The notes under the pieces are model-generated. The model was not told the origin of the DNA. It saw only the letters and a program-made list of their open reading frames with translations, and ran no database searches. From Ruegeria sp. AD91A (GTDB taxonomy: Bacteria > Pseudomonadota > Alphaproteobacteria > Rhodobacterales > Rhodobacteraceae), in the NCBI RefSeq assembly GCF_003443535.1, contig NZ_CP031947.1, positions 558,001-622,000 on the forward strand: 64,000 nt of DNA. Direction: 5' to 3'. Below are positions 1 through 64,000 of this stretch, piece after piece (position 1 is the first letter of the stretch; the number at the start of each line of letters is the position of its first letter). A program made the position numbers and the translations under genes.

Positions 1-999
1 CAACAACGCGCATTCGGACTTATGGCCCGGGTCCAACGTCTTCGGTCCGAAATAGATGGGACACAACTGGAGTTCGATGTCCAACTGATCAATGGCGCGC
101 CTACCCTCGTACAATCTGAAACTGCACTGCACCAAGGGCGACGGGCTGAATTGGAGGCAGAAATCGCCATCCTGGAGCGTCAGCGTCAACAAAAGCAAAG
201 AGAATTTGAGGAAGGCCTGGTCGATCAAGTGACGGCGGACGAAACCCTACTGGTCCTGGCCGAAGAGAGGGCGATCATGGCTCCGCTGGTCGAGCGTCAA
301 ATGGAGCCTGCAACAACATTACTTGCGTTGCGGCGGAGTGAAGCCGAATGGCGTGGTCGCAAGGTTCGGGCAGAAGCTGTAACCAACAGGTTGCAAACGG
401 GCTTGGACGAAATCGACGATCGGATTCAGGCGGTGCGAAGCCGGTTTCGCAGCGCAGCGCTGACGGATCTGGCGCTTGCCACTGCCGAGCTGGCTGCTTT
501 GCAACCCGCCTTGCCCGCTTTGCGCGACCGGGCCTCAAGAGCGCAGGTTCGGTCTCCGGTACGCGGCATTGTAAACCGAATTCATCGCTCAACTATCGGC
601 GGCCTTGCCCGTAGCGGAGAGGACCTTGTTGAAATCGTGCCGCTGGACGACACATTGCTTGTCGAAGCTTATGTAAAGCCTGAGGACATCGCGTTTTTGC
701 ACGCCGGTCAGCCTGTGAAAGTCAAAATCACGGCTTATGATTTTGCACGATACGGGGCACTGGATGGTGAAATCATTCGCATCGGCGCAGACACGATCAC
801 ACGATCAGAGCGTAATGATGAAGATGTCTTTGTTGTGGAAATCCGAACCAATAACACCATGCTTGATGGCAATGGCATAGCAGTCGAAATCATACCAGGC
901 ATGATCGCTGAAGTGGACATCCTGTCTGGCCGCAAATCAGTGCTGGATTACATTCTGCAACCGGTTGTGAAGATAAAAGATCAGGCGTTGCGCGAATAA
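1..999 (+). CDS. HlyD-family type I secretion periplasmic adaptor (5' truncated)
   Basis: Periplasmic adaptor (membrane fusion protein) that would link an inner-membrane ABC exporter to an outer-membrane channel of the TolC type. The reading frame is open from base 1, so the N-terminal anchor lies outside the window; the first in-window ATG is at 22. What remains is a long alpha-helical coiled-coil hairpin, rich in Ala, Glu, Arg and Gln, over about residues 30-170. A lipoyl/barrel-sandwich motif follows (AQVRSPVRGIVNRI, near residue 175), then the HlyD beta-barrel region and a C-terminus ending in an LxPVVKIKDQALRE tail typical of type I secretion adaptors. The partner exporter is presumably just upstream. 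Family assignment is firm; the exported substrate is unknown. Confidence 0.9.
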   Translation, partial: QQRAFGLMARVQRLRSEIDGTQLEFDVQLINGAPTLVQSETALHQGRRAELEAEIAILERQRQQKQREFEEGLVDQVTADETLLVLAEERAIMAPLVERQMEPATTLLALRRSEAEWRGRKVRAEAVTNRLQTGLDEIDDRIQAVRSRFRSAALTDLALATAELAALQPALPALRDRASRAQVRSPVRGIVNRIHRSTIGGLARSGEDLVEIVPLDDTLLVEAYVKPEDIAFLHAGQPVKVKITAYDFARYGALDGEIIRIGADTITRSERNDEDVFVVEIRTNNTMLDGNGIAVEIIPGMIAEVDILSGRKSVLDYILQPVVKIKDQALRE

Positions 1000-1141
1000 G
1001 CGAAGGGACGATTTATGTTCGACGAGTCAGTTCCAACACGGGTATCAAGTTGTCAGCAGCTTCAGCATTGAGTGCTCGAAGAGACCAAACAGATATGGAA
1101 AACAACTCATCTGACCAAGTTTCGGCCGATTGGATCAGCGC

Positions 1142-1843
1142 CTACTTCCAACCAACGTCACCCAAGAATATATACCCTGCTCCATAGATCGTCTTGATCA
1201 ACCGCGGGTTCTTGGGATCCTCTCCCAGCTTGGTACGCAACCTGGAAATCCGAACATCCATCGCCCTGTCAAAACTGTCTCCGGCTGCACCGCCCAGGGA
1301 CTCTTGCATTTGCCCCCTGCTGATCAGCCGCTTGGGGCTTTCCAGAAACAGACGCAGGACTTCCCCCTCAGCATGGCTGAACGGTGTTTCGTCACCTGAT
1401 TCATTTTCAAGAACGTATCGGTCAAAATGTGCGGTCCAGCCGTTGAATTCTGCCGTATCCGAATGTGAGGTCTGAGTGCGGGGTGTTCTTAATCTTGCCC
1501 TGATCCGCGCCACGACTTCCGCAGGGTCAAACGGTTTTGTAATATAGTCGTCTGCACCAAGCTCCAATCCTGTAACACGATCCTGCACCTGCGCACGCCC
1601 CGAAATAATGATCACGGCCGCACCTTGTTCCAGCGCCAGACGATGAACCAACGCCAGCCCATCCGTGTCCGGCAAGGACAGGTCGACCAGACAGACATCA
1701 GGCGTCACACGATTGAGCGCAGCCTCGAACTCTCGCGCGCGGGAAAAACTCTGCGTTCGGAAACCGGCATCCTCCAGAGCGTCCGTCAGGATGCGTCGGA
1801 TTTCGGGTTCGTCGTCGAGGATGGTAACCAGCGGTTGCGTCAT
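1142..1843 (-). CDS. OmpR/PhoB-family response regulator
   Basis: Two-component response regulator, 233 aa, cytoplasmic. The N-terminal receiver domain (about 1-115) has the acidic pair D10/D11, the phospho-acceptor D54 in CLVDLSLPD and the conserved K103. The C-terminal winged-helix domain (about 130-230) has the OmpR-type signature RTKLGEDPKNPRLIKTIYGAGY. Its ATG overlaps the stop of the upstream histidine kinase by one base (ATGA), so the two are translationally coupled and should be a cognate pair. The C-terminus converges on the HlyD adaptor gene. Signal and regulon cannot be read from the sequence. Confidence 0.93.
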   Translation of the reverse strand: MTQPLVTILDDEPEIRRILTDALEDAGFRTQSFSRAREFEAALNRVTPDVCLVDLSLPDTDGLALVHRLALEQGAAVIIISGRAQVQDRVTGLELGADDYITKPFDPAEVVARIRARLRTPRTQTSHSDTAEFNGWTAHFDRYVLENESGDETPFSHAEGEVLRLFLESPKRLISRGQMQESLGGAAGDSFDRAMDVRISRLRTKLGEDPKNPRLIKTIYGAGYIFLGDVGWK

Positions 1844-3738
1844 CAGGCGGCCTCGGTTTGGATCAGGGCCGACAATTGAGCCTGCGAAAACGGTTTACGC
1901 AACACCGGGCCCAACGCAAGGCCGCGCCGGTACAACGGGTCCGAACTGGGCAGCGATGTCATAAGGATACATGGCAATCCCGGCTTCACCTGTCGCAATA
2001 TGTCCAGACCGGTACCACTTCCTTCCAGACGTATGTCAGATAGAACAAGAGAAATGTCTTCAACGCTGTTTATCAGCGCCAGCGCCTCATCTACCGAATT
2101 GGCCTCGATGACGGCGAAGCCCAGCTCTACCAGCATATCCCGAAACTGACCCCGCAGATCTTCACTGTCTTCAACCAGAAGTACCAAACCGTTCTGCACG
2201 GGCGGAGCAGGTCGAAATGGAAGCCGCAAAACAACGGACGCGCCTGATGGCGTGTTTTTGAGATGCAAATCGCCACCGGCGAGCTTCACAGTGTCATACA
2301 CCATGGGGAGACCCAGCCCCGACCCGTCGCTTCCCTTGGTGGTAAAGAATGGATTCAACGCCTTTTCCAGCGCCTCTGGTGTAAAGCCCGGGCCAGTGTC
2401 TGATACGGTGACTTCAATCCAAATTTCTCCGATAGTATGCGCGCTGATTGTAATCTGGCCCGAACTGCCGCAGGCGTCCCGCGCATTCAGCACCAGATTC
2501 AGCAATGCATCCTGTACCATTCCCGGGTCCAGCATCAAAGCCCGGTCCGGTAAAGTGTTGACCACTGACAAACCGACGCCGCGCGGTAAAGAAGGCGAGG
2601 CCAAAATTCTCAGGTCTTCCAACAGTGCCCTCATATCCGTGGCCTGAGGCTGTGGTGTACGGTTCCCGGTCATGTCCGCGATCCGGTTCAGCAATTGCCC
2701 ACCCCGACGCGCGGTTTGCTGAGTCGCGGCAACAAGCTCGTGCGCCTCATCCGACAGGTCCATTTTGTTCAGTTTGGACTGCATCCCAAGGATGATCGTC
2801 AGCAAATTGGAGAAGTCGTGTGCCAACCCACTGGTCATTTGGGCGGCCATCGCCCGTCGGCGTGTTTGCTGCAAGACAACGCGCGCCTGCGTTTCTTCGG
2901 TGATGTCAACCGACATCACATACACGCCTCCGGCGTCATCCGGAGTGAATGAAACCCGGATGCGGCGGGAATCCTGATTCTCGTTGAACTCGAATACGGA
3001 GGTTTCTCCGTCATATGCTTTTGCCAGATGCGTTTCGACCCTCTGAAACGCGGCGGCACCAAGCGCTTCAGATATGTGAAGCCCCAAAATTTCGGACGGA
3101 CGTCCGGGCAAGACAGCGCTCAAACGGCGGTTGGAGTAATCATATCGACCAGTGCTATCCAAATGCGCGATATGAGCCGGCATCATTTCAGTCATCATGC
3201 GTGTGCGGGCTTCGATCTCGGTCAGCTCGCGTTTGGCCTCTTCCAATGCCGTGATCGTGGCCGCAAGCTTTCGGTTGGTTGCAGACAGTTCTTCGGCGTG
3301 GCCGAGCAATTGTTCCGACAATTCTTCCGATCGCGCCCGCAGCAGGTTTTCTGCACGCCGGGTGCCGGTTATGTCGGTGTAGACCGCAACCCATCCGCCC
3401 TGCGGCAGTGGCGCGCCTTCAATCGAGATAACTTGCCCGTTGGGTCGTACTCGTTCCATATAATGAGGCTCAAACGCCAAAGCCTGCTCTACACGCAGGT
3501 TGACCATTTCCTCCACGCTTTCTTCGTCACCGTATTCCCCACGGCTGGCGAGAAAATGGATGGTATCCCGAAACAAGGCTCCGCGTTCGACCAGTTCATC
3601 CGGCAGGTCGAACATTTCCTTGAACCGACGATTGCTCAACACCAGTTTCAGCTTACTGTCATAGATCGAAAGCGCCTGACCGATGAGGTTCAGCCCGGCA
3701 GTCGTCATCGCCTTTATGCGCTGTTCGGTGATGTCCAA
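1843..3738 (-). CDS. Hybrid PAS-domain sensor histidine kinase with C-terminal receiver
   Basis: Cytoplasmic-looking hybrid kinase of about 631 aa with no clear membrane segments. Order: PAS (about 10-125), a coiled-coil linker (about 130-185), a second PAS (about 185-285), a dimerisation/phosphoacceptor helix with GLAHDFSNLLT (His near 307), an ATPase domain with N-box LNLVLNARDA and G-box SGLGLPMVYD, then a receiver with its phosphorylatable Asp near 568 (VLSDIRLEGSG). I chose TTG at 3738 because GGAGAGG at 3745-3751 sits six bases upstream; GTG at 3753 is the alternative and adds five residues. It is translationally coupled to the response regulator. Internal REC plus separate regulator suggests either a branched phosphorelay or receiver-mediated feedback; this is inference. 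Confidence 0.9.
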   Translation of the reverse strand: MDITEQRIKAMTTAGLNLIGQALSIYDSKLKLVLSNRRFKEMFDLPDELVERGALFRDTIHFLASRGEYGDEESVEEMVNLRVEQALAFEPHYMERVRPNGQVISIEGAPLPQGGWVAVYTDITGTRRAENLLRARSEELSEQLLGHAEELSATNRKLAATITALEEAKRELTEIEARTRMMTEMMPAHIAHLDSTGRYDYSNRRLSAVLPGRPSEILGLHISEALGAAAFQRVETHLAKAYDGETSVFEFNENQDSRRIRVSFTPDDAGGVYVMSVDITEETQARVVLQQTRRRAMAAQMTSGLAHDFSNLLTIILGMQSKLNKMDLSDEAHELVAATQQTARRGGQLLNRIADMTGNRTPQPQATDMRALLEDLRILASPSLPRGVGLSVVNTLPDRALMLDPGMVQDALLNLVLNARDACGSSGQITISAHTIGEIWIEVTVSDTGPGFTPEALEKALNPFFTTKGSDGSGLGLPMVYDTVKLAGGDLHLKNTPSGASVVLRLPFRPAPPVQNGLVLLVEDSEDLRGQFRDMLVELGFAVIEANSVDEALALINSVEDISLVLSDIRLEGSGTGLDILRQVKPGLPCILMTSLPSSDPLYRRGLALGPVLRKPFSQAQLSALIQTEAA

Positions 3739-3866
3739 GTTGGTCCTCTCCACAACCCATGGGTACCATCAGAATTCATGCGCCGGTAGTGGAATTGATG
3801 AACGACAAAATGTCCAAAGCAATTTGCCTTATCCAACAGAAAAGAGGACAAAAGCGTGCAGTGATC

Positions 3867-5399
3867 CTAATACCTGGAACGGGACTTCGCGCCTTCGGAG
3901 GTGATGGAGTGCAACGACAAGGTATGATCCATGTTTCGCATCCGGTGGCGCAGCATCTGTCTGCCCAATCGGGCAAGATCAGCCGAAAACTCGGGGTTTT
4001 CCGCAAGATTTTCGAATTCTCCCCGGCCCTGATGATCAAACAGGATCGGCGGGAGGTCAGCTGCAAATTCGATTAACGTGAATCGTTCGTCCCGCAATAT
4101 TCCCAGACATGAATCGCTGTTGCCCGTTCCCAACCGCTGTTGCCATAGGGTCGGTTCTTCGGGTTCGGAGAAATCCAGCTCGCTGTAGGAATAGCTGCGC
4201 CAGTCATCGGGGACGTCGCCATGCAATAAGGGCAGCAAAGATCGGCCATCCATGGCGTTTGGGGCAGTCTGCCCAATCCAATCAAGGATTGTCGGCGTCA
4301 CATCAACGGATTCGGTAGGAACGGTGACTTTTGCGCCGGCCCTTGCCTCGTTCCCCGGCACGCGGATCATAAGCGGAGTGTGATAGGCCGCGTCGTACAC
4401 AGTCATTTTGCCCCAGCTGTACCTATCGCCCAGCATTTCGCCATGATCAGCCGTTATGACCAACATGGTATCGTCGTATTGCCCACTGTCCTTGAGATAC
4501 TGAACAACGCGCCCGATATGGTGATCGACCTCGGTCGCCAATCCCAGATAAACAGCTCGCAAAGTGCGAACGTTTTCATCCGTTGGCTCAACATCATCGA
4601 AGCCATGAACAAACTTATTTGCGGTATAAGAATCCAGCTTTGGCCCAAAAAATGGGTGAAGCGCCTTTTCAGCGGTTTCACTCGGCAAGCGCTGCGGCAG
4701 CGGGATATCCGCCGGATCGTACATGTCGTTATACGGAGCAGGTGCGACCAAAGGTGGATGCGGACGGATGTAAGTCAGATGAGCAAACCACCCCTGGCCA
4801 CGATAAGGTGCAATCCCGTCCAGAAACGCATCGGTAAGGAAGGCCGTGTCGCTGTGTTCAGCCCGATACATGGCCGGGTCGTTCAACTTGGGAACCTGAC
4901 CTTCCGGAGAGACAGGCTTGTAGACATCCCAATATGTCTCGAACGTGTAGCCATTTTTCATCAAATATGATTGCCAGGGATGTGACTCTTCTAGGCGCAT
5001 TTCGACAACTTCAAGGAACCCGTTCATCGATTGCTCATAAGATTTGAGCACGGGATCGTTGGGATCATGGACTCGGGGGTCGGCAGACGTATCTGTGTAC
5101 CCGAACAGCATCGGCATATAACCCGCCTTTCGCATTTCCGTAGCAATGTTCGGAGTGTCATGACGCAGCGGCGTACCATTTCGCACGGAACGATGGTTCA
5201 TCGCGTATTGGCCGGTCAAAATCGATGCTCGGGATGGTCCACAGGGATTGGTGACAGAGAAATGGCGCGTAAAGGTCACAGCCTCATCCATGAAGGCCCG
5301 CAGGTTCGGTAGTTTTACGTTATCGGCCAGAGCGCCGCTCAGGCAATCTGCCCTCAATTGGTCGATGATGATGAACAGAACGTTCTTGGCGTGATGCAT
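3867..5399 (-). CDS. Phosphonate monoester hydrolase / sulfatase-family enzyme
   Basis: Alkaline-phosphatase-superfamily hydrolase, 510 aa, with no signal peptide, so probably cytoplasmic. It has the formylglycine signature CGPSRASILTG (Cys53, with CxPSR for the FGE enzyme), an N-terminal metal site IIDQLRAD (Asp13) and a second metal motif ITADHGEMLGD. The C-terminal half (DERFTLIEFAADLPPILFDH, and the HTLS tail) resembles phosphonate monoester hydrolases/phosphodiesterases of Rhizobium and Burkholderia more than classical arylsulfatases. The ATG at 5399 is chosen because GGAGAAG precedes it; an in-frame extension to 5537 looks spurious. It is divergent from the lipid ABC operon. The substrate could be phosphate or sulfonate mono- or diesters. 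Confidence 0.85.
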   Translation of the reverse strand: MHHAKNVLFIIIDQLRADCLSGALADNVKLPNLRAFMDEAVTFTRHFSVTNPCGPSRASILTGQYAMNHRSVRNGTPLRHDTPNIATEMRKAGYMPMLFGYTDTSADPRVHDPNDPVLKSYEQSMNGFLEVVEMRLEESHPWQSYLMKNGYTFETYWDVYKPVSPEGQVPKLNDPAMYRAEHSDTAFLTDAFLDGIAPYRGQGWFAHLTYIRPHPPLVAPAPYNDMYDPADIPLPQRLPSETAEKALHPFFGPKLDSYTANKFVHGFDDVEPTDENVRTLRAVYLGLATEVDHHIGRVVQYLKDSGQYDDTMLVITADHGEMLGDRYSWGKMTVYDAAYHTPLMIRVPGNEARAGAKVTVPTESVDVTPTILDWIGQTAPNAMDGRSLLPLLHGDVPDDWRSYSYSELDFSEPEEPTLWQQRLGTGNSDSCLGILRDERFTLIEFAADLPPILFDHQGRGEFENLAENPEFSADLARLGRQMLRHRMRNMDHTLSLHSITSEGAKSRSRY

Positions 5400-5660
5400 A
5401 ACGACTTCTCCGAAATTCGCACCCTGGGTTCCGCTGCGGAATGTGTCCCGCTTCCGATCTTCGCGCAACCGATTAGTCGAACAGTCCTGCGTTTTCTCTT
5501 CCAGTCTGATTTGACCCGAGAAAAACAACGCTCCCATTTCAAGTTTCGAGTGTTCCTACTCACGACCCGGCGTGACGCCAAGGCCATCCTTCGCGGCAAA
5601 AACCAGACCAAATGGCACAAAGTCATTGCGGGCATTGAGTGTTTTACTTCACATGGCACC

Positions 5661-6785
5661 ATGACGCAGCCAACGATAACATCAGAGCGCGACGCCAGCG
5701 GCAATCAAGTGCGCATTTCTGGTGAGTTGGTCACCCAATCCCTGCAAACTGTGGAGCGTGATTTTGCTGCAGTCCAACCTTTCGGGGGCAAGGTTGTTTT
5801 TGATCTGTCCGGCGTCGAAGCACTGGATACGGGCGGAGCCTGGCTGGTTGCAGACCTTGGCCGGAGGTTCACGTCAAACGGTGCCACACTGGAGTTTCAC
5901 GGTGTGAAACCCGCACATGCGGCGCTGATAGACACTGTAACCCGCAGTATCCCGGACAAACCCGGAAAGCTCGAGGAACCTCGTGGATTTCTGGACTGGG
6001 TCGCTCATGTGGGTCAGGGCACATTCGGAGCCTGGAAGGATACTCTGTCGATCCTCGAATTTCTGGGCCTTACCTTGCACCGCTTGTTTCGGTCCCTGGT
6101 CATGCCGTGGCGCCTGCGAAAAGCGGCATTGGTGACGCATATGCAGGAAACTGGGGTCAAAGCCCTTCCCATCGTGGCCCTGATGGGTTTTCTGATCGGT
6201 GTCGTGCTGGCCTTTCAGGGTGCGACACAGCTGAAACAGTTCGGGGCAGAAATCTTTGTGGTCGAATTGATTTCGATCTCTATTCTGCGAGAGCTGGGAA
6301 TTTTGCTGACCGCCATTATCGTTGCCGGCCGCTCGGGTTCCGCATTTACGGCCTCGATTGGTTCGATGAAAGTACAGGAAGAGATTGACGCCATGCGGAC
6401 GCTGGGTCTTGACCCGATCGAGGTTCTGGTCGTTCCACGTGTTTTGGCGTTGTTGATAATGCTGCCCATTCTTGGCTTTGTCGCAGATGTTGCCGGCCTG
6501 TTCGGCGGGGCCCTTATGAGCTGGATCGATCTGGGCGTAAGCCCGGGCATGTTTGTCACTCGTTTGAAAGAAAACACCGATGTCTGGCAACTTGCAGTTG
6601 GTTTGATCAAGGCACCGTTCTTTGCATTGGTCATCGGGGTTATAGCCTGCTGGCAGGCCATGCAGGTAAAAGGGTCTGCCCAGAGTGTCGGGCAGCGTAC
6701 GACAGCTTCGGTCGTGCAATCCATTTTCATGGTGATTGCAATCGACGCATTGTTTTCGATTTTCTTTTCAGAAATCGGAATCTGA
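5661..6785 (+). CDS. MlaE-type ABC permease with N-terminal STAS domain
   Basis: Inner-membrane permease of an MCE/Mla-type phospholipid transport system, 374 aa. Residues about 1-95 form a STAS-like domain (VVFDLSGVEALDTGGAWLVADL). The rest is the MlaE permease fold: hydrophobic segments from about residue 165, with the conserved stretch ELGILLTAIIVAGRSGSAFTA and the EIDAMRTLGLDP coupling-helix region that contacts the ATPase. ATG at 5661 is preferred because the upstream extension is low-quality sequence antisense to the hydrolase gene. It is first in a four-gene operon with the ATPase one base downstream. An N-terminal STAS fusion is common in alphaproteobacterial members; in E. coli STAS is the separate MlaB. 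Confidence 0.92.
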   Translation: MTQPTITSERDASGNQVRISGELVTQSLQTVERDFAAVQPFGGKVVFDLSGVEALDTGGAWLVADLGRRFTSNGATLEFHGVKPAHAALIDTVTRSIPDKPGKLEEPRGFLDWVAHVGQGTFGAWKDTLSILEFLGLTLHRLFRSLVMPWRLRKAALVTHMQETGVKALPIVALMGFLIGVVLAFQGATQLKQFGAEIFVVELISISILRELGILLTAIIVAGRSGSAFTASIGSMKVQEEIDAMRTLGLDPIEVLVVPRVLALLIMLPILGFVADVAGLFGGALMSWIDLGVSPGMFVTRLKENTDVWQLAVGLIKAPFFALVIGVIACWQAMQVKGSAQSVGQRTTASVVQSIFMVIAIDALFSIFFSEIGI

Positions 6786-6786
6786 C

Positions 6787-7602
6787 ATGAACGATGGCAT
6801 CCAACACAAGGCCGCACACACCACAGCGCAGCGTGACGCCGTGATCCGTGTTCGCGGTCTCAGGAACCAATTCGGAACACAGGTGGTTCATGACGACCTG
6901 AACCTTGATGTCTGGCGTGGCGAGGTTCTTGGTATTGTTGGTGGGTCCGGAACCGGAAAATCCGTTTTACTTCGTACAATTGTGGGTCTGAACAAACCTG
7001 CGGCGGGCAGTATAGAAGTGCTGGGCGTCGATGTCCTGAACGGCCCCGAAGAAGATCGCCGCAGGATAGAACGGCACTGGGGCGTAGCCTTTCAGGATGG
7101 TGCGCTGTTTTCATCGCTGACCGTATTGCAAAACGTGATGGCCCCACTGCGAGAACACACGGGCATTAGTGAAAAGCTGATGGAATCGCTGGGCGCGTTG
7201 AAGATCAGCCTCGTGGGTCTACCCCAGCTGAGTTGCGGCAAGTTTCCATCGGAACTGTCGGGCGGAATGCGAAAGCGCGCCGCGCTGGCACGGGCACTGG
7301 CGCTCGATCCCGAGATCGTTTTTCTGGATGAACCGACTGCCGGGTTGGACCCGATTGGCGCGGCTGCATATGATGAACTGATCGGCGAATTGCAGCAGGC
7401 ACTTGGGTTGACGGTTTTCATGGTCACTCACGATCTGGACAGCCTTTACGCCATCTGCGACCGCATTGCAGTGCTTGCAGAAAAACGCGTGCTGGTTGAA
7501 GGTCCGATTGAGGACATGACCAAAGTGGACCATCCTTGGGTGCAGGAATATTTCACAGGCCCCCGAGCCCGCGCGGCGCAACAGAAGGGTCAGGACAGGT
7601 AA
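6787..7602 (+). CDS. MlaF-type ABC transporter ATPase
   Basis: Cytoplasmic ATPase that energises lipid transport with the MlaE-type permease, 271 aa. It has Walker A GGSGTGKS, ABC signature LSGGMRKRAALARAL, Walker B IVFLDEPTAGLDP and a switch His in VTHDLDS. ATG at 6787 is one base after the permease stop at 6783-6785. The Mla-type GMRKRA following the signature is characteristic of this subfamily. The MCE-domain gene starts five bases downstream, so the operon is tightly packed. Confidence 0.93.
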   Translation: MNDGIQHKAAHTTAQRDAVIRVRGLRNQFGTQVVHDDLNLDVWRGEVLGIVGGSGTGKSVLLRTIVGLNKPAAGSIEVLGVDVLNGPEEDRRRIERHWGVAFQDGALFSSLTVLQNVMAPLREHTGISEKLMESLGALKISLVGLPQLSCGKFPSELSGGMRKRAALARALALDPEIVFLDEPTAGLDPIGAAAYDELIGELQQALGLTVFMVTHDLDSLYAICDRIAVLAEKRVLVEGPIEDMTKVDHPWVQEYFTGPRARAAQQKGQDR

Positions 7603-7607
7603 AGGCG

Positions 7608-8924
7608 ATGGAAACCAAAGCAAATTACATCCTGATCGGCGCGTTCACCCTTGCGGGGCTGTTGGGCGTTTTCGGCTTTTTCCTGTGGTTGGCGAAATTC
7701 GAAGTGACCCGGCAATACGCTTATTACGACGTATTATTCGATAACGTCTCAGGGCTTTCGGCGGCGGGTGGGGTAAATTTCAATGGCCTTCCTGTTGGGC
7801 AGGTGCTCTCTTTGAACCTGGACAAGGACGATCCGTCCAAGGTTCGGGTGCGTATAGAAGTGGATGCAGATATTCCGATCACCGAAGAAACGATCGCCCA
7901 GCTTCAATCGTTGGGCGTAACCGGCGTAGGTTACATCGAACTTACCGGCGGGTCACCGACCGCCAAAAGATTGCCGCAGGACGGCGTGATCAAAAGCAAG
8001 CGCAGCACCATCCAGTCTTTGTTTGAAGGCGCACCGAAGGTGCTGGACGAGGCCGTTACACTTCTGGAAAACCTGAACAAGGTCGTTGACGACAAGAACC
8101 GGCAAGCCGTGAGCGGCATTCTGGATAACCTTGCCTCTGCAACCAGCCGGCTGGACAAGACTTTGACAAGCTTTGACTCCGTGGCCAGCGACATAGGCAG
8201 CGCAGCCCGAGATATTGGAGAGTTTTCAAAACGTCTGGACCCTCTGATCGAAACGGCCGAGACGACCCTCAAGACCGGCACGGAGACGCTCAATTCAGTT
8301 AAGTCCGCGTCCGAGTCAGCCAAGACCGCGCTGGACGAAGCGAAAACGACGATCGAGACAGCAGACCGCATCCTGCAGCAAGACATTCAACCTTTCATCG
8401 AGCGCGGATCGCAACTGGCCGAACGGTTGACCGTCTTGTCGGATGAGGGCAGCGTCACACTTGGAATTGTGAATGAAACCGTGTTGAACGCCAACACGAC
8501 ACTTGGTTCGATAACAACTGCAATGGACACAGCCAAAGGCGCGCTGTCTTCGGCAGAAACAGCCTTTGAATCAGCCAATCGCGTCATGGAAGAAGATGTG
8601 GCACCCGTTGCGGAAGATATCCGAAAGGCAGCCAACCAGGTAACCGAAACAGTCTCGAACATCACAGATAAGATCGATCAAATTTCGGACGATGTCCTGA
8701 GCGCATCGAATTCTGCGTCAGAGCTGCTGGGAACAATTGACGGCATCGTTCAGACCAACCGCCGCCAGGTTTCGGATTTCCTGCGGGTTGGTCTGCCGCA
8801 ATTTATCCGCTTCGTCGAAGAATCCCAACGTCTTGTGATCAGCCTCGACCGTCTGGTGGACAAGGTCGAACGTGATCCTGCGCGGTTTCTGCTGGGCACC
8901 CAAGCATCGGAGTTCCGTCAATGA
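7608..8924 (+). CDS. MlaD-family MCE-domain periplasmic lipid-binding protein
   Basis: MCE protein, 438 aa, anchored in the inner membrane by one N-terminal helix (about 7-30, FTLAGLLGVFGFFLWLAKF). The MCE/MlaD domain follows (about 38-118, including FDNVSGLSAAGGVNFNGLPVGQV and the LQSLGVTGVGYIELTGG pattern). A long Ala/Ser/Thr/Glu-rich helical region (about 140-400) is predicted to be coiled coil. The long C-terminal extension is typical of non-E. coli MCE proteins, where it can span the periplasm. A terminal hydrophobic-basic helix follows. The stop overlaps the lipoprotein start (ATGA). Confidence 0.92.
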   Translation: METKANYILIGAFTLAGLLGVFGFFLWLAKFEVTRQYAYYDVLFDNVSGLSAAGGVNFNGLPVGQVLSLNLDKDDPSKVRVRIEVDADIPITEETIAQLQSLGVTGVGYIELTGGSPTAKRLPQDGVIKSKRSTIQSLFEGAPKVLDEAVTLLENLNKVVDDKNRQAVSGILDNLASATSRLDKTLTSFDSVASDIGSAARDIGEFSKRLDPLIETAETTLKTGTETLNSVKSASESAKTALDEAKTTIETADRILQQDIQPFIERGSQLAERLTVLSDEGSVTLGIVNETVLNANTTLGSITTAMDTAKGALSSAETAFESANRVMEEDVAPVAEDIRKAANQVTETVSNITDKIDQISDDVLSASNSASELLGTIDGIVQTNRRQVSDFLRVGLPQFIRFVEESQRLVISLDRLVDKVERDPARFLLGTQASEFRQ

Positions 8925-9577
8925 TCAAGCCTGCAATTGCAATACTGACGTTTGCATTGGTCGGTGGATGTGCCGGATTGGGCACTTTGAAACAAGCCGC
9001 GAAACCTAACGATCTGTATCTGTTGACACCCAAAAGCACGTTTTCGTCGGCGCTGCCGCGAATACAGAAACAGATCGTTGTTGAAGAACCAACAGCAACC
9101 GCCGCTGTGAACACGGATCAGATCGCCATTCAGCCCACCCCGTTTCAGGTTCAGTATTTGCCACGGGCGCGTTGGGTGGATCGCGCGCCTCTGATCGTTC
9201 AGACGCTGTTGATCGAGAGCTTTGAGAACTCTGGCAAAGTCGCTGCCGTTGGCCGGTCAACGGTTGGATTGCGCGCTGATTATGTGATCGCACCGGACCT
9301 GCGCGAGTTTCAGGGCATTGTTGTCGCGGACCCCGAGAACGGAGACAAAATCCGTATCGAAGTACGCATGAACATAAAGGTCATTGATGAATACGACGAC
9401 AAGATCATCGCTTCGAATTCGTTTCAGGAAAATGTCGTTGCCGCAAGCGACCAGACATCAGATCTGATCAAGGCGTTTGATTTAGCCCTGGGGCGCGCGA
9501 TGCGGGATGCCGTTGAATGGAGCATTCGCAGGATCAACACGCATGTGGCCAACAATCCCAGATCGAACCCCAGTTAA
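8921..9577 (+). CDS. ABC-type transport auxiliary lipoprotein (Mla/Pqi-associated)
   Basis: Lipoprotein of 218 aa with signal peptide and lipobox LVGGC (lipidated Cys17). The body matches the ABC-transport auxiliary component family: an ARWVDRAPLIVQTLLIESFENSG block and a second half with ADYVIAPDLREFQ and conserved acidic/basic strands. It is probably outer-membrane anchored in the periplasm, like PqiC, and would dock the MCE protein. It is last in the operon, overlapping the MCE gene by four bases. Function is inferred from family and context. Confidence 0.88.
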   Translation: MIKPAIAILTFALVGGCAGLGTLKQAAKPNDLYLLTPKSTFSSALPRIQKQIVVEEPTATAAVNTDQIAIQPTPFQVQYLPRARWVDRAPLIVQTLLIESFENSGKVAAVGRSTVGLRADYVIAPDLREFQGIVVADPENGDKIRIEVRMNIKVIDEYDDKIIASNSFQENVVAASDQTSDLIKAFDLALGRAMRDAVEWSIRRINTHVANNPRSNPS

Positions 9578-9663
9578 GCTAAGCCACATGTCAAAACGGT
9601 GCGCGCGGGCGCAGTTCGCCCACACATGTTCTGGGTAAACGGTTTTTTGTTCCGGATCCCGCC

Positions 9664-11244
9664 TCAGAAAAGAGATGCCGAAGCGCGTTTCCAATCCGCC
9701 GCGAATTCCTCGGGAACAACATCCGCCAGCAACGCACCATCCTCCAAATAGGTGTAAAGTTCGCCATAGGTGCGCTCATGCTCGTCCGCCGTACGACGTA
9801 GAATGTCGCGTGGATGCAGTTCGGACACTTTTTCCTTCCCCATCGCACCCAAGAGTTCACGGAAGCTTTCCAGTGTAGCGTCGTGATACCGGTGAACGCG
9901 CTGCCGCTTTTGCGGGATGTTCACCGCGCGCCCCCGAACTGTGTCCTGGGTGGCGACCCCTGACGGGCAACGGTTCGTGTTACAATGCAAGGCCTGAATG
10001 CAGCCAACCGCAAACATCATCGCCCGCGCGGCGTTGCACATATCCGCACCAAGCGCGAATTTCTCGACTATGTCGTATCCGGTCGCCACTTTGCCCGCAC
10101 AAATGATCCGGATCTTGTCACGCAGCCCAACGCCACGCAGGCAATTGTTTGCGAAAATCAGCGCCTCGTTCAGGGGCATGCCCAGACGGTTGGTGAACTC
10201 GACTGGGGCCGCGCCCGTACCCCCTTCTGATCCATCAATAGTGATGAAGTCCGGCAGTATACCTGTCTCGAGCATTGCCTTGCAAATCGACATGAACTCG
10301 GACGGGTTGCCAATACACAATTTGAAGCCGACTGGTTTGCCACCAGACATTTCGCGCAGATGTTGAACAAAGTGCATCAACCCCGAGGGCCCTTCAAATG
10401 CACTGTGTGTTGGAGGGGAAATCACATCCTGATGCTCGGGCACCCCACGGATTTCGGCAATCTCAGCATCGACCTTGGCAGCCGGCAGAACTCCACCATG
10501 CGCTGGCTTGGCACCTTGGGACAATTTGATCTCAATCGCCTTGACCACATCCTTTGTGGCCTTGTCGGCGAACTTGTCCTTGTCAAATCCGCCTTCAGGC
10601 GTACGGCATCCAAAATAGCCCGTCCCAATCTGCCAGATGATGTCGCCGCCTTCGGCCAAATGGTGAGGAGACAATCCGCCTTCACCGGTGTTGTGGGCGA
10701 ACCCTCCGTCCTTTGCCCCGCCATTCAGCGCGCGGATGGCGTTGGCGCTCAGCGCACCGAAACTCATGGCCGAAACATTGAGGCGCGAGGCACTGTAAGG
10801 TTGTGTGCATTGCGGTCCCCCCAGCATCACGCGGAGTTCACTTTCGTCTACGTGTTTGGGCGCAAGTGAGTGATTTGCGCGGTGATAACCAACCTCGTTA
10901 ATGTCGTACTGGGTCCCGAAGGCCTGCGTGTCCATCTGGCCCTTTGCGCGGGAATAAACTAGCCCCCGAACGATCCGGTTGAAAGGTCGACCGCTTTCAT
11001 TGGTTTCAACGAAATACTGTCGAATTTCCGGACTGACAAATTCCAGCATATAACGGAAATGCCCCAGAACCGGGTAGTTGTTCAGCACATTGTGTTTGGT
11101 TGTCAAAATGTCATAAAGACCAATGACCGCGTAGGGCACCAAAAGGACCAAAAGCCAGTGAGCAGGGGGCCAGAAAAAACCCAAAAGCAACACAAGTGGC
11201 AGGCAGACATAGCTCAGAAAATAGTAGATCCTGCGTACAATCAT
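9664..11244 (-). CDS. Membrane-anchored FMN-binding glutamate-synthase-family protein
   Basis: Stand-alone homologue of the FMN/Fe-S synthase domain of glutamate synthase (GltB), 526 aa. Two hydrophobic helices at about 5-45 anchor it. The catalytic barrel follows, with substrate and FMN motifs (SFGALSANAIRALNGG, TIDGSEGGTGAAPVEF) and a Cys cluster CNTNRCPSGVATQD that could bind a 3Fe-4S centre. The amidotransferase and GXGXG domains are absent, so it is not a complete glutamate synthase. ATG at 11244 is preferred over an upstream in-frame start because AGGAGCC precedes it. The physiological reaction is not established for this subfamily. Confidence 0.85.
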   Translation of the reverse strand: MIVRRIYYFLSYVCLPLVLLLGFFWPPAHWLLVLLVPYAVIGLYDILTTKHNVLNNYPVLGHFRYMLEFVSPEIRQYFVETNESGRPFNRIVRGLVYSRAKGQMDTQAFGTQYDINEVGYHRANHSLAPKHVDESELRVMLGGPQCTQPYSASRLNVSAMSFGALSANAIRALNGGAKDGGFAHNTGEGGLSPHHLAEGGDIIWQIGTGYFGCRTPEGGFDKDKFADKATKDVVKAIEIKLSQGAKPAHGGVLPAAKVDAEIAEIRGVPEHQDVISPPTHSAFEGPSGLMHFVQHLREMSGGKPVGFKLCIGNPSEFMSICKAMLETGILPDFITIDGSEGGTGAAPVEFTNRLGMPLNEALIFANNCLRGVGLRDKIRIICAGKVATGYDIVEKFALGADMCNAARAMMFAVGCIQALHCNTNRCPSGVATQDTVRGRAVNIPQKRQRVHRYHDATLESFRELLGAMGKEKVSELHPRDILRRTADEHERTYGELYTYLEDGALLADVVPEEFAADWKRASASLF

Positions 11245-11493
11245 GTTCCTGGCTCCTCGTATTTCCGACCGGCCGTTGCGCGTTCCAACAGCACTCAACG
11301 TGAAACAGATTGATTTTTAATTGCAAGCTTTTGAGAGAATTTATCCGCTCAAAGACGAAAACGTGAAAACGTGTTACGGCCGCTCAACGGTTGAACAGGG
11401 TGTCGCCAGTGGATATGCCACACATACCAAAAGACGACAGGCACACACTTGACAAAAACGCATTCCCAACCCCAGCGCGACCGAAAGAGTCTT

Positions 11494-11862
11494 ATGTTTC
11501 TCGCTGTCTTTGCCGGAGGGGCGCTGGGATCGTTGTTGCGCGAAGTATTCGCACTGGAAATCCCCGGCCTCAGTTTCCTCACGTCGACTTTCGGCATCAA
11601 CGTGACGGCCTGTTTTGTCTTAGGATGGCTGTATTCAATACGTCACAAGGTGCACGCTCATGTGCTGCAATTGGGCGCAGTCGGGTTTTGTGGTGGGTTA
11701 TCCACCTTTTCATCTTTTGTAGCTGATCTGGAACGTATTGCCGAAGGTGATCTGTGGGCCGTCCCTGTTGCCGTCGGGTTGGAAATCGCTTTCGGCATTG
11801 GCGCTGCGCTGGTCGGAGAAAAGCTGGGCAACCATTTTCATTCCGAAAGGTCACCGTCATGA
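11494..11862 (+). CDS. crcB: CrcB-family fluoride channel, first of a tandem pair
   Basis: Small inner-membrane protein, 122 aa, four predicted membrane segments. Signature elements include GGALGSLLRE near the start, TFGINVTACFVLG and GFCGGLSTFSSFV (the Phe-rich channel track). CrcB/Fluc proteins export fluoride passively as dual-topology dimers. ATG at 11494 is chosen over a TTG at 11449 because family members start close to the GGALG motif. The next gene encodes a second CrcB and overlaps by four bases, so the two likely form a heterodimer of opposite orientation. Confidence 0.88.
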   Translation: MFLAVFAGGALGSLLREVFALEIPGLSFLTSTFGINVTACFVLGWLYSIRHKVHAHVLQLGAVGFCGGLSTFSSFVADLERIAEGDLWAVPVAVGLEIAFGIGAALVGEKLGNHFHSERSPS

Positions 11863-12221
11863 ATGATCTCTATCTTCATGCGATGTTCGCACTGGGAGGA
11901 GGCCTGGGGGCGGTCCTACGTCATTGGCTGGCTTTGAAAGTGCGGCACGATTTGCCCTTTTCAACGCTGATCGTGAATGTAGTAGGCAGCCTGCTGCTTG
12001 GGCTCTGGATCGGCTATCTGGGCGGCCCTGTCGACATCCCCGAGGACCAAAGACGGCTGGTATTTGGTTTTTGCGGCGGGTTTACCACGTTCTCCAGCTT
12101 TGCCTACCAATCTCTTGAACTTCGGCGCGAGCGCACTCTGGTTCTGGCAGCTGGCAATATCCTGATCAGCCTGGCGCTGTGCTGGTTCGCCTTGTGGCTT
12201 GGGCTGACCTTGACGCGCTAA
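11859..12221 (+). CDS. crcB: CrcB-family fluoride channel, second of a tandem pair
   Basis: Second CrcB/Fluc subunit, 120 aa, four hydrophobic helices. Signatures are GGGLGAVLRHW, TLIVNVVGSLLLGLWIGY and GFCGGFTTFSSFAYQ. It starts inside the stop of the preceding crcB (ATGA), so expression is coupled. The separate genes differ in sequence, as in Gram-positive paired fluc genes. The C-terminus overlaps the converging MFS gene by four bases. Confidence 0.9.
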   Translation: MNDLYLHAMFALGGGLGAVLRHWLALKVRHDLPFSTLIVNVVGSLLLGLWIGYLGGPVDIPEDQRRLVFGFCGGFTTFSSFAYQSLELRRERTLVLAAGNILISLALCWFALWLGLTLTR

Positions 12222-13741
12222 TGCACATGAGCGGCAACATGTGACCCGAGCTTCGGAGCGCGACAAAAGAAAAGCAATGGAATTGTCGCCAAGGCAAGCA
12301 GACCCAGATTGTTGAATACGGTCAAATAGGAAATCATCTCGGCCTGCTTCATGATTTCCTGGCCCAGAATGGCAGCACCTTCAGCGCTGTCTGGCGCAAG
12401 GCCAAGCGGGCTCAGATACGCCTGGGCCGCGGGGTTGTAGGGCGTCACATTCTGGCTGAGCACCGCCGTATTGGTCTGCAACCCGCGTACAACCCAGGTG
12501 CCGACCAGCGAGATGCCAACCGACGATCCCAATTGCCTTGTCACATTGAACAGACCAGATGCTTCGTCCTGCCGGCCTTTACTGATGCTCTCGAAAGCCA
12601 GTATCGACATCGGCACGAACACAAGACCCATCCCGAGGCCGCTGATGGCCCCCGGCCACGCGAGCTCCCAAAAACCGGCATTGAGGTTGATGGCCCCCAT
12701 CATGAAATTCCCGATCGCCGTCAGCAACAGACCGATGCCCGCCAGCAGGCGCGGATCAAAGCGGTTTACCAGAACTGCGCCGGTCAGAACCATGGACAGC
12801 CCTGCGGTCAGGCCACGCGGAATGAACAGATGGCCCGACGCGATTACAGGGAAATCCAGCAGGCTTTGAACAAGCGTCGGCAAAATCGCGATGCCCCCGA
12901 ACAGAGACACGGCAAAACCCGCGATGATCAGATTGCAAAGGGCAAAGTTTCGATCTGCGAACAGACGCAGGTCCACAACCGAATTGCGAGAGGTCAACGC
13001 GTGAAAAATGAATCCAAACGCCCCGAGAATTGCTGCGATCACGGCCACTTGGATGACGCGGGACGACATCCAGTCCAGTGTCTCGCCTTGATCCAGAACG
13101 AATTGAAGGCACCCGATTCCAACAGCCAGCAGAGCAAGGCCTTTCCAATCGATCTGGACCTCCTCGGTTTTGTCTTCCGGCAATTCTCCGGCCAGCAGAA
13201 GCAGTGCAAGGGCCGCCACGGGAAGATTGACGAAGAAGACCATCCGCCAGGAAAAATATTCGGTCAGGATTGCACCGACCGTTGGCCCCAGAACCGGCGC
13301 CACCACGACGCCCAGACCGAAGATGGCCATTGCCTGTCCGCGCTTTTCCCGCGGGAAGGCATCAAACAGAATGGATTGTGACAAAGGGATCAGGAAAGCG
13401 CCGAACATGCCCTGAGCCAGCCGAAAGGCAACAATGACCTCAAGGCTCCACGACATGCCGCACATCATCGACATGACGGCAAAACCAGTCACCGCCGTCA
13501 GGATCAACCGTCGTCGGCCCACGCGTCGGGCGACGAACCCTGTCAACGGCATGATGACCACCGCGGAAACGATATAGCTGGTCAGAATCCATGTCGCCTG
13601 ATCGGTCGTCGCCCCAAATGCGGCCTGGATATGCGGCAACGCCACATTGACAATCGTACTGTCTAGGACTTCCAGAATGGCGCTGAGAACAACGGCGATC
13701 ACGATCACCATGTTCACATGGCCGGACGCCGCAGGGGTCAT
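12218..13741 (-). CDS. emrB: EmrB/QacA-type (DHA2) MFS efflux transporter
   Basis: Proton-driven drug efflux protein of the 14-helix DHA2 family, 507 aa. It has motif C-like GVVVAPVLGPTVGA and the DSTIVNVALPHI motif D1 at the N-terminus, GFVARRVGRRR in the first cytoplasmic loop (motif A) and about 14 hydrophobic segments. Its ATG overlaps the stop of the upstream membrane fusion protein gene (ATGA), which makes an EmrAB pair. The stop overlaps the converging crcB stop region. Substrates are unknown. Confidence 0.9.
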   Translation of the reverse strand: MTPAASGHVNMVIVIAVVLSAILEVLDSTIVNVALPHIQAAFGATTDQATWILTSYIVSAVVIMPLTGFVARRVGRRRLILTAVTGFAVMSMMCGMSWSLEVIVAFRLAQGMFGAFLIPLSQSILFDAFPREKRGQAMAIFGLGVVVAPVLGPTVGAILTEYFSWRMVFFVNLPVAALALLLLAGELPEDKTEEVQIDWKGLALLAVGIGCLQFVLDQGETLDWMSSRVIQVAVIAAILGAFGFIFHALTSRNSVVDLRLFADRNFALCNLIIAGFAVSLFGGIAILPTLVQSLLDFPVIASGHLFIPRGLTAGLSMVLTGAVLVNRFDPRLLAGIGLLLTAIGNFMMGAINLNAGFWELAWPGAISGLGMGLVFVPMSILAFESISKGRQDEASGLFNVTRQLGSSVGISLVGTWVVRGLQTNTAVLSQNVTPYNPAAQAYLSPLGLAPDSAEGAAILGQEIMKQAEMISYLTVFNNLGLLALATIPLLFFCRAPKLGSHVAAHVH

Positions 13742-14721
13742 TTGCCGTCCACCGGACCTGTTGTATCTACGACAACTTTGCTGCTGCCTCCGACACGCAA
13801 GGGCGCATCGGTCGGGTCAAGCTCGATCCGAACCGGAAATCGCCGGGTGACCTTGACCCAATTCCCGCTCGCGTTTTCCGAGGGCAACAAGGAAAACGTG
13901 TCCCCGGACCCTCGCCCGATTGACGCCACCTTACCTGTAAGCGTCGTCCCAGGGAGCATATCGACACGTATCGTGACCGGCTGCCCCGGACGAATGCGCG
14001 CCAATGCGGTTTCTTTGAAGTTCGCGTCCACCCACCAATCGGACGATTCAACAATCGAAAATTGCGGAGCGTTGGCGGACACCGAGGATCCGGGGCGAAG
14101 GGTCAGATTGGCGATCCACCCGTCGGCCGCGGCATGGACCTTGGTCCAGGCAAGGTTGGTTTCCGCGATTTCAAGCTGTGCCCGCGCAGACAGGATATCA
14201 TCCTGTTTTGCCTGCAACCCGCTTTTCAATGCCAACAGGCTGGACTGGCTGGTCGTCAACCTTGCAGAGGCTTGCGCGAATTCCGATGCCGTCTGATCAA
14301 GCGATGCCTGTGCGACATCGCCTGATGCAAACAATGCCTTCGCACGTTCAAAACTCTTCAATGCAGTATCGTAGGCCGATTGGGCGCTGTCCACCGAAGC
14401 CTCAGCCGCAGCAATCTGTGTGGAATAGGATTTGGCCTGTTGTATCGCACTATCCAGATTGGCTTTGGCTGCATCCACCGAAGCCTTGAATTGAGTGTCG
14501 TCGATCGTGAAAAGCAGATCGCCGTTTTTCACGGGCTGGTTTTCGATCACATGTACATCTGCCACCTGCCCGGTCACCTGCGCAGCGACATAGATGATGT
14601 TCGCGCCCAGATATGCATCCTTAGTGGACGGGTACCGCTCTTCGTGCCTCCAGAACAGAACAAGACCGACTGCAATTGCTGCAAGTATCAAAGCCACGGC
14701 TGCGATTTTGAGTGGCTTCAT
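13738..14721 (-). CDS. emrA: EmrA-type membrane fusion protein (HlyD family)
   Basis: Periplasmic adaptor of 327 aa with an N-terminal membrane anchor (about 5-25), lipoyl halves (AQVTGQVADVHVIENQPVKNGDLLF and WTKVHAAADGWIANLTLRPG), a coiled-coil hairpin rich in Ala/Ser/Gln between them (about 80-170), and a C-terminal beta-barrel with FKETALARIRPGQPVTIRVD. It pairs with the downstream EmrB transporter, presumably with an outer-membrane channel encoded elsewhere. SD GAGAGGG precedes the ATG at 14721. It starts 34 bases after cyoD, so it may be cotranscribed with the quinol oxidase genes. Confidence 0.9.
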   Translation of the reverse strand: MKPLKIAAVALILAAIAVGLVLFWRHEERYPSTKDAYLGANIIYVAAQVTGQVADVHVIENQPVKNGDLLFTIDDTQFKASVDAAKANLDSAIQQAKSYSTQIAAAEASVDSAQSAYDTALKSFERAKALFASGDVAQASLDQTASEFAQASARLTTSQSSLLALKSGLQAKQDDILSARAQLEIAETNLAWTKVHAAADGWIANLTLRPGSSVSANAPQFSIVESSDWWVDANFKETALARIRPGQPVTIRVDMLPGTTLTGKVASIGRGSGDTFSLLPSENASGNWVKVTRRFPVRIELDPTDAPLRVGGSSKVVVDTTGPVDGK

Positions 14722-14755
14722 TTTCGTATCCCTCTCTGCACACGACCCATGAGCA

Positions 14756-15082
14756 TCACATCACATGCATGTGCATTCTTATTGCCAGATTTCCCAACAC
14801 CCAGACCGTTCCAAGGATCATGATCAACAAAACCATGGTTGAAAACAGGACCAGGTGCAGGTCTTCCCGGCTGCTGCGCCGACGATCGATGTGCAGGAAA
14901 TAAACAAGCTGCAGAACAAGTTGGGCCAGACCTAGCAATCCAATGGTCAGGTAAACACCGGTTGTTTCGATCCCAAACAGGTAGGCTGCGCCAAACATTG
15001 CCACCGTCAGCAAAAGCGAACCACCGTATCCGATCACATAGCGCCGACGCTCGCGACGGTGCATTTCAGAGCGCTTATCCAT
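14756..15082 (-). CDS. cyoD: Cytochrome o ubiquinol oxidase subunit IV
   Basis: Small membrane subunit, 108 aa, with three hydrophobic helices (about 16-36, 42-64, 76-98), matching the CyoD / cytochrome c oxidase subunit IV family (LGLAQLVLQLVYFLHID and the LILGTVWVLGNL end). It assists assembly of the CuB-heme o centre in the bo3 complex. Its start overlaps the cyoC stop by eight bases. Assignment rests on the operon order cyoABCD as well as sequence. Confidence 0.92.
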   Translation of the reverse strand: MDKRSEMHRRERRRYVIGYGGSLLLTVAMFGAAYLFGIETTGVYLTIGLLGLAQLVLQLVYFLHIDRRRSSREDLHLVLFSTMVLLIMILGTVWVLGNLAIRMHMHVM

Positions 15083-15707
15083 AGGTCAGACCTCCGAAAT
15101 AAACGATGGTGATGATCCCGATCCAGATCAGGTCGAGAAAATGCCAGAACAGTGCCAACCGCACCACGCGGGAGATAACAACATCCGTCATCCCTTTCAC
15201 GTGCAGTTGGATACCCAGAACGATCAGCCACAAGCATCCTGCGGCGACGTGCACACCATGCAGAGGAACGAGCCCAAAGAAGGCCGACAAGAAACCGCTG
15301 CGCTGCGGAATGCCTCCTTTTTCCGCCATGGCCATGAAATCACGCACCTCAAGCACCAGGAAACTGATCCCCAGTAAAAGCGTGACGCCAAACCACAAAA
15401 CAATGCGACCGCGCGGCAGATTATATTTCAGCGCCAGCATGGCAAGGCCAACCGTCAGGCTGCTCGTCAACAGGATAAGCGTCTGCGCAAAGACGCTTTT
15501 GAGATCAAACAGCTCGTGCGGGCCGGGGCCACCGGCCTGCGCATCGATCATCGTGATGTAAGTCGCAAACATCAGGCCGAAATAGACCAGGTCACTCATC
15601 AAAAAGACCCAGAACCCGAAGGTGACAACCTCGGTCGCCTTATGAGCACTCGCGTGGCGTTCCCCCAGATTGATCCCTGGGTAGCTGTGGGTGGGCGCAC
15701 GCTTCAT
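15075..15707 (-). CDS. cyoC: Cytochrome o ubiquinol oxidase subunit III
   Basis: Membrane subunit III, 210 aa, five predicted helices, of the haem-copper oxidase COX3 family. Features are FGFWVFLMSDLVYFGLMFATY near the N-terminus, GLVPLHGVHVAAGCLW (the conserved H-G-xH in helix) and a C-terminal FWHFLDLIWIGIITIVY. It overlaps cyoB by four bases (ATGA) at its start. Part of the plasma-membrane bo3 complex. Confidence 0.93.
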   Translation of the reverse strand: MKRAPTHSYPGINLGERHASAHKATEVVTFGFWVFLMSDLVYFGLMFATYITMIDAQAGGPGPHELFDLKSVFAQTLILLTSSLTVGLAMLALKYNLPRGRIVLWFGVTLLLGISFLVLEVRDFMAMAEKGGIPQRSGFLSAFFGLVPLHGVHVAAGCLWLIVLGIQLHVKGMTDVVISRVVRLALFWHFLDLIWIGIITIVYFGGLTYG

Positions 15708-17794
15708 GTGATCACCTCCAGATCGGGGCGGGCGAGGCCGCGATTCTCCGGAGACGTCTCGAAATCGCGATCCACCGCTTTTTCGCCGTGAACCCGTGCA
15801 AGCCAGGCTTCGTGATCCTTGCGCACTTCTTCCGCTGGTATGGTCAGCTCGGTGCTGTCATCGAACGTCCAGACGATCACCACCAAGATCATCAGAACCG
15901 TCATCAATGCTGCCAACCACCAGATCCACCAGACCAGCGCGAACATCCAGACGCCGCTCAGAACACACAGGACAAAGCCAATGCCTGTATTGCGCGGCAA
16001 TTCGATATCTTCATAAGCGTCAGGCGTTGGGTAGGCTGCACCCTTGTCCTTTGCTGCCGCAAAATCATCCCGATCCGTAACGGTTGGAATGATCGCAAAG
16101 TTGTACGGAGGCGGCGGTGACGGGATTGACCATTCCAACGTGCGCCCATCCCATGGGTCCCCAACTGGAACGCGGGTCTTTTCGCGGTCGCGGATGCTGA
16201 CCCAAAGTTGGATCAGAACCGAGAACAACGCGCAGGTAATCACCAGCGCCCCAACGATCGCCACTATCATGAAAGGATGGAAGGATGGGTCATCGTAACT
16301 GAAAGAACGGCGCGGCATCCCCATTAGTCCGACGAAATAGAGCGGCATGAAGGTCAGCAAAAAACCTACGGTCCAGAGGGCAACCGTGACGCGGCCCCAG
16401 AACTCGTTCAGACGAAAGCCAAACGCCTTGGGGAACCAGTAGTTATAGGCTGCCAAAAGACCAAACAGCACCCCCGGCAACAGTACGTTGTGGAAGTGGG
16501 CCACCAGAAACAGCGTATTGTGCACCTGATAATCCACGGTCGGATTGGCTAGGATCACCCCGCTCAGGCCTCCAATCACGAACAACATCAAAAATGCCAA
16601 GCCATACAACATCGGCACCGAGAACCGGATGCGCCCCCGCCATAGAGTCGCCATCCAGTCATAGACTTTTACACCGGTCGGAATGGCGATCAGCATCGTT
16701 GCGATACCAAATACAGCGTTGATCAGGGCGCTCTGCCCCATGGTGAAAAAATGGTGCAGCCAGACCGTAAACGACAGAACCGCTATCGACATCGTGGCGA
16801 TGACAAGCGAATTGTAGCCGTAGAGCCGCTTGGCCGAAAAGGTCGCAAAAACCTCGGAGTAGATACCGTAAGCAGGCAGAACCAGCAGGTAGACTTCGGG
16901 GTGTCCGAACAGCCAGAACAGATTGGCATAATTCATCATGTTGCCGCCGAGGTCGTTGGTGAAAAAGTGGAAATCCAGATAGCGATCAGCGGCCAACAAC
17001 AGCGCCGCAACGCCCAAGGGCGGCATGGCAAAGACGATCAGGATCGAACTGCATATGATGGTCCAGCAATACATCGGCAGCCGCATGAAAGTCATTCCCG
17101 GCGCGCGCATCTTGTAGATCGTAACAGCGAAATTGATCCCGGTGAGCGTTGTGCCAACACCCGAAACAACGATCGCCCAAATCCAGTAGTCCGGCCCAAC
17201 GCCCGGATTGAAGGCTGCACCGGTATACGGCGGGTAGGCCGTCCAGCCACCGGTCGAGAACCGACCCACCACCAGCGAAACCATAAGCATCATGCCAGAG
17301 GACACTGTCAGGCCCAGGCTGATCTGGTTCAACCGAGGAAACGCCACGTCCCTCGCGCCGATCATCAGCGGAACTACGTAGTTCGCGATGCCAAAGACAA
17401 AGGGCACCGCGACAAAGAAAATCATGATCGTGCCATGGGTACTGAACAACTCGGCGAAGTGTTCAGCCTCCAGGAAGCCATCGCCTGGTCCGGCGGCTTG
17501 CTGCGCGCGCATGACGACGCCCTCCAACACGCCACGCGCCAACATCACGATGGCGAAGACGACATACATGATCCCAATCTTCTTGTGATCGACACTGGTC
17601 AGCCAATCGCGCCAAAGGGGCGTCCACAACCGAAACCAGCTGAGCAGGCCGACCACGACGACAACACCAACCAAGACGATTGCGGCAGCGGCGTTGGCAA
17701 CGATCTCATTTGCGTTCGGGTTCTGGATCAACCCTGTGACCGGAAGCGCATCCCAGTTGAGGCGGCCAAAGAACCCTGTACCCGGTGAAGTCAT
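15704..17794 (-). CDS. cyoB: Cytochrome o ubiquinol oxidase subunit I
   Basis: Catalytic subunit of the proton-pumping quinol oxidase, 696 aa, about 15 hydrophobic segments, close in length to E. coli CyoB. It has the low-spin haem ligand region FSTHGTIMIFFVAVPF (His120), HPEVYLLVLPAYG with the CuB His-Tyr pair, WLHHFFTMG (two CuB His), and VAHFHNV with the high-spin and low-spin haem ligands. A C-terminal extension with RTLEWSIPSPPPPYNFA is typical of CyoB. ATG at 17794 overlaps the cyoA stop. No haem O synthase (cyoE) gene is present in the window. Confidence 0.95.
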   Translation of the reverse strand: MTSPGTGFFGRLNWDALPVTGLIQNPNANEIVANAAAAIVLVGVVVVVGLLSWFRLWTPLWRDWLTSVDHKKIGIMYVVFAIVMLARGVLEGVVMRAQQAAGPGDGFLEAEHFAELFSTHGTIMIFFVAVPFVFGIANYVVPLMIGARDVAFPRLNQISLGLTVSSGMMLMVSLVVGRFSTGGWTAYPPYTGAAFNPGVGPDYWIWAIVVSGVGTTLTGINFAVTIYKMRAPGMTFMRLPMYCWTIICSSILIVFAMPPLGVAALLLAADRYLDFHFFTNDLGGNMMNYANLFWLFGHPEVYLLVLPAYGIYSEVFATFSAKRLYGYNSLVIATMSIAVLSFTVWLHHFFTMGQSALINAVFGIATMLIAIPTGVKVYDWMATLWRGRIRFSVPMLYGLAFLMLFVIGGLSGVILANPTVDYQVHNTLFLVAHFHNVLLPGVLFGLLAAYNYWFPKAFGFRLNEFWGRVTVALWTVGFLLTFMPLYFVGLMGMPRRSFSYDDPSFHPFMIVAIVGALVITCALFSVLIQLWVSIRDREKTRVPVGDPWDGRTLEWSIPSPPPPYNFAIIPTVTDRDDFAAAKDKGAAYPTPDAYEDIELPRNTGIGFVLCVLSGVWMFALVWWIWWLAALMTVLMILVVIVWTFDDSTELTIPAEEVRKDHEAWLARVHGEKAVDRDFETSPENRGLARPDLEVIT

Positions 17795-18750
17795 TTCTGC
17801 GCCTCCAGCCCGAATGACGCCGTTCCCGGCTGTTGATCGACCAGAACTGCTTCGCCCCCGTGATAACGGTGCAGAATGCTGTGAAACAAATCCTCTTCCA
17901 TTGTGAAGTACAACGCATCCTTCGGCATCTTTGCAGTGCCCAGCACAGCCTGAACCTCATCCCTGTCTGTCCGCATCGCAAGCGTCTGATAAGTTGCAGG
18001 GTTTAGTTGGATACCATTGTCACGAACTTTTTGGACCCATGCTTCGAACTCATCATTGGGCATCGCTACGGTGCGAAATTTCTGTTTGGTAAAGCCCCGC
18101 CCGTTGTACTGCGTGTTCTCGCCCTGCATGACTTCGGGCGCGTCTGCGACCAGATGCAGTTGGGTGGTCATGCCCGGCATCGCGTAAATCTGGCCAGCCA
18201 GTGCCGGGATCATGAAAGACTGCATCACGGTATCGGTGGTCAGTGTCATCGCCACCTGTCGTTTGGTGGGAATCCCAAATTCGCCCACACTGGCGATGCC
18301 AAGATCGGGGTAGATGAACAGCCACTTCCAATCCAGTCCGACAACCTGCACACGCAAGGCCGGATCTTCACCAAAAGCCGTCGAGTACGGATCAAGCCGA
18401 TGGGTGGCCTTCCAAAGGTAGAACGAAAGCAGTGCCACAATCAAAACAGGCACGCCCCACATGAGGAATTCCAACTTTGCCGAAAAATCCCATTCCGGAC
18501 GATAAGCTGCACTGCTGTTTTTTCGCCGGCGATATCGGAGTGCGATCAGCGGCACCAATACCAGAACAGGGACAACGGCCACCATGATCAATGCGGTCGC
18601 CCGCAGCAGATGCGTTTTCTGGATGGCGGCAATGGGCCCTTGCGGATCCATGAAACTGTCGCTGGCCGCCACCGTTTGCGACATCGACACCAACAGGATC
18701 ACGGCCACCATGAGCAGAGGGATTGGGTTGGGCATATTGACTTGTGCCAT
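17791..18750 (-). CDS. cyoA: Cytochrome o ubiquinol oxidase subunit II
   Basis: Subunit II, 319 aa, with an N-terminal hydrophobic segment (about 10-30), two transmembrane helices (about 50-75, 95-115) and a periplasmic cupredoxin-like domain ending in the COX_ARM-like tail. The CuA ligands are missing, as expected for a quinol rather than cytochrome c oxidase. The whole protein contains no cysteine, so the N-terminal lipidation of E. coli CyoA cannot occur. ATG at 18750 is chosen because AGGAAAGGG lies upstream; a TTG at 18771 is also in frame. First gene of the operon, divergent from the transglycosylase. Confidence 0.93.
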   Translation of the reverse strand: MAQVNMPNPIPLLMVAVILLVSMSQTVAASDSFMDPQGPIAAIQKTHLLRATALIMVAVVPVLVLVPLIALRYRRRKNSSAAYRPEWDFSAKLEFLMWGVPVLIVALLSFYLWKATHRLDPYSTAFGEDPALRVQVVGLDWKWLFIYPDLGIASVGEFGIPTKRQVAMTLTTDTVMQSFMIPALAGQIYAMPGMTTQLHLVADAPEVMQGENTQYNGRGFTKQKFRTVAMPNDEFEAWVQKVRDNGIQLNPATYQTLAMRTDRDEVQAVLGTAKMPKDALYFTMEEDLFHSILHRYHGGEAVLVDQQPGTASFGLEAQK

Positions 18751-18934
18751 AACAGACTGCCCTTTCCTCAAACAATTTCCATTCGACTATCGGCAAGTGT
18801 GTGAATTTTCTCAAGAGTTTTTCCAAACCACAAATTGTCCGGGTCAGTCCCCAATTCAATTTCGGGTGTAACGGGTCCAGGGATGCGCGGTATGTTCCCG
18901 TTGACTTGCATTCCCAGCCGGGACAGACAAAACA

Positions 18935-20173
18935 ATGATGCGTATTCTGTTTTTCTCTTTGGGATTAATCCTCCTTTGTCAGCCCACGCTGGCACAGGAT
19001 CGTGCGGCGATCGAACGCCAGTTTCAGTTGTGGTTGCTGGAAACCATTTGGCCCCAGGCAGAGGCCAAGGGTGTGACACGCGAGACAATGCAAGCAGCCC
19101 TCTCTGGCGTGACCCTTGAGTGGAACTTGCCGGATCTGGTGCCGCCGGGAAGCGCACGCAAAACTCCCAAGGTCCAGAATCAGGCCGAGTTTGGCTCACC
19201 CGGTCGCTATTTCAATCCGGGGTCGGTACAAGGCGCAACATCGGCAGGACGGAAAATGGCACGGCGCCATGCCGCAACTCTGGCGGCGGTCGAAGCCGAA
19301 ACCGGCGTTCCTGCCCGCATTGTTCTGGCGATCTGGGGAAGAGAGAGCGGATACGGACAGGTTCCGATCCGGCATGATGCTTTCAGGGTACTGTCGACCA
19401 AGGCTTTCATGAGTACCCGTGCAGACTATTTCACCGCTGAGCTTGTTGCTGCCCTGCAAATCGCGGAAGCAGGGCACCAGCCCGCGCGGCAAATGAAAAG
19501 CAGTTGGGCTGGCGCTTTGGGCCAGCCTCAATTCATGCCGTCCAACTACTTGTCGTATGCTGCTGACGGCAACGGTGATGGTGCGGCTGATATTTGGGGG
19601 TCACCTGAAGATACGATAGCTTCAATCGGAAACTACCTCATGAAACACGGCTGGGTTTCTGTACGGGACTGGGGATTCGAGGTTTTCGTGCCCAATAATG
19701 TCTCATGCGCTTTAGAAGGCCCCGATCAAGGGCGACCTATTCAGGAATGGGTGGAGATGGGGATACGTCGCGTCTCGGGCAAACCCTTTCCAGCCCATGA
19801 GCTACGTGGTGACGGGTATTTGATGATGCCCGCTGGACGACATGGTCCGGCTTTTCTTGTTACGCCAAACTTCTACGTTCTCAAGGAATACAACAAAAGC
19901 GACCTGTATGCCTTGTTTGTCGGCCATATTGGCGACCGTATTCAATACGGTATGGGCGATTTCAGTGACTCCTGGGGGAAGGTCGGCGGGCTGTACAGAT
20001 CCGATATCGCCAAAATGCAGGAGGCGCTGGAAAAACAAGGGCATGATGTCGGAGGGGTTGATGGGCTACCGGGTTACAAAACACGTCGTTCGATAGGTCG
20101 ATGGCAAGAGAACCTGGGGGCCGCACCGACCTGTTTTCCGGACGCGCCGATGAAAACAAGCTTGGCCCCGTGA
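18935..20173 (+). CDS. MltB-family lytic murein transglycosylase
   Basis: Cell-wall lytic transglycosylase of 412 aa. Signal peptide about 1-20 (cleavage after LAQ), SLT_2/MltB catalytic domain about 20-320 with the catalytic Glu137 in IWGRESGYG and the typical SWAGALGQPQFMPSNYLSYAADGNGDG block, then a peptidoglycan-binding type 1 domain about 345-400 (IAKMQEALEKQGHDVGGVDG). It cleaves the MurNAc-GlcNAc bond, giving 1,6-anhydro-MurNAc products. No lipobox Cys follows the signal peptide, so it is probably soluble periplasmic. Single gene, divergent from cyoA. Confidence 0.92.
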   Translation: MMRILFFSLGLILLCQPTLAQDRAAIERQFQLWLLETIWPQAEAKGVTRETMQAALSGVTLEWNLPDLVPPGSARKTPKVQNQAEFGSPGRYFNPGSVQGATSAGRKMARRHAATLAAVEAETGVPARIVLAIWGRESGYGQVPIRHDAFRVLSTKAFMSTRADYFTAELVAALQIAEAGHQPARQMKSSWAGALGQPQFMPSNYLSYAADGNGDGAADIWGSPEDTIASIGNYLMKHGWVSVRDWGFEVFVPNNVSCALEGPDQGRPIQEWVEMGIRRVSGKPFPAHELRGDGYLMMPAGRHGPAFLVTPNFYVLKEYNKSDLYALFVGHIGDRIQYGMGDFSDSWGKVGGLYRSDIAKMQEALEKQGHDVGGVDGLPGYKTRRSIGRWQENLGAAPTCFPDAPMKTSLAP

Positions 20174-20329
20174 GGCAAACCAGAGTGATCAGTAGACTCT
20201 GCCACCCTGCCCGTTCATTGATCCTTTGCGCCTAGAACAGGCGCTTTCAGAACCTATCGTCGAAATCAGGCGCCAATTGTTGCCCATTCGAAAACAGCGC
20301 GTGAGGGGCAAGTTAAAAACTTAGGTGAG

Positions 20330-20360
20330 TTGCGAAGGGCAGCTAGCAGCCCTTTCGCAA
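20330..20360. other. Hairpin, 11-bp stem
   Basis: Inverted arms TTGCGAAGGGC and GCCCTTTCGCAA with an 8-base loop; one A is bulged in the right arm. No T-run follows on either strand, so it is not a typical intrinsic terminator. It could be part of an untranslated RNA or a repeat element. Confidence 0.5.
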
Positions 20361-20729
20361 AGGAAAACCCTCGGTCCGTAAAAAACCATTGGCACGGTTT
20401 GTCCTTCAGACCATTGATACCCGAATGCGGACAGTATGCGCGGCTTTAAGAGAACTGCGTCTTCCAAGTGGGAAAACCGCATAAAAAATAGCATGATACG
20501 TGGAACCGCAACACAGTCGGATCGTTCCTAAGAAAGTGATACTCTGAAGGATACTGCAATCAGATCAATGCAATTGAGTTTTCGTGATGGACTGACCATG
20601 ATTTGCCTCCCTCTACAGGAGGTAAACAGCCAACTATCCAAGCACCTGATGCGCAAGTATTGTATGCATATCGCATCCGACCAGGCTTTTGACTCCTCCT
20701 TGGCAAGGTGGCACGATTTGACTGATTAC

Positions 20730-20749
20730 ATGCCTGATCCATCAGGCAT
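20730..20749. promoter_or_regulatory. Perfect 9-bp inverted repeat upstream of galU (possible operator)
   Basis: The arms ATGCCTGAT and ATCAGGCAT are separated by two bases (CC). The site is 85 bases upstream of the galU ATG. Size and symmetry fit a dimeric repressor/activator site. The binding protein is unknown. Confidence 0.45.
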
Positions 20750-20834
20750 CATTGATTGACAGGGTATTGCAGCCTATGAGGACACTCCGGACATTTCCTG
20801 CTCTTCTGGCAAAACTTATATATTGAGAGGCACC

Positions 20835-21728
20835 ATGACACGCAAAGTCACCAAAGCGGTTTTTCCAGTAGCGGGCATGGGGACGCGTTTTTTGCCAGCG
20901 ACCAAATCCGTACCGAAAGAGATTATGACGCTGGTGGATCGTCCGCTGGTGCAGTACGCAATTGACGAAGCCCGCGCCGCCGGGATCAAGGAATTTATTT
21001 TTGTGACATCACGCGGAAAATCCGCGCTTGAAGATTACTTCGACCACAACCTGGTTCTGGAGCAAGAACTGAAAGCCAAAGGCAAGAACAAGCTTCTGGA
21101 AATCCTGAACAAGACAAATATGGAAAGCGGGGCGATCGCTTATATCCGCCAGCACAAAGCACTGGGACTGGGACACGCCGTCTGGTGTGCCCGGCGGCTG
21201 ATCGGCGATGAACCTTTTGCCGTGATGCTGCCTGACGATGTCATCGCCGCCGACAAGCCTTGTTTGCAACAAATGATCGAGGCATACGAAGACACTGGTG
21301 GCAACATGGTCGCGGCGATGGAAGTTCCGAAGGAAAAGACTAGTTCCTATGGCGTACTCGATGTTGGCGACAATATCGGATCCGTCGTCCCCACCAGAGG
21401 CATGATTGAAAAGCCCGAACCATCGGAAGCACCTTCCAATCTGGCGGTCATCGGCCGTTACGTGCTTCGGCCTTCCGTTTTGAACAACCTCAACGCAAAA
21501 AAAACGGGAAGTGGCGGTGAAATCCAGCTGACCGATGCCATCGCCCAGGACATTGCCGCCGGCGTTCCTGCCTTCGGTTACAAATTCGACGGTCAGCGTT
21601 TTGATTGCGGTTCAAAATCAGGCTTTCTGCAAGCCACCGTTGCCTTTGCTCTTGCCCGCGAAGACCTGCGTGATGATCTGAGCCAATATCTTAACGACAT
21701 TGTCGCCACTGGGAAAGCTGCTCAGTAG
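20835..21728 (+). CDS. galU: UTP-glucose-1-phosphate uridylyltransferase
   Basis: Makes UDP-glucose from UTP and glucose-1-phosphate in the cytoplasm, for polysaccharide and lipid glycosylation. 297 aa. The nucleotide-binding motif GMGTRFLPATKSVPKEI is near the N-terminus; ALGLGHAVWCARRLIG, PDDVI and the GSGGEIQLTDAI block are family signatures. ATG at 20835 is preferred over an in-frame codon at 20823 because GAGAGG precedes it. Next to manC, so likely part of a nucleotide-sugar supply unit. Confidence 0.94.
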   Translation: MTRKVTKAVFPVAGMGTRFLPATKSVPKEIMTLVDRPLVQYAIDEARAAGIKEFIFVTSRGKSALEDYFDHNLVLEQELKAKGKNKLLEILNKTNMESGAIAYIRQHKALGLGHAVWCARRLIGDEPFAVMLPDDVIAADKPCLQQMIEAYEDTGGNMVAAMEVPKEKTSSYGVLDVGDNIGSVVPTRGMIEKPEPSEAPSNLAVIGRYVLRPSVLNNLNAKKTGSGGEIQLTDAIAQDIAAGVPAFGYKFDGQRFDCGSKSGFLQATVAFALAREDLRDDLSQYLNDIVATGKAAQ

Positions 21729-21797
21729 CCATGGGTGGTTTTACTTGACTAAAAACATGGCAATACCGTCAGTCACCCGAAGCTCGAAGGCACTTGC

Positions 21798-23237
21798 ATG
21801 ACCAATACAGTCTACCCCGTCATTCTTTGCGGTGGATCGGGAACACGTTTGTGGCCCCTGTCACGCAAAAGCTATCCCAAGCAATTCGTTCAGCTGGTCG
21901 GCGAAACAAGCCTGCTGCAAAATTGCGCGGAACGGATGCTCGGACCATCTCAAGCGCCATATGCAAAGCCCCTGATTCTGACCAACGAGGCATTTCGCTT
22001 TATTGTCCCGGAACAATTGACGGCCGTCGGAATTGACCCTGGCCCTATTCTGATCGAACCCGAAGGGCGCAACACGGCCCCCGCCGTTCTTTCCGCGGCC
22101 TTGTTTCTGGCAGCGCGTGATCCGGAGGGCATCATGCTTGTGGCGCCGTCAGATCATGTGGTTCCGGACATGGAAGCCTTTCATCAAGCCGTTGCTGAAG
22201 GCGTACGGACAATAAGTGAACGACGCGATCTGGTTACCTTTGGCATCACTCCGACACACGCGGAAACCGGTTACGGCTATCTCAAACTTCGCCATCCTCC
22301 GGAATCGACCCATGAAGTTGTCCCATTGGATCGTTTTGTAGAAAAACCTGATCTGAAAACGGCCGAGGCGATGCTGTCGGATGGAAGTTATCTTTGGAAC
22401 TCAGGCATCTTCCTGTTTGCAGTTCGCGATATCATAGCAGCTTTTGAACAGCACGCGAGCGAACTGATCCCACCAGTTCAAAAGGCCGTTGCAGAGGCAA
22501 AAACAGATTTGGGCTTTCTCCGACTGGACCCAGCAGCCTGGGCGGGTGTCGGCGACATTTCAATAGACTACGCAGTGATGGAAAAAGCCTCGAACCTAAG
22601 CGTGGTGCCGTATTCTGCCGGCTGGTCTGATGTCGGAAGCTGGACCGCTGTTCAAGAGCTATCGAACCCCGATGAAGACGGAGTAGCAACCAATGGAGAA
22701 GTAACCGCAATCGACTGCCGCAACGTGTTGATACGATCCGAGTCGCCCGCGCTGGAAGTCGTGGCAATGGGTCTTGAAAACGTAATCACCATTGCGATGC
22801 CCGATGCGGTTCTGGTCGCGAGCATGGACAAGGCCCAGGACGTGAAACAGGCCGTTACGGCACTAAAGGCCAAAGGGGTGAAACAGGCTGAATCATTGCC
22901 TGTGGATCATCGACCATGGGGCTGGTTCGAAAGCCTAGTGATCGGCGACAGGTTTCAGGTCAAGCGCATCCATGTTCATCCAGGCGCGTCGCTCAGCCTG
23001 CAGTCTCACCATCATCGTTCCGAGCATTGGATCGTGGTCGAAGGCACAGCCAAGGTCACTATCGATGATCAGGAGCGTTTGGTAACCGAAAACCAGTCAG
23101 TCTATATTCCACTGGGAGCCACGCACCGAATGGAAAACCCTGGGAAAGTTCCTATGGTCTTGATCGAGGTTCAGACCGGCACCTACCTGGGTGAAGACGA
23201 TATCATCCGATACGAGGACATTTACGCCCGGGATTAA
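21798..23237 (+). CDS. manC: Mannose-1-phosphate guanylyltransferase / mannose-6-phosphate isomerase (type II)
   Basis: Bifunctional-type enzyme of 479 aa supplying GDP-mannose. N-terminal guanylyltransferase domain (about 1-290) with GGSGTRLWPLSRKSYPKQF and FVEKPDLKTAE; C-terminal cupin-type isomerase domain (about 360-475) with RPWGWFESL, FQVKRIHVHPGASLSLQSH and a HHHRSEHW metal site. It lies 69 bases after galU. GDP-mannose would feed capsule, exopolysaccharide or LPS. A weak stem (CGCCCGG/CCGGGCG) spans its stop codon at 23225-23246. Confidence 0.94.
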   Translation: MTNTVYPVILCGGSGTRLWPLSRKSYPKQFVQLVGETSLLQNCAERMLGPSQAPYAKPLILTNEAFRFIVPEQLTAVGIDPGPILIEPEGRNTAPAVLSAALFLAARDPEGIMLVAPSDHVVPDMEAFHQAVAEGVRTISERRDLVTFGITPTHAETGYGYLKLRHPPESTHEVVPLDRFVEKPDLKTAEAMLSDGSYLWNSGIFLFAVRDIIAAFEQHASELIPPVQKAVAEAKTDLGFLRLDPAAWAGVGDISIDYAVMEKASNLSVVPYSAGWSDVGSWTAVQELSNPDEDGVATNGEVTAIDCRNVLIRSESPALEVVAMGLENVITIAMPDAVLVASMDKAQDVKQAVTALKAKGVKQAESLPVDHRPWGWFESLVIGDRFQVKRIHVHPGASLSLQSHHHRSEHWIVVEGTAKVTIDDQERLVTENQSVYIPLGATHRMENPGKVPMVLIEVQTGTYLGEDDIIRYEDIYARD

Positions 23238-23404
23238 TTCCGGGCGATCCTAACGCGCGCCTATTCAGTGGCGGTTTCCAAGCTGAGGACCAAAACTTAG
23301 CAAAACATTTCCTGGGCGGTCGGCCCGGTCAGACAGGATTGACGCTATTCACGGCAGGGTAGCGCGCAACCGAAGTTTCGGACCGACGCCACAGGAGGAC
23401 CCCC

Positions 23405-24475
23405 ATGTCACAAACATCCCCCCGATTGAACCTGCCTTTGCTGCAACCGGCACAAGCGCAAAAACATGTTACCCACAACGAAGCCCTGAGACAGCTCGAT
23501 CTGGTCGTGCAACTCTCGGTACAGTCAACGGATTCCGGAACCCCACCTGTTGTCCCCGCGCAAGGCGAAGTTCATGCTCTTGGAGCCAACCCGACCGGCG
23601 ACTGGGCAGGGCATGCCGGCGAGCTTGCCGCCTGGTTGGACAACGCCTGGCATTTCGTGACCCCCGGCATCGGCTGGCGCGCCTGGGATGAAGCGACCGG
23701 AGTTCTGAAATACTGGACAGGAACAACTTGGGCCCCCCTGCCAGTCAGCACTCAGAACCTTGACGGAGTCGGGGTGGCTACAAATTCTGACAGTACGAAC
23801 CGCCTGTCCGTTCGCAGCCCTGCGACCTTGCTGAGCCACGAAGGTGGCGGACATCAGTTAAAGATCAACAAAGCCAGCGCAGGTGATACAGCATCGCTGT
23901 TGTTTCAATCGAACTGGACCAGTCACGCTGAAATGGGACTGTCTGGCGGCACCGGATTTTCCATCAAAGTGTCTCCCGATGGCAGTAACTGGACGGAAGT
24001 GATGACCTTTGATCCTGTTGCCGGAACCGTGTCAGGGACAACTGTTCAGGCAGATGCCAGTGATACAACCACAGGCCGCCTGATGCGCGCCGATTACGGA
24101 TACGGACCCGGCAACCTTCTTGGAACAGTGACGGAAAACGCTGGTGTTCCGACCGGAGCGGCCATTGAGCGCGGCAGCAACGCCAACGGAGATTACGTAC
24201 GGTTTGCCGACGGTACTCAGATCTGTACGGCCACGCCTGCACCCGTGTCCTGCACGACTGCTGAGGGTGCTCTTTTCAAAAGCGGCCCAATAACCTGGGA
24301 TTTTCCGGCTGACTTTTCGACGCCCCCGAACCTGAACGGCTCTGGAGGCGTTGCTACCCGGTTTACCGGGTTTGATACGCCTTCGTCGTCCCAATCGACA
24401 TTCATTGTCTTCTCGGCGATCTCGGATTCGGCAGCCCTGGCGCCGGCCGTCACAGCCATTGGTCGCTGGTTCTGA
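23405..24475 (+). CDS. DUF2793 phage-fibre-like protein
   Basis: 356 aa. Residues about 1-115 match the DUF2793 domain (LNLPLLQPAQAQKHVTHNEAL, then GWRAWDEATGVLKYWTGTTWAPLP). The rest is beta-rich and Gly/Ser/Thr-rich, with NGDYVRFADGTQIC and a terminal GRWF, a composition seen in phage tail-fibre tips. No signal peptide. DUF2793 proteins occur in prophages and in gene-transfer-agent head or tail fibres, but no other phage gene lies nearby. SD AGGAGG precedes the ATG. It sits just after galU-manC; a surface-polysaccharide connection is speculative. Confidence 0.8.
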   Translation: MSQTSPRLNLPLLQPAQAQKHVTHNEALRQLDLVVQLSVQSTDSGTPPVVPAQGEVHALGANPTGDWAGHAGELAAWLDNAWHFVTPGIGWRAWDEATGVLKYWTGTTWAPLPVSTQNLDGVGVATNSDSTNRLSVRSPATLLSHEGGGHQLKINKASAGDTASLLFQSNWTSHAEMGLSGGTGFSIKVSPDGSNWTEVMTFDPVAGTVSGTTVQADASDTTTGRLMRADYGYGPGNLLGTVTENAGVPTGAAIERGSNANGDYVRFADGTQICTATPAPVSCTTAEGALFKSGPITWDFPADFSTPPNLNGSGGVATRFTGFDTPSSSQSTFIVFSAISDSAALAPAVTAIGRWF

Positions 24476-24483
24476 CAGGCAGG

Positions 24484-24509
24484 GCCGCCTGGATACCGGA
24501 TCAGGCGGC
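24484..24509. terminator. Possible weak terminator after the DUF2793 gene
   Basis: Inverted arms GCCGCCTG and CAGGCGGC with a 10-base loop start nine bases after the DUF2793 stop. There is no T-run, so termination activity is uncertain. Confidence 0.35.
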
Positions 24510-24734
24510 TATTCCGACCGAAGATCGGTTGCGACCCGTTCCGCGCCATCCCCGCATCACCGGGTTTGCAGCCTTTCACCACTCCGGAAAAAGCTAGATG
24601 GTTGCTAGAACTCCCGCTTAAGGAATGCAGCAAACAACGCATAGAGGGAGGTTGCACCCAGCATACTTGCGCGATCTGCCCGTCTGACGTCTCGTGCCAG
24701 GTCGAAACCGCAAACAATATTCGTTTACAATCAA

Positions 24735-25481
24735 TCAGAATCGGTAGGTCGCCCCGATCACCGGCCCGGACTGACTGAACTCGAAATCGTTGCCGCCGAT
24801 CTCATGGTCGAAGGCGATATAGCGATATCCGCCACGGATCACCCATCTATCATTGATGGCATAATCTGCCGTCAACAGAACCTGCCAAGTTTCGCTGCCG
24901 TTGCGGAAGCCGCCATAGTCAACGAACCCGGTTCCCGTCCATTTTTCAGAGAAGACGAAACGTGCCCTTGCGCCAATGACCGGATCGACCCAATCGCCGT
25001 CAACTGTAGTCGTACGCCCCGGTGCCGAGCTGGGCGTCAGCGTGAAATTTGTTTCGGTGCTGAACCATCTGAAACCACCAGCAATGTCCAGTTTAACAGT
25101 AGGATCTTCATAGACCCGATAAGCCACGTATCCACTGAGGAATTGGGTGGTAAATGATGTGTCGAGACTGGATCCAGCCGGACCGGATCCGGTGTTGCTA
25201 AAAGATAAATTTGTATAGTTGTAGTCTGCCAGCAGGCTCCAACGCCCATTGGATGCCGCAAACGCGCCCATGAAGGCGAAATCCAGGTTGCTCAAAGCGT
25301 CAGAAAAACTCAACGTTCCGTCCAATGTCCCCGAAGGCGTTTCGATAGACGTTTCTGTTTCAGGCATGAAAAGATAAACCGTAGCTTCATAGGACCAATC
25401 GCTTTGCTGCGCGGAAGCGGTTGTTCCAGTCGCCATAACCAAGGCTAAACCGATCCCTTTAATCCCATATTCTATATTCAT
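24735..25481 (-). CDS. Outer-membrane beta-barrel protein
   Basis: 248 aa with a signal peptide (about 1-24, cleavage near ASAQ) and a mature protein made of alternating amphipathic strands. It ends GATYRF, with the C-terminal Phe recognised by the BAM machinery. Aromatic-girdle-like strands are repeated (WSYEATVYLFMPETET, RWSLLADYNYTNLSF, WVIRGGYRYIAFDHEI). About 8 strands are expected. SD GGAGGG precedes the ATG. It lies 17 bases downstream of a HlyD-type gene and is probably cotranscribed. Function unknown. Confidence 0.82.
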   Translation of the reverse strand: MNIEYGIKGIGLALVMATGTTASAQQSDWSYEATVYLFMPETETSIETPSGTLDGTLSFSDALSNLDFAFMGAFAASNGRWSLLADYNYTNLSFSNTGSGPAGSSLDTSFTTQFLSGYVAYRVYEDPTVKLDIAGGFRWFSTETNFTLTPSSAPGRTTTVDGDWVDPVIGARARFVFSEKWTGTGFVDYGGFRNGSETWQVLLTADYAINDRWVIRGGYRYIAFDHEIGGNDFEFSQSGPVIGATYRF

Positions 25482-25498
25482 TTCGTCCCTCCAGTATT

Positions 25499-26476
25499 TC
25501 AGATGTAATTCAACTTCTTAGTGATCCAGAACAGGTTTTCCGCCAACACACCAATTGCGCCGGCCTTGTCCGTTACCACAAGTGTGGTGCCAGAGGTCCC
25601 TAACGGGAGCTCATCGATATTCAACTGGTCCGGAACTTCGATCAACACCGGATAACTGGACACACCGGCCAGATCGCGCAGTGATGGGAGGCCCGTACGC
25701 AAGTCGACAGCTCTCTCTGCCGCTCCCACGGGCAGCGATACGACTGTCCCAGAAATCTCGCTGCCCGGCAAGGTTCGCAGAGCAAGGCGTATCTTGCTGC
25801 CGACGGCAACATTCATACGGCTTGATTGCGGTAGACTTGCGATCAGATAGCGGTCATCGGGGACGATAAAAGAAATAGCCCCCTGTGCAACGGACACACG
25901 ATTTCCGGGACGTAGAGAAACGGCTGTGACAAAGCCGTCCTCGGGCGCGGGCAGATTTGCGGACTGTTGATCGATGGCAGACATGGCTTCCTGCAACTGG
26001 AAGGTTGTCGTTGCCCCTCGCTTTTCGAGATCGACAAAGTCGTCACGGCGCTGGACGCCAAAGGTCAATTGCACGGTGAGGGATTCAATGTCGGCTTCCG
26101 CCGCTGCCAGGTCGGACTGTAACTGATCTGCCGCAGAACGAGCAGATTCAAGACTGGCCGTCAGGCGGGCGACCTCAATCCGAAAAGGTGTATCGTCGAT
26201 CCGGAACAGCGGATCCCCTTTCGCGACCCGCTCATTGGGGCGAACTGAAACGTCAATGACGGTACCTGACACATTAGGGGCAATGTTGGTGGCAACACCC
26301 TGCGCTGAAAAAGGACCAGTCGGCGTGGTGTGGTTGAGGGCCCCGATTACAACCAGAGCAATGATTGCGGCGCCCCCGTAGACTACAGATTTCCAGAACC
26401 GGTTCCATGGAAGCAGCCCGAGCTTGGAAAACACCACCCAGATCACTCCGAAATAGAACCCTAAAACAATAAGCAT
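25499..26476 (-). CDS. HlyD-family membrane fusion protein (YibH/EmrA-like)
   Basis: 325 aa, anchored by two N-terminal hydrophobic segments (about 1-20 and 28-48, with a WNRFWK linker) as in YibH/YiaV-type proteins. Lipoyl half-motifs are IAPNVSGTVIDVSVRPNERVAKGDPLF and LPAPEDGFVTAVSLRPGNRV, then a beta-barrel to the end. The helical hairpin between the lipoyl halves (about 100-175) is short: the second helix appears clipped just before LPAPEDG. SD GGAG before ATG 26476. The partner transporter is not adjacent; the next gene is an outer-membrane barrel. Confidence 0.83.
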   Translation of the reverse strand: MLIVLGFYFGVIWVVFSKLGLLPWNRFWKSVVYGGAAIIALVVIGALNHTTPTGPFSAQGVATNIAPNVSGTVIDVSVRPNERVAKGDPLFRIDDTPFRIEVARLTASLESARSAADQLQSDLAAAEADIESLTVQLTFGVQRRDDFVDLEKRGATTTFQLQEAMSAIDQQSANLPAPEDGFVTAVSLRPGNRVSVAQGAISFIVPDDRYLIASLPQSSRMNVAVGSKIRLALRTLPGSEISGTVVSLPVGAAERAVDLRTGLPSLRDLAGVSSYPVLIEVPDQLNIDELPLGTSGTTLVVTDKAGAIGVLAENLFWITKKLNYI

Positions 26477-26618
26477 ACGCTTACTCCGGTGCGCAGAGCT
26501 GCTGATACCAGTGAGTTGCAGTTTTGGTTATGGATGCAGCGGGAATAGTACGCCAATGTTGCCCCCTAACTTGTCACTCGCATGACCGCGCATTTCTGTT
26601 GATACGCGCGGCCCTGTT

Positions 26619-28283
26619 TCATTGTTGCACCGAAGATCGTTTGACCATGAAAGCCTCGACTGCCTGTTGAGTTTCCGGTCGCAGGTTTCCAATTCCTTCA
26701 TACGGCATACCTGTGGCAGGGCCAGTATCTGGATACAGCTCTTTTCTCGCCATGTGGCGTCCCAGTATACGGATGAACTCCTGCCCGCCCCACGCACCAA
26801 CTTCGGTTGAAACCGGGTACTTTTCGTGCGTGTCGCGCATCACATCAAAGAAATCTGCAATGATCGCATTTTGACCCGGCCCGGGCAGGTTGAGCTTCAG
26901 CTTGTCCTTGACGATCGCCTTCGGAGTACTCACCGAATAGATAATCACATGATCACGCCGACCTTTGCTTTCATCTTGAAACAGGATCGAGGCAGATTGG
27001 TCCACACCGTCAATCAACCGGTCTCGGGGAATATGCTGAACCGCGCCGCCGAACCGAGCCAGTGTCGTATAAAGATCAGACACATGAATAATGTTGTTGA
27101 TCATGCTGTCTGGTTCAATCAGAGCCTGCCACCTTATGAAAGCGTCCACGCGAACCCCGCCCTCGGTCGTATCGCCTTTGCCTCCGCGATAGACCATTGG
27201 CGTAAAGCCGGATTCCGGTGAATACTTGGTGAAATGGCCGTTGTCGCCCATCAACACGACAATCGTGTTTTCCGCCACACCAAGCTTGTCCATGCGCGTG
27301 AAGATTTCACCCAAATACGTATCCAGCTCTTGCAGTTTGTCGGCGTACAGACCGCCATTCACGCTTTCCGGTCCGTCCCGTCCAGCCCGCGTGTTGTCCA
27401 GTGGGATCATCGGCCAGTACTGCAGGAAGAATGGCTCAGTGCCGCCAGCCAAGCGTTCCAGTTCAGCAAGGGTTTTGTCCTGAAAAGCTTGGTTCATCTC
27501 GTCATATTTGGCTGCGTTCCAACGTTCACCCGGTTCCATTCGGATTTCACGAACAGGTCCGCCGGCATTTCCTTCGATCACCGTGGCCATGGCCGATGCG
27601 TCGGGACGGAACCAGTCGTCGATCGTGTAATCGTCGTCGAAATCTGCAATTCCAACCGAAACCTGTTCGCGGATTGCATCGTCATTGAAAATCGTCAATT
27701 GACCCTGCTGATGAACGGCGTGCTGCGCATAGTCGAACCCCTGGTTCATTGCCCAGCTCTCGGCAATGTCACCCATGTGCCACTTGCCGACATGCGAGGT
27801 GGCATATCCTTCGGCCTTTAGAACCTCGGCAAGCGTCACTTCCTCTCCGGGCAAACCGAAACCGGCGATGTCGACGGTCGTATCACCCATTCCGATCCGA
27901 ACCGGCAGACGACCGGTCGTCTGGGCCACACGGGTCGGGGTGCAGGATGGCTCTGTATACATGCGCACCATGCGCATCGCTTCGTCAGAGAAATCGTTGA
28001 TGTTCGGCGTACTGATACCGCGTACCGCGTTCAATTCTGGGATACCCATATCCCCGAAACCAATGTCATCGACCAGAATACTTATGATGTTCGGAGGATT
28101 GCCGCCGTTCTCTTCACGAAACGCCGCGAGAGCCTGATCAACGGCGGTATCATCCTGCTCCCAGGCATCCTTGTTCTGGGCCTGAAGGATATAGAATTCG
28201 GAATCATGCGCAATGGGTGCATTCTGCGCGTAGGCTGGTGCGCTGATCGCCAGAGAGCCGAGCAAAAAAAACTTTAGATCCAT
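26619..28283 (-). CDS. Secreted arylsulfatase
   Basis: Type I sulfatase of 554 aa with a signal peptide (about 1-20, cleavage after AYAQ), so periplasmic or secreted. Metal-binding ILVDDIGFGDMG (Asp72, Asp73), formylglycine signature CTPTRVAQTTGR (Cys114; CxPTR variant of the usual CxPSR), HVGKWHMG and LMGDNGHFTKYS are classic arylsulfatase motifs. ATG at 28283 gives the signal peptide; the upstream in-frame extension overlaps the preceding gene. It starts four bases after the stop of a small RHH-like protein gene, so the two form an operon. Probable role is release of sulfate from algal sulfated organics. Confidence 0.92.
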   Translation of the reverse strand: MDLKFFLLGSLAISAPAYAQNAPIAHDSEFYILQAQNKDAWEQDDTAVDQALAAFREENGGNPPNIISILVDDIGFGDMGIPELNAVRGISTPNINDFSDEAMRMVRMYTEPSCTPTRVAQTTGRLPVRIGMGDTTVDIAGFGLPGEEVTLAEVLKAEGYATSHVGKWHMGDIAESWAMNQGFDYAQHAVHQQGQLTIFNDDAIREQVSVGIADFDDDYTIDDWFRPDASAMATVIEGNAGGPVREIRMEPGERWNAAKYDEMNQAFQDKTLAELERLAGGTEPFFLQYWPMIPLDNTRAGRDGPESVNGGLYADKLQELDTYLGEIFTRMDKLGVAENTIVVLMGDNGHFTKYSPESGFTPMVYRGGKGDTTEGGVRVDAFIRWQALIEPDSMINNIIHVSDLYTTLARFGGAVQHIPRDRLIDGVDQSASILFQDESKGRRDHVIIYSVSTPKAIVKDKLKLNLPGPGQNAIIADFFDVMRDTHEKYPVSTEVGAWGGQEFIRILGRHMARKELYPDTGPATGMPYEGIGNLRPETQQAVEAFMVKRSSVQQ

Positions 28284-28287
28284 TTCT

Positions 28288-28509
28288 TTAGATATCCTTT
28301 TTTCTTGGGTTTTCTTCTCGCTCCAGACCCTGTGCGATAAGATCGTGGGCGACACTGGAAAGTGTCTGACCAGTAGACTCCGCAAGACGTGTGAGCCTGT
28401 GACGCTGTGAGGGTGTAAGAAGGGTCACGATCCGTTCGGACCGCACTTCCGCTTTCGGAAGCTGAGGGCGGCCACGTTTGGGCGAGGCAAGCGGATCGGG
28501 CAATTTCAT
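28288..28509 (-). CDS. Small ribbon-helix-helix-like protein
   Basis: 73 aa, basic, with a Lys/Pro/Arg-rich N-terminal arm (PKRGRPQLPK) followed by RSERIVTLLTPSQRHRLTRLAESTG and a second helix TLSSVAHDLIAQGLE. This beta-strand, helix, helix layout is that of CopG/Arc DNA-binding proteins. ATG at 28509 is chosen because AGGA lies about nine bases upstream; an in-frame ATG at 28545 lacks an SD. It may autoregulate the sulfatase operon. No downstream toxin partner is seen. Confidence 0.65.
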   Translation of the reverse strand: MKLPDPLASPKRGRPQLPKAEVRSERIVTLLTPSQRHRLTRLAESTGQTLSSVAHDLIAQGLEREENPRKKDI

Positions 28510-28566
28510 TTGAACATATTCCTGTGTTTCGACTAAGCTTTTCATGCAAACTACAGGGGAGAAATA

Positions 28567-29514
28567 TTGGACCGCATCAAAAATTCGACAAAACAAGACT
28601 TGGCGCTGCCAGAAGCACCCCGGTTTTTTGAAGCCACTTTTCGGGATCCGAACCAGATCACCGCAATATCCAAATGGGATATGGACTTCCGTCAGATCGA
28701 AGACGGCGAAATGCAGGCGGATTTCAAAGTTAGGTCCAGCCCACTTATTTCCGTTGTAAAGTTTGGCTTCTCTCGGCGTGTGCACCAAATCGGCGCGTCT
28801 CCGAAAGGCCATCTCACGTTTGGCATCCCTACCCATTCAAAACTAACGGACTGGAAGGGTATCAGCATCAAAACACCACCGTTTCTGTCTTTCGGCAGCG
28901 GCGATGAGTTCGACTGTATCAGCGACAGCGGGTTCGGCGGATATACGATGACAGTTGAAACTGAGTATGCGATGAAAATCGTTGAAAAGTTGGGGATCAC
29001 AGCCTCTGATACAGAATTTGGGGCATTTTTGTTACCTGCAACGCCACCTGATCGCTCAGCTGCGCTTCTGAACGACATTCAGGCTTTGTTGGCGAACCCA
29101 ATTTCGTCGGAACAGGGCGAGACCCATTTGATCGAGGAGTTGCTCCGGATCGCTTCGGGGGGCGGGGCGGATCGCAGAGAACCGCGGATTAACCGAAAAG
29201 CTCTGGCACTCTCTGCGGCAGTCGATCGGATGACGGCGACCCCGGACGAAAACGTCCCCATCAGCGAGATCTGCGGGGATATCAGTGTGTCATTGCGCAC
29301 ATTGGAACGCGCGTTCAACGAAAAATTTGGCATCGGCCCAAAGGCATATTACACGAGACTCCGCCTCAACTGGGTTCGCAGGTTGCTTGTAGAGCAGGGC
29401 AGCGAAATATCAATCTCTGACGCTGCAAACAGATATGGCTTTTGGCATATCGGACAGTTCTCACAGGATTACCGAAAATGTTTCGGCGAATTACCATCGG
29501 CTACTGTCGATTGA
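28567..29514 (+). CDS. AraC-family transcriptional regulator
   Basis: 315 aa. The N-terminal 200 residues are a ligand/oligomerisation region without a domain I recognise; the C-terminal 100 hold two helix-turn-helix motifs of the AraC type (ISEICGDISVSLRTLERAFNEKFGIGPKAYY and ISISDAANRYGFWHIGQFSQDYRKCFGELP). The start is TTG at 28567, preceded by GGGGAGAA with correct spacing. It is divergent from the RHH-sulfatase operon, only 57 bases away from the 28509 start, so it is a likely regulator of it. Confidence 0.88.
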   Translation: MDRIKNSTKQDLALPEAPRFFEATFRDPNQITAISKWDMDFRQIEDGEMQADFKVRSSPLISVVKFGFSRRVHQIGASPKGHLTFGIPTHSKLTDWKGISIKTPPFLSFGSGDEFDCISDSGFGGYTMTVETEYAMKIVEKLGITASDTEFGAFLLPATPPDRSAALLNDIQALLANPISSEQGETHLIEELLRIASGGGADRREPRINRKALALSAAVDRMTATPDENVPISEICGDISVSLRTLERAFNEKFGIGPKAYYTRLRLNWVRRLLVEQGSEISISDAANRYGFWHIGQFSQDYRKCFGELPSATVD

Positions 29515-29676
29515 GCACCATTGTCTTTGTGTTGTCTGTGACGATGGCTTTTCATGACATCAAACCCAAAACGGCGTAAAAATTCTGCAAGCTAGGCTCT
29601 GGCTGTATTCCTCTTCAGGCACGTGCGCCGTCATGATCTACAATGTCTTGCTCAACTCTCGCGACTTCGCCGCGGT

Positions 29677-30666
29677 TCAAAACCCGCTTACGCGTTCTAT
29701 CAGCCAGTACATTGACACTGACCCGATCCCATACGCGGTCAAAACCGTGGCATTTCTTCCTACTGGAAGTGCTACCAGCCGCCAGGCCGCCAAAAGCAAA
29801 GTCAAAGCAGCAATAAAACTCAGCTGCCCAGCTTCGACCCCGAGGTTAAAGGCCAGCAATGCCGCGGGAATATCGTTGGAGGGCAGTCCGATGTCAGCCA
29901 AAGCCCCTGCAAAACCAAGGCCATGCAAAAGACCGAACCCGAAACAGACGATCCAGGGTTTCTGCTTTGACAGCCGGAACCGTCCTTCACCGCCTTTGAC
30001 AATCTCCATCGCCAGAAACACGATGGACAGTGCGATAACGGCCTCGACCGGTGGTCCGGGAACATTCAAAACGCCAATCGTTGCCAACGCCAATGTTATT
30101 GAATGCGCAAGTGTGAACGCTGTTACTGCCCCCACAAGTTTCCACGGATCGCGGACCAGAACAAACAGCGCGAAGACAAACAGAAGGTGATCCCAACCTT
30201 CCAGTATATGCTCGAAACCCAACTGAGAATATGCTGCAAACACTGACCATGTCGACTGTTCAGAAGGTATGATTTGAACACTGACATCCGGGGTAAAACG
30301 AAGCGTCGCAGGTTCAGCATCCAGAGGGTGTAAACGCACCAACACATCGTTTCTCTGGGTCTCAAGGCCTTCAATGGCAATGGGTTGACCCGCGATATCC
30401 GCGTGGCACTCGACGATCCAGGATGAAATCCACGCTCGGCTGTCGGAAACAGGATCAGGGCCACGCGTCGGAGTGCAGCCATCTGGCAATATGGCGTCAA
30501 TCGCCATCGGTTGACCATTCACATCAGGCTTTCGCCAATGAACGCTCCAGGTATTGGAGGCGATTTGACGAATTTCCAGATATCCCGGATCAAGCGCATG
30601 CGCAGTGGCGAAATTTGCAGACCACACGAACAGCAGCGCAAACAGCAAGCAAATCGCGGCTCTCAT
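29677..30666 (-). CDS. HupE/UreJ-family membrane protein
   Basis: 329 aa. Signal peptide about 1-22, a periplasmic beta-rich region (about 25-150), then a HupE/UreJ_2-type membrane domain with six or so helices. The metal-binding-like motif FEHILEGWDHLLF (His153, His160) opens the membrane part and GLLHGLGFAGAL lies further on. Related proteins are nickel or cobalt permeases or accessory proteins. Its ATG overlaps the parvulin stop (ATGA). Found here with DUF3604 and a parvulin, so a metal-supply role for that operon is possible but unproven. Confidence 0.82.
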   Translation of the reverse strand: MRAAICLLFALLFVWSANFATAHALDPGYLEIRQIASNTWSVHWRKPDVNGQPMAIDAILPDGCTPTRGPDPVSDSRAWISSWIVECHADIAGQPIAIEGLETQRNDVLVRLHPLDAEPATLRFTPDVSVQIIPSEQSTWSVFAAYSQLGFEHILEGWDHLLFVFALFVLVRDPWKLVGAVTAFTLAHSITLALATIGVLNVPGPPVEAVIALSIVFLAMEIVKGGEGRFRLSKQKPWIVCFGFGLLHGLGFAGALADIGLPSNDIPAALLAFNLGVEAGQLSFIAALTLLLAAWRLVALPVGRNATVLTAYGIGSVSMYWLIERVSGF

Positions 30667-31493
30667 TTGGCAGGGCCTGAAAGATCGGGCGCCACAATCT
30701 CGTAGTTTTCGGTAAGAGAGTCGTATTGCGCTTGCGCCAGAGCTTCACTCATTTCCCGACGCCAATCCCGCAGCACCGCGTCGTGGATTTCAGCCAAAGG
30801 AGGTGTTTGACTGGCCTCGATAGCAACGACCTCAACAAGGTGAATGCCGTAACCTGATTGGATCGGCCCCGTCCACTGACCTGTTTCGACCTCAGTGATG
30901 CCTTTCGAAAAACCTCCTCCAAAGACCGACTCGATGACCCGCGTCGCGGACAAGGGCATTGACGCCGGCAGCAATGTCGGACCGCCCAAATCGGAAAAGT
31001 CTTGCTGCGCGCGCAGGGTGGCCAGTGCTTTCTCGATTTCGGCCTCTCCGGGTTTCTCTCCAAGAAAGACCTGATTAAAGGCAACCATGACAGGCGTTGC
31101 ATAGCGTTCCGCGTTTTCCTGAAGAAATGCCTCCAGAGCTTCGTCCTCCGGAACTACCGACGTTGCAATGGCTTCGGTCAGAAAGTCCATTTTTTGACTT
31201 AACCGGGTCCTTATCAAGGTATCTCCGCGATCCAGACCAAGCTTTCTTGCTTCCCTGACCAGAACCTCTTCCCGAATTGATGCACCGACCAAAGCTTCTA
31301 ACTCCGCTTTACTTGGCGGGCGTTTCCACTGCGCTTTGAACCGAGCAGACAATAATGCGACGTCATTTTCGTCGATTGTTATCACCTCAAGATCTTCGAC
31401 GGTCTCGTTGTCCGGTGCAACAATATCGAACCAAATAAAGATTGCCGTTCCAATCAAGAAAAAATGGAACAGAGGTTCTTTCAGTATTCGCAT
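30663..31493 (-). CDS. Membrane-anchored parvulin-type peptidyl-prolyl isomerase
   Basis: 276 aa. One N-terminal transmembrane helix (about 9-25, FHFFLIGTAIFIWFDIV), a helical SurA-like region (about 40-125) and a parvulin domain (about 130-250, with TPVMVAFNQVFLG and GWTGPIQSGYGIHLVEV-like end motif). It would act as a periplasmic folding catalyst. SD CAGGAGA precedes ATG 31493. It lies between the DUF3604 gene and the HupE-like gene, which suggests it helps fold one of these exported partners. Confidence 0.85.
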   Translation of the reverse strand: MRILKEPLFHFFLIGTAIFIWFDIVAPDNETVEDLEVITIDENDVALLSARFKAQWKRPPSKAELEALVGASIREEVLVREARKLGLDRGDTLIRTRLSQKMDFLTEAIATSVVPEDEALEAFLQENAERYATPVMVAFNQVFLGEKPGEAEIEKALATLRAQQDFSDLGGPTLLPASMPLSATRVIESVFGGGFSKGITEVETGQWTGPIQSGYGIHLVEVVAIEASQTPPLAEIHDAVLRDWRREMSEALAQAQYDSLTENYEIVAPDLSGPAK

Positions 31494-31653
31494 GGAGTCT
31501 CCTGCGTAAAACGTGCTCAGGTTCTACGTACAGATGCTGTCATCAACCGGTTGGGTTTTGCAAGAAAATGAGCAATCCAGGTGTTCCGGAAACGTTGTGA
31601 ATTCGCCGAGGTGGAGATCACCGCCTCGGCTTTCAATTCGTTTGTTGAGCGGG

Positions 31654-33576
31654 TCACTCTGCCGGTGTGTACCAGATCGGGGACGAATATGCGCGTTCCT
31701 GATGGGTAAGCACTGCATCCTCGGGCAATTCGATACCATACCTCAGCTTGTCGTACAGGATCCAACGCGGGGTCGGAATTTCGATGGCGCGGACATAATA
31801 AAATGCGCGCGCGTTCGGATCGAAATCCGGGTCTGACCATACGGTGACAAGTTCGGCCGTTCCGATTGTGTTGGTCCAGCTGGCGGTGTCCACGTCCACA
31901 GTGTTCCCGACCGCAGGGACCTTGCCGTTTTGATCAACTTCACGGTTATCCGACCACGCGACGTCATAGACCTTCTCCTGCATGACACTTTCGGAATCGA
32001 GCCATCCTTTTATCACTTGAACACGGTCCAGATTGGCACCAACCGGGTCGCGCAGGGCGGCGATCAGGAAGCTTGGCGCACCCTCACCCTCGCGCGGGCG
32101 CAGATCCGAGCCCATAGGCACCCCTTTGGTATAGCCAACATTGGCAAGGAAACGGGTTTCAACATCTGCGTCACTGAAATCCCATCCGCCAAAGAACCGC
32201 AGACCGATCCGAGGGCCGGTCGTTGCGTAGGTTTCGCGGCGCTTGAACGCATCAAAGATCGCCGCGCGCGTATTCTCGGTAGCCCAGACAGCCGTGTATC
32301 CGGAGGCGACGAGCAGGTCACCGGGAATTTCACCAAGGTCATTGGCTATGAACGGATGCTTGATACGCGAGGCTGAGGGCTCGACGCTGACGGATTTTCC
32401 AAAGAAATTGTCTTCTTCGGCGGTGGCCAAAGAGGTATGGCTGTCCGTCGCGCCGCCCATACCGAACTTGTATGGGTTCACGCCAAACTTTTCTTCCAGC
32501 ATCAAACCGCGCTTCAGCGCCTCGCGAGCGTATTCACCAGCCAGCATGTCATCGGTCTTCAACTCGGTAATATCCAGATTGCCGACGTCCCAGTTCTCAT
32601 AGTCCGCAAATTCGTCATCCGGGCTCAGGAAAGGGTGCGCTTCGCCGTCACCCTTGATCTGCGTGACCTCGTAATGGGGCTCCCATTTCGCGCGGGCCGC
32701 GACATATTCCTCGTCAACCTTGCCGCCGTGATACGTGTCTTCGGTTGGGAACATCCATCCGTTCGACAGGTTTCCGTTATGGGCAAAGGCCACTGCACGC
32801 CCCCCCGTTCTTTCCTGATACTCTTCAAGCCAAGCGTATAGCGCCTTTGGATCCGTATCACCGTAGGGAGGCTGGGTGACCGGTGGCACCATTTGAAGCG
32901 CCCTGATTGGCCCATCGCGCAGCATGACATTCCGGTGCAAGTTGAACCCTTTCGGCACCGAGGTCCATTCAAAGCCGATGAAAGCAGTAAAGCTGCCGGG
33001 ATCATTGTGCCGCTCGGCCGCCAGGACAATGCTTTCCCAGGTAAACGCAAAAGCATCGGCACCTGGGCTGTACGCCTCCAACAGGACTTCTGGCAGTGTC
33101 ATTTGCGAAAAATTGGTAATGATGTCGAAAGCTGCTTTACCGGCTTCTTCCCCGCCGGCTTTGTACCCCTCGTACCACTCCAGTCCTTTCGGATCAGAAA
33201 GAACGCCCGGCTTACCGGCCTGCAAATCTGGCGCAAACCCCATCAGATCTGTGTGATCCGTGAGAACCATCCAATCCAACGGTCGTGACAGTCTTACAGG
33301 TTGACCCGTTGAAGAAATGACCTGCTCACCCTTGGCGAAACGCCATGCCTCATCCGGTAATAAGGTGTTCCCGAAAGCACCCGCATCCAGCGAAAGCCCG
33401 GTGTGAAGGTGAGTGTCCCCCCATAATGGGCGTTCAGGAAATGTGCGTTGGGCGTAAGGGGAATAGGGCTGATCAGAAAACAATCCCTCAGCAGCATCTT
33501 CGCTGGGTACGGCGTCAGCGACAGCAGCAGCAGGGACCAATACGAGTGAGATTATGCAAGCAGATTTCCGAAACAA
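31654..33576 (-). CDS. DUF3604 secreted protein (PHP-like)
   Basis: 640 aa with a signal peptide (about 1-20). The body matches DUF3604, a large marine-bacterial family of unknown function with PHP-hydrolase-like metal motifs: [14 protein letters not shown] (His56, His58), [27 protein letters not shown] and a late [13 protein letters not shown] metal-dependent hydrolase is therefore likely; substrate unknown. The start codon is TTG at 33576 and GGGAGG lies just upstream. First of three genes with the parvulin and HupE-like protein; the gap to the parvulin gene is about 160 bases. Confidence 0.85.
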
Positions 33577-33776
33577 AGTGACCTCCCAGTTCAGGAATAC
33601 TTAGCGGTGTGGGCGAATTTCATCGCGCCATTGTTATATTCCTATTTTCTTATATCACATTCTATCGAACAACAGGTTTTTTTTAATCTGAGAGCTGCAA
33701 ACCCGCGCAATCAGGAAATTTGGCGCAAGCCGCTAAGGTGATCGCGAGTCGTGTTCACCTGACAAGACCCGTCGGA

Positions 33777-34925
33777 TCACCTTATCTGATAGTAAAATGA
33801 AAGCTTCCGGCTGACGCCCCCAGGCGGGCGCGGGAAAGGTGCGGCAGTTCGAACCTGTTCTTTGGCTGCGCGCTCTATTTCCGGCGAGCCAGAGCTTTCA
33901 ACGACATCAACCCAAGCCAACGAACCATCCGGGTCAATCTGGAAAAACACACGCGCATAGCCGCGACCGGCAACGTAAACGATTGGCGCTCGATTCAGAT
34001 GAACAAGAACCTGACCTGCATAGTTCGTGCTGTCCGAGTTTCCCGGCCCCCGCCCGCCTGAACGGGTGCCGCCGCGGTTTTGTCGGAAGGCGTCGATACC
34101 CTCTCTTTGATACGTCGCCAGAGGTGATTCAATCGTTTGTTCCGGAAAGCGAAGAGCTTCAAAGTTGTTCGACGGATTCAATGCCCCGCGCAATGCTGGT
34201 TGCGGACGGCGGTCTGGAAGACGTGGCCGGAGTGACGAAACCACGGCCTGTTTGGATTCATTCGCTTCCGTATCGGGTATGGGCAGTTCGGCGTCTTCGT
34301 CTAAGGGTTCCGATGCTTCATCCGGTATCACAGGTTCAAGTGGTGGCGTGTTTTCCGGAGCAACCGGAACCACTTCAACCGGTAACGCGGCAATCTGTTG
34401 CTGTTCCTCGGTCACCGGTTCTTCAGCAGAAGTCGGCTCAACTGGAGCAACCGTCTCGCCAGCCGGCACCTCAGGTGTTTCGGCCACTGTTTCAGGCTCT
34501 GCGGAGGTGGCTCCGCCAGCCTCATCGGGTTCGCCCTTCTCCTCTTGGTTCTGTTCTACAGGTTCTACGATGACTTCATCCGGTGCCCTCGGCTGAATGA
34601 TCGTTGAATCGCCGGTGTCCGGTGCGTAAGTCTCCTGCGGGTTCGGCGATGCAACGCGGGCATCGCTTGTCGGAATCTCCGCCTCTTGCGGCCGGGTTGG
34701 CGGCTCGACCGGGGGTGTCGGCGGCTCATTCGGCTCGGGCCGAACGGGTTCAATCCTGGTATCGGCAAACTCTTCGAACGCGTTGCTGAGTTCGATTGTG
34801 TCTGTACTGTTTTCGCCCGAAGCCTGATTTGACAACTCTGGCACTGTAAAGATCAGGCCCATGAGATGCACCAGCACGGAAATCGAAATCGCAAAGATTG
34901 CGACGAAAACCGACCGCCTGATCAT
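33777..34925 (-). CDS. tonB: TonB-type energy transducer
   Basis: 382 aa. N-terminal membrane anchor (about 5-25), a very long Pro/Glu/Thr-rich periplasmic linker (about 40-250, low complexity) and a TonB C-terminal domain (about 300-382, GYARVFFQIDPDGSLAWVDVVESSGSPEIERAAKEQV). It transmits proton-motive force from ExbB/ExbD to outer-membrane receptors. Overlaps exbD by four bases (ATGA). The linker is unusually acidic and long. No TonB-dependent receptor lies in this window. Confidence 0.9.
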   Translation of the reverse strand: MIRRSVFVAIFAISISVLVHLMGLIFTVPELSNQASGENSTDTIELSNAFEEFADTRIEPVRPEPNEPPTPPVEPPTRPQEAEIPTSDARVASPNPQETYAPDTGDSTIIQPRAPDEVIVEPVEQNQEEKGEPDEAGGATSAEPETVAETPEVPAGETVAPVEPTSAEEPVTEEQQQIAALPVEVVPVAPENTPPLEPVIPDEASEPLDEDAELPIPDTEANESKQAVVSSLRPRLPDRRPQPALRGALNPSNNFEALRFPEQTIESPLATYQREGIDAFRQNRGGTRSGGRGPGNSDSTNYAGQVLVHLNRAPIVYVAGRGYARVFFQIDPDGSLAWVDVVESSGSPEIERAAKEQVRTAAPFPRPPGGVSRKLSFYYQIR

Positions 34926-35299
34926 TCGAGAGCCTGTTCGGTCACCAGGAATACGGATGGCGCACCCAACCGGCGCAGACTGCTGGTGACCTCCATCAAT
35001 CGAGGGGCCGACGCATCCCTGTCAGGAACGATCCGCACGGGTCCCGATTCATGCGCAGCCATGAAAGCTTCTGCCTCGATCGGATTGCCGCGAAAACTCA
35101 GCGTTCCGTCCCGATGAAGAACAAGCGCATCTGGCGGCTCACGGCCTTCAAGATCCGCAGTGTTCACCAAATTCAGATCAGGATCCAACGGCGGTGCGAT
35201 CGTACCTGTAATAAGAAAAAAGATCAGGATCAGAAAGACGACGTTAATCAGCGGAATGGTGGAATCTCGATTTCGACCGGGTCGGATGTAGCGGATCAT
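34922..35299 (-). CDS. exbD: ExbD/TolR-family protein (second copy)
   Basis: 125 aa. One N-terminal helix (about 14-36, TIPLINVVFLILIFFLITGTI) with the short polar N-tail, then a periplasmic domain. The membrane helix has Asn where ExbD usually has the essential Asp (PLIDVVF-type motif here reads PLINVVF). It follows the first ExbD gene after four bases and precedes tonB. Two unlike ExbD proteins in one operon suggest a heteromeric motor. Confidence 0.85.
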   Translation of the reverse strand: MIRYIRPGRNRDSTIPLINVVFLILIFFLITGTIAPPLDPDLNLVNTADLEGREPPDALVLHRDGTLSFRGNPIEAEAFMAAHESGPVRIVPDRDASAPRLMEVTSSLRRLGAPSVFLVTEQALE

Positions 35300-35303
35300 T
35301 GCC

Positions 35304-35669
35304 TCACTCCAACACTCTGACCGTCAAACCTTCGCGCCCACGCAATGGAGCAAGCAGGTCCACAAGACGTTGCGCGGTTGTCTCAGGATCAAGGCTTACC
35401 AGAACCTGACCGGCTTGGACCTGATCCACCAATTCCTCAAGCGACAAGGGTTGACCGTTCAGGACCACACGTGCCGGACCAAATTGCACGAATAGGCGCT
35501 CGGGCGGCTCAACGTCGGTTTTCCTGCCTGTGGCTGCGCTGCTCAACTCGATCTCGCTGAATCGCGAAAACGTTGAGGACAGCATGAAAAACAGCAACAG
35601 CAGAAAGATCACGTCGATAAGAGGCGTCATCGACATGCGTCGCCGCACAAAAGGCGCAGTGTTACGCAT
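35304..35669 (-). CDS. exbD: ExbD/TolR-family protein (first copy)
   Basis: 121 aa. N-terminal cytoplasmic tail RNTAPFVRRRMS, then the conserved helix MTPLIDVIFLLLLFFMLSST with the proton-path Asp, and a periplasmic domain. ATG at 35669 lies inside the 3' end of the ExbB gene (overlap eight bases), which is the plausible start; longer in-frame extensions overlap the ExbB coding region. Acts with ExbB and TonB. Confidence 0.88.
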   Translation of the reverse strand: MRNTAPFVRRRMSMTPLIDVIFLLLLFFMLSSTFSRFSEIELSSAATGRKTDVEPPERLFVQFGPARVVLNGQPLSLEELVDQVQAGQVLVSLDPETTAQRLVDLLAPLRGREGLTVRVLE

Positions 35670-36327
35670 GTTCTGGGGCGACCGGGACTTGTGCGGCCGC
35701 CTCTGTGCTTTGGATGGAATGACCCGGGACCAGAACCGTACGCAAAGCCTTGTCCGCAAAAACACGCTCGCGTGCGGTTCGACTTTCAAGCCAGGACAAA
35801 ACCATCGATGTCGGCATCGCAACAGCCAGACCTACAGCGGTGGTTATCAGGGCCACCCAGATCCCCCCGGCCAAAAGCGATGGATCAACCGATGACCCAG
35901 CGGTTTGCAAGCTTTGGAAGGCACTGATCATACCCAGCACCGTACCAAAAAGACCCAGCAAAGGCGCCAGCTGCGCTACGGTGTCCAACAATCGAAAACC
36001 GCGTTCCAACCCGGCAAGCGCCAGACCCGCTTCGGCATCCAGCCGGTCATCGGCCCCGGGAACCCCCGTTGCGTTCATCGCCGCGCCTACAATGGGGGCA
36101 AGATAACTGCTGCTGTCCGCCAGTCTTGCACGTGCAGCACCTTGATCTCCTGTATCCCAGGCAGCCAGAGCTTCAGACAGCACCTTGTGTCGCCCGACAC
36201 CGCAGGCTGCAAATTGCCAGAGCTTGTAGAGAGTGACCGCCAGCGTCAAAACCGACATTGCGATCAATATCGCCACAACTGGCCCGCCCAGTTCAAAAAT
36301 CTCGCGAAGTGCGGCTAGAGGACTCAT
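35662..36327 (-). CDS. exbB: ExbB/TolQ/MotA-family proton channel
   Basis: 221 aa, three membrane helices (about 12-35, 105-125, 150-175), with the family signature TVAQLAPLLGLFGTVLGMISAFQSL and the GGIWVALITTAVGLAVAMPTSMVLSW block. ATG at 36327 overlaps the stop of the upstream periplasmic protein (ATGA) and has GGAG about nine bases upstream. Powers the TonB motor with the two ExbD proteins. Confidence 0.9.
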   Translation of the reverse strand: MSPLAALREIFELGGPVVAILIAMSVLTLAVTLYKLWQFAACGVGRHKVLSEALAAWDTGDQGAARARLADSSSYLAPIVGAAMNATGVPGADDRLDAEAGLALAGLERGFRLLDTVAQLAPLLGLFGTVLGMISAFQSLQTAGSSVDPSLLAGGIWVALITTAVGLAVAMPTSMVLSWLESRTARERVFADKALRTVLVPGHSIQSTEAAAQVPVAPEHA

Positions 36328-36758
36328 CCCAACAACTCCATTTCCACCCTGCTGTTCAGCGTCAGGGTGCTGTCGCATATGTCGCTTTCGAAACCATCCA
36401 CAACGCAGGAGCTTGCGCCGTTGATCAAGGCTTGCCCAACTGCGTCACATGTTCTGTTGGGAAGGTCGAACTGGCGCACCCTGGGTCGGCTGGCCGGCAA
36501 GTCGCGAAAATCGAACAGCGAGAGGTTCAAGACACCACCTTCGGTGTCGAAAATGACGGTTTCAAAAACAGCGCCATCAATCTGCTGCCCGGTCTCATTC
36601 TTGACCATAAACGTCAATCTGCACGCGCCGGCGACATCCTCAGCCGAGTTCAGTTCCACAAATAGTCGAGCAGAGGATTCGGCACCAGATTGCGCAGATG
36701 CTGTGGACAGCAAACAGCCAGAAAACATGGCCGCGACAGTAAGGCGACGAAACAGCAT
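36324..36758 (-). CDS. Periplasmic protein of unknown function at the head of the TonB operon
   Basis: 144 aa with a signal peptide (about 1-22, cleavage after ASAQ). The mature part is compact and beta-rich and has several Cys (C46, C101-region, C121-region, C129), which may form disulfides. I do not recognise the family. SD CGGAG precedes ATG 36758. It is translationally coupled to exbB, so it is likely an accessory component of this TonB system. Confidence 0.7.
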   Translation of the reverse strand: MLFRRLTVAAMFSGCLLSTASAQSGAESSARLFVELNSAEDVAGACRLTFMVKNETGQQIDGAVFETVIFDTEGGVLNLSLFDFRDLPASRPRVRQFDLPNRTCDAVGQALINGASSCVVDGFESDICDSTLTLNSRVEMELLG

Positions 36759-36886
36759 GAACAGACTCCGTGTTGCAGCGCTGGAACAATAAGGCAGCGA
36801 CCGTCAGCTTGCCCATCTGCGTTTCTACCTGAGGGGCATGTCACATTAAAGAGCCGCGAAGGGTGGCATAGAAAAAGGATCGTAGC

Positions 36887-36910
36887 GTGTGTTGATGTAC
36901 ATACACACAC
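36887..36910. promoter_or_regulatory. 24-bp interrupted palindrome (possible operator)
   Basis: GTGTGT, two bases, ATGTACAT, two bases, ACACAC: symmetric about position 36898.5 except for the two unpaired dinucleotides. It is about 130 bases upstream of the TonB-operon ATG and in front of the fecR-like gene on the other strand. Unidentified regulator. Confidence 0.45.
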
Positions 36911-37163
36911 GGTAAGACATACGTTGCTCGATAAGAATTTCAACTCCGTCCAAGACTGCCCCGCGCTTCAGCACAAGCAGGAAGATATTGTCGGGTCAAA
37001 TCTGAAAAGCCAGCAACTCTCGCACTTTTTTGATACGGGTGCTTAACACGCAAAAAAGAAACGAAACTGCGCCAAATCGGGTCTTCAGGGAAGTGTGCCT
37101 AAAACGCTGTTTGAACGCCGTTTTCACATAAAACTTGCTTAGAATGCGAAAAGTCATGCATAT

Positions 37164-37193
37164 TTGCCTATATTCCTGATGCTTATTAATAAT
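37164..37193 (+). promoter_or_regulatory. Possible sigma-70-type promoter for the fecR-like gene
   Basis: TTGCCT (37164-37169), 18-base spacer, AATAAT (37188-37193). Moderate match to consensus and a location about 80 bases before the likely start codon. Prediction only. Confidence 0.3.
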
Positions 37194-37275
37194 AAAACTA
37201 TGCTTTTTGAGGGGCAAATGTCGGGCACAGTGCAATTTGCACGTATCAAGACCCATTGGGGGAAGGGGCTCGAGT

Positions 37276-38217
37276 TTGTCGTTGTTAAAGATTATTCTGG
37301 TTCTATGCGTTGTCGTAATCATACCGTCGCAGACCATCGCCAACATTGGAAAAGTAATAAGCGTCAAACAAGGCGCTCACATCACGCGAGCGGGAAAAGT
37401 ACAACCTGTGTATTCGGGAATGGAGGTTGTGTCGGGCGACGCACTCACCACTGATCGGACAGGCGTAATTCAAATCGTTTTTGTGGATGACACCAAGATT
37501 GCCATTGGCCCCAACGCGCGCATGGTGCTGGATGTGACCATGTTGCGAAGTAACCGCAAGGCCAAGAGCTTTGCTGTTCAGGCCTTGGGTGGCAGTTTTC
37601 GGTTTATTTCCGGGAAAAGCCGAAAGAGAGCCTACTCGATCAGGACTCCGTCGGCGACAATGGCCGTGCGCGGCACGACCTTCGACATGTGGGTCGTGTC
37701 GGAAAAACAAAGCGCGATGCTTGTCCTGCAGGGCACGGTCCGCATGTGCGGCAGCCAGGGCTCGTGCAGATCTTCGGGACGTCAATGCAGCATGTACGCA
37801 ACAAGCGGAAACGGAGGTGTCGGTCAGCCTGCCGATCAGGCCCAATACGAACAAGCACTGAAAAGCGGATTTCCCTTCATTGAGTCTCAGGAAGGACTGC
37901 TGCCCCCTTTGCAGGTGCGAGTCGAAGGGTGTTCAGGTGATGGAGCCACCATACGGCGTGTCGAGCCTGACCGGTCGGAAGCCCGTAGAGACCCTCCTCA
38001 GCAGCGAGAAGCCCAGAATACGGGCGCCGGACCTTCGCCTTCCGCAAACAATGAACCGGAAAGAGAAGAGCCGGATCGCGAGGAGCCCGAACAGGAAGAA
38101 CCTGAGCAGGAAGAGCCCGATAGAGAAGAACCGGAACCTGACGAGCCAGAGCGGGAAGAACCTGAGCAGGAAGAACCCGAACAGGAAGAGCCCGAGCGGG
38201 AAGAGACTGACCTCTAA
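37276..38217 (+). CDS. FecR-domain protein with acidic repeat tail
   Basis: 313 aa. N-terminal signal/anchor (about 1-22, hydrophobic LLKIILVLCVVVIIPSQTIA), then a FecR-type domain (about 25-140, with GAHITRAGKVQPVYSGMEVVSGDALTTD and IRTPSATMAVRGTTFDMWV). The last 55 residues are EEPxx pentapeptide repeats, strongly acidic. The start is TTG at 37276, chosen because GGAAGGGG lies just upstream and the signal peptide follows; a TTG at 37207 has no SD. The cyclase gene follows directly. FecR domains sense or transmit periplasmic signals; here the role is probably to work with the cyclase. Confidence 0.8.
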   Translation: MSLLKIILVLCVVVIIPSQTIANIGKVISVKQGAHITRAGKVQPVYSGMEVVSGDALTTDRTGVIQIVFVDDTKIAIGPNARMVLDVTMLRSNRKAKSFAVQALGGSFRFISGKSRKRAYSIRTPSATMAVRGTTFDMWVVSEKQSAMLVLQGTVRMCGSQGSCRSSGRQCSMYATSGNGGVGQPADQAQYEQALKSGFPFIESQEGLLPPLQVRVEGCSGDGATIRRVEPDRSEARRDPPQQREAQNTGAGPSPSANNEPEREEPDREEPEQEEPEQEEPDREEPEPDEPEREEPEQEEPEQEEPEREETDL

Positions 38218-38274
38218 TTGCTCAAGAACTGCTGTTGCGTACGCAGGCCCGGTTCCATTTATCTGGAGGATGGT

Positions 38275-40506
38275 GTGAGCGACAAGGTGCGGAAATCCAA
38301 GAATGGCCGATGGGCCTTCCGCCTCGTGGGGCTGTGCCTGATCCTCTTGGGTTGCATCATCCGAGCGTGGGACCCGTACCCCGTTCGAATGACGCGTCTG
38401 ATCTATTTCGACGTTTTGCAACGACTGTCTCCGCGAGAGTTTAATCCCGAACTCCCCGTGCGCGTAGTGGATATCGATGAGGCCTCGCTTGCCAGCTGGG
38501 GGCAATGGCCCTGGCCCCGAACATTGGTTGCGCAGATGGTTCAAAATCTGGGTGACTATGGCGCCGCTACGATTGCTTTCGACATGCTGTTTGCCGAACC
38601 TGACCGGTATTCGCCATCTCACCTTCTGAACGACCCATCGCTGGCGGGTATTTTGACAGTGGAACGCCATGCCGAAAAGCTGGACAATGACGTCGTGCTG
38701 GGGATGGAAATGGCCTACTGGCCCGTGGTTCTGGGCGTGGCTGCGCGATTGTCAGCTGAAGGGGAACCCATTGCGGCTAAGGCCGGAATCATTGAATTCG
38801 GGGAGAACCCTACCGAGGGGCTGATCTCGGTCCCTCATTGGACGCCAATCGCGCCACCGTTGGGTCGGGCAGCTGCGGGTGTTGGTGGGGTCAATGTCTC
38901 ACCCATCGGTGGAACCGGCATCGTGAGACGTGCACCGGTTCTTTGGAACGGTCCGGACGGTCCGCTGCCAAGCCTTGGAATCGAAGCCCTCAGGGTTGCC
39001 TTGGGTGAGACCAGTATTTTCGTGGAAGGCGCGCCTGACGAAGCAGGCATCATGCTGGCCACCGAAATCGCCGGATATCGATTGCCTACAACCGAGAATG
39101 GCGAGCTTTGGCTGAAATACCGGCGGGACACCCCCGACCTCTACATTTCAGCCAAGGATGTTCTGGAAGGCTCGGAAAACCCCGAGCTGCGATCTGAAAT
39201 CGAAGGCAGAATAATCCTGATCGGAACGTCCGCTGCCGGATTATTCGATATTCATCAGACGGCACTTGGCGAAAGCGTCCCAGGTGTTTCAATTCATGCT
39301 CAGATGATCGAACAAATCCTGACCGATGAAATGCTCAGCCGGTCCGACGTGACCTCAGCGCAGGAATTGCTGGCCTTTGCGTTTCTCGGGCTTGTCGTGA
39401 TTGCCGTCATGTCCAGCTTTGGCGCCATTGCATCCTTTATCGCCGGTGGCATAGCAGCCGCCGCTGTTCTTGCCATCAGCTGGCTGGTTTTTCAAAACCA
39501 GTCAGTCCTTTTCGATGCCACCTTTCCCCTGATTGGAGGAATCGCAAATTTTGGTCTGCTGGCGGGGTATCTTTTCGTATCGACCGAGCGCGAAAAGCGC
39601 GAAATTCGAAAAGTCTTTTCGCATTACGTGGCCCCGGAAATCCTTGATGAAATGGAGAATACGGGTCACCAGCTGCAATTGGGCGGTGAAAGTCAGGAAA
39701 TCACCGTATTGTTTTCGGATATCCGCGGTTTCACGGCTCTGTCCGAATCCGCAACGGCCACAGAACTTGTTTCGTTGTTGAATGCGCTGTTTTCCAAGCT
39801 TGGGGATCAGATCCTGCATGAACGTGGTACGATCGACAAGTTCATCGGTGACGCCATCATGGCCTTCTGGAACGCACCTTTGCCCGTTGCCGACCATCCA
39901 TGCCGCGCAGCGCTTGCCGCGCTCAGGATGCGGGGTGCTTTGGCACAATTCAATGCATCCGACATCATGCGGAACCGAAAGCCGATAGCGCTGGCAACAG
40001 GAATTGCCACAGGGCAGGCCTGCGTCGGCAACATAGGATCGCAGAAACGGTTCAACTATACAGTTATCGGAGATGTCGTGAATGTTTCGGCACGTATCGA
40101 ACAATCCTGTCGAACAGTTGATTATGACATCGTCGTCTCAAACGGGGTTTTTCAAGCTGGACAAGATGACCTGGCGTTTCTGGAGGCAGGCCACGTTGAT
40201 CTTAAAGGAAAAGCCAACCCTGAACCTGTTTTTGTTCTTGTAGGTGATTCCGCTTTGCGGAAGACCACTGCATTCCAAAATCTCCTTGCTCAGCACAGTG
40301 ATTTGATCTCAGCGCTGAGAACCCGAAAGCCTCAGGGTGACATCGCGCGTTTGTTTCCGCGCTGCGAAAAACTCGCAGAAGATATCGAACCCGGATTACG
40401 CCAGTTCTATCGCGCCCTGCCCGGTCGTGCAGCTGATTTCAGAACAGATTCACCATCAGGGCAAGCCATGTTCACCCGATACAATCGAATGAAGGGATCT
40501 GGATAG
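38275..40506 (+). CDS. CHASE2-domain class III adenylate cyclase
   Basis: 743 aa. One N-terminal helix, a CHASE2 sensor (about 30-320, FDVLQRLSPREF, VVDIDEASLASWGQWPWPR, GRIILIGTSAAGLFD), three membrane helices (about 345-440) and a class III cyclase domain (about 480-650). Catalytic motifs are SDIRGFTALSE and DKFIGDAIMAFW (metal Asp, substrate Lys), NYTVIGDVVNVSARIEQ (Thr, transition-state Asn/Arg). Lys and Thr at the specificity positions favour ATP over GTP. GTG at 38275 is preferred over TTG at 38218 because GGAGGA lies just upstream. A pairing of FecR with CHASE2 cyclases recurs in bacteria. Confidence 0.88.
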   Translation: MSDKVRKSKNGRWAFRLVGLCLILLGCIIRAWDPYPVRMTRLIYFDVLQRLSPREFNPELPVRVVDIDEASLASWGQWPWPRTLVAQMVQNLGDYGAATIAFDMLFAEPDRYSPSHLLNDPSLAGILTVERHAEKLDNDVVLGMEMAYWPVVLGVAARLSAEGEPIAAKAGIIEFGENPTEGLISVPHWTPIAPPLGRAAAGVGGVNVSPIGGTGIVRRAPVLWNGPDGPLPSLGIEALRVALGETSIFVEGAPDEAGIMLATEIAGYRLPTTENGELWLKYRRDTPDLYISAKDVLEGSENPELRSEIEGRIILIGTSAAGLFDIHQTALGESVPGVSIHAQMIEQILTDEMLSRSDVTSAQELLAFAFLGLVVIAVMSSFGAIASFIAGGIAAAAVLAISWLVFQNQSVLFDATFPLIGGIANFGLLAGYLFVSTEREKREIRKVFSHYVAPEILDEMENTGHQLQLGGESQEITVLFSDIRGFTALSESATATELVSLLNALFSKLGDQILHERGTIDKFIGDAIMAFWNAPLPVADHPCRAALAALRMRGALAQFNASDIMRNRKPIALATGIATGQACVGNIGSQKRFNYTVIGDVVNVSARIEQSCRTVDYDIVVSNGVFQAGQDDLAFLEAGHVDLKGKANPEPVFVLVGDSALRKTTAFQNLLAQHSDLISALRTRKPQGDIARLFPRCEKLAEDIEPGLRQFYRALPGRAADFRTDSPSGQAMFTRYNRMKGSG

Positions 40507-40525
40507 GCGGCGTTCCGCCCCTATC
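40502..40525 (+). terminator. Possible terminator after the cyclase gene
   Basis: GATAGGCGG and CCGCCCCTATC form an imperfect stem with a four-base loop that overlaps the cyclase stop codon. No T-run follows, so it may be a weak or Rho-assisted terminator. Confidence 0.35.
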
Positions 40526-40896
40526 TAATCCGAAGCTTTGCGTTCCGTCCCATGCAAACAAACACATTCGTTCCGGGCGCGGTATGCATGGGGCCTTGCT
40601 GGCCAGATAGCAATTCTGGTCATAAGCCGGAGCCGCAGTCTCGCGATACTCGCGTTCAACTTAGTTGCCCAACTCGTGACAGGTCACGATGAGCAACAAA
40701 CCCACTCATGAAAGATTGCCATATTCGGACCCAAAAACGCCGACATTCTGCAATGCTCAACTTGAACAAGGTGGCGCGGCAGGAAAAAGACCGCTGATTG
40801 AACTTTCAGATCTCACCACAAGGCCCGTGCGATGAATGCCGCCTGACTTCGACAACTCATAAAAAACCCAACACACAAACCCTTCATCATCGGTTG
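40507..40896. other. Intergenic stretch between the cyclase and the sugar ABC operon
   Basis: 390 bases between converging genes. Apart from the possible hairpin at the left end I see no gene, tRNA or repeat. Confidence 0.6.
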
Positions 40897-41892
40897 TTAT
40901 TCGAGACGGGAACCCTGAGGGTCGAAGCGGTAGACCCTGCTCGGTGAATACCCAAACCGGATGCTCTGACCGGCCTCAACCTGATGCTGCCCGAACAGGC
41001 GTGCGGTGATCTGGTGATCCTGCATCATGGCAATCACGTTGGTGTCACCGCCCAAATGCTCGACATGGGTGACGTTTGCGACAACCGGGCCATCATCAGA
41101 CAAAAATAGGTCTTCCGGGCGGATTCCCGTTGTAATGTTTGCGCTTTCGCCAATCATGCTGGCGGGAAAGAAATTCATCGACGGCGCCCCAAGGAAACCG
41201 GCCACGAACTGGTTGGCGGGGTTGTTGTAAAGCTCCATCGGGCTGCCGACCTGTTCCACACGCCCGTCGCGCAGAACGACGATCTTGTCGGCAAGAGTCA
41301 TTGCCTCGGTCTGGTCATGGGTCACGTAGATCATCGAAGCGTCAAGCTGCCGGTGCAGGTTCGCAATTTCCAACCGTGTATTCATACGCAGAGCCGCGTC
41401 GAGATTGGACAGAGGCTCGTCGAACAGGAACAGTTTCGGTTCCCGCACGATGGCGCGACCGATGGCGACGCGCTGGCGCTGACCACCGGACAGTTCGGAA
41501 GGATATCTGTCGAGGTAAGGTTCGAGGTTCAGCATCTTGCTTGCCCTGGCAACACGCTCTTCGATGACCTGCCTGCTCTGGCCCTCCTGTTTCAGCGCCA
41601 ATGACATGTTCTTGCGCACGTTCAGGTGGGGGTAGAGAGCATAGCTCTGGAACACCATTGCGATACCGCGCTTTGAGGGCGGGGTGAGGTTCATGACCTC
41701 ACCGCCGATGCACACGTCGCCCGACGTCACATCCTCCAACCCCGCGATGACACGCAGAAGGGTGGATTTACCGCAACCCGAAGGGCCGACAAAGACGACA
41801 AATTCGCCCTCGTCAACTTCGATATTGATATCCCTGAGGACCTCGACGGTGCCGAAGGACTTGTTCACGTTTTGCAGCGTCAGGGCGGTCAT
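40897..41892 (-). CDS. ugpC: UgpC/MalK-type carbohydrate ABC transporter ATPase
   Basis: 331 aa ATPase. Walker A GPSGCGKST, Q-loop FQSYALYPHL, ABC signature LSGGQRQRVAIGRAI, Walker B LFLFDEPLSNLD and switch THDQTEAMTLADKIV. The C-terminal TOBE-like region (about 240-331) with TGIRPEDLFLSDDG is typical of sugar importers. Last gene of the minus-strand operon, overlapping the oxidoreductase by four bases. Gene symbol reflects the general subfamily; the substrate is inferred from the neighbours. Confidence 0.9.
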   Translation of the reverse strand: MTALTLQNVNKSFGTVEVLRDINIEVDEGEFVVFVGPSGCGKSTLLRVIAGLEDVTSGDVCIGGEVMNLTPPSKRGIAMVFQSYALYPHLNVRKNMSLALKQEGQSRQVIEERVARASKMLNLEPYLDRYPSELSGGQRQRVAIGRAIVREPKLFLFDEPLSNLDAALRMNTRLEIANLHRQLDASMIYVTHDQTEAMTLADKIVVLRDGRVEQVGSPMELYNNPANQFVAGFLGAPSMNFFPASMIGESANITTGIRPEDLFLSDDGPVVANVTHVEHLGGDTNVIAMMQDHQITARLFGQHQVEAGQSIRFGYSPSRVYRFDPQGSRLE

Positions 41893-42923
41893 ATGCGTGC
41901 CTCTTTCAGCGAAATGGGTTGGCCTGTACGGATGCTTTCATCAGCGGCCAGGCAGATGGCCAGCGATTGCACCGCGTCGTTCATGTGGCGGGTCAGATCG
42001 ATATCTTCGGCGATGGCGCGCAGCATATAGGCTTGCTCGGCGTCGCAGAGTTCCTGATGGCCGGGTTCATCGGGCAGGTCGATCGTCTGGTCACCTTCGG
42101 GGCGGTGAACCAGAAGACCGCCGACCTTAGTGTGACCGTCGATATCGGCCGATGCGCCCTTGTTGCCATCAGTGATCGAGACCGAGCCGTTGGGTGAGAT
42201 GATATCTTTCACGAAGAACGCGGTTTCGGACATCATCGGGCCCCAGCCGGCTTCGTACCAACCGAGCGAGCCGTCTTCGAAGATCACCTGGAACTGGCCG
42301 TAGTTATACATATCTTCGGAAATCTCGTCACTCAGACGCAGACCCATGCCATGCACGCGGACGGGATCGGAGTCGGTGATCTGGCACATCACATCGACGT
42401 AATGCACACCGCAATCGACGATAGGGGACGTCGTCTGCATCAAGGCCTTGTGCGTTTCCCATTCGGCCCCGCTGCTTTGCTGGTTCAGGTTCAGACGGAA
42501 GACATATGGTCCTCCGAGTTCGCGCGCCTCCGCGATCAGGCGCATCCAAGAGGGGTGGTGCCGCAGAATGTATCCGATCACCAGTTTCCGGTCAGTTTCC
42601 ACTGCTTTTGCGACCACGCGTCTGGCGTCCGCAACCGTCGTGGCCAGTGGTTTTTCAACAAAGACATGCGCGCCTGATTCCATTGCGGCGCAGGCGAAGT
42701 CTGCGTGGCTGTCGGAATAGGTTGCGACGACGACCAGATCGGGGTTTGTTTCGGCCAGTGCCGCCTGAAAATCCGGATAGGCCGGATAGCCTGACAAATC
42801 GGTATGATCCACTCGACCTGAGCGGTTGACCAGTCCCACGAGCTGCGCGTCGGGGTGACGATGATGGGTCAAGGCATGGCTCAGGCCCATGTTGCCAAGA
42901 CCAGCGATCAGAACCCGGGTCAT
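41889..42923 (-). CDS. Gfo/Idh/MocA-family oxidoreductase
   Basis: 344 aa. N-terminal NAD(P)-binding Rossmann domain with VLIAGLGNMGLSHALTH, the conserved EKP (VFVEKPLATTV) and C-terminal substrate domain with DCGVHYVDVMCQ. Such enzymes oxidise or epimerise sugars and sugar acids, or hydrolyse glycosides by a redox mechanism. It sits inside a sugar import operon, overlapping both neighbours by four bases, so it must act on the imported sugar or a glycoside of it. The exact reaction is not known; it has no counterpart in the standard MurNAc route. Confidence 0.88.
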   Translation of the reverse strand: MTRVLIAGLGNMGLSHALTHHRHPDAQLVGLVNRSGRVDHTDLSGYPAYPDFQAALAETNPDLVVVATYSDSHADFACAAMESGAHVFVEKPLATTVADARRVVAKAVETDRKLVIGYILRHHPSWMRLIAEARELGGPYVFRLNLNQQSSGAEWETHKALMQTTSPIVDCGVHYVDVMCQITDSDPVRVHGMGLRLSDEISEDMYNYGQFQVIFEDGSLGWYEAGWGPMMSETAFFVKDIISPNGSVSITDGNKGASADIDGHTKVGGLLVHRPEGDQTIDLPDEPGHQELCDAEQAYMLRAIAEDIDLTRHMNDAVQSLAICLAADESIRTGQPISLKEARI

Positions 42924-43759
42924 TTGACAGCTCCTGAAGTGATGCCACGGATCAGCTGGCGCGAGAAGATAACGTAGAGCACTAGAACCGGCAGGATCGC
43001 CATGCTGAGTGCGGAAAGAACTGCGTTCCAGTCGGTGACAAACTGGCCGATGAAGACCTGGCTGCCCAGCGTCAGGGTTTTGGTCTCTTCAGCGGGTGCC
43101 AGAATCAGCGGGAACCAGAGATCGTTCCAGATAGGGATCATGTTGAAAACAGCGACCGTTGCCATGGCAGGCCGAACCAGAGGCAGCACCAACCGAAAAA
43201 AGATCGTGTATTCCGAAAGCCCGTCGATACGCCCTGCGTTCTTCAGGTCATCACTGACCTGGCGCATGAACTCGGACAGGATGAACACGGCCAACGGCAA
43301 GCCCTGTGCCGTGTAGACGAAGATCAGGGCCCAGAGCGTGTTCACAAGCCCCGTTGCGACCATCATCTCCAGAATCGCCACTGTGCCGATGCGGATTGGG
43401 ATCATGATCCCAAGTGCCAGATAGAGTCCCATCAACATGTTGCCCTTGAACCGGTATTCGCTGAGGGCAAAGGCCGCCATGGCACCGAACAGCAAGATAA
43501 AGGTCAGTGAAGCCACGGTGACGATCAGCGAGTTCTGAAAGTAGAGGAAGAAATCCCCCTGCTTCATCACCGTCTGGTAGCCGATCAGGGAAAAGCTTTC
43601 GGCATCAGGCAATGCGAGCGGTTCGCGAAAGATGGCACGGCGCGTTTTGAAGCTGTTGATGATGATCACGAAAACCGGGAACAGGGCGATCAGAGTGTAA
43701 AGGATCAACGCTCCATGCATTGCGGCGGTATTCAGCGGATTCGAGCGTGCTTTGTTCAT
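42920..43759 (-). CDS. Carbohydrate ABC transporter permease (MalG type)
   Basis: 279 aa inner-membrane permease with six predicted helices and the EAA-type loop (DDLKNAGRIDGLSEYTIFFRLVLPLVRPA). ATG at 43759 is used because MNKARSN is a natural permease N-terminus and lies 10 bases after the preceding permease stop; a longer in-frame extension runs into that permease. Pairs with the MalF-type permease. Confidence 0.9.
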   Translation of the reverse strand: MNKARSNPLNTAAMHGALILYTLIALFPVFVIIINSFKTRRAIFREPLALPDAESFSLIGYQTVMKQGDFFLYFQNSLIVTVASLTFILLFGAMAAFALSEYRFKGNMLMGLYLALGIMIPIRIGTVAILEMMVATGLVNTLWALIFVYTAQGLPLAVFILSEFMRQVSDDLKNAGRIDGLSEYTIFFRLVLPLVRPAMATVAVFNMIPIWNDLWFPLILAPAEETKTLTLGSQVFIGQFVTDWNAVLSALSMAILPVLVLYVIFSRQLIRGITSGAVK

Positions 43760-43769
43760 TGCAGAGCCC

Positions 43770-44684
43770 TCACAACTGATACCGGCGCATCCGGGTCTGG
43801 ATGCCGAAAAGGTAAATGCAAACACCGACAAGGATGATGGCGAACATGGCACCGGCAATGGCGGACCCCATATACGGATCACCCAATTGCAGCTGGAAGC
43901 CAAAGAACGTGCGGTACATGAAAGTGCCCAGGATGTCGGTCGAAAAATCTGGCCCCGCCAGCGCGCCCTGAGAAACATAGATCAGATCGAATGCGTTGAA
44001 ATTGCCCACGAATGTGAGGATCGAGATGATCCCGATCGAGGGCAGGATCAGCGGCAGTTTTATTTTCCAGAAAGCCGAAGCTCCGGTGATCCCGTCAATC
44101 TCGCCGGCTTCAAGAATTTCTTCAGGGATCGACAGCAGGGCCGCGTAGATCAGCATCATCGGGATGCCGACAAATTGCCAGACCGAGACGAGCGCCAGAG
44201 TTGTCAGCGCGTATTCTTCCTTGCCTAACCACGGAGCAAACAGGGATTTCAGGCCAACAGCGTCCAGCATCGAGGGCGCAATCCCCCAAAGCGGAGACAG
44301 GATCAGTTTCCAGGCAAAACCCACAATCACGAAGCTCAGGATCGTCGGAATGAAAATAGCCGACCGATAAAGCGCGGCAAAGCGCAGCCTCGGGTGTGAC
44401 AGGATCGCGGCCAGAGCGATTCCGATGGGGTTCTGCACCAGCATGTGGATCAGGAAGAACCAGAAGTTGTTGCCCAACGCATTCCAGAATTGCTCGGACC
44501 ACAGCGGATCAAAGAACAAGGTTCGGAAATTCTCCAACCCCACATACACACGTGCCTGATCGACTTCGGTGAACAGCGCGAAGCGCAGTGTATTGAACAA
44601 GGGCAGGATCATCACCGCCGTGTAGACCAGCACCGCAGGTGCAAGGAAAACGGCGATGTGCCAGCGTATGCGGCGCGTCTGCAT
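43770..44684 (-). CDS. Carbohydrate ABC transporter permease (MalF type)
   Basis: 304 aa permease, six predicted helices, EAA loop in the second half (EEILEAGEIDGITGASAFWKIKLPLILP). The starting QTRRIRWHIAVFLAPAVLVYTAVMILPL is a common sugar-permease N-terminus. Preceded by a 67-base spacer that carries a stem-loop (44707-44733) after the binding protein gene. Confidence 0.9.
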   Translation of the reverse strand: MQTRRIRWHIAVFLAPAVLVYTAVMILPLFNTLRFALFTEVDQARVYVGLENFRTLFFDPLWSEQFWNALGNNFWFFLIHMLVQNPIGIALAAILSHPRLRFAALYRSAIFIPTILSFVIVGFAWKLILSPLWGIAPSMLDAVGLKSLFAPWLGKEEYALTTLALVSVWQFVGIPMMLIYAALLSIPEEILEAGEIDGITGASAFWKIKLPLILPSIGIISILTFVGNFNAFDLIYVSQGALAGPDFSTDILGTFMYRTFFGFQLQLGDPYMGSAIAGAMFAIILVGVCIYLFGIQTRMRRYQL

Positions 44685-44706
44685 GGGATTCTCCGGGGAA
44701 AAGTGT

Positions 44707-44733
44707 CGGGCGCGGCGCGATGGGCCGCACCCG
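44707..44733 (-). other. Intercistronic stem-loop after the binding-protein gene
   Basis: CGGG-x-GCGGC and GCCGC-x-CCCG arms (one mismatch) around a seven-base loop, between the solute-binding protein stop and the permease start. This position is typical for stems that stabilise the upstream binding-protein mRNA or partly stop transcription. Confidence 0.5.
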
Positions 44734-44751
44734 GAGAGAGTGGTTCAGATG

Positions 44752-46002
44752 TTACTGATGCGGTGCGTACCAGCTGGCCAAACCATCTTGCAGTTTTTTG
44801 CCCAAAGCCTCAGAGCTTTCGGTGCCCTTGATGGCTGCAACGGATGCACCCCAGGTCTCGTTTTCAAGGTTGGGTGTGCCGCGTGACAGGATCTGATAAG
44901 TCGAACGGATGGTGCTCTCGCACTCATCCCGCCACCCGACGATTTCCTTGGCAAGAGGATCTTCCAATTCAACCGGGGTGTTGGAAAGAGGGAAGAAACC
45001 GGGAACCGCATTGCCGAAGATGCTGGCGAATTCGGGGCTTGCGACCCAGGCCAGGAACGTACGGGCAGCCTCCTGGTTTTCGCTGGCAGCATTCAGGCCG
45101 ATGCCAATATCGGTATGGTCCGAGATATAGCAGGTGTCACCGGCATTTTGGACCGGCGGCTTGAAGGCGCCCATCTCAAAATCAGCCTGTGTGTTGAAAC
45201 CTGCAATCTCCCAGCTGCCTGCCGGGTAAATTGCGGCGCGGCCCAATGTGAACAGGTTCTGGCTGTCGGGATAGGTCTGCGCCTCATATCCGTCACCCAG
45301 ATAATCGGCCCATTTCGCCAAAGTGGCAAAGGGCGCGACCCACTGAGGGTCGGTCAGTTTCTGCTCGCCCCTGATCAATGCCAGTCGGCCTTCTTCACCT
45401 TTCCAGTAGTTCGGGCCGATATTGTTATAGCCCATCGTTGCGGCTTCCCACTGGTCATTCGTGCCCATTGCCATCGGTATATAGGTGCCGTCTTCCTTGA
45501 TCTTGTCCAACACTTCAAAGAATTCTGCCTCGGTGGTCGGAACGTCCAGACCCAATTCGTTGAACGCGTCCTTGTTGTAAATGAAACCGTGGATCACCGA
45601 TGCCATCGGAACACAAAAGCTGGCCGACGCATCGTCTGTCTGCCACGCGGATTTGGCAACGTCCGAGAAGTTGTTCATCGCATCCAGATCGGACAGGTCG
45701 GTCAGATGGCCTGCTTCGTAAAGCGCCAGAGAAGCATCGAACGGGCGGCAGGTGATCAGATCACCGGCGGATCCGGCTTCCAGCTTGGAGTTCAGAACGG
45801 CGTTGTACTCTGCCGGGGCTGAAGGCGAAAAAACAACTTTGATATCTGGATTGGCCGCCTCGAATGCGGGGATGATCTTTTCCTGCCAGAGAGCGAGGTC
45901 ATCGTTGCGCCAGCTTTCGATTGTCAGCGTAGCGTCTCGCGCATAGGCGCTTGTGACCAGCGCCGTGCTCATCAGAGCCAGGCTCAGAACTTTGCGTTTC
46001 AT
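44752..46002 (-). CDS. ABC transporter extracellular sugar-binding protein
   Basis: Periplasmic solute-binding protein (family 1), 416 aa. Signal peptide about 1-21 (cleavage after AYA), mature part with the TIESWRNDDLALWQEKIIPAFEAANPDIKVVF opening and AGSAGDLITCRPFDA hinge. It delivers the sugar to the two permeases. It overlaps the murQ-like stop by four bases. Expected ligand, from context, is an amino sugar such as MurNAc or GlcNAc, or a small disaccharide. Confidence 0.9.
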   Translation of the reverse strand: MKRKVLSLALMSTALVTSAYARDATLTIESWRNDDLALWQEKIIPAFEAANPDIKVVFSPSAPAEYNAVLNSKLEAGSAGDLITCRPFDASLALYEAGHLTDLSDLDAMNNFSDVAKSAWQTDDASASFCVPMASVIHGFIYNKDAFNELGLDVPTTEAEFFEVLDKIKEDGTYIPMAMGTNDQWEAATMGYNNIGPNYWKGEEGRLALIRGEQKLTDPQWVAPFATLAKWADYLGDGYEAQTYPDSQNLFTLGRAAIYPAGSWEIAGFNTQADFEMGAFKPPVQNAGDTCYISDHTDIGIGLNAASENQEAARTFLAWVASPEFASIFGNAVPGFFPLSNTPVELEDPLAKEIVGWRDECESTIRSTYQILSRGTPNLENETWGASVAAIKGTESSEALGKKLQDGLASWYAPHQ

Positions 46003-46922
46003 TTGGTTTCTCCCAGGTTGCTATGTTCGTTATTTTCATTCAGCCGGTTCATCGCGTGACGCAGATGGCCATTCGTTTCAGCCAGTCGCTTTTGTGCATC
46101 CTCTGCCGATAAGGCACCCGCGGCGACAAGTGCCGCGCATTTCAGGTTCCCATCCGCGGCCCTCAGTGCATCATCAGCACGTTCAGGTGATACGCCGGTC
46201 AGTTGGCACACGATTCCGTTGGCGCGTGCGCGCAATTTGTCATTGTCCGCCCGCAGATTGATCATCATGCCGTCCTGAATATGCCCAAGCTCGATGGCCA
46301 TCAGCGTCGACAACGTATTGAGGGCTATTTTCTGCGCGGTGCCGGCCCCCATCCGGGTTGAGCCTGAGATCAATTCCGGAGGGGTCGCAAGCAGAACGGC
46401 ATGGTCCGCCAGTTGCAACAATTGCGAACCCGCATTGTTTGCAATCCCGATCACGGGCGTCCCCCTGTCGCGCGCCAGTTTCGCGGCTGCAACAGTGTAG
46501 GGTGTGGTGCCGCTGGCCGAGACCGCGATGAGCATATCATTGGCATGCATATCCGACATTTCACGTGCAAGCCCATCAACAGCGTCCTCTACATCCCCCG
46601 GCATGTCTGCTTTGGTCGGCATTCCACCGGCCATATGAATGCGGATCTGTTCCGAGGGAATTGAGAACGTTCCGCCAAGCTCCAGCGCGTCCGAGGCCGC
46701 CATAAGGCCGGAAGACCCCGCCGCAAGATATCGAAGCTTGCCGCCCGACCGGATCGTCTGGGCCATGGCCGTCGCCCCGCTGCAAATCGGACCAAGCGCA
46801 TCAAGCACTGCCGTCGCCGCTGACACCTGCGACCGCGCCAGCAGGCTGGCCACTTCTGCCAGCGGACGGGTATCAAGCCCATGCGCATCCTGATGCAATT
46901 GTTCTGTCGCCGGCGTAATCAA
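45999..46922 (-). CDS. murQ: MurQ-type N-acetylmuramic acid-6-phosphate etherase
   Basis: 307 aa cytoplasmic SIS-domain enzyme that splits the lactyl ether of MurNAc-6-phosphate to GlcNAc-6-phosphate and D-lactate. Motifs: LRYLAAGSSGLMAASDALE near the N-terminus, VSASGTTPYTVAAA, and GSTRMGAGTAQKIALNTLSTLM, diagnostic for the etherase family. C-terminal tail is the usual helical ERADDALRAADGNLKCAAL. The start is TTG at 46922 with GGGGGAG upstream; a TTG at 46937 is also in frame but has no SD. First gene of the minus-strand operon. GckR-like family members are a lower-probability alternative. Confidence 0.87.
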   Translation of the reverse strand: MITPATEQLHQDAHGLDTRPLAEVASLLARSQVSAATAVLDALGPICSGATAMAQTIRSGGKLRYLAAGSSGLMAASDALELGGTFSIPSEQIRIHMAGGMPTKADMPGDVEDAVDGLAREMSDMHANDMLIAVSASGTTPYTVAAAKLARDRGTPVIGIANNAGSQLLQLADHAVLLATPPELISGSTRMGAGTAQKIALNTLSTLMAIELGHIQDGMMINLRADNDKLRARANGIVCQLTGVSPERADDALRAADGNLKCAALVAAGALSAEDAQKRLAETNGHLRHAMNRLNENNEHSNLGETK

Positions 46923-46937
46923 GTGATTCTCCCCCAA

Positions 46938-47080
46938 GAACTCTCGATATCATACCTTTTAAATACCATTAGTCTACGATTTATTTTTTTTCATATTTTT
47001 AGGCATTTTATCGCGATAATCACCGCTTTGGTCGCAATTAGGACTTCAAAACACACAAAAGGTATTATAAAGGTCTTTAT
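46938..47080. promoter_or_regulatory. Divergent control region with GGTAT-type repeats at 11-bp spacing
   Basis: AT-rich, 143 bases between murQ (minus) and the kinase (plus). Toward the plus strand, GGTAT (47061), GGTCT (47072) and GGTAA (47083, inside the start of the kinase gene) lie exactly 11 bases apart; toward the minus strand two ATACC copies (46952 and 46963, i.e. GGTAT in reverse) are also 11 apart. One-helical-turn spacing suggests cooperative binding by one regulator, plausibly the GntR-family protein encoded two genes away. ATAAAG-GT-CTTTAT (47067-47080) overlaps the plus-strand set. Confidence 0.5.
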
Positions 47081-47968
47081 ATGGTAAAGTCATCAAAACC
47101 CATGTTCCTGGCCGCCGACGGGGGTGGAACGCGCTGCCGCGTCGCCGCTTTTGTTGATGGCAAAACACACAGGGTCGAAGTTGGCGCGGCAAACGTGTCT
47201 ACTGATTTCGACGCTGCTTGCATCGAGTTGCGGCGTGGCCTGGAAGCTCTGGCAGTTCACACGGGCCGTTCGCCGGAGGAGCTTGCACGAGCGCCCACCT
47301 ATCTGGGCTTGGCCGGGATAACAGGTGATGCGATTGCCAGAAAACTCGCAGCGGCATTGCCAATTCAGCACGTTCGGATCGAAGACGATCGTGCAGCAGC
47401 TTTGCGCGGAGCATTGGGGGCCAGAGACGGGTTTGTCGCACATTGCGGCACCGGTTCTTTTGTCGCAATGCAAAGGGGTGGCGCGATGAAGCTTGCCGGC
47501 GGATGGGGTCCTGTTCTGGGCGATCAGGCTTCCGCGCAATGGGTTGGCAAACGGGCGTTGTCCAAGGCGCTGGAGTACACGGATGACATGACGGGCCCAT
47601 CGGAATTGGCGCAGGATCTGTTGTTTCGATTTGGCGGAGCCGAAGGCGTCGTTCGAGCCGCAGCCGACATGACCCCATCTGATTTTGGCGCCCTCGCTCC
47701 GCTGGTTACCAAGCTTTCCGATCACGGCGACAAGCTGGCCAGATCCATCCTGCAGCACGGTGCAGACTATCTGATCGACGTGATGAAAAAGATGGGCTGG
47801 AACGTTGGTCTGCCAATTTGTCTGACCGGGGGCATCGGCCCCCTTTACGCGCCGCACCTGCCTTCAGACATGCAATCTGGTCTGGTCCAGCCTGCGGGCG
47901 ATCCACTGTCCGGCGCACTTGCATTGGCACAGGCGTACCAGGAGGAAATCGAACATGAGCATAGCTGA
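47081..47968 (+). CDS. BadF/BadG-type sugar kinase (GlcNAc/MurNAc kinase-like)
   Basis: 295 aa ASKHA-fold kinase. Phosphate-1 motif LAADGGGTRCRVA, adenosine motif near the C-terminus (ICLTGGIGPLYAPHL) and a DDRAAALRGALG block. The BadF-type N-acetylglucosamine kinase family includes MurK-like enzymes that phosphorylate MurNAc and GlcNAc. Located with etherase, NagA and deaminase genes, so it likely makes the 6-phosphate of MurNAc or GlcNAc. The ATG at 47081 is overlapped by a regulatory-looking repeat; an ATG at 47102 is an alternative start. Confidence 0.85.
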   Translation: MVKSSKPMFLAADGGGTRCRVAAFVDGKTHRVEVGAANVSTDFDAACIELRRGLEALAVHTGRSPEELARAPTYLGLAGITGDAIARKLAAALPIQHVRIEDDRAAALRGALGARDGFVAHCGTGSFVAMQRGGAMKLAGGWGPVLGDQASAQWVGKRALSKALEYTDDMTGPSELAQDLLFRFGGAEGVVRAAADMTPSDFGALAPLVTKLSDHGDKLARSILQHGADYLIDVMKKMGWNVGLPICLTGGIGPLYAPHLPSDMQSGLVQPAGDPLSGALALAQAYQEEIEHEHS

Positions 47969-48710
47969 TTTCCTGCGGCCCGAAGGATGGTTGGGGCAAA
48001 GCTCGGGCCCGCGCTATGTACAGCTCCGTCAGCGCCTCGAACAAGGGATTAAAGACGGTATCCTGCCTCCCAACAGTTCGCTGCCCCCCGAAAGAGAAAT
48101 CGCCGAGATCACCGACCTGTCGCGTGTGACTGTGCGCAAGGCCATTCATGAATTGGTGCGCAAGGGTGCAATCGAACAACGGCAGGGGTCTGGTTCTTTT
48201 GTTCGGGAACCCGTGGCGAAAGTTGAACAGTCGCTGTCCCACCTGACATCTTTCACCGAAGACATGGAGCGGCGCGGGCTCAAGACGACCTCGACATGGC
48301 TGGAGCGTGGGATTTTCCTGCCATCCCCGGAAGAAATGATGGCATTGGGCTTGTCGGCAAACGAACAGGTTGCACGTATCTACCGCCTGCGAGAGGCAGG
48401 AGGACGCCCGATGGCGTTGGAAAAAGCGGCCCTTCCGCTGGATATCCTGCCAAACCCCACTGAAGTGACGGGGTCGCTTTACTCTGTTCTTGAACAATCT
48501 GGTCTGCGACCGGTGCGCGCTATCCAGAAAATCTCGGCCATCAACCTTGAAGCGCCCGAGGCAGAGCTTCTGGACGTTGCGGAAGGTACGGCCGGGCTTC
48601 GGATTCAACGCACCTCATATCTGCAAAGCGGGCGGGTCGCTGAATTGACCCGCTCGATCTACCGCGGTGATGCCTATGACTTCGTGGCTGAGCTGCGCCT
48701 GTCAAATTGA
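47955..48710 (+). CDS. GntR-family (HutC/UTRA) transcriptional regulator
   Basis: 251 aa. N-terminal winged-helix (about 15-85, LPPEREIAEITDLSRVTVRKAIHELVRKGAIEQRQGSGSF) and C-terminal UTRA ligand domain (about 100-245). This is the layout of NagR/YvoA-type repressors, whose effector is GlcN-6-P or GlcNAc-6-P. ATG at 47955 has GGAGGAAAT upstream and overlaps the kinase gene by 14 bases. Presumably controls the divergent amino-sugar operons, binding in the 46938-47090 region; this is inference. Confidence 0.88.
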   Translation: MSIADFLRPEGWLGQSSGPRYVQLRQRLEQGIKDGILPPNSSLPPEREIAEITDLSRVTVRKAIHELVRKGAIEQRQGSGSFVREPVAKVEQSLSHLTSFTEDMERRGLKTTSTWLERGIFLPSPEEMMALGLSANEQVARIYRLREAGGRPMALEKAALPLDILPNPTEVTGSLYSVLEQSGLRPVRAIQKISAINLEAPEAELLDVAEGTAGLRIQRTSYLQSGRVAELTRSIYRGDAYDFVAELRLSN

Positions 48711-48722
48711 AAGCCTGGGAAA

Positions 48723-49751
48723 ATGTCTGACACAACCACTCAAATGCGGCAGGAGATCAATGAGATTCCCGACGCCGTAGACCGCCTTCTGACCGAGGGC
48801 GCAGATTTGATCGCGCAAACCGCCAACGAGATCCAGACCCGCAACCCGCGGTTTCTGATCTCGGTGGCGCGCGGATCCTCGGATCATGCCTGCAGCTTTC
48901 TGAAATACGCCTCGGAACTGCTACTTGGCTTGCCGATGGCTTCGGTCGGACCGTCGGTCAAGTCTATCTACGGTGTCGACATGCACTGCGAGGATGCGAT
49001 CTGCATCTCTGTTTCACAATCCGGCCAGAGCCCGGATATCGTGCAACTCACGCAGTCGCTCACATCCGGCGGAGCTTACTCGGTCGCGATCACGAACAAC
49101 ACTGCCTCTGCACTGGCCGACGCAGCCACGGCAACGCTGCCAATTCACGCGGGCCCCGAACTGAGCGTGGCGGCGACGAAGACATTCGTGACGTCTCTGG
49201 TCGCCGGGTTGTGGTTGATTGCGCAGGTGAAGCGCGATGATCATTTGTTACGCGCCATCCATGGGCTGCCGGACAGTTTGTCGACTGCAATTGCCTGCGA
49301 CTGGAGCGCCGTGGCGGACGCGGTGGATGGTCGCTCTTTGTTTACACTGGGGCGCGGCATGTCTTTGGCAATTTCCAACGAAGCCGCGTTGAAATTCAAA
49401 GAAACCTGCCAGATTCACGCGGAAAGCTATTCGGCAGCCGAGGTTCTGCACGGCCCTGTTTCCATCGTGGATCAGGGCTTTCCTGTGCTTGCCTTGTCGT
49501 CCGGGGATGCAGCAGAGGACAATCTGGCTGAAGTTGCAGACGCACTGGCGTCCAAAGGCGCTGTGGTTTTCGCCACAACCGGCCGCGTGAAACACGCAAC
49601 AGAACTGCCGCATGTCCGAACGTCCCATTGGATGACGGACCCCATACCAACAATTGCGTCGTTTTATGGAATGGTGGAGAAGGTTGCCACACAACGAGGG
49701 ATTGACCCGGACACACCACGCCATCTGAAAAAAGTAACGGAAACGGTATGA
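48723..49751 (+). CDS. SIS-domain glucosamine-6-phosphate deaminase (NagB-II/AgaS-like)
   Basis: 342 aa, two SIS domains (about 30-160, 185-325) as in the isomerase half of GlmS, but without the glutaminase domain. Features are SVARGSSDHACSFLKYASE, SVSQSGQSPDIVQL and FTLGRGMSLAISNEAALKFKETCQIHAESYSAAEVLHGP, the latter a GlmS-like phosphosugar-binding block. It probably converts glucosamine-6-phosphate to fructose-6-phosphate and ammonia, i.e. the missing NagB function. Overlaps nagA by four bases. Confidence 0.86.
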   Translation: MSDTTTQMRQEINEIPDAVDRLLTEGADLIAQTANEIQTRNPRFLISVARGSSDHACSFLKYASELLLGLPMASVGPSVKSIYGVDMHCEDAICISVSQSGQSPDIVQLTQSLTSGGAYSVAITNNTASALADAATATLPIHAGPELSVAATKTFVTSLVAGLWLIAQVKRDDHLLRAIHGLPDSLSTAIACDWSAVADAVDGRSLFTLGRGMSLAISNEAALKFKETCQIHAESYSAAEVLHGPVSIVDQGFPVLALSSGDAAEDNLAEVADALASKGAVVFATTGRVKHATELPHVRTSHWMTDPIPTIASFYGMVEKVATQRGIDPDTPRHLKKVTETV

Positions 49752-50881
49752 CCAGTTCTACCATCATCTTTGCGGGCGGCCCGATCTTCGATGGCACTGA
49801 ATTGCGTGAAGGATACGCCGCACGGTTCAGAAACGGGCTGTTGGATGCGTTGGTCCCCTTGGATCAGATAGCGCATGACGACCAGATCGAGGATCTGCAT
49901 GGCGACATCCTCAGCCCTGGCTATGCTGATCTGCAGGTGAACGGCGGTGGTGGCGTGATGTTCAACGACGATCCATCGGTTCAGTCACTGACCCAAATCG
50001 CCCGTGCTCATCGCGCGCTGGGTGCGATGAGCATCCTGCCCACCCTGATCACTGACACGGCCGAGAAAACCCGAGCCGCTATTGATTCCGCCATCAAGGC
50101 CGTTCAGACGGGTGTTTCCGGTATTGCGGGCCTGCATCTGGAAGGTCCTCACCTGTCTGAGCGGCGCAAGGGCGCACATGATGCAGCGATGATCCGCCCG
50201 ATGCGGCAAACCGACCTGGAAACTTTGATCGATGCTGCAAAACACCTGCCTGCGTTGATGGTGACGCTGGCGCCCGAAAGTACAACACTGCAGCAAGTTG
50301 AAGCATTGAAGCGTGCGGGGGTGATCGTCTCTTTGGGCCACACGGACGCGCCTTTTGAGACCTGCCTGGCGTTCTCAAGGGCCGGGGCGCAGTGCGCAAC
50401 GCATCTGTTCAATGCGATGAGCCAGCTTGGCAGCCGAGAACCCGGACTGGTTGGCGCGGCGTTATCCTGCGGATCGCTATCGGCGGGCTTGATCGCGGAT
50501 GGTATCCACGTTCATCCCGACACAATGCGGATTGCCTGGGCCGCCAAGCGCGGACCTGGGCGGATTTTTCTTGTCAGCGATGCGATGGCGGTCGCTGGCA
50601 CGTCACTGGCGGAGTTTCAGTTGGAAGGACGCCCCATCCGGCGGGAAAACGGCAGGCTGACGTTAGAGGATGGCACTCTGGCCGGGGCCGATTTGTGCCT
50701 GACAACAGCGGTACAGGTTCTGACGGACCAAGCGGAGATCCCGTTTCAAGAAGCACTCGCAGCAGCAACAAGCGTTCCGTTAGCGATGATTTCCGGCAAG
50801 AGTACAGGACTAAAGCCAGCGCTTTCGCAGATGATACTGATTTCCCCGGATTTGTCCCGGGCCAGACCTGTGCAACCCTGA
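49748..50881 (+). CDS. nagA: N-acetylglucosamine-6-phosphate deacetylase
   Basis: 377 aa amidohydrolase removing acetate from GlcNAc-6-phosphate. Motifs are DILSPGYADLQVNGGGG at the N-terminus, GLHLEGPHLSERRKGAHD (metal Glu), ISLGHTDAPFETCLA (His), ATHLFNAMSQLGSREPGLVGAAL (His) and LVSDAMAVAG (catalytic Asp). Final gene of the plus-strand amino-sugar operon. Its product feeds the SIS deaminase upstream. Confidence 0.93.
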   Translation: MTSSTIIFAGGPIFDGTELREGYAARFRNGLLDALVPLDQIAHDDQIEDLHGDILSPGYADLQVNGGGGVMFNDDPSVQSLTQIARAHRALGAMSILPTLITDTAEKTRAAIDSAIKAVQTGVSGIAGLHLEGPHLSERRKGAHDAAMIRPMRQTDLETLIDAAKHLPALMVTLAPESTTLQQVEALKRAGVIVSLGHTDAPFETCLAFSRAGAQCATHLFNAMSQLGSREPGLVGAALSCGSLSAGLIADGIHVHPDTMRIAWAAKRGPGRIFLVSDAMAVAGTSLAEFQLEGRPIRRENGRLTLEDGTLAGADLCLTTAVQVLTDQAEIPFQEALAAATSVPLAMISGKSTGLKPALSQMILISPDLSRARPVQP

Positions 50882-51205
50882 TCACTTCCGGAGCCAACTA
50901 AACCGCATGTTCCAAGAATGAAACGGATGAACCGAACGTCCTGCCCGCGCAACATTCAGCCGATTTCCGACTGGACCAAACTGACGTGAGACGGGTTGAT
51001 AACAAGATCGGCGTCAACCGGCCCAAATCATCGTTGATCCGACCGGTCGTGCAGCGCGTGCGCGATGTCAGCGCTGCGTCCGTTTACTGGCGGCCAAATT
51101 TCGATTTTTCAAAACTTCGCGAATAGAGCTGTCACCTTTTTGCGGGTGGTCCGCACCGATCTCTCAGCGCATATTTCAGACATAGGACATTTTTCAGGAG
51201 CATGC
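50882..51205. other. Intergenic stretch upstream of the ureidoglycine aminohydrolase gene
   Basis: 324 bases with no convincing gene. The in-frame open extension of the downstream gene back to 51065 has no SD and no homology. No clear hairpin was seen. Confidence 0.55.
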
Positions 51206-52075
51206 ATGACCGCCAAGTATTTTTCGCCACACGGTGGGCATCCTGGTCAGGAGCAATTGCTGACTGACCGCGCCGTATTTACTGACGCTTATGCAGTGAT
51301 CCCAAAGGGAACGATGCGGGATATCGTGACCAGTTTTCTGCCGTTTTGGGAAGACACCCGCTTGTGGGTGATATCACGCCCGCTAAGCGGCTTTGCAGAA
51401 ACCTTTTCGCAATACATCATGGAAGTTCAGCCCGGCGGTGGCTCTGACCGGCCCGAGACCGATCCCGAAGCCGAAGGCGTTTTGTTCGTGGTCGAAGGCA
51501 CAGCGACCTTGACTGCCGACGGCACAACCTATGAGCTGACGCCCGGCGGCTATGCCTACCTGCCCGCTGAATACAATTGGACCTTGCGAAACCGAGGCGG
51601 CGAAATCCTGCGGTTCCATTGGATTCGAAAGGCTTATGAAGCGGTAGAAGGGCTTGACCGCCCAGACGTTCTGGTTCTCAACGAAAACGAGCTCACGCCG
51701 ACGCCGATGCCCGGAACGGACGGCAAATGGGCCACGACTCGCTTTGTCGACCCAAGTGACTTGCGGCACGATATGCACGTGACCGTGGTGACTTTCGAGC
51801 CCGGCGCCGTCATTCCTTTCCTTGAAACACATGTGATGGAACATGGTCTGTATGTTCTTGAGGGAAAGGCCGTTTACAGGCTGAACAATGACTGGGTAGA
51901 GGTCGAGGCCGGCGATTACATGTGGTTGCGCGCGTTCTGCCCACAGGCCTGTTATGCAGGTGGCCCGGGTAAGTTCCGTTACTTGCTGTACAAAGACGTG
52001 AACCGCCATATGGCACTGCGGCCAGGTCCAGCCGCTTACCCGCAGCACCGGCGTCTCAGGACAGCGGCGGAGTAA
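51206..52075 (+). CDS. allE: (S)-ureidoglycine aminohydrolase
   Basis: Bicupin enzyme, 289 aa, converting (S)-ureidoglycine to (S)-ureidoglycolate and ammonia. Two cupin folds: VEGTATLTADGTTYELTPGGYAYLPAEYNWTL-like first half and FEPGAVIPFLETHVMEHGLYVLEGKAVYRLNNDWVEVEAGDYMWLRAF, with the metal-binding H/E/Q and the conserved ALRPG end. ATG at 51206 has AGGAGC just upstream. Its stop overlaps the bhcR stop region by 20 bases on the other strand. It uses the product of allantoate amidohydrolase, which is not in this window. Confidence 0.9.
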   Translation: MTAKYFSPHGGHPGQEQLLTDRAVFTDAYAVIPKGTMRDIVTSFLPFWEDTRLWVISRPLSGFAETFSQYIMEVQPGGGSDRPETDPEAEGVLFVVEGTATLTADGTTYELTPGGYAYLPAEYNWTLRNRGGEILRFHWIRKAYEAVEGLDRPDVLVLNENELTPTPMPGTDGKWATTRFVDPSDLRHDMHVTVVTFEPGAVIPFLETHVMEHGLYVLEGKAVYRLNNDWVEVEAGDYMWLRAFCPQACYAGGPGKFRYLLYKDVNRHMALRPGPAAYPQHRRLRTAAE

Positions 52076-52904
52076 TAGTCCCGCCGATGGCCAGAGTTAA
52101 CTGATGCGCCGCCTCGATGACGGGGCGGCTTAGTCGCTGAATCTCGACTTCGCTGACGCGACTTGTCGGTCCGGACACTGAAATCCCGGCAACCGCCTCT
52201 CGGTTGGTATCGAAGACCGGCGCAGCAATGCACCGCATTCCCGCGTTCTTTTCTTCGTTGTCTATCGAGAAGCCTTGTGCCCGAACCATGGCAAGATCTT
52301 CTTTCAGCGCGGTCGGGCTGGTAATCGACCTGTCCGTGAAGGCCTTTAGTTCTGTCTTGGCCAACAGCCGGTCCAACCGATCTTCATCCATATACGCCAA
52401 CAAAGCTTTCCCGATGCCCGACGCGTGCATCGGAGAAAGCGTGCCCGGAGGGAAAAACGCACGAATACTGGCATGGGTTTCCACCTGGCTCAGGAATAAT
52501 ACCATTCCTTCTTTCTCGACCCCCAGGTTTGCGGTCTCGCCGGTGGCCTCCATCAGCTTTCTCATCACGGGTCGGGCCCGGTCCACAAGGCTGGTGCGAC
52601 GCAGGAAGCGCGAGCCGATTACGAACGCACGAGGACCGATGTGCCAGACCTGCTCGTCGTGATCGAACTCGACAAGACCCCTGCCCTCAAGTGTAACGAG
52701 TATTCGGTAAACTGTGGCGGGCGACTGGCCCATTTCGTCGGATAGCGCGGTTAACGCCTTGCCCTGCGCTTCACTCAAATACTCAAAAACTTCCATCGCA
52801 CGGTCGAGAGACTTGATCGTGTTTTGCGTTGTCTTGTCGTCCCATCCCCTTGGTCTTCCACGGGCTTTTCTGCGGACTTCGCGAGTATTGTCTTGAGAAT
52901 CCAT
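52056..52904 (-). CDS. bhcR: IclR-family regulator BhcR
   Basis: 282 aa. N-terminal winged helix (about 35-95, SLDRAMEVFEYLSEAQGKALTALSDEMGQSPATVYRILVTLEGRGLVEFD) and the IclR effector domain (about 110-270, GMRCIAAPVFDTNREAVAGISVSGP). It is divergent from bhcABCD, the arrangement known for BhcR, an IclR protein that senses glyoxylate and controls the beta-hydroxyaspartate cycle. Assignment is by family, position and the complete bhc operon next door. Confidence 0.9.
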   Translation of the reverse strand: MDSQDNTREVRRKARGRPRGWDDKTTQNTIKSLDRAMEVFEYLSEAQGKALTALSDEMGQSPATVYRILVTLEGRGLVEFDHDEQVWHIGPRAFVIGSRFLRRTSLVDRARPVMRKLMEATGETANLGVEKEGMVLFLSQVETHASIRAFFPPGTLSPMHASGIGKALLAYMDEDRLDRLLAKTELKAFTDRSITSPTALKEDLAMVRAQGFSIDNEEKNAGMRCIAAPVFDTNREAVAGISVSGPTSRVSEVEIQRLSRPVIEAAHQLTLAIGGTITPPLS

Positions 52905-52935
52905 AAAAACCCTTTGATCATTCGTGAAAGACTAA

Positions 52936-53014
52936 TTCATCATATGAAAAATATAAGGCACTGACAATTATAAATTAAATTTGAAGCGTAGCATTTTGAA
53001 AGTCTTTTTCAAAA
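52936..53014. promoter_or_regulatory. Inverted repeats in the bhcR-bhcA intergenic region (candidate BhcR site)
   Basis: TTTTGAAA, five bases, TTTCAAAA at 52994-53014 is a perfect 8-5-8 dyad, 60 bases before the bhcA ATG. A second, smaller dyad (TTCAT-CAT-ATGAA) lies at 52936-52948. Symmetry, AT-richness and location between divergent genes fit operator sites for the IclR regulator. Confidence 0.5.
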
Positions 53015-53073
53015 ATATATCAAGCTGAGTGACGGGTGTTTATCGTGTGGTCAACGACGGAAGGAGACCATCC

Positions 53074-54264
53074 ATGAGCTTTCAAAATCCCGTTTTCATC
53101 CCGGGTCCGACCAACATCCCGGAAAGCCTGCGCAAGGCCTGTGATATGCCCACGATCGACCATCGCTCACCGCTGTTCGGGCAAATCCTGCACCCCGCGC
53201 GTGCTGGCGTTCAGAAAGTCCTGAAGAGCAACAGCGCCCAAATCTTCATCTTCCCGTCGACCGGAACCGGAGGCTGGGAGACCGCACTGACCAATACCCT
53301 GTCGGCCGGTGACAAGGTTCTGGCAGCGCGCAACGGCATGTTCAGCCATCGCTGGATCGATATGTGCCAGCGTCACGGTCTGAATGTCGAGATCGTCGAA
53401 ACCCCTTGGGGCGACGGGCTGCCAGCTGATCGTTACGAAGAGATTTTGACCGCCGACACAAGCCACGAAATCAAGGCTGTTCTTGCCACGCACAACGAAA
53501 CGGCAACCGGTGTGAAATCGGATATTGCGGCTGTACGCAAGGCGCTGAATGCCGCCCGTCACCCTGCCATGCTGTTCGTCGATGGTGTTTCATCGATCGG
53601 GTCCATGGATTTCCGTTTTGACGAATGGGGCGTCGACGTGGCCGTCACGGGTTCGCAGAAAGGGTTCATGCTGCCTGCGGGTCTTGCCATCGTCGGGTTT
53701 AGCCAGAGAGCGATGGACGCGACCAAGACGGACACCCTGCCCCGCACCTTCTTTGATGTTCATGACATGGCCCAGGGGTACGCCAACAACGCCTATCCCT
53801 ATACGCCTGCCGTTGGTTTGATGAATGGCCTCAACCAGGCCTGCGATATGTTGCTGAGTGAAGGTTTGGAAAACGTCTTTGCCCGGCATCACCGTATTGC
53901 CGAAGGAGTACGTGCCGCCGTGGGTGCGTGGGGGCTGGACCTTTGTGCGGCGAACCCGTCGGTATACTCTGACACCGTCAGCGCGATCCGAACGCCAAAC
54001 GGCTTCAATGCGACGGGTATAGTCACCCATGCCGCTGAAAAATACGGCGTTGCCTTCGGTGTCGGCCTTGGTGAAGTCGCAGGCAAAGTATTCCGTATCG
54101 GACATCTGGGCAGCCTGACGGATGTCATGGCTCTGTCCGGGATTGCCACCGCTGAAATGTGCATGGTCGACCTGGGCCTGAACATCCAGCTGGGCTCCGG
54201 CGTGGCGGCTGCGCAGGAATATTATCGCGGTCATCCCGGTGCAGTTCAGAAGGATGCTGCGTGA
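53074..54264 (+). CDS. bhcA: L-aspartate:glyoxylate aminotransferase (beta-hydroxyaspartate cycle)
   Basis: 396 aa class V aminotransferase. It makes glycine from glyoxylate with aspartate as donor. PLP Lys196 lies in VTGSQKGFMLPAG; the N-terminus FIPGPTNIPESLRKACDMPTIDHRS and PSTGTGGWETALTN are typical of alanine/serine-glyoxylate aminotransferase relatives. AAGGAGA precedes ATG 53074. First gene of bhcABCD; the identity rests on the operon as well as on sequence, since serine-glyoxylate aminotransferase is the close alternative. Confidence 0.92.
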   Translation: MSFQNPVFIPGPTNIPESLRKACDMPTIDHRSPLFGQILHPARAGVQKVLKSNSAQIFIFPSTGTGGWETALTNTLSAGDKVLAARNGMFSHRWIDMCQRHGLNVEIVETPWGDGLPADRYEEILTADTSHEIKAVLATHNETATGVKSDIAAVRKALNAARHPAMLFVDGVSSIGSMDFRFDEWGVDVAVTGSQKGFMLPAGLAIVGFSQRAMDATKTDTLPRTFFDVHDMAQGYANNAYPYTPAVGLMNGLNQACDMLLSEGLENVFARHHRIAEGVRAAVGAWGLDLCAANPSVYSDTVSAIRTPNGFNATGIVTHAAEKYGVAFGVGLGEVAGKVFRIGHLGSLTDVMALSGIATAEMCMVDLGLNIQLGSGVAAAQEYYRGHPGAVQKDAA

Positions 54265-55232
54265 TGAAGGATTGCAACATGTACATCCCAACCTACGAGG
54301 ACACGCTCGAAGCCCACAATCGGATCGAGCCCTTTATCCGCCGTACCCCGGTCCGAACCTCGGACTACCTGAATGAATTGGCCGGGGCGCAGCTGTTCTT
54401 CAAATGTGAGAACTTTCAGGAACCGGGTGCCTTCAAGGTGCGTGGGGCAGCAAATGCCGTGTTTGGCCTTGACGACGAACAAGCCAGGAAAGGCGTTGCA
54501 ACCCATTCCTCGGGCAACCACGCCTCGTGCCTGTCCTATGCGGCGATGAAGCGGGGCATACCGTGCAACGTCGTCATGCCACGCACAGCGCCGCAGGCCA
54601 AGAAAGACACGGTGCGGCGCTATGGCGGGAAGATCACGGAATGTGAGCCCTCAACCTCGTCGCGCGAGGCCACGTTTGCCGAGGTTCAGGCCGCCACGGG
54701 CGGGGATTTTGTCCACCCCTACAATGATCCGCGCGTGATAGCCGGGCAAGGCACCTGCTCGCGCGAGTTCATCGAACAGACCGATGGTCTGGACGCGGTA
54801 GTCGCCCCCATCGGTGGTGGCGGCATGGTATCAGGCACTTGCCTGACATTGTCTACTCTGGCCCCTGAAACCGCGATCATCGCCGCAGAACCTGAACAGG
54901 CCGACGATGCCTATCGCAGCTTCAAGGCCGGCCACATCATAGCGGATGACGCACCCAAGACGATTGCCGACGGGCTGCTGGTTCCGCTTAAGGACCTCAC
55001 CTGGCATTTCGTGTCGAACCACGTCTCCGAAATCTACACGGCTTCCGAGCAAGAGATCATCGACGCGATGAAACTAACGTGGAAACACCTACGGATCGTG
55101 ATGGAGCCATCTTCGGCCGTTCCGCTGGCTACGATCCTGAAAAACCCGGACGCTTTCAAAGGCAAGCGGGTCGGCCTGATCATAACCGGGGGCAATGTCG
55201 ATCTGGACAAGCTGCCCTGGCTGAACGCGTAA
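54264..55232 (+). CDS. bhcB: beta-Hydroxyaspartate dehydratase
   Basis: 322 aa fold-type II PLP enzyme resembling threonine dehydratase/serine racemase. PLP Lys59 in FQEPGAFKVRGA, phosphate/substrate loop SSGNHA, and tetraglycine-type VAPIGGGGMVSG. In the cycle it eliminates water from (2R,3S)-beta-hydroxyaspartate to give iminosuccinate. ATG 54264 overlaps the bhcA stop by one base; an ATG at 54279 with AAGGA upstream is an alternative start five codons later. There is no C-terminal regulatory ACT domain. Confidence 0.92.
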   Translation: MKDCNMYIPTYEDTLEAHNRIEPFIRRTPVRTSDYLNELAGAQLFFKCENFQEPGAFKVRGAANAVFGLDDEQARKGVATHSSGNHASCLSYAAMKRGIPCNVVMPRTAPQAKKDTVRRYGGKITECEPSTSSREATFAEVQAATGGDFVHPYNDPRVIAGQGTCSREFIEQTDGLDAVVAPIGGGGMVSGTCLTLSTLAPETAIIAAEPEQADDAYRSFKAGHIIADDAPKTIADGLLVPLKDLTWHFVSNHVSEIYTASEQEIIDAMKLTWKHLRIVMEPSSAVPLATILKNPDAFKGKRVGLIITGGNVDLDKLPWLNA

Positions 55233-55259
55233 CATCAATCCCGACATAGGAATACGGAA

Positions 55260-56423
55260 ATGAAAGATATGACCAATCTCGACAATTTCGAAGTAGGCTT
55301 TGACATTCCGGCCAAGCCCGGAATGGATGAAGCAGATATCCAGACTCCCAGCCTGATTCTGGATCTCGACGCGCTAGAACGCAACATCAAGAAGATGGGC
55401 GACTATGCCAGGGCGCATGGCATGCGCCACCGCGTGCATGGAAAAATGCACAAATCGGTAGACGTGGCCAAGTTGCAGGAGAAGATCGGAGGCGCTGTTG
55501 GCGTTTGCTGCCAGAAAGTTTCAGAGGCCGAAGTGTTCGTGCGCGGTGGCATCAAGGACGTTCTGGTGTCGAACCAGGTGCGTGACCCCGCCAAGATCGA
55601 CCGTCTTGCCAGCCTGCCAAAGCTGGGCAGCCGCATCATCGTTTGCGTCGACGATCTGGACAACGTTGCAGACCTTTCCGGCGCGGCGGTGGATCATGGA
55701 ACACAGCTGGAAATCTTCATCGAGATCGACTGCGGTGCCGGGCGTTGCGGCGTGACAACGACCCCGGAAGTGATCGAGATTGCCAAAGCAGTAGAAGCTG
55801 CTGACAACCTGAAGTTCACCGGGATCCAGGCCTACCAGGGGGCCATGCAGCACCTTGACAGCTATGAAGCGCGCAAGGAAAAGCTCGACACCGCCATCGC
55901 CATGGTGAAGGACGCCGTCGAGGGCCTCAAAGCTGAAGGCATCGAGTGCGAATTGGTCTCGGGCGGTGGCACCGGTTCATACTACTTCGAGTCCAACTCG
56001 GGCGTGTACAACGAACTGCAATGCGGGTCCTACGCGTTCATGGATGCCGACTACGGCCGCATCCTGGACAAGGATGGAAACCGGATCGATCAGGGCGAGT
56101 GGGAAAACGCCTTCTTCATTCTGACCAGCGTCATGAGCCACACCAAGGCGGATAAGGCGATCGTAGATGCAGGCCTCAAGGCTCAATCGGTGGACAGCGG
56201 CCTGCCGGTTGTCTTTGGCCGCGACGATGTCGAATACATCAAATGTTCGGACGAACACGGCATCGTCATGGATCCGAACGGTGCGCTGAAGGTCAACGAC
56301 AAGCTCAAGCTGGTTCCGGGACACTGCGACCCAACCGCAAATGTACACGATTGGTATGTCGGTGTTCGCAACGGCAAGGTCGAGACCGTCTGGCCCGTGT
56401 CCGCCCGCGGACGCGCTTATTGA
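55260..56423 (+). CDS. bhcC: beta-Hydroxyaspartate aldolase
   Basis: 387 aa fold-type III PLP enzyme of the D-threonine aldolase family. Condenses glycine with glyoxylate to beta-hydroxyaspartate. PLP lysine is in RVHGKMHKS (Lys62), and VSGGGTGSYYF plus a C-terminal PGHCDPT metal motif (His-Cys-Asp) match the family. It starts 27 bases after bhcB and is followed by a stem-loop before bhcD. Confidence 0.92.
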   Translation: MKDMTNLDNFEVGFDIPAKPGMDEADIQTPSLILDLDALERNIKKMGDYARAHGMRHRVHGKMHKSVDVAKLQEKIGGAVGVCCQKVSEAEVFVRGGIKDVLVSNQVRDPAKIDRLASLPKLGSRIIVCVDDLDNVADLSGAAVDHGTQLEIFIEIDCGAGRCGVTTTPEVIEIAKAVEAADNLKFTGIQAYQGAMQHLDSYEARKEKLDTAIAMVKDAVEGLKAEGIECELVSGGGTGSYYFESNSGVYNELQCGSYAFMDADYGRILDKDGNRIDQGEWENAFFILTSVMSHTKADKAIVDAGLKAQSVDSGLPVVFGRDDVEYIKCSDEHGIVMDPNGALKVNDKLKLVPGHCDPTANVHDWYVGVRNGKVETVWPVSARGRAY

Positions 56424-56472
56424 TCTGAACTTGCTCTGTTTGGGAGGGCTGGCTCGGAAGCAGCCAGACAGC

Positions 56473-56514
56473 CGCCCGCGTGTATGCTCTCCTTCCGGCA
56501 GGGGCACGCGGGCG
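56473..56514 (+). other. Stem-loop between bhcC and bhcD
   Basis: Perfect 10-bp arms CGCCCGCGTG and CACGCGGGCG around a 22-base loop, 26 bases before the bhcD ATG. No T-run follows, so it is more likely an mRNA-processing or stability element than a full terminator. Confidence 0.5.
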
Positions 56515-56539
56515 CACGAATGTTTGATTGGAGAAAGAA

Positions 56540-57505
56540 ATGCTGATCGTACCCGAGCGTGAAATCGCTGACCTTATGACCCGACAAGCGGCTTTTGACG
56601 CGGTCGAACAGGTCTTTGCTGCAATGGCGTCCGGCGACGCCTACAACTTCCCTGTCGTGCGTGAAGCCATCGGGCACGAAGATGCACTATACGGCTTCAA
56701 GGGTGGATTTGACCGCGCTGGCCTGACGCTTGGACTGAAGGCGGGCGGCTATTGGCCAAACAATCTGGAAAAACGCGGGCTGATCAACCACCAGTCCACG
56801 GTTTTTCTTTTCGACCCCGACACTGGCAAGCCATCTGCGATGGTCGGCGGCAACCTTCTGACGGCCCTTCGAACGGCGGCAGCATCTTCGGTATCGATCA
56901 AGCATCTCGCACGTACGGACGCCAGGGTCATAGGCATGATTGGCGCTGGCCACCAGGCAGCCTTTCAGCTTCGCGCGGCATTGGAGCAGCGCGATTTTGA
57001 CAAGGTCATTGGTTGGAACTACCACCCCGAAATGCTGCCGAATATCGAAAAGGTCGCCAATGAAGCAGGTGTTCCGTTCCAGGCGGTCAAGCTTGACGAC
57101 ATGACTGAGGCGGATGTGATTATTTCGATCACTTCGGCCTTTGCACCCTCACTGATGGCGAACCATGTCAGCCCCGGAACTCATATCGCCTGCATGGGCA
57201 CGGACACAAAAGGAAAACAGGAAGTTGAAACCGCCCTTCTGGCCAAGGCGAGCGTGTTCACGGACGAAGTCGCGCAATCCGTCAGCATCGGCGAAGCGCA
57301 GCACGCCGTGGCCGAAGGCCTGATCCAAGAAAGCGATGTGGCGCAGCTTGGCGCGGTCATCAACGGCACCAATCCGGGCCGGATATCGGACAATCAGATC
57401 ACGCTGTTCGATGGCACGGGTGTGGGCCTTCAAGATCTTGCGGTCGCCGCGTCCGTGGTTGACCTCGCCGTTCGGAAAGGGATCGCGATCGAGGTCGATT
57501 TCTGA
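56540..57505 (+). CDS. bhcD: Iminosuccinate reductase
   Basis: 321 aa, ornithine cyclodeaminase/mu-crystallin family. NAD(P)-binding VIGMIGAGHQA (about 131-140) and a KGGFDRAGLTLGLKAGGYWP N-terminal region. It reduces iminosuccinate to aspartate, closing the cycle. ATG at 56540 is directly preceded by GGAGAAAGAA; an in-frame TTG at 56528 is unlikely. Last bhc gene, converging on the permease gene with a shared terminator. Confidence 0.91.
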   Translation: MLIVPEREIADLMTRQAAFDAVEQVFAAMASGDAYNFPVVREAIGHEDALYGFKGGFDRAGLTLGLKAGGYWPNNLEKRGLINHQSTVFLFDPDTGKPSAMVGGNLLTALRTAAASSVSIKHLARTDARVIGMIGAGHQAAFQLRAALEQRDFDKVIGWNYHPEMLPNIEKVANEAGVPFQAVKLDDMTEADVIISITSAFAPSLMANHVSPGTHIACMGTDTKGKQEVETALLAKASVFTDEVAQSVSIGEAQHAVAEGLIQESDVAQLGAVINGTNPGRISDNQITLFDGTGVGLQDLAVAASVVDLAVRKGIAIEVDF

Positions 57506-57606
57506 AGCCAGACGGCAACACCTCCTTGGGCATTGTCTCGGCGGTCCTTTTGGGCGAAGAGCTTTTGACAGCAGATCTCCATTAAATGGTGACAAAACAA
57601 TGAAAC

Positions 57607-57639
57607 GCGGCGCGCCAAGGCGCGCCGCTTCATGTTTTT
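57607..57639. terminator. Bidirectional intrinsic terminator
   Basis: Perfect 10-bp GC stem GCGGCGCGCC/GGCGCGCCGC with a 2-base centre, then a TTTTT run on the plus strand and a T-rich flank on the minus strand. It lies between bhcD (plus) and the converging permease gene (minus). Confidence 0.8.
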
Positions 57640-57671
57640 ACCAGGACGATCAGTGTATCAGGTCGAACGCA

Positions 57672-59096
57672 TCAGACGTGGTCGTCTTGCTCGATGGACC
57701 CAAGACCATGACCGGCCATGCCGCCCGAGACCTCTTCCGTCGCTTCGTCGGAAAGTTCTTCGGGAAGAACAAGATTCAATACAATGGCGATGACGGCGGC
57801 GGGCAGGATTCCTGATGTCGCCAGAACCTTCAATGTGCCGGGCAAGTATTGCAACGCGTTGGGTTCCAGCTGCAAACCCAGCCCAAGACTCAGGGCGATT
57901 GCAAAAATCACCATGTTGCGCCGGTTCCAGTTCACGTCCGACAGCATCGAGACACCTGCCGCCACAACCATGCCGAACATCACGATCACGCCCCCACCGA
58001 GAACCTCAATCGGAATGGACGAGATTATCGCCCCGATTTTGGGAATAAGCCCGCATACGATCAGGAAAACCGCACCGATGGTCACGACCATTCGGCTCAT
58101 GACGCCGGTCATCGCAATCAATCCGACATTCTGACTGAACGACGTGTTTGGCAGCGCTCCAAACAGGCCAGAGATCGCAGTGCCAAGACCATCGGCATAG
58201 GTCGCGCCCTGAATTTCCCTGTCGGTTGCTTCTCGCCCAGCCCCCCCTTTGGTGATACCGGATACGTCCCCAACGGTTTCAACCGCGGAAACAAAGGACA
58301 TTGCACAGAAACCGATGATGGCCGCGACCGAGAATTCAATACCGAAATGCAACGGGTTCGGCAGCGCAAAGGATGCCGCGTTCCCGACGTTGCCCAGGTG
58401 GACCTGGCCAAGTAGGAACGCCACGGCGTATCCGACCAGCAGACCGATCAGAACAGCCGACACGGACAGCATGCCCCGTGTAAAGAATTTCAGGCCAAGC
58501 GTGACCACGATTACAGTTCCGGCCATGAACCAGTTCAGACCCGAGCCGTATTCCTCGGTCCCAATCGCAGGAACACCCCCCGCGGCATACTGAATGCCGA
58601 CCTTCACAAGTGCCAAGCCAATCATGGTCACCACAAGGCCCGTAACCAGTGGCGGAAGAGCAAAGCGAATGCGTCCAATGAACAGCCCAAGGAAGGCGTG
58701 AAACAAACCACCGACAACAACCCCGCCCATCAGGACGGCAATGGCGTCAACGCCCTTCCCCACCACCAGTGGAATCATGATCGGGATAAAGGCAAACGAT
58801 GTTCCCTGCACGATAGGCAGCCGGGCACCGACCGGGCCCATGCCAACAGATTGAAACAACGTGGCGACACCCGCAAAGAACATCGACATCTGGATCATAT
58901 AGATCATCTGCGGGAAATCGGGGCTGTTCGAGCCAAAACCGAAACCAGCCGCACCACAAACGATAATGGCTGGCGTGACGTTTGACACGAACATCGCCAG
59001 TACATGCTGAATTCCCAGTGGCACTGCCTTTAGCAGCGGCGGAGTATAATTCGGATCGCGGAGTTGTTCCGGCGTTCCGATGGATGCATCTGACAT
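57672..59096 (-). CDS. NCS2-family nucleobase (urate/xanthine) permease
   Basis: 474 aa, about 14 membrane segments. N-terminal LLKAVPLGIQHVLAMFVSNVTPAIIVCGA, central FGIEFSVAAIIGFCAMSFVSAVETVGDVSGITKGG and LFGALPNTSFSQNVGLIAMTGV are NCS2/UraA/XanQ signatures (the first with the conserved His, the second with the catalytic Glu region). Downstream of allantoinase and ureidoglycolate lyase genes, so a urate, xanthine or related purine uptake role is likely. SD GGAGGAAAG before the ATG. Confidence 0.9.
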   Translation of the reverse strand: MSDASIGTPEQLRDPNYTPPLLKAVPLGIQHVLAMFVSNVTPAIIVCGAAGFGFGSNSPDFPQMIYMIQMSMFFAGVATLFQSVGMGPVGARLPIVQGTSFAFIPIMIPLVVGKGVDAIAVLMGGVVVGGLFHAFLGLFIGRIRFALPPLVTGLVVTMIGLALVKVGIQYAAGGVPAIGTEEYGSGLNWFMAGTVIVVTLGLKFFTRGMLSVSAVLIGLLVGYAVAFLLGQVHLGNVGNAASFALPNPLHFGIEFSVAAIIGFCAMSFVSAVETVGDVSGITKGGAGREATDREIQGATYADGLGTAISGLFGALPNTSFSQNVGLIAMTGVMSRMVVTIGAVFLIVCGLIPKIGAIISSIPIEVLGGGVIVMFGMVVAAGVSMLSDVNWNRRNMVIFAIALSLGLGLQLEPNALQYLPGTLKVLATSGILPAAVIAIVLNLVLPEELSDEATEEVSGGMAGHGLGSIEQDDHV

Positions 59097-59149
59097 TTGG
59101 TCTTTCCTCCCTTGAAGTTCGCAGCCGGCTCCTCACCCTGCAACGCACC

Positions 59150-59635
59150 TCATTCTGTGATTTCAAAAGCCTCCCCGAACCAATGCTCTTCGAGGTTGGT
59201 CCCGGATCCAATTCGGTCGACCACCGCAAAAAGTCCGGGCGCATGAAGCGGGATCAGAACGCCATGCCAAGTGTTGCGATGATAATTCACACCCTGTCCG
59301 GGCGCTGTTTTGAAGGCGATTGGCTGTCCCGGCGTGCCGTCTTCATCCGGGGCCACAACCACGACAAAAGGTTTATCCGACAAAGGCAAAAAAGCCTGGC
59401 TGCCATCAGGATGGCGTTCCACCATTTCCAATTTGATCGGCAAGCAGAAGACTTCGGACTGAAACACGCTGATACCCGCGTGCCCATCATGGAAATCCAA
59501 CGCGGCCCGGTCGTGATAGCGCGCGCATTTACCCTGATTAATGAGTTTGTCCACCTGGCCAGCCGCCTCGATGACATCGCCGAAAGGTGCAAATGCCTCT
59601 GACGTCAAAGGTCGGAGCTTCAAGACAGCCGTCAT
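59150..59635 (-). CDS. allA: Ureidoglycolate lyase
   Basis: 161 aa, matching the AllA family: LRPLTSEAFAPFGDVIEA N-terminus, VVAPDEDGTPGQPIAFKTAPGQGVNYHRNTWHGVLIPL with the conserved His pair. Splits (S)-ureidoglycolate to glyoxylate and urea, giving the substrate of the bhc pathway. ATG overlaps the upstream allantoinase stop by four bases (ATGA). Confidence 0.92.
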   Translation of the reverse strand: MTAVLKLRPLTSEAFAPFGDVIEAAGQVDKLINQGKCARYHDRAALDFHDGHAGISVFQSEVFCLPIKLEMVERHPDGSQAFLPLSDKPFVVVVAPDEDGTPGQPIAFKTAPGQGVNYHRNTWHGVLIPLHAPGLFAVVDRIGSGTNLEEHWFGEAFEITE

Positions 59636-61062
59636 TCCGCGAACTTCTCAATCAGGCGCAATTCGGCAATGCGCTCAACCTGACGGCAGGCTTCGGCAAA
59701 TTCCCTGTCACGGTCATTGTCGACACGACGGCGAAAGGCTTCCAGAATGCTGGCTTTCGTGTTGTCCTTGACCGCGATGATGAAGGGAAAGCCAAACTTG
59801 GTTGTGTAGGCTTCGTTCAACGCCGTGAACGTCGCGCGCTCTTCATCGGTCAGCATGTCCAGGCCCGCACCGGCCTGTTCCGCAGTACTTTCCTTGGTCA
59901 GGCGGCCGGCGGCGGCCAGCTTGCCCGCCAGGTCCGGGTGGGCTGTCAGAACGCCAAGGCGCTGCTCGGACGAGGCAGAACGGAATATACGCGCCAGCGC
60001 GTTGTGGACACCAGCAGCATTGTCATGCGTCGGGCCCAATTCCAGTTTATACGCACCTTCGGCAATCCACGGGCTGTGCTCGAACACGCCACCGAATTCT
60101 GACACAAAGGTTGGTCGATCCATTTCGGACGGGGTCAAACCTTGCACAGGTGGGTGTTCCTTGGCCCAATGATCGGCAATCTGCTCGCGCGTTGCGAACC
60201 AGACACCGTCGTGTTTCCTGAAGTAGTCAAGTGCGCGTTTCAGCGCCATGGCACGACCTGGGCGACCAATCAGACGGCAGTGCAACCCGATCGAAAGCAT
60301 CTTGGGCGCGCCCGCCTCACCTTCGGCATAGAGCATGTCAAAGCTGTCTTTCAGATAGCTTTCGAACTGTTCCCCATTGGTGAATCCAGCCTGGATTGCA
60401 AAGCGCATATCGTTGCAGTCCAGTGTATAGGGCATGATCAGTTGATCCTTGCCCCCTGCCTTGGTCCAGTATGGCAGATCGTCGGCGTAGCTGTCGGCGA
60501 TATAGGCAAAGTCGCCTTCCTCGGCGGCCAGTTCGACCGTTTTCATCGAACAGCGGCCCGTATACCAACCACGGGGCGGCTGACCCGTAACCTCTGTGTG
60601 CAGCCGGATTGCTTCGCGGATTTGGGCGCGCTCTTCTTCGGCGTCCATGTCCTTGTGTTCAATCCACTTCAAACCGTGGCTGGCTATCTCCCATCCTGCG
60701 TGCTTCATCGCCGCAACCTGGGCAGGAGCACGGGCCAAGGCGGTTGCAACGCCATAGACTGTAACAGGCAGATCCTGCAGAAGGTGATGCACGCGCCAGA
60801 ACCCCGCGCGGCTGCCGTATTCGTAGATCGATTCCATGTTCCAATGCCGTTGCCCAGGCCAAGGGGCGGCTCCGGTGATCTCGGACAGAAACGCTTCGGA
60901 TGCGGCATCGCCGTGCAGAACGTTGTTTTCACCGCCCTCTTCGTAGTTCAGCACGATCTGAATTGCGATTTTGGCATTGGCCGGCCAGTTTGCTTTGGGA
61001 ACTTGCCCACCGTAACCGGTCATGTCTCGTGGATAAGGCTTCACATCGGTTTCCTTCTTCAT
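59632..61062 (-). CDS. puuE: Allantoinase PuuE fused to OHCU decarboxylase
   Basis: 476 aa fusion. Residues about 1-310 are a PuuE allantoinase of the polysaccharide-deacetylase type (PRDMTGYGGQ, RHWNMESIYEYGSRAGFWR, WEIASHGLKWIEHKDM). Residues about 320-476 are an OHCU decarboxylase domain with HPDLAGKLAAAGRLTKESTAEQ and FGFPFIIAVKDN. It converts OHCU to allantoin and then to allantoate. ATG at 61062 is preferred; the TTG at 61089 lacks an SD. Divergent from the hydroxyisourate hydrolase gene, coupled to allA. Confidence 0.92.
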   Translation of the reverse strand: MKKETDVKPYPRDMTGYGGQVPKANWPANAKIAIQIVLNYEEGGENNVLHGDAASEAFLSEITGAAPWPGQRHWNMESIYEYGSRAGFWRVHHLLQDLPVTVYGVATALARAPAQVAAMKHAGWEIASHGLKWIEHKDMDAEEERAQIREAIRLHTEVTGQPPRGWYTGRCSMKTVELAAEEGDFAYIADSYADDLPYWTKAGGKDQLIMPYTLDCNDMRFAIQAGFTNGEQFESYLKDSFDMLYAEGEAGAPKMLSIGLHCRLIGRPGRAMALKRALDYFRKHDGVWFATREQIADHWAKEHPPVQGLTPSEMDRPTFVSEFGGVFEHSPWIAEGAYKLELGPTHDNAAGVHNALARIFRSASSEQRLGVLTAHPDLAGKLAAAGRLTKESTAEQAGAGLDMLTDEERATFTALNEAYTTKFGFPFIIAVKDNTKASILEAFRRRVDNDRDREFAEACRQVERIAELRLIEKFAE

Positions 61063-61190
61063 GAATTGATCAATACCCCAGATAATCAAATATGTTTTTC
61101 AAAAAATACTGAAAGCAGCTTCCCACAGACTGCCTTTGCCCCTTGGGGCGAAAACAGACTAGTAACTGTATAACTTGAGGAGTAGCGCAA

Positions 61191-61544
61191 ATGACCGGTT
61201 ACCTTACAACACATGTTCTGGATACGGCGCGAGGGTGTCCCGCCGAAGGATTGAAGATCGAACTGTTCCGCATTGAAGGTGCAAACCGCGAGTTGCTGAA
61301 AACTCTGGTCACCAATGACGACGGCAGGACCGACAAACAAATTCTGCCCGAGGCAGAGTTTTCAACAGGTGAATACGAACTTGTCTTCCATGCCGGAGAT
61401 TACCTTGATGCCTCTGGCACACCACCTGAAAACCCACGCTTTCTGAACGTCATCCCGATCCGCTTTGGAATGTCCGAACACTCGCATTACCACGTGCCTC
61501 TGCTGCTTTCACCCTTCGGATACGCGACCTATCGCGGCAGCTGA
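61191..61544 (+). CDS. uraH: 5-Hydroxyisourate hydrolase (transthyretin-like)
   Basis: 117 aa. Signatures [21 protein letters not shown] at the N-terminus, [11 protein letters not shown] and the C-terminal tetrapeptide YRGS, which supplies active-site residues. It hydrolyses 5-hydroxyisourate, the urate hydroxylase product, to OHCU. SD GAGGAG lies upstream. Lies between the divergent allantoinase and the converging LysR gene. Confidence 0.93.
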
Positions 61545-61549
61545 GCGTC

Positions 61550-62470
61550 CTACCGGGACGTATTTGCTGCCGCAATCGACGACCCGATGCGTTCTATTAT
61601 GAATTCCATGAAAAGCCGCGTTTTGGGGTCCTGCATACGGCGGTGCGTAAACAGACATGCCATCTGAATTGGTTCCGGCGGCGTCTTCTCTGCCACCGGA
61701 ACCAGATTTCCCGCCTTGAGATGCTGCGCAATCTCAAATTTCGGCTTCAACGCGATGCCATGCCCGCCAAGCGCCCAGTCTGTCAGCACGTCGCCGTCGT
61801 CTGACTCGAAACGTCCGGAAACCCGGAACCGTTTTGGCCCCGCATCGGTCCTCAAGAGCCATTGAAACTCGGTCGCGCCGGGGAACCGCAAATTGAGACA
61901 CTCGTGCTCATCAGCGATTAACGCGTCACCGCTTTCGGGCATCCCACGTTTTTTGATGTATTTCGGAGATGCACAAAGCACCCTTTCGACATCGGCGATC
62001 TTGCGAATACGCAAGTTGCTGTCTTCTGGCTGACCCAGGAAAAAAGCCAGGTCCAGACCCTCGGTTGTCAGATCAACCTTTCGGTCCGTCAGCCTCAGCC
62101 TGACGTTCACCTCGGGGTACTCGGCAAGAAACTTTGGGACCTGCGGTGCTATCAACCGACGCCCAACCCCCAAGGGCGCGGCGACATAGAGTGACCCTTT
62201 CAGGTTCTCGGTAAGATTGACGATCTGGGCTTCGGCACTTTCGACTGCTTCTAGGATCTCTGCTGCGCCACGATAGAAAGATTTTCCCTGCTCGGTGGGC
62301 GTCAGGCTGCGTGTCGTGCGTTGGAACAAACGCACGCCAAGATGCTCTTCCAATTGCGATATACGCGCCGACGTAACAGCTGGCGAAACCCTCAAATCAC
62401 GGCCCGCGGCAGACATGCTGCCCAGTTCGTAGACCCGGACAAAGGTTCTGATGTTATCAAGGTAGGACAT
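61550..62470 (-). CDS. LysR-family regulator, probably of urate catabolism
   Basis: 306 aa. N-terminal winged helix (about 1-65, FVRVYELGSMSAAGRDLRVSPAVTSARISQLEEHLGVRLFQRTTRSLTPTEQG) and a periplasmic-binding-like effector domain. ATG at 62470 is preferred over an upstream in-frame start because MSYLDNIRTF is the conventional LysR N-terminus. It is divergent from the urate hydroxylase gene, hence a likely regulator of it; effector possibly urate or allantoin. Confidence 0.88.
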   Translation of the reverse strand: MSYLDNIRTFVRVYELGSMSAAGRDLRVSPAVTSARISQLEEHLGVRLFQRTTRSLTPTEQGKSFYRGAAEILEAVESAEAQIVNLTENLKGSLYVAAPLGVGRRLIAPQVPKFLAEYPEVNVRLRLTDRKVDLTTEGLDLAFFLGQPEDSNLRIRKIADVERVLCASPKYIKKRGMPESGDALIADEHECLNLRFPGATEFQWLLRTDAGPKRFRVSGRFESDDGDVLTDWALGGHGIALKPKFEIAQHLKAGNLVPVAEKTPPEPIQMACLFTHRRMQDPKTRLFMEFIIERIGSSIAAANTSR

Positions 62471-62490
62471 TTTTTTGCATTTTTTGATAC

Positions 62491-62509
62491 TGCTTGGTCT
62501 TTGCCAGCA
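62491..62509. promoter_or_regulatory. Candidate LysR box between the LysR gene and puuD
   Basis: TGCTTGGTCTTTGCCAGCA: imperfect dyad with a T-N11-A core (62494 to 62506), the classic LysR-type recognition layout. It is about 20 bases upstream of the LysR ATG and 60 upstream of the puuD ATG. Confidence 0.4.
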
Positions 62510-62571
62510 ATACCAGAACAAAACACACTCGCATAGAGTAACCGGAACTATAGAATCTTAGGAGCAAAGCC

Positions 62572-63804
62572 ATGTATGACTTGGCCGTAATGTGGGAGTG
62601 GATCGCCTTTTCCGTCCGTTGGCTGCATGTGATCACCGCGATGGCGTGGATTGGTGCGTCATTCTACTTTATCGCGCTGGACCTCATGTTGAAGCCAAAC
62701 CCTGCCTTGCCGGACGGGGCCTACGGCGAAGAATGGGAAGTACATGGCGGCGGTTTCTACCACACCGTCAAGTATCTGGTTGCGCCCTCGCGCATGCCCG
62801 AGCACCTGACCTGGCACAAATGGCAGAGTTACACGACCTGGCTGTCGGGCGCGGCGTTGCTCATGATCATATATTGGGTCGGGGGCGAGTTGTTCCTGCT
62901 TGATCCGACCAAAGTGGACCTGGCGCTGTGGCAGGGGATCCTGATTTCTGGCGGATCGCTGACCATTGGCTGGCTGGTCTACGACCAGATGTGCAAATCG
63001 AAGCTGAGTGATCACCCGACCGTTCTGATGCTGCTGTTGTTCGTGATCCTGGTGATCATGTCGTGGGGTTACAACCAGATCTTCACCGGTCGCGCCGCGC
63101 TTTTGCATCTTGGAGCCTTCACTGCGACAATCATGACGGCCAACGTGTTCTTTCAGATCATGCCGAACCAACGGATCGTGGTCGAAGACCTCAAGGCCGG
63201 TCGGACGCCTGATGCCAAATACGGCAAGATCGCCAAGGTACGATCCACGCATAACAACTACCTGACTTTGCCGGTCGTTTTCCTGATGCTGTCGAACCAC
63301 TATCCGCTTGCTTTCGGCACCGAGTATTCCTGGATCATCGCCAGCCTGATCTTTCTGACGGGCGTCACCATCCGTCACTACTTCAACACGATGCATGCAA
63401 CCGGGAAAGGCCCGCACTGGACTTGGGGGGTGACGGTTCTGCTAATGGTCGTGATCGCCTGGCTGTCTTCGGTGAGAAACACTGAGACATGGGAGGACGC
63501 CGAAGCGCGTGACCTGACGCCATACGAACAGAAATTTGCGTCAGCCGCGGGCTTCGAAGACGCCTATGACACGGTCTTGGGTAATTGCTCGATGTGCCAC
63601 GCCCGCGAGCCGGTGTACGACACCATGAAATGGGCCCCGAAGAAGGTCTATCTTGAGACACCCGGCGATGTCGCCCGCAACGCCGACCAAATCTATCTGC
63701 AAGCCGGCATCAGCCATGCAATGCCACCACCATCTGCAGTGCAAATGGATGAAGAGGCACGCCAAACCATCATCGCATGGGTGCGTGAGGTCAGAGACCA
63801 ATAG
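62572..63804 (+). CDS. puuD: Membrane urate hydroxylase PuuD with cytochrome c domain
   Basis: 410 aa. About eight membrane helices (first 305 residues) with RWLHVITAMAWIGASFYFIALD at the N-terminus, then a C-terminal cytochrome c domain with heme motif CSMCH (339-343) and a downstream axial Met in AMPPPSA. Oxidises urate to 5-hydroxyisourate in the membrane and passes electrons to the respiratory chain, rather than producing peroxide like cofactor-free uricase. SD AGGAGC before ATG 62572. Terminator at 63832 follows. Confidence 0.93.
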   Translation: MYDLAVMWEWIAFSVRWLHVITAMAWIGASFYFIALDLMLKPNPALPDGAYGEEWEVHGGGFYHTVKYLVAPSRMPEHLTWHKWQSYTTWLSGAALLMIIYWVGGELFLLDPTKVDLALWQGILISGGSLTIGWLVYDQMCKSKLSDHPTVLMLLLFVILVIMSWGYNQIFTGRAALLHLGAFTATIMTANVFFQIMPNQRIVVEDLKAGRTPDAKYGKIAKVRSTHNNYLTLPVVFLMLSNHYPLAFGTEYSWIIASLIFLTGVTIRHYFNTMHATGKGPHWTWGVTVLLMVVIAWLSSVRNTETWEDAEARDLTPYEQKFASAAGFEDAYDTVLGNCSMCHAREPVYDTMKWAPKKVYLETPGDVARNADQIYLQAGISHAMPPPSAVQMDEEARQTIIAWVREVRDQ

Positions 63805-63831
63805 ACGCCTGCGCGCAAAACGAAGATTGTT

Positions 63832-63858
63832 AACCGGGTCGTAAGCCCGGTTTTTTTT
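63832..63858 (+). terminator. Intrinsic terminator after puuD
   Basis: AACCGGG/CCCGGTT arms with a seven-base loop and an eight-T run. It sits 28 bases after the puuD stop. Confidence 0.8.
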
Positions 63859-63860
63859 CT

Positions 63861-64000
63861 TTATGCGAAAAAGCGTTTGCTGTGCTGCGCGATGTGTTCG
63901 ACAAACAGACGCACCTTGGGGTCTTGCAGCTTTTTGTGCGGATAAAGACATCCGAAAATCGTTGGCAATGGGGGCGTCTCGGGCAGGACTTCGACCAGTC
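63861..64000 (-). CDS. LysR-family regulator (C-terminal end only, 5' truncated by the window)
   Basis: The last 45 codons of a minus-strand gene whose upstream part lies beyond position 64000. The visible C-terminus (LPTIFGCLYPHKKLQDPKVRLFVEHIAQHS) matches the LysR effector-domain tail, where YPHxxxxxPKVRxFVxxL is a common pattern. The stop is TAA at 63861-63863. Target unknown. Confidence 0.75.
   Translation of the reverse strand, partial: LVEVLPETPPLPTIFGCLYPHKKLQDPKVRLFVEHIAQHSKRFFA

Follow-up and report, generated by a model that had tools for sequence, protein, structure and literature searches.

Purine-degradation genes interleaved with the beta-hydroxyaspartate cycle genes in Ruegeria sp. 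AD91A and the recurrence of this arrangement in related genera

So far, the beta-hydroxyaspartate cycle has been described as a means of assimilating algal glycolate while conserving carbon, and Paracoccus denitrificans, which is genetically tractable, serves as its model organism. For comparison, the gene order of the allantoin-gcl regulon of E. coli is used here as general background.

According to the available text of PMC11323563, the bhcRABCD locus of P. denitrificans resembles the locus analyzed in this study in its four enzymes, its divergent bhcR, and a palindrome in the promoter between bhcR and bhcA; in this species, BhcR belongs to the IclR type and responds to glyoxylate. There, the cycle was studied for glycolate and glyoxylate. 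In our window, namely the whole stretch of 64,000 nucleotides analyzed, taken from a 743-kb contig of the genus Ruegeria, the bhc genes adjoin purine genes. The same text, as far as available, names purines and allantoin merely as a general glyoxylate source and mentions no purine gene linkage. A bhc-purine gene link was likewise unreported in the parts available of PMC11323563, PMC11166783, PMC12599240, PMC10499878, and PMC12282265, and literature on the cycle together with purines, allantoin, or urate yielded no report of a link in the portions accessible; the purine enzymes are treated in the accessible parts of PMC9603854 and PMC3793230. In a P. denitrificans sequence record, genes for a nucleobase permease, 8-oxoguanine deaminase, 5-hydroxyisourate (HIU) hydrolase, and PuuD nevertheless lie directly downstream of bhcABCD.

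The second related system is the AllR regulon of E. coli, in which, as in the window, ureide degradation and glyoxylate assimilation are tied together; AllR is an IclR-family regulator whose DNA binding is weakened by glyoxylate (PMC11323563, available text). E. coli employs glyoxylate carboligase, with loss of CO2, and AllR, whereas the window encodes the carbon-conserving hydroxyaspartate cycle and BhcR. The block probably works like the E. coli AllR/gcl regulon but is not a member of it, since no glyoxylate carboligase above cut-off was found in any of 150 genera (best 354 bits vs. 711; 330 bits in the own genome). Thirdly, 40 purine clusters lacking BhcC, fetched from the same family (L195-L234), share the core of ureidoglycolate lyase (UGL), allantoinase-UraD, HIU hydrolase, and PuuD with the window, but contain no bhc genes and rarely carry the promoter box described below (4/30).

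Gene content of the block

Genes were called by profile scores against curated NCBIfam cut-offs, and PuuD and LysR via Pfam (Table 1). The initial annotation had described purine degradation genes interleaved with the complete cycle; every purine and bhc gene that it named was recovered at the positions listed, above the NCBIfam cut-offs (PuuD by its Pfam match), and the cycle is indeed complete, with BhcA, BhcB, BhcC, and BhcD all above equivalog cut-offs. Its placement of the purine genes on one side of bhc holds for UGL, allantoinase, and the others beyond bhcD, but not for (S)-ureidoglycine aminohydrolase (UAH), which lies on the bhcR side. The purine gene set is as it was listed, although the pathway is wider: a second LysR gene, xdhA, xdhB, xdhC, and a second permease follow beyond the window on the same contig, and likewise in Ruegeria sp. 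THAF33. The Ruegeria sp. AD91A genome also encodes urease alpha. Within the bhc genes, bhcA and bhcB overlap by 1 nt.

Table 1. Genes and candidate regulatory boxes of the purine-bhc block, with positions in the window.
Feature	Position	Strand	Evidence
Box TTTTTCAAAA, candidate BhcR site, ~90 bp upstream of UAH	51105..51114	+	weakest of three
UAH, (S)-ureidoglycine aminohydrolase (cupin)	51203..52075	+	NF008376 528 bits (cut-off 338), NF040771 505 bits; start from THAF33 gene length
bhcR, IclR-type regulator	52056..52904	-	NF045644 401 bits (cut-off 350)
Box TTTTTCAAAAA, bhcR-bhcA divergent promoter	53005..53015	+	motif search
bhcA, L-aspartate--glyoxylate aminotransferase	53074..54264	+	NF045640 754 bits (cut-off 650); start from THAF33
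bhcB, beta-hydroxyaspartate dehydratase	54264..55232	+	NF045641 581 bits (cut-off 550); start from THAF33
bhcC, 3-hydroxy-D-aspartate aldolase	55260..56423	+	NF045642 758 bits (cut-off 690); best solved relative 6QKB, 697 bits
bhcD, iminosuccinate reductase	56540..57505	+	NF045643 591 bits (cut-off 500); best solved relative 6RQA, 469.5 bits
pbuX-type NCS2 xanthine permease	57672..59096	-	TIGR03173 425.5 bits (cut-off 414)
UGL, ureidoglycolate lyase (glyoxylate + urea)	59150..59635	-	NF002952 269 bits (cut-off 260); PF04115
Allantoinase (PuuE)-OHCU decarboxylase (UraD) fusion	59632..61044	-	TIGR03212 502 bits (cut-off 425) + TIGR03164 206.5 bits (cut-off 96); start from THAF33
Box TTTTTCAAAAA, divergent allantoinase/HIU hydrolase promoter	61095..61105	+	motif search
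HIU hydrolase	61191..61544	+	TIGR02962 126 bits (cut-off 87)
LysR-type regulator, divergent from puuD	61550..62521	-	PF03466, PF00126
PuuD urate hydroxylase	62572..63804	+	PF06181 (Urate_ox_N) 433 bits; THAF33 counterpart annotated PuuD

By profile scores, the urate-to-glyoxylate set is present, comprising PuuD, HIU hydrolase, OHCU decarboxylase, allantoinase, UAH, and UGL. Since no allantoate amidohydrolase (AllC) reached the cut-off in 15 genomes, including that of the window, and the cupin UAH also exceeds the cut-off of the NF040771 model, "bifunctional allantoicase/(S)-ureidoglycine aminohydrolase", the allantoate step is assigned through this database name and is the one step of the predicted route that is not secured. 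The solved structures closest to BhcC and BhcD are themselves cycle enzymes, namely D-3-hydroxyaspartate aldolase and iminosuccinate reductase. BhcR is divergent from bhcA and above its equivalog cut-off, and in a hand-read alignment its pocket equals that of P. denitrificans BhcR at eight of nine positions, with S for T at 143; the BhcR-type pocket, in IclR numbering, consists of 143 T, 146 A, 154 S, 220 M, 160 G, 161 I, 212 D, 239 S, and 241 S (PMC11323563, Table 1, in the text available).

Recurrence of the linkage in the family

The survey covered 150 genera of the family, and BhcC was above cut-off in 60 of them. UGL lay within 20 kb of BhcC in 27/60 and PuuD in 24/60, compared with 0/60 for the best GlcD, 1/60 for malate synthase G, and 1/60 for acetolactate-synthase-like proteins; the chance expectation for a given gene is ~0.6/60 genomes, assuming 4 Mb per genome. 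The linkage, which the initial annotation had left open to being accidental, is therefore not so, and the gene-order check that it proposed showed the link to recur in the family and to be present in all four loci with the BhcC proteins nearest to that of the window (L108-L111). Neither UGL nor PuuD was within 20 kb in the remaining 33/60 BhcC genera, some of these loci being on short contigs. Mere co-occurrence of purine genes and bhc was set aside as evidence because purine genes are nearly universal in the family: PuuD was found in 144/150 genera, with or without bhc, and UGL is likewise near-universal. Conversely, 75/150 genera had no BhcC-like protein of at least 490 bits, and among these were 66 PuuD places whose genome also encodes UGL.

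Wherever UGL lay within 10 kb (25 cases), its relative orientation and side were the same, and of 76 evenly sampled loci only one showed a purine gene inside the fetched stretch upstream of bhcC; therefore, much of the recurrence is attributable to common descent. The bhc tree forces at least six changes of the link, in which gain and loss are indistinguishable. Several distinct junctions hold the purine and bhc sets together, the purine genes are split or on the other side in 6/80 named loci, and related clusters were found on plasmids. In three genera, a solo bhcC-like gene directly follows UAH; bhcABD are missing from the locus, and BhcB is not above cut-off anywhere in the genome. Neighbor families 5, 13, and 16 were set aside, as they resembled antisense frames in GC-rich DNA.

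Promoter palindrome

The TTTTTCAAAA box occurs in three promoters of the cluster, those of UAH, bhcR-bhcA, and allantoinase-HIU hydrolase, although in the UAH promoter it was not ranked first by the position-weight model. Three of the 22 genomic TTTTTCAAAA copies lie inside the 12.7-kb cluster (P ~4e-5, for a pattern picked after the sites were seen), and TTTTTCAAAAAWW has three copies in 4.4 Mb, two of them in this cluster. The third full-length copy in the own genome (C1:673206) precedes MarR-type and glyoxalase-type genes, as judged by eye, and on that judgment was not supported as the mark of another glyoxylate gene.

For the comparison among genomes, a box model was derived from 113 non-redundant bhcR-bhcA regions out of 119. 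Regions were fetched for 40/40 loci without BhcC and for 20/24 BhcC-bearing unlinked loci, the latter class including solo or partial BhcC of at least 490 bits; the divergent allantoinase-HIU hydrolase region was obtained from 31/40 clusters without BhcC. The box was found in this promoter in 22/41 genomes with BhcC vs. 4/30 without (one-sided Fisher p = 4e-4), whereas the relatedness-aware pair test of box against BhcC was not significant (2.0 pairs agreed and 0.7 disagreed). With 99 shuffles, the box reached p <=0.05 in 12/24 linked, 4/17 BhcC-bearing unlinked, and 3/31 loci without BhcC; with 199 shuffles, after one row without a usable allantoinase sequence was dropped (31 to 30), the corresponding counts were 15/24, 7/17, and 4/30. 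The exact core was present in the purine promoter in 8/24, 4/17, and 3/31, respectively. Solo-bhcC loci, counted separately, had the box in 1/3. The box as a marker of linkage is thus only partly upheld, and linked promoters are more AT-rich. Within-operon control regions also yielded box scores, in 16% of 155 regions upstream of bhcC and 11% of 141 upstream of bhcD, and the box was seen upstream of UAH in 20% of 51 regions. No such box was found upstream of the permease or HIU hydrolase in P. denitrificans.

The shared promoter box hints at a common control of purine and bhc genes. The strongest competing reading, to which we give serious weight while leaning against it, is that the box in the purine promoter is the site of another regulator, a LysR protein or other, unrelated to BhcR. 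The four box-bearing genomes without BhcC, the non-significant pair test, and the two LysR genes of the cluster are consistent with this, whereas the fit of the box to a model trained on bhcR-bhcA regions and its scarcity in the LysR-puuD region (8% of 40) and upstream of pbuX (0/40) argue against it.

Fate of the glyoxylate

Weaker carboligase relatives, taken for acetolactate synthases, occur in 150/150 genera, and hence the statement that there is no carboligase is a matter of score cut-off. In the profile control, 1/14 genomes exceeded the cut-off, presumably E. coli. The idea that carboligase accompanies the purine genes where bhc is lacking was not supported either, none being above cut-off in the 150 genomes. 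GlcD-like proteins (E <=1e-100) were found in 146/150 genera, the own genome included, with none above the curated cut-off (448 bits vs. 568 in the own genome); such matches below cut-off were accepted for GlcD (448/568) and not for carboligase (330/711). Given these GlcD-like proteins, loss of glycolate oxidase was not supported as the cause of the link. Malate synthase G was above cut-off in 132/150 genera, including the own genome.

Because carboligase was above cut-off in 0/150 genera, the bhc cycle is a plausible net-assimilation route for ureide glyoxylate. The earlier suggestion of a route dedicated to urate or allantoin was not upheld, since purine genes occur without bhc, as the PuuD genes found irrespective of bhc show, since 33/60 BhcC genera are unlinked, and since the own genome contains GlcD-like and malate synthase G genes; the cycle probably also serves glycolate and is not reserved for purines.

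We consider it likely that the block constitutes a purine-to-oxaloacetate module that corresponds to the allantoin-gcl regulon of E. coli, the hydroxyaspartate cycle here replacing carboligase. This best explanation draws on the observed gene content, recurrence, motif, and failure to find carboligase, and takes the reactions of the purine and bhc enzymes from known family chemistry. Xanthine dehydrogenase, PuuD, HIU hydrolase, OHCU decarboxylase, allantoinase, UAH, and UGL would convert purines to glyoxylate, urea, and ammonia; BhcABCD would then convert two glyoxylate to one oxaloacetate with no carbon lost; and BhcR may control both halves through one TTTTTCAAAA-core palindrome in three promoters. 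We infer both the flux of urate into the bhc cycle and the binding of BhcR at the purine promoters. By a bolder extension, offered tentatively and with more reserve than confidence, BhcR would be a general glyoxylate sensor inducing ureide degradation together with bhc; hence, purines would be a natural substrate of the cycle in many Rhodobacterales, P. denitrificans included, and in some genera only a BhcC-like aldolase in line with UAH would remain of the coupling.

Alternatively, purine glyoxylate may pass mainly through malate synthase and acetyl-CoA, leaving the bhc cycle for overflow or detoxification. The broad distribution of malate synthase G and the 75 genera without a BhcC-like protein that still hold 66 PuuD places with UGL fit this reading, but malate synthase is near bhcC in only one of 60 genera, against 27 for purine genes, and the route needs acetyl-CoA, which urate does not yield by the established pathway chemistry; we regard it as unlikely. 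More improbable still are two independent catabolic islands co-inherited on one replicon, with the cycle serving glycolate and the purine genes nitrogen supply: near-universal purine genes, the GlcD-like protein in 146/150 genera, the one orientation within 10 kb that points to shared descent, and the plasmid-borne clusters accord with them, whereas the excess of linkage over the comparison genes (27/60 vs. 0-1/60), the at least six changes of link, the 6/80 rearranged loci, the solo bhcC-like genes after UAH, and the box common to purine and bhc promoters do not.

For the purine-to-oxaloacetate module, the recurrent arrangement in relatives suggests that purines, beyond algal glycolate, feed the cycle. 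If bhc is linked with purine breakdown more often than with glycolate oxidase, as was the case among the genera sampled here, urate, xanthine, and allantoin would be a carbon source that has been overlooked, and the module, if true, joins the use of organic nitrogen with carbon-efficient assimilation. The solo BhcC-like aldolase beside UAH would, if true, represent a shorter, undescribed outlet for glyoxylate. In Sulfitobacter faviae, an AmiS/UreI-family transporter gene follows bhcD.

The purine–bhc block and the predicted fate of glyoxylate

All genes named in the initial annotation were found, each above its curated family cut-off, in the order listed in the table. The convergent genes for (S)-ureidoglycine aminohydrolase (UAH) and BhcR overlap by 20 bp, and bhcA and bhcB share 1 nt if their starts are placed from the annotated genes of Ruegeria sp. 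THAF33. The window belongs to Ruegeria, its BhcC being 97% identical to those of strains named R. lacuscaerulensis, R. atlantica and R. arenilitoris. The assembly consists of two contigs (4.4 Mb), and the block is carried on contig C2 (743,267 bases); THAF33 carries the entire block, with 92.8% identity, on a plasmid of 811 kb.

Past the end of the window, a second LysR gene, xdhA, xdhB, xdhC and a second permease gene come next on contig C2. Since these genes are contiguous with the block, a xanthine-to-oxaloacetate route is encoded in a single stretch, in which the allantoate step rests on a database name. Allantoate amidohydrolase (AllC) was above cut-off in none of the 15 genomes searched, and the window UAH also exceeded the cut-off of the 'bifunctional allantoicase/(S)-ureidoglycine aminohydrolase' model, a label in the database rather than a test.

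Coordinates of the block, box copies and neighbouring features
Feature	Location	Content
Purine–bhc block	window 51,203-63,804	UAH(+), bhcR(-), bhcA(+), bhcB(+), bhcC(+), bhcD(+), pbuX(-), ureidoglycolate lyase (UGL)(-), allantoinase-OHCU decarboxylase(-), 5-hydroxyisourate (HIU) hydrolase(+), LysR(-), PuuD(+)
Core TTTTTCAAAA	window 51105, 53005, 61095	one in each of three cluster promoters
Core TTTTTCAAAA, fourth copy	window 39488	within another region
Solo BhcC-like aldolase	L092:5530-7661, L101:5683-7640, L106:12304-14213	directly downstream of UAH
Hydantoinase/caprolactamase-like group	G000:C2:629739-635336 (L193:9739-15336)	outside the window, after xdhABC and permease
Sugar ABC transporter region	window 40897-50881	
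Terminal oxidase region	window 12218-18771	

Glyoxylate outlets were surveyed in 150 genomes from the family to which the window belongs, each with a completeness of at least 90% and nearly all representing different genera. Glyoxylate carboligase was above cut-off in none of them (best match, 354 bits against 711) and in one of the 14 control genomes, presumably E. coli. This survey points to the hydroxyaspartate cycle as the evident predicted route of net glyoxylate assimilation. Malate synthase G, found above cut-off in 132 of the 150 genomes including that of the window, is likely a second glyoxylate sink, and glycolate is likely a second source: a protein resembling the glycolate oxidase subunit GlcD occurs in 146, none reaching the cut-off. 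Urease alpha was above cut-off in 120, again including the genome of the window.

Recurrence of the linkage in the family

BhcC was above cut-off in 60 of the 150 genomes, PuuD (urate hydroxylase) in 144 and UGL in 141. Among the 60 BhcC-bearing genomes, UGL lies within 10 kb of bhcC in at least 25 and within 20 kb in at least 27, and PuuD in at least 21 and 24, respectively; these counts are lower bounds, as contig ends close to bhcC can only reduce them. As controls within 20 kb, the best GlcD match was found in none of the 60 (one at 25 kb), and malate synthase G and the best acetolactate-synthase-like match in one each, while about 0.6 of 60 is expected for a random place. The initial annotation had read the gene order as a dedicated route for urate or allantoin use; the functional link is well supported by this recurrence, and "dedicated" is too strong, given the likely second source and second sink of glyoxylate.

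Relative orientation and side were identical in all 25 UGL cases within 10 kb, indicating that common descent accounts for part of the count. On a bhc protein tree of 61 loci (8 too short to label), the link, scored as any of five purine genes within the fetched stretch, requires 12 changes, with at least six forced by supported branches, and as few changes were obtained in 2 of 500 shuffles. Two genomes (G091 and G077) were scored as unlinked because their purine genes lie just beyond the fetched stretch. These data indicate that the link is inherited in clades, yet repeatedly gained or lost.

The purine genes were downstream of bhcC in 25 and upstream in 1 of an even sample of 76 fetched loci; the respective numbers were 34 and 6 (38 distinct) for 80 named loci, which were picked by similarity to the window BhcC and are biased towards its relatives. 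UAH immediately adjoins bhcR in 16 of the 76 (window excluded) and 16 of the 80. The window's order was also observed in Leisingera, Pacificoceanicola and Palleronia sediminis and, without the permease, in Fulvimarina (Hyphomicrobiales). In Palleronia caenipelagi, the entire purine block is inverted on the bhcR side, where the ureide genes also lie in two Frigidibacter and in a locus titled Limibaculum sediminis, now Thermohalobaculum. The purine genes are divided between both bhc sides in Paracoccus WLY502 and one Nitratireductor MAG, and UAH lies within the purine operon in Defluviimonas and three other genomes (G095, G122 and G023).

Strain HAMBI_2443 of P. denitrificans, the model organism for the cycle, carries bhcR and bhcABCD and, next in line on the bhc strand, the genes for a nucleobase permease (PF00860), 8-oxoguanine deaminase (698 bits; cut-off, 532), HIU hydrolase and PuuD. 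Purines and allantoin are named as possible glyoxylate origins in a paper on bhc regulation in P. denitrificans (PMC11323563), the consulted portions of which do not mention bhc–purine gene linkage.

A candidate BhcR box

A palindrome-constrained motif search of 113 non-redundant regions among 119 bhcR-bhcA regions yielded AttTTTTcgAAAAaaT. The related core TTTTTCAAAA has 22 copies genome-wide; three within 12.7 kb gives P of about 4e-5, for a pattern picked after the sites were seen. The 4.4 Mb genome has three copies of the longer TTTTTCAAAAAWW, two of which fall in this cluster. The P. denitrificans bhcR-bhcA region contains TATTTTTCAGAAAAAT, and BhcR binding and a potential palindrome were reported there (PMC11323563), the two being matched by region.

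At a threshold of p ≤0.05 against shuffles, the box was called in the allantoinase-HIU hydrolase promoter in 15/24 linked, 7/17 BhcC-bearing unlinked and 4/30 BhcC-less genomes (12/24, 4/17 and 3/31 in another run). It was commoner in BhcC-bearing than in BhcC-less genomes (one-sided Fisher p = 4e-4); a relatedness-aware test of box against BhcC presence was not significant, and AT-richness of these promoters differs among the compared groups, which counts against the association. At the same threshold, the box was called upstream of UAH (20% of 51 regions), bhcC (16% of 155), bhcD (11% of 141), UGL (4% of 57) and pbuX (0/40), in the LysR-puuD region (8% of 40) and in random pieces (3% of 157). 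In P. denitrificans, it was absent at the permease and HIU hydrolase, a further point against a box shared with the purine genes. The window BhcR retains the BhcR-type pocket at 8 of 9 positions. Shared control by BhcR is predicted as likely in the Ruegeria lineage and is unproven in general. The predicted purine–glyoxylate regulon follows the same logic as that of E. coli, and here the hydroxyaspartate cycle takes the carboligase's place.

Solo genes, variant loci and neighbouring regions

Three sample genera have purine clusters that lack bhcABD and carry a solo BhcC-like gene immediately downstream of UAH. None of these three genomes, and a single one of the 14 searched genomes with solo or partial bhcC, has a BhcB above cut-off. 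Compared with solved structures, two solo proteins were nearest to BhcC (6QKB), with D-threonine aldolases behind.

In four Marivita loci (L128, L133, L142 and L154), UAH precedes bhcA, with no bhcR recognised between, and L090, L085 and L165 carry bhcBCD with no adjacent bhcA or bhcR recognised. A second bhc type (BhcA about 60% and BhcR 41–45% identical) is present in other Ruegeria loci (L127, L129, L138, L139, L144, L146, L153, L173 and L177), the fetched stretches of which contain none of the tested purine genes. In R. denitrificans, this type is flanked by PutA-like and rhomboid genes on one side and by inositol-phosphatase, LysR and MTHFR genes on the other; two bhc loci occur in KLH11.

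A glyceraldehyde-3-phosphate dehydrogenase-like gene, often close, follows bhcD in 20/76 sample and 11/80 named loci and perhaps has a gluconeogenic role; in Sulfitobacter faviae, an AmiS/UreI-family transporter accompanies it after bhcD. This family includes urea channels.

The group past xdhABC comprises a hydantoinase/caprolactamase-like pair, a HisC-like aminotransferase and an EutA-like protein, possibly for further cyclic-amide catabolism. Adjoining the purine block, sugar ABC transporter genes with MurNAc-6-phosphate etherase, BadF-type ATPase, GntR and SIS proteins look like an amino-sugar island; nagA is annotated at the end of its THAF33 counterpart. Elsewhere in the window, COX1, COX2 and COX3 domain proteins adjoin HlyD and MFS genes, that is, a terminal oxidase beside an export pair.
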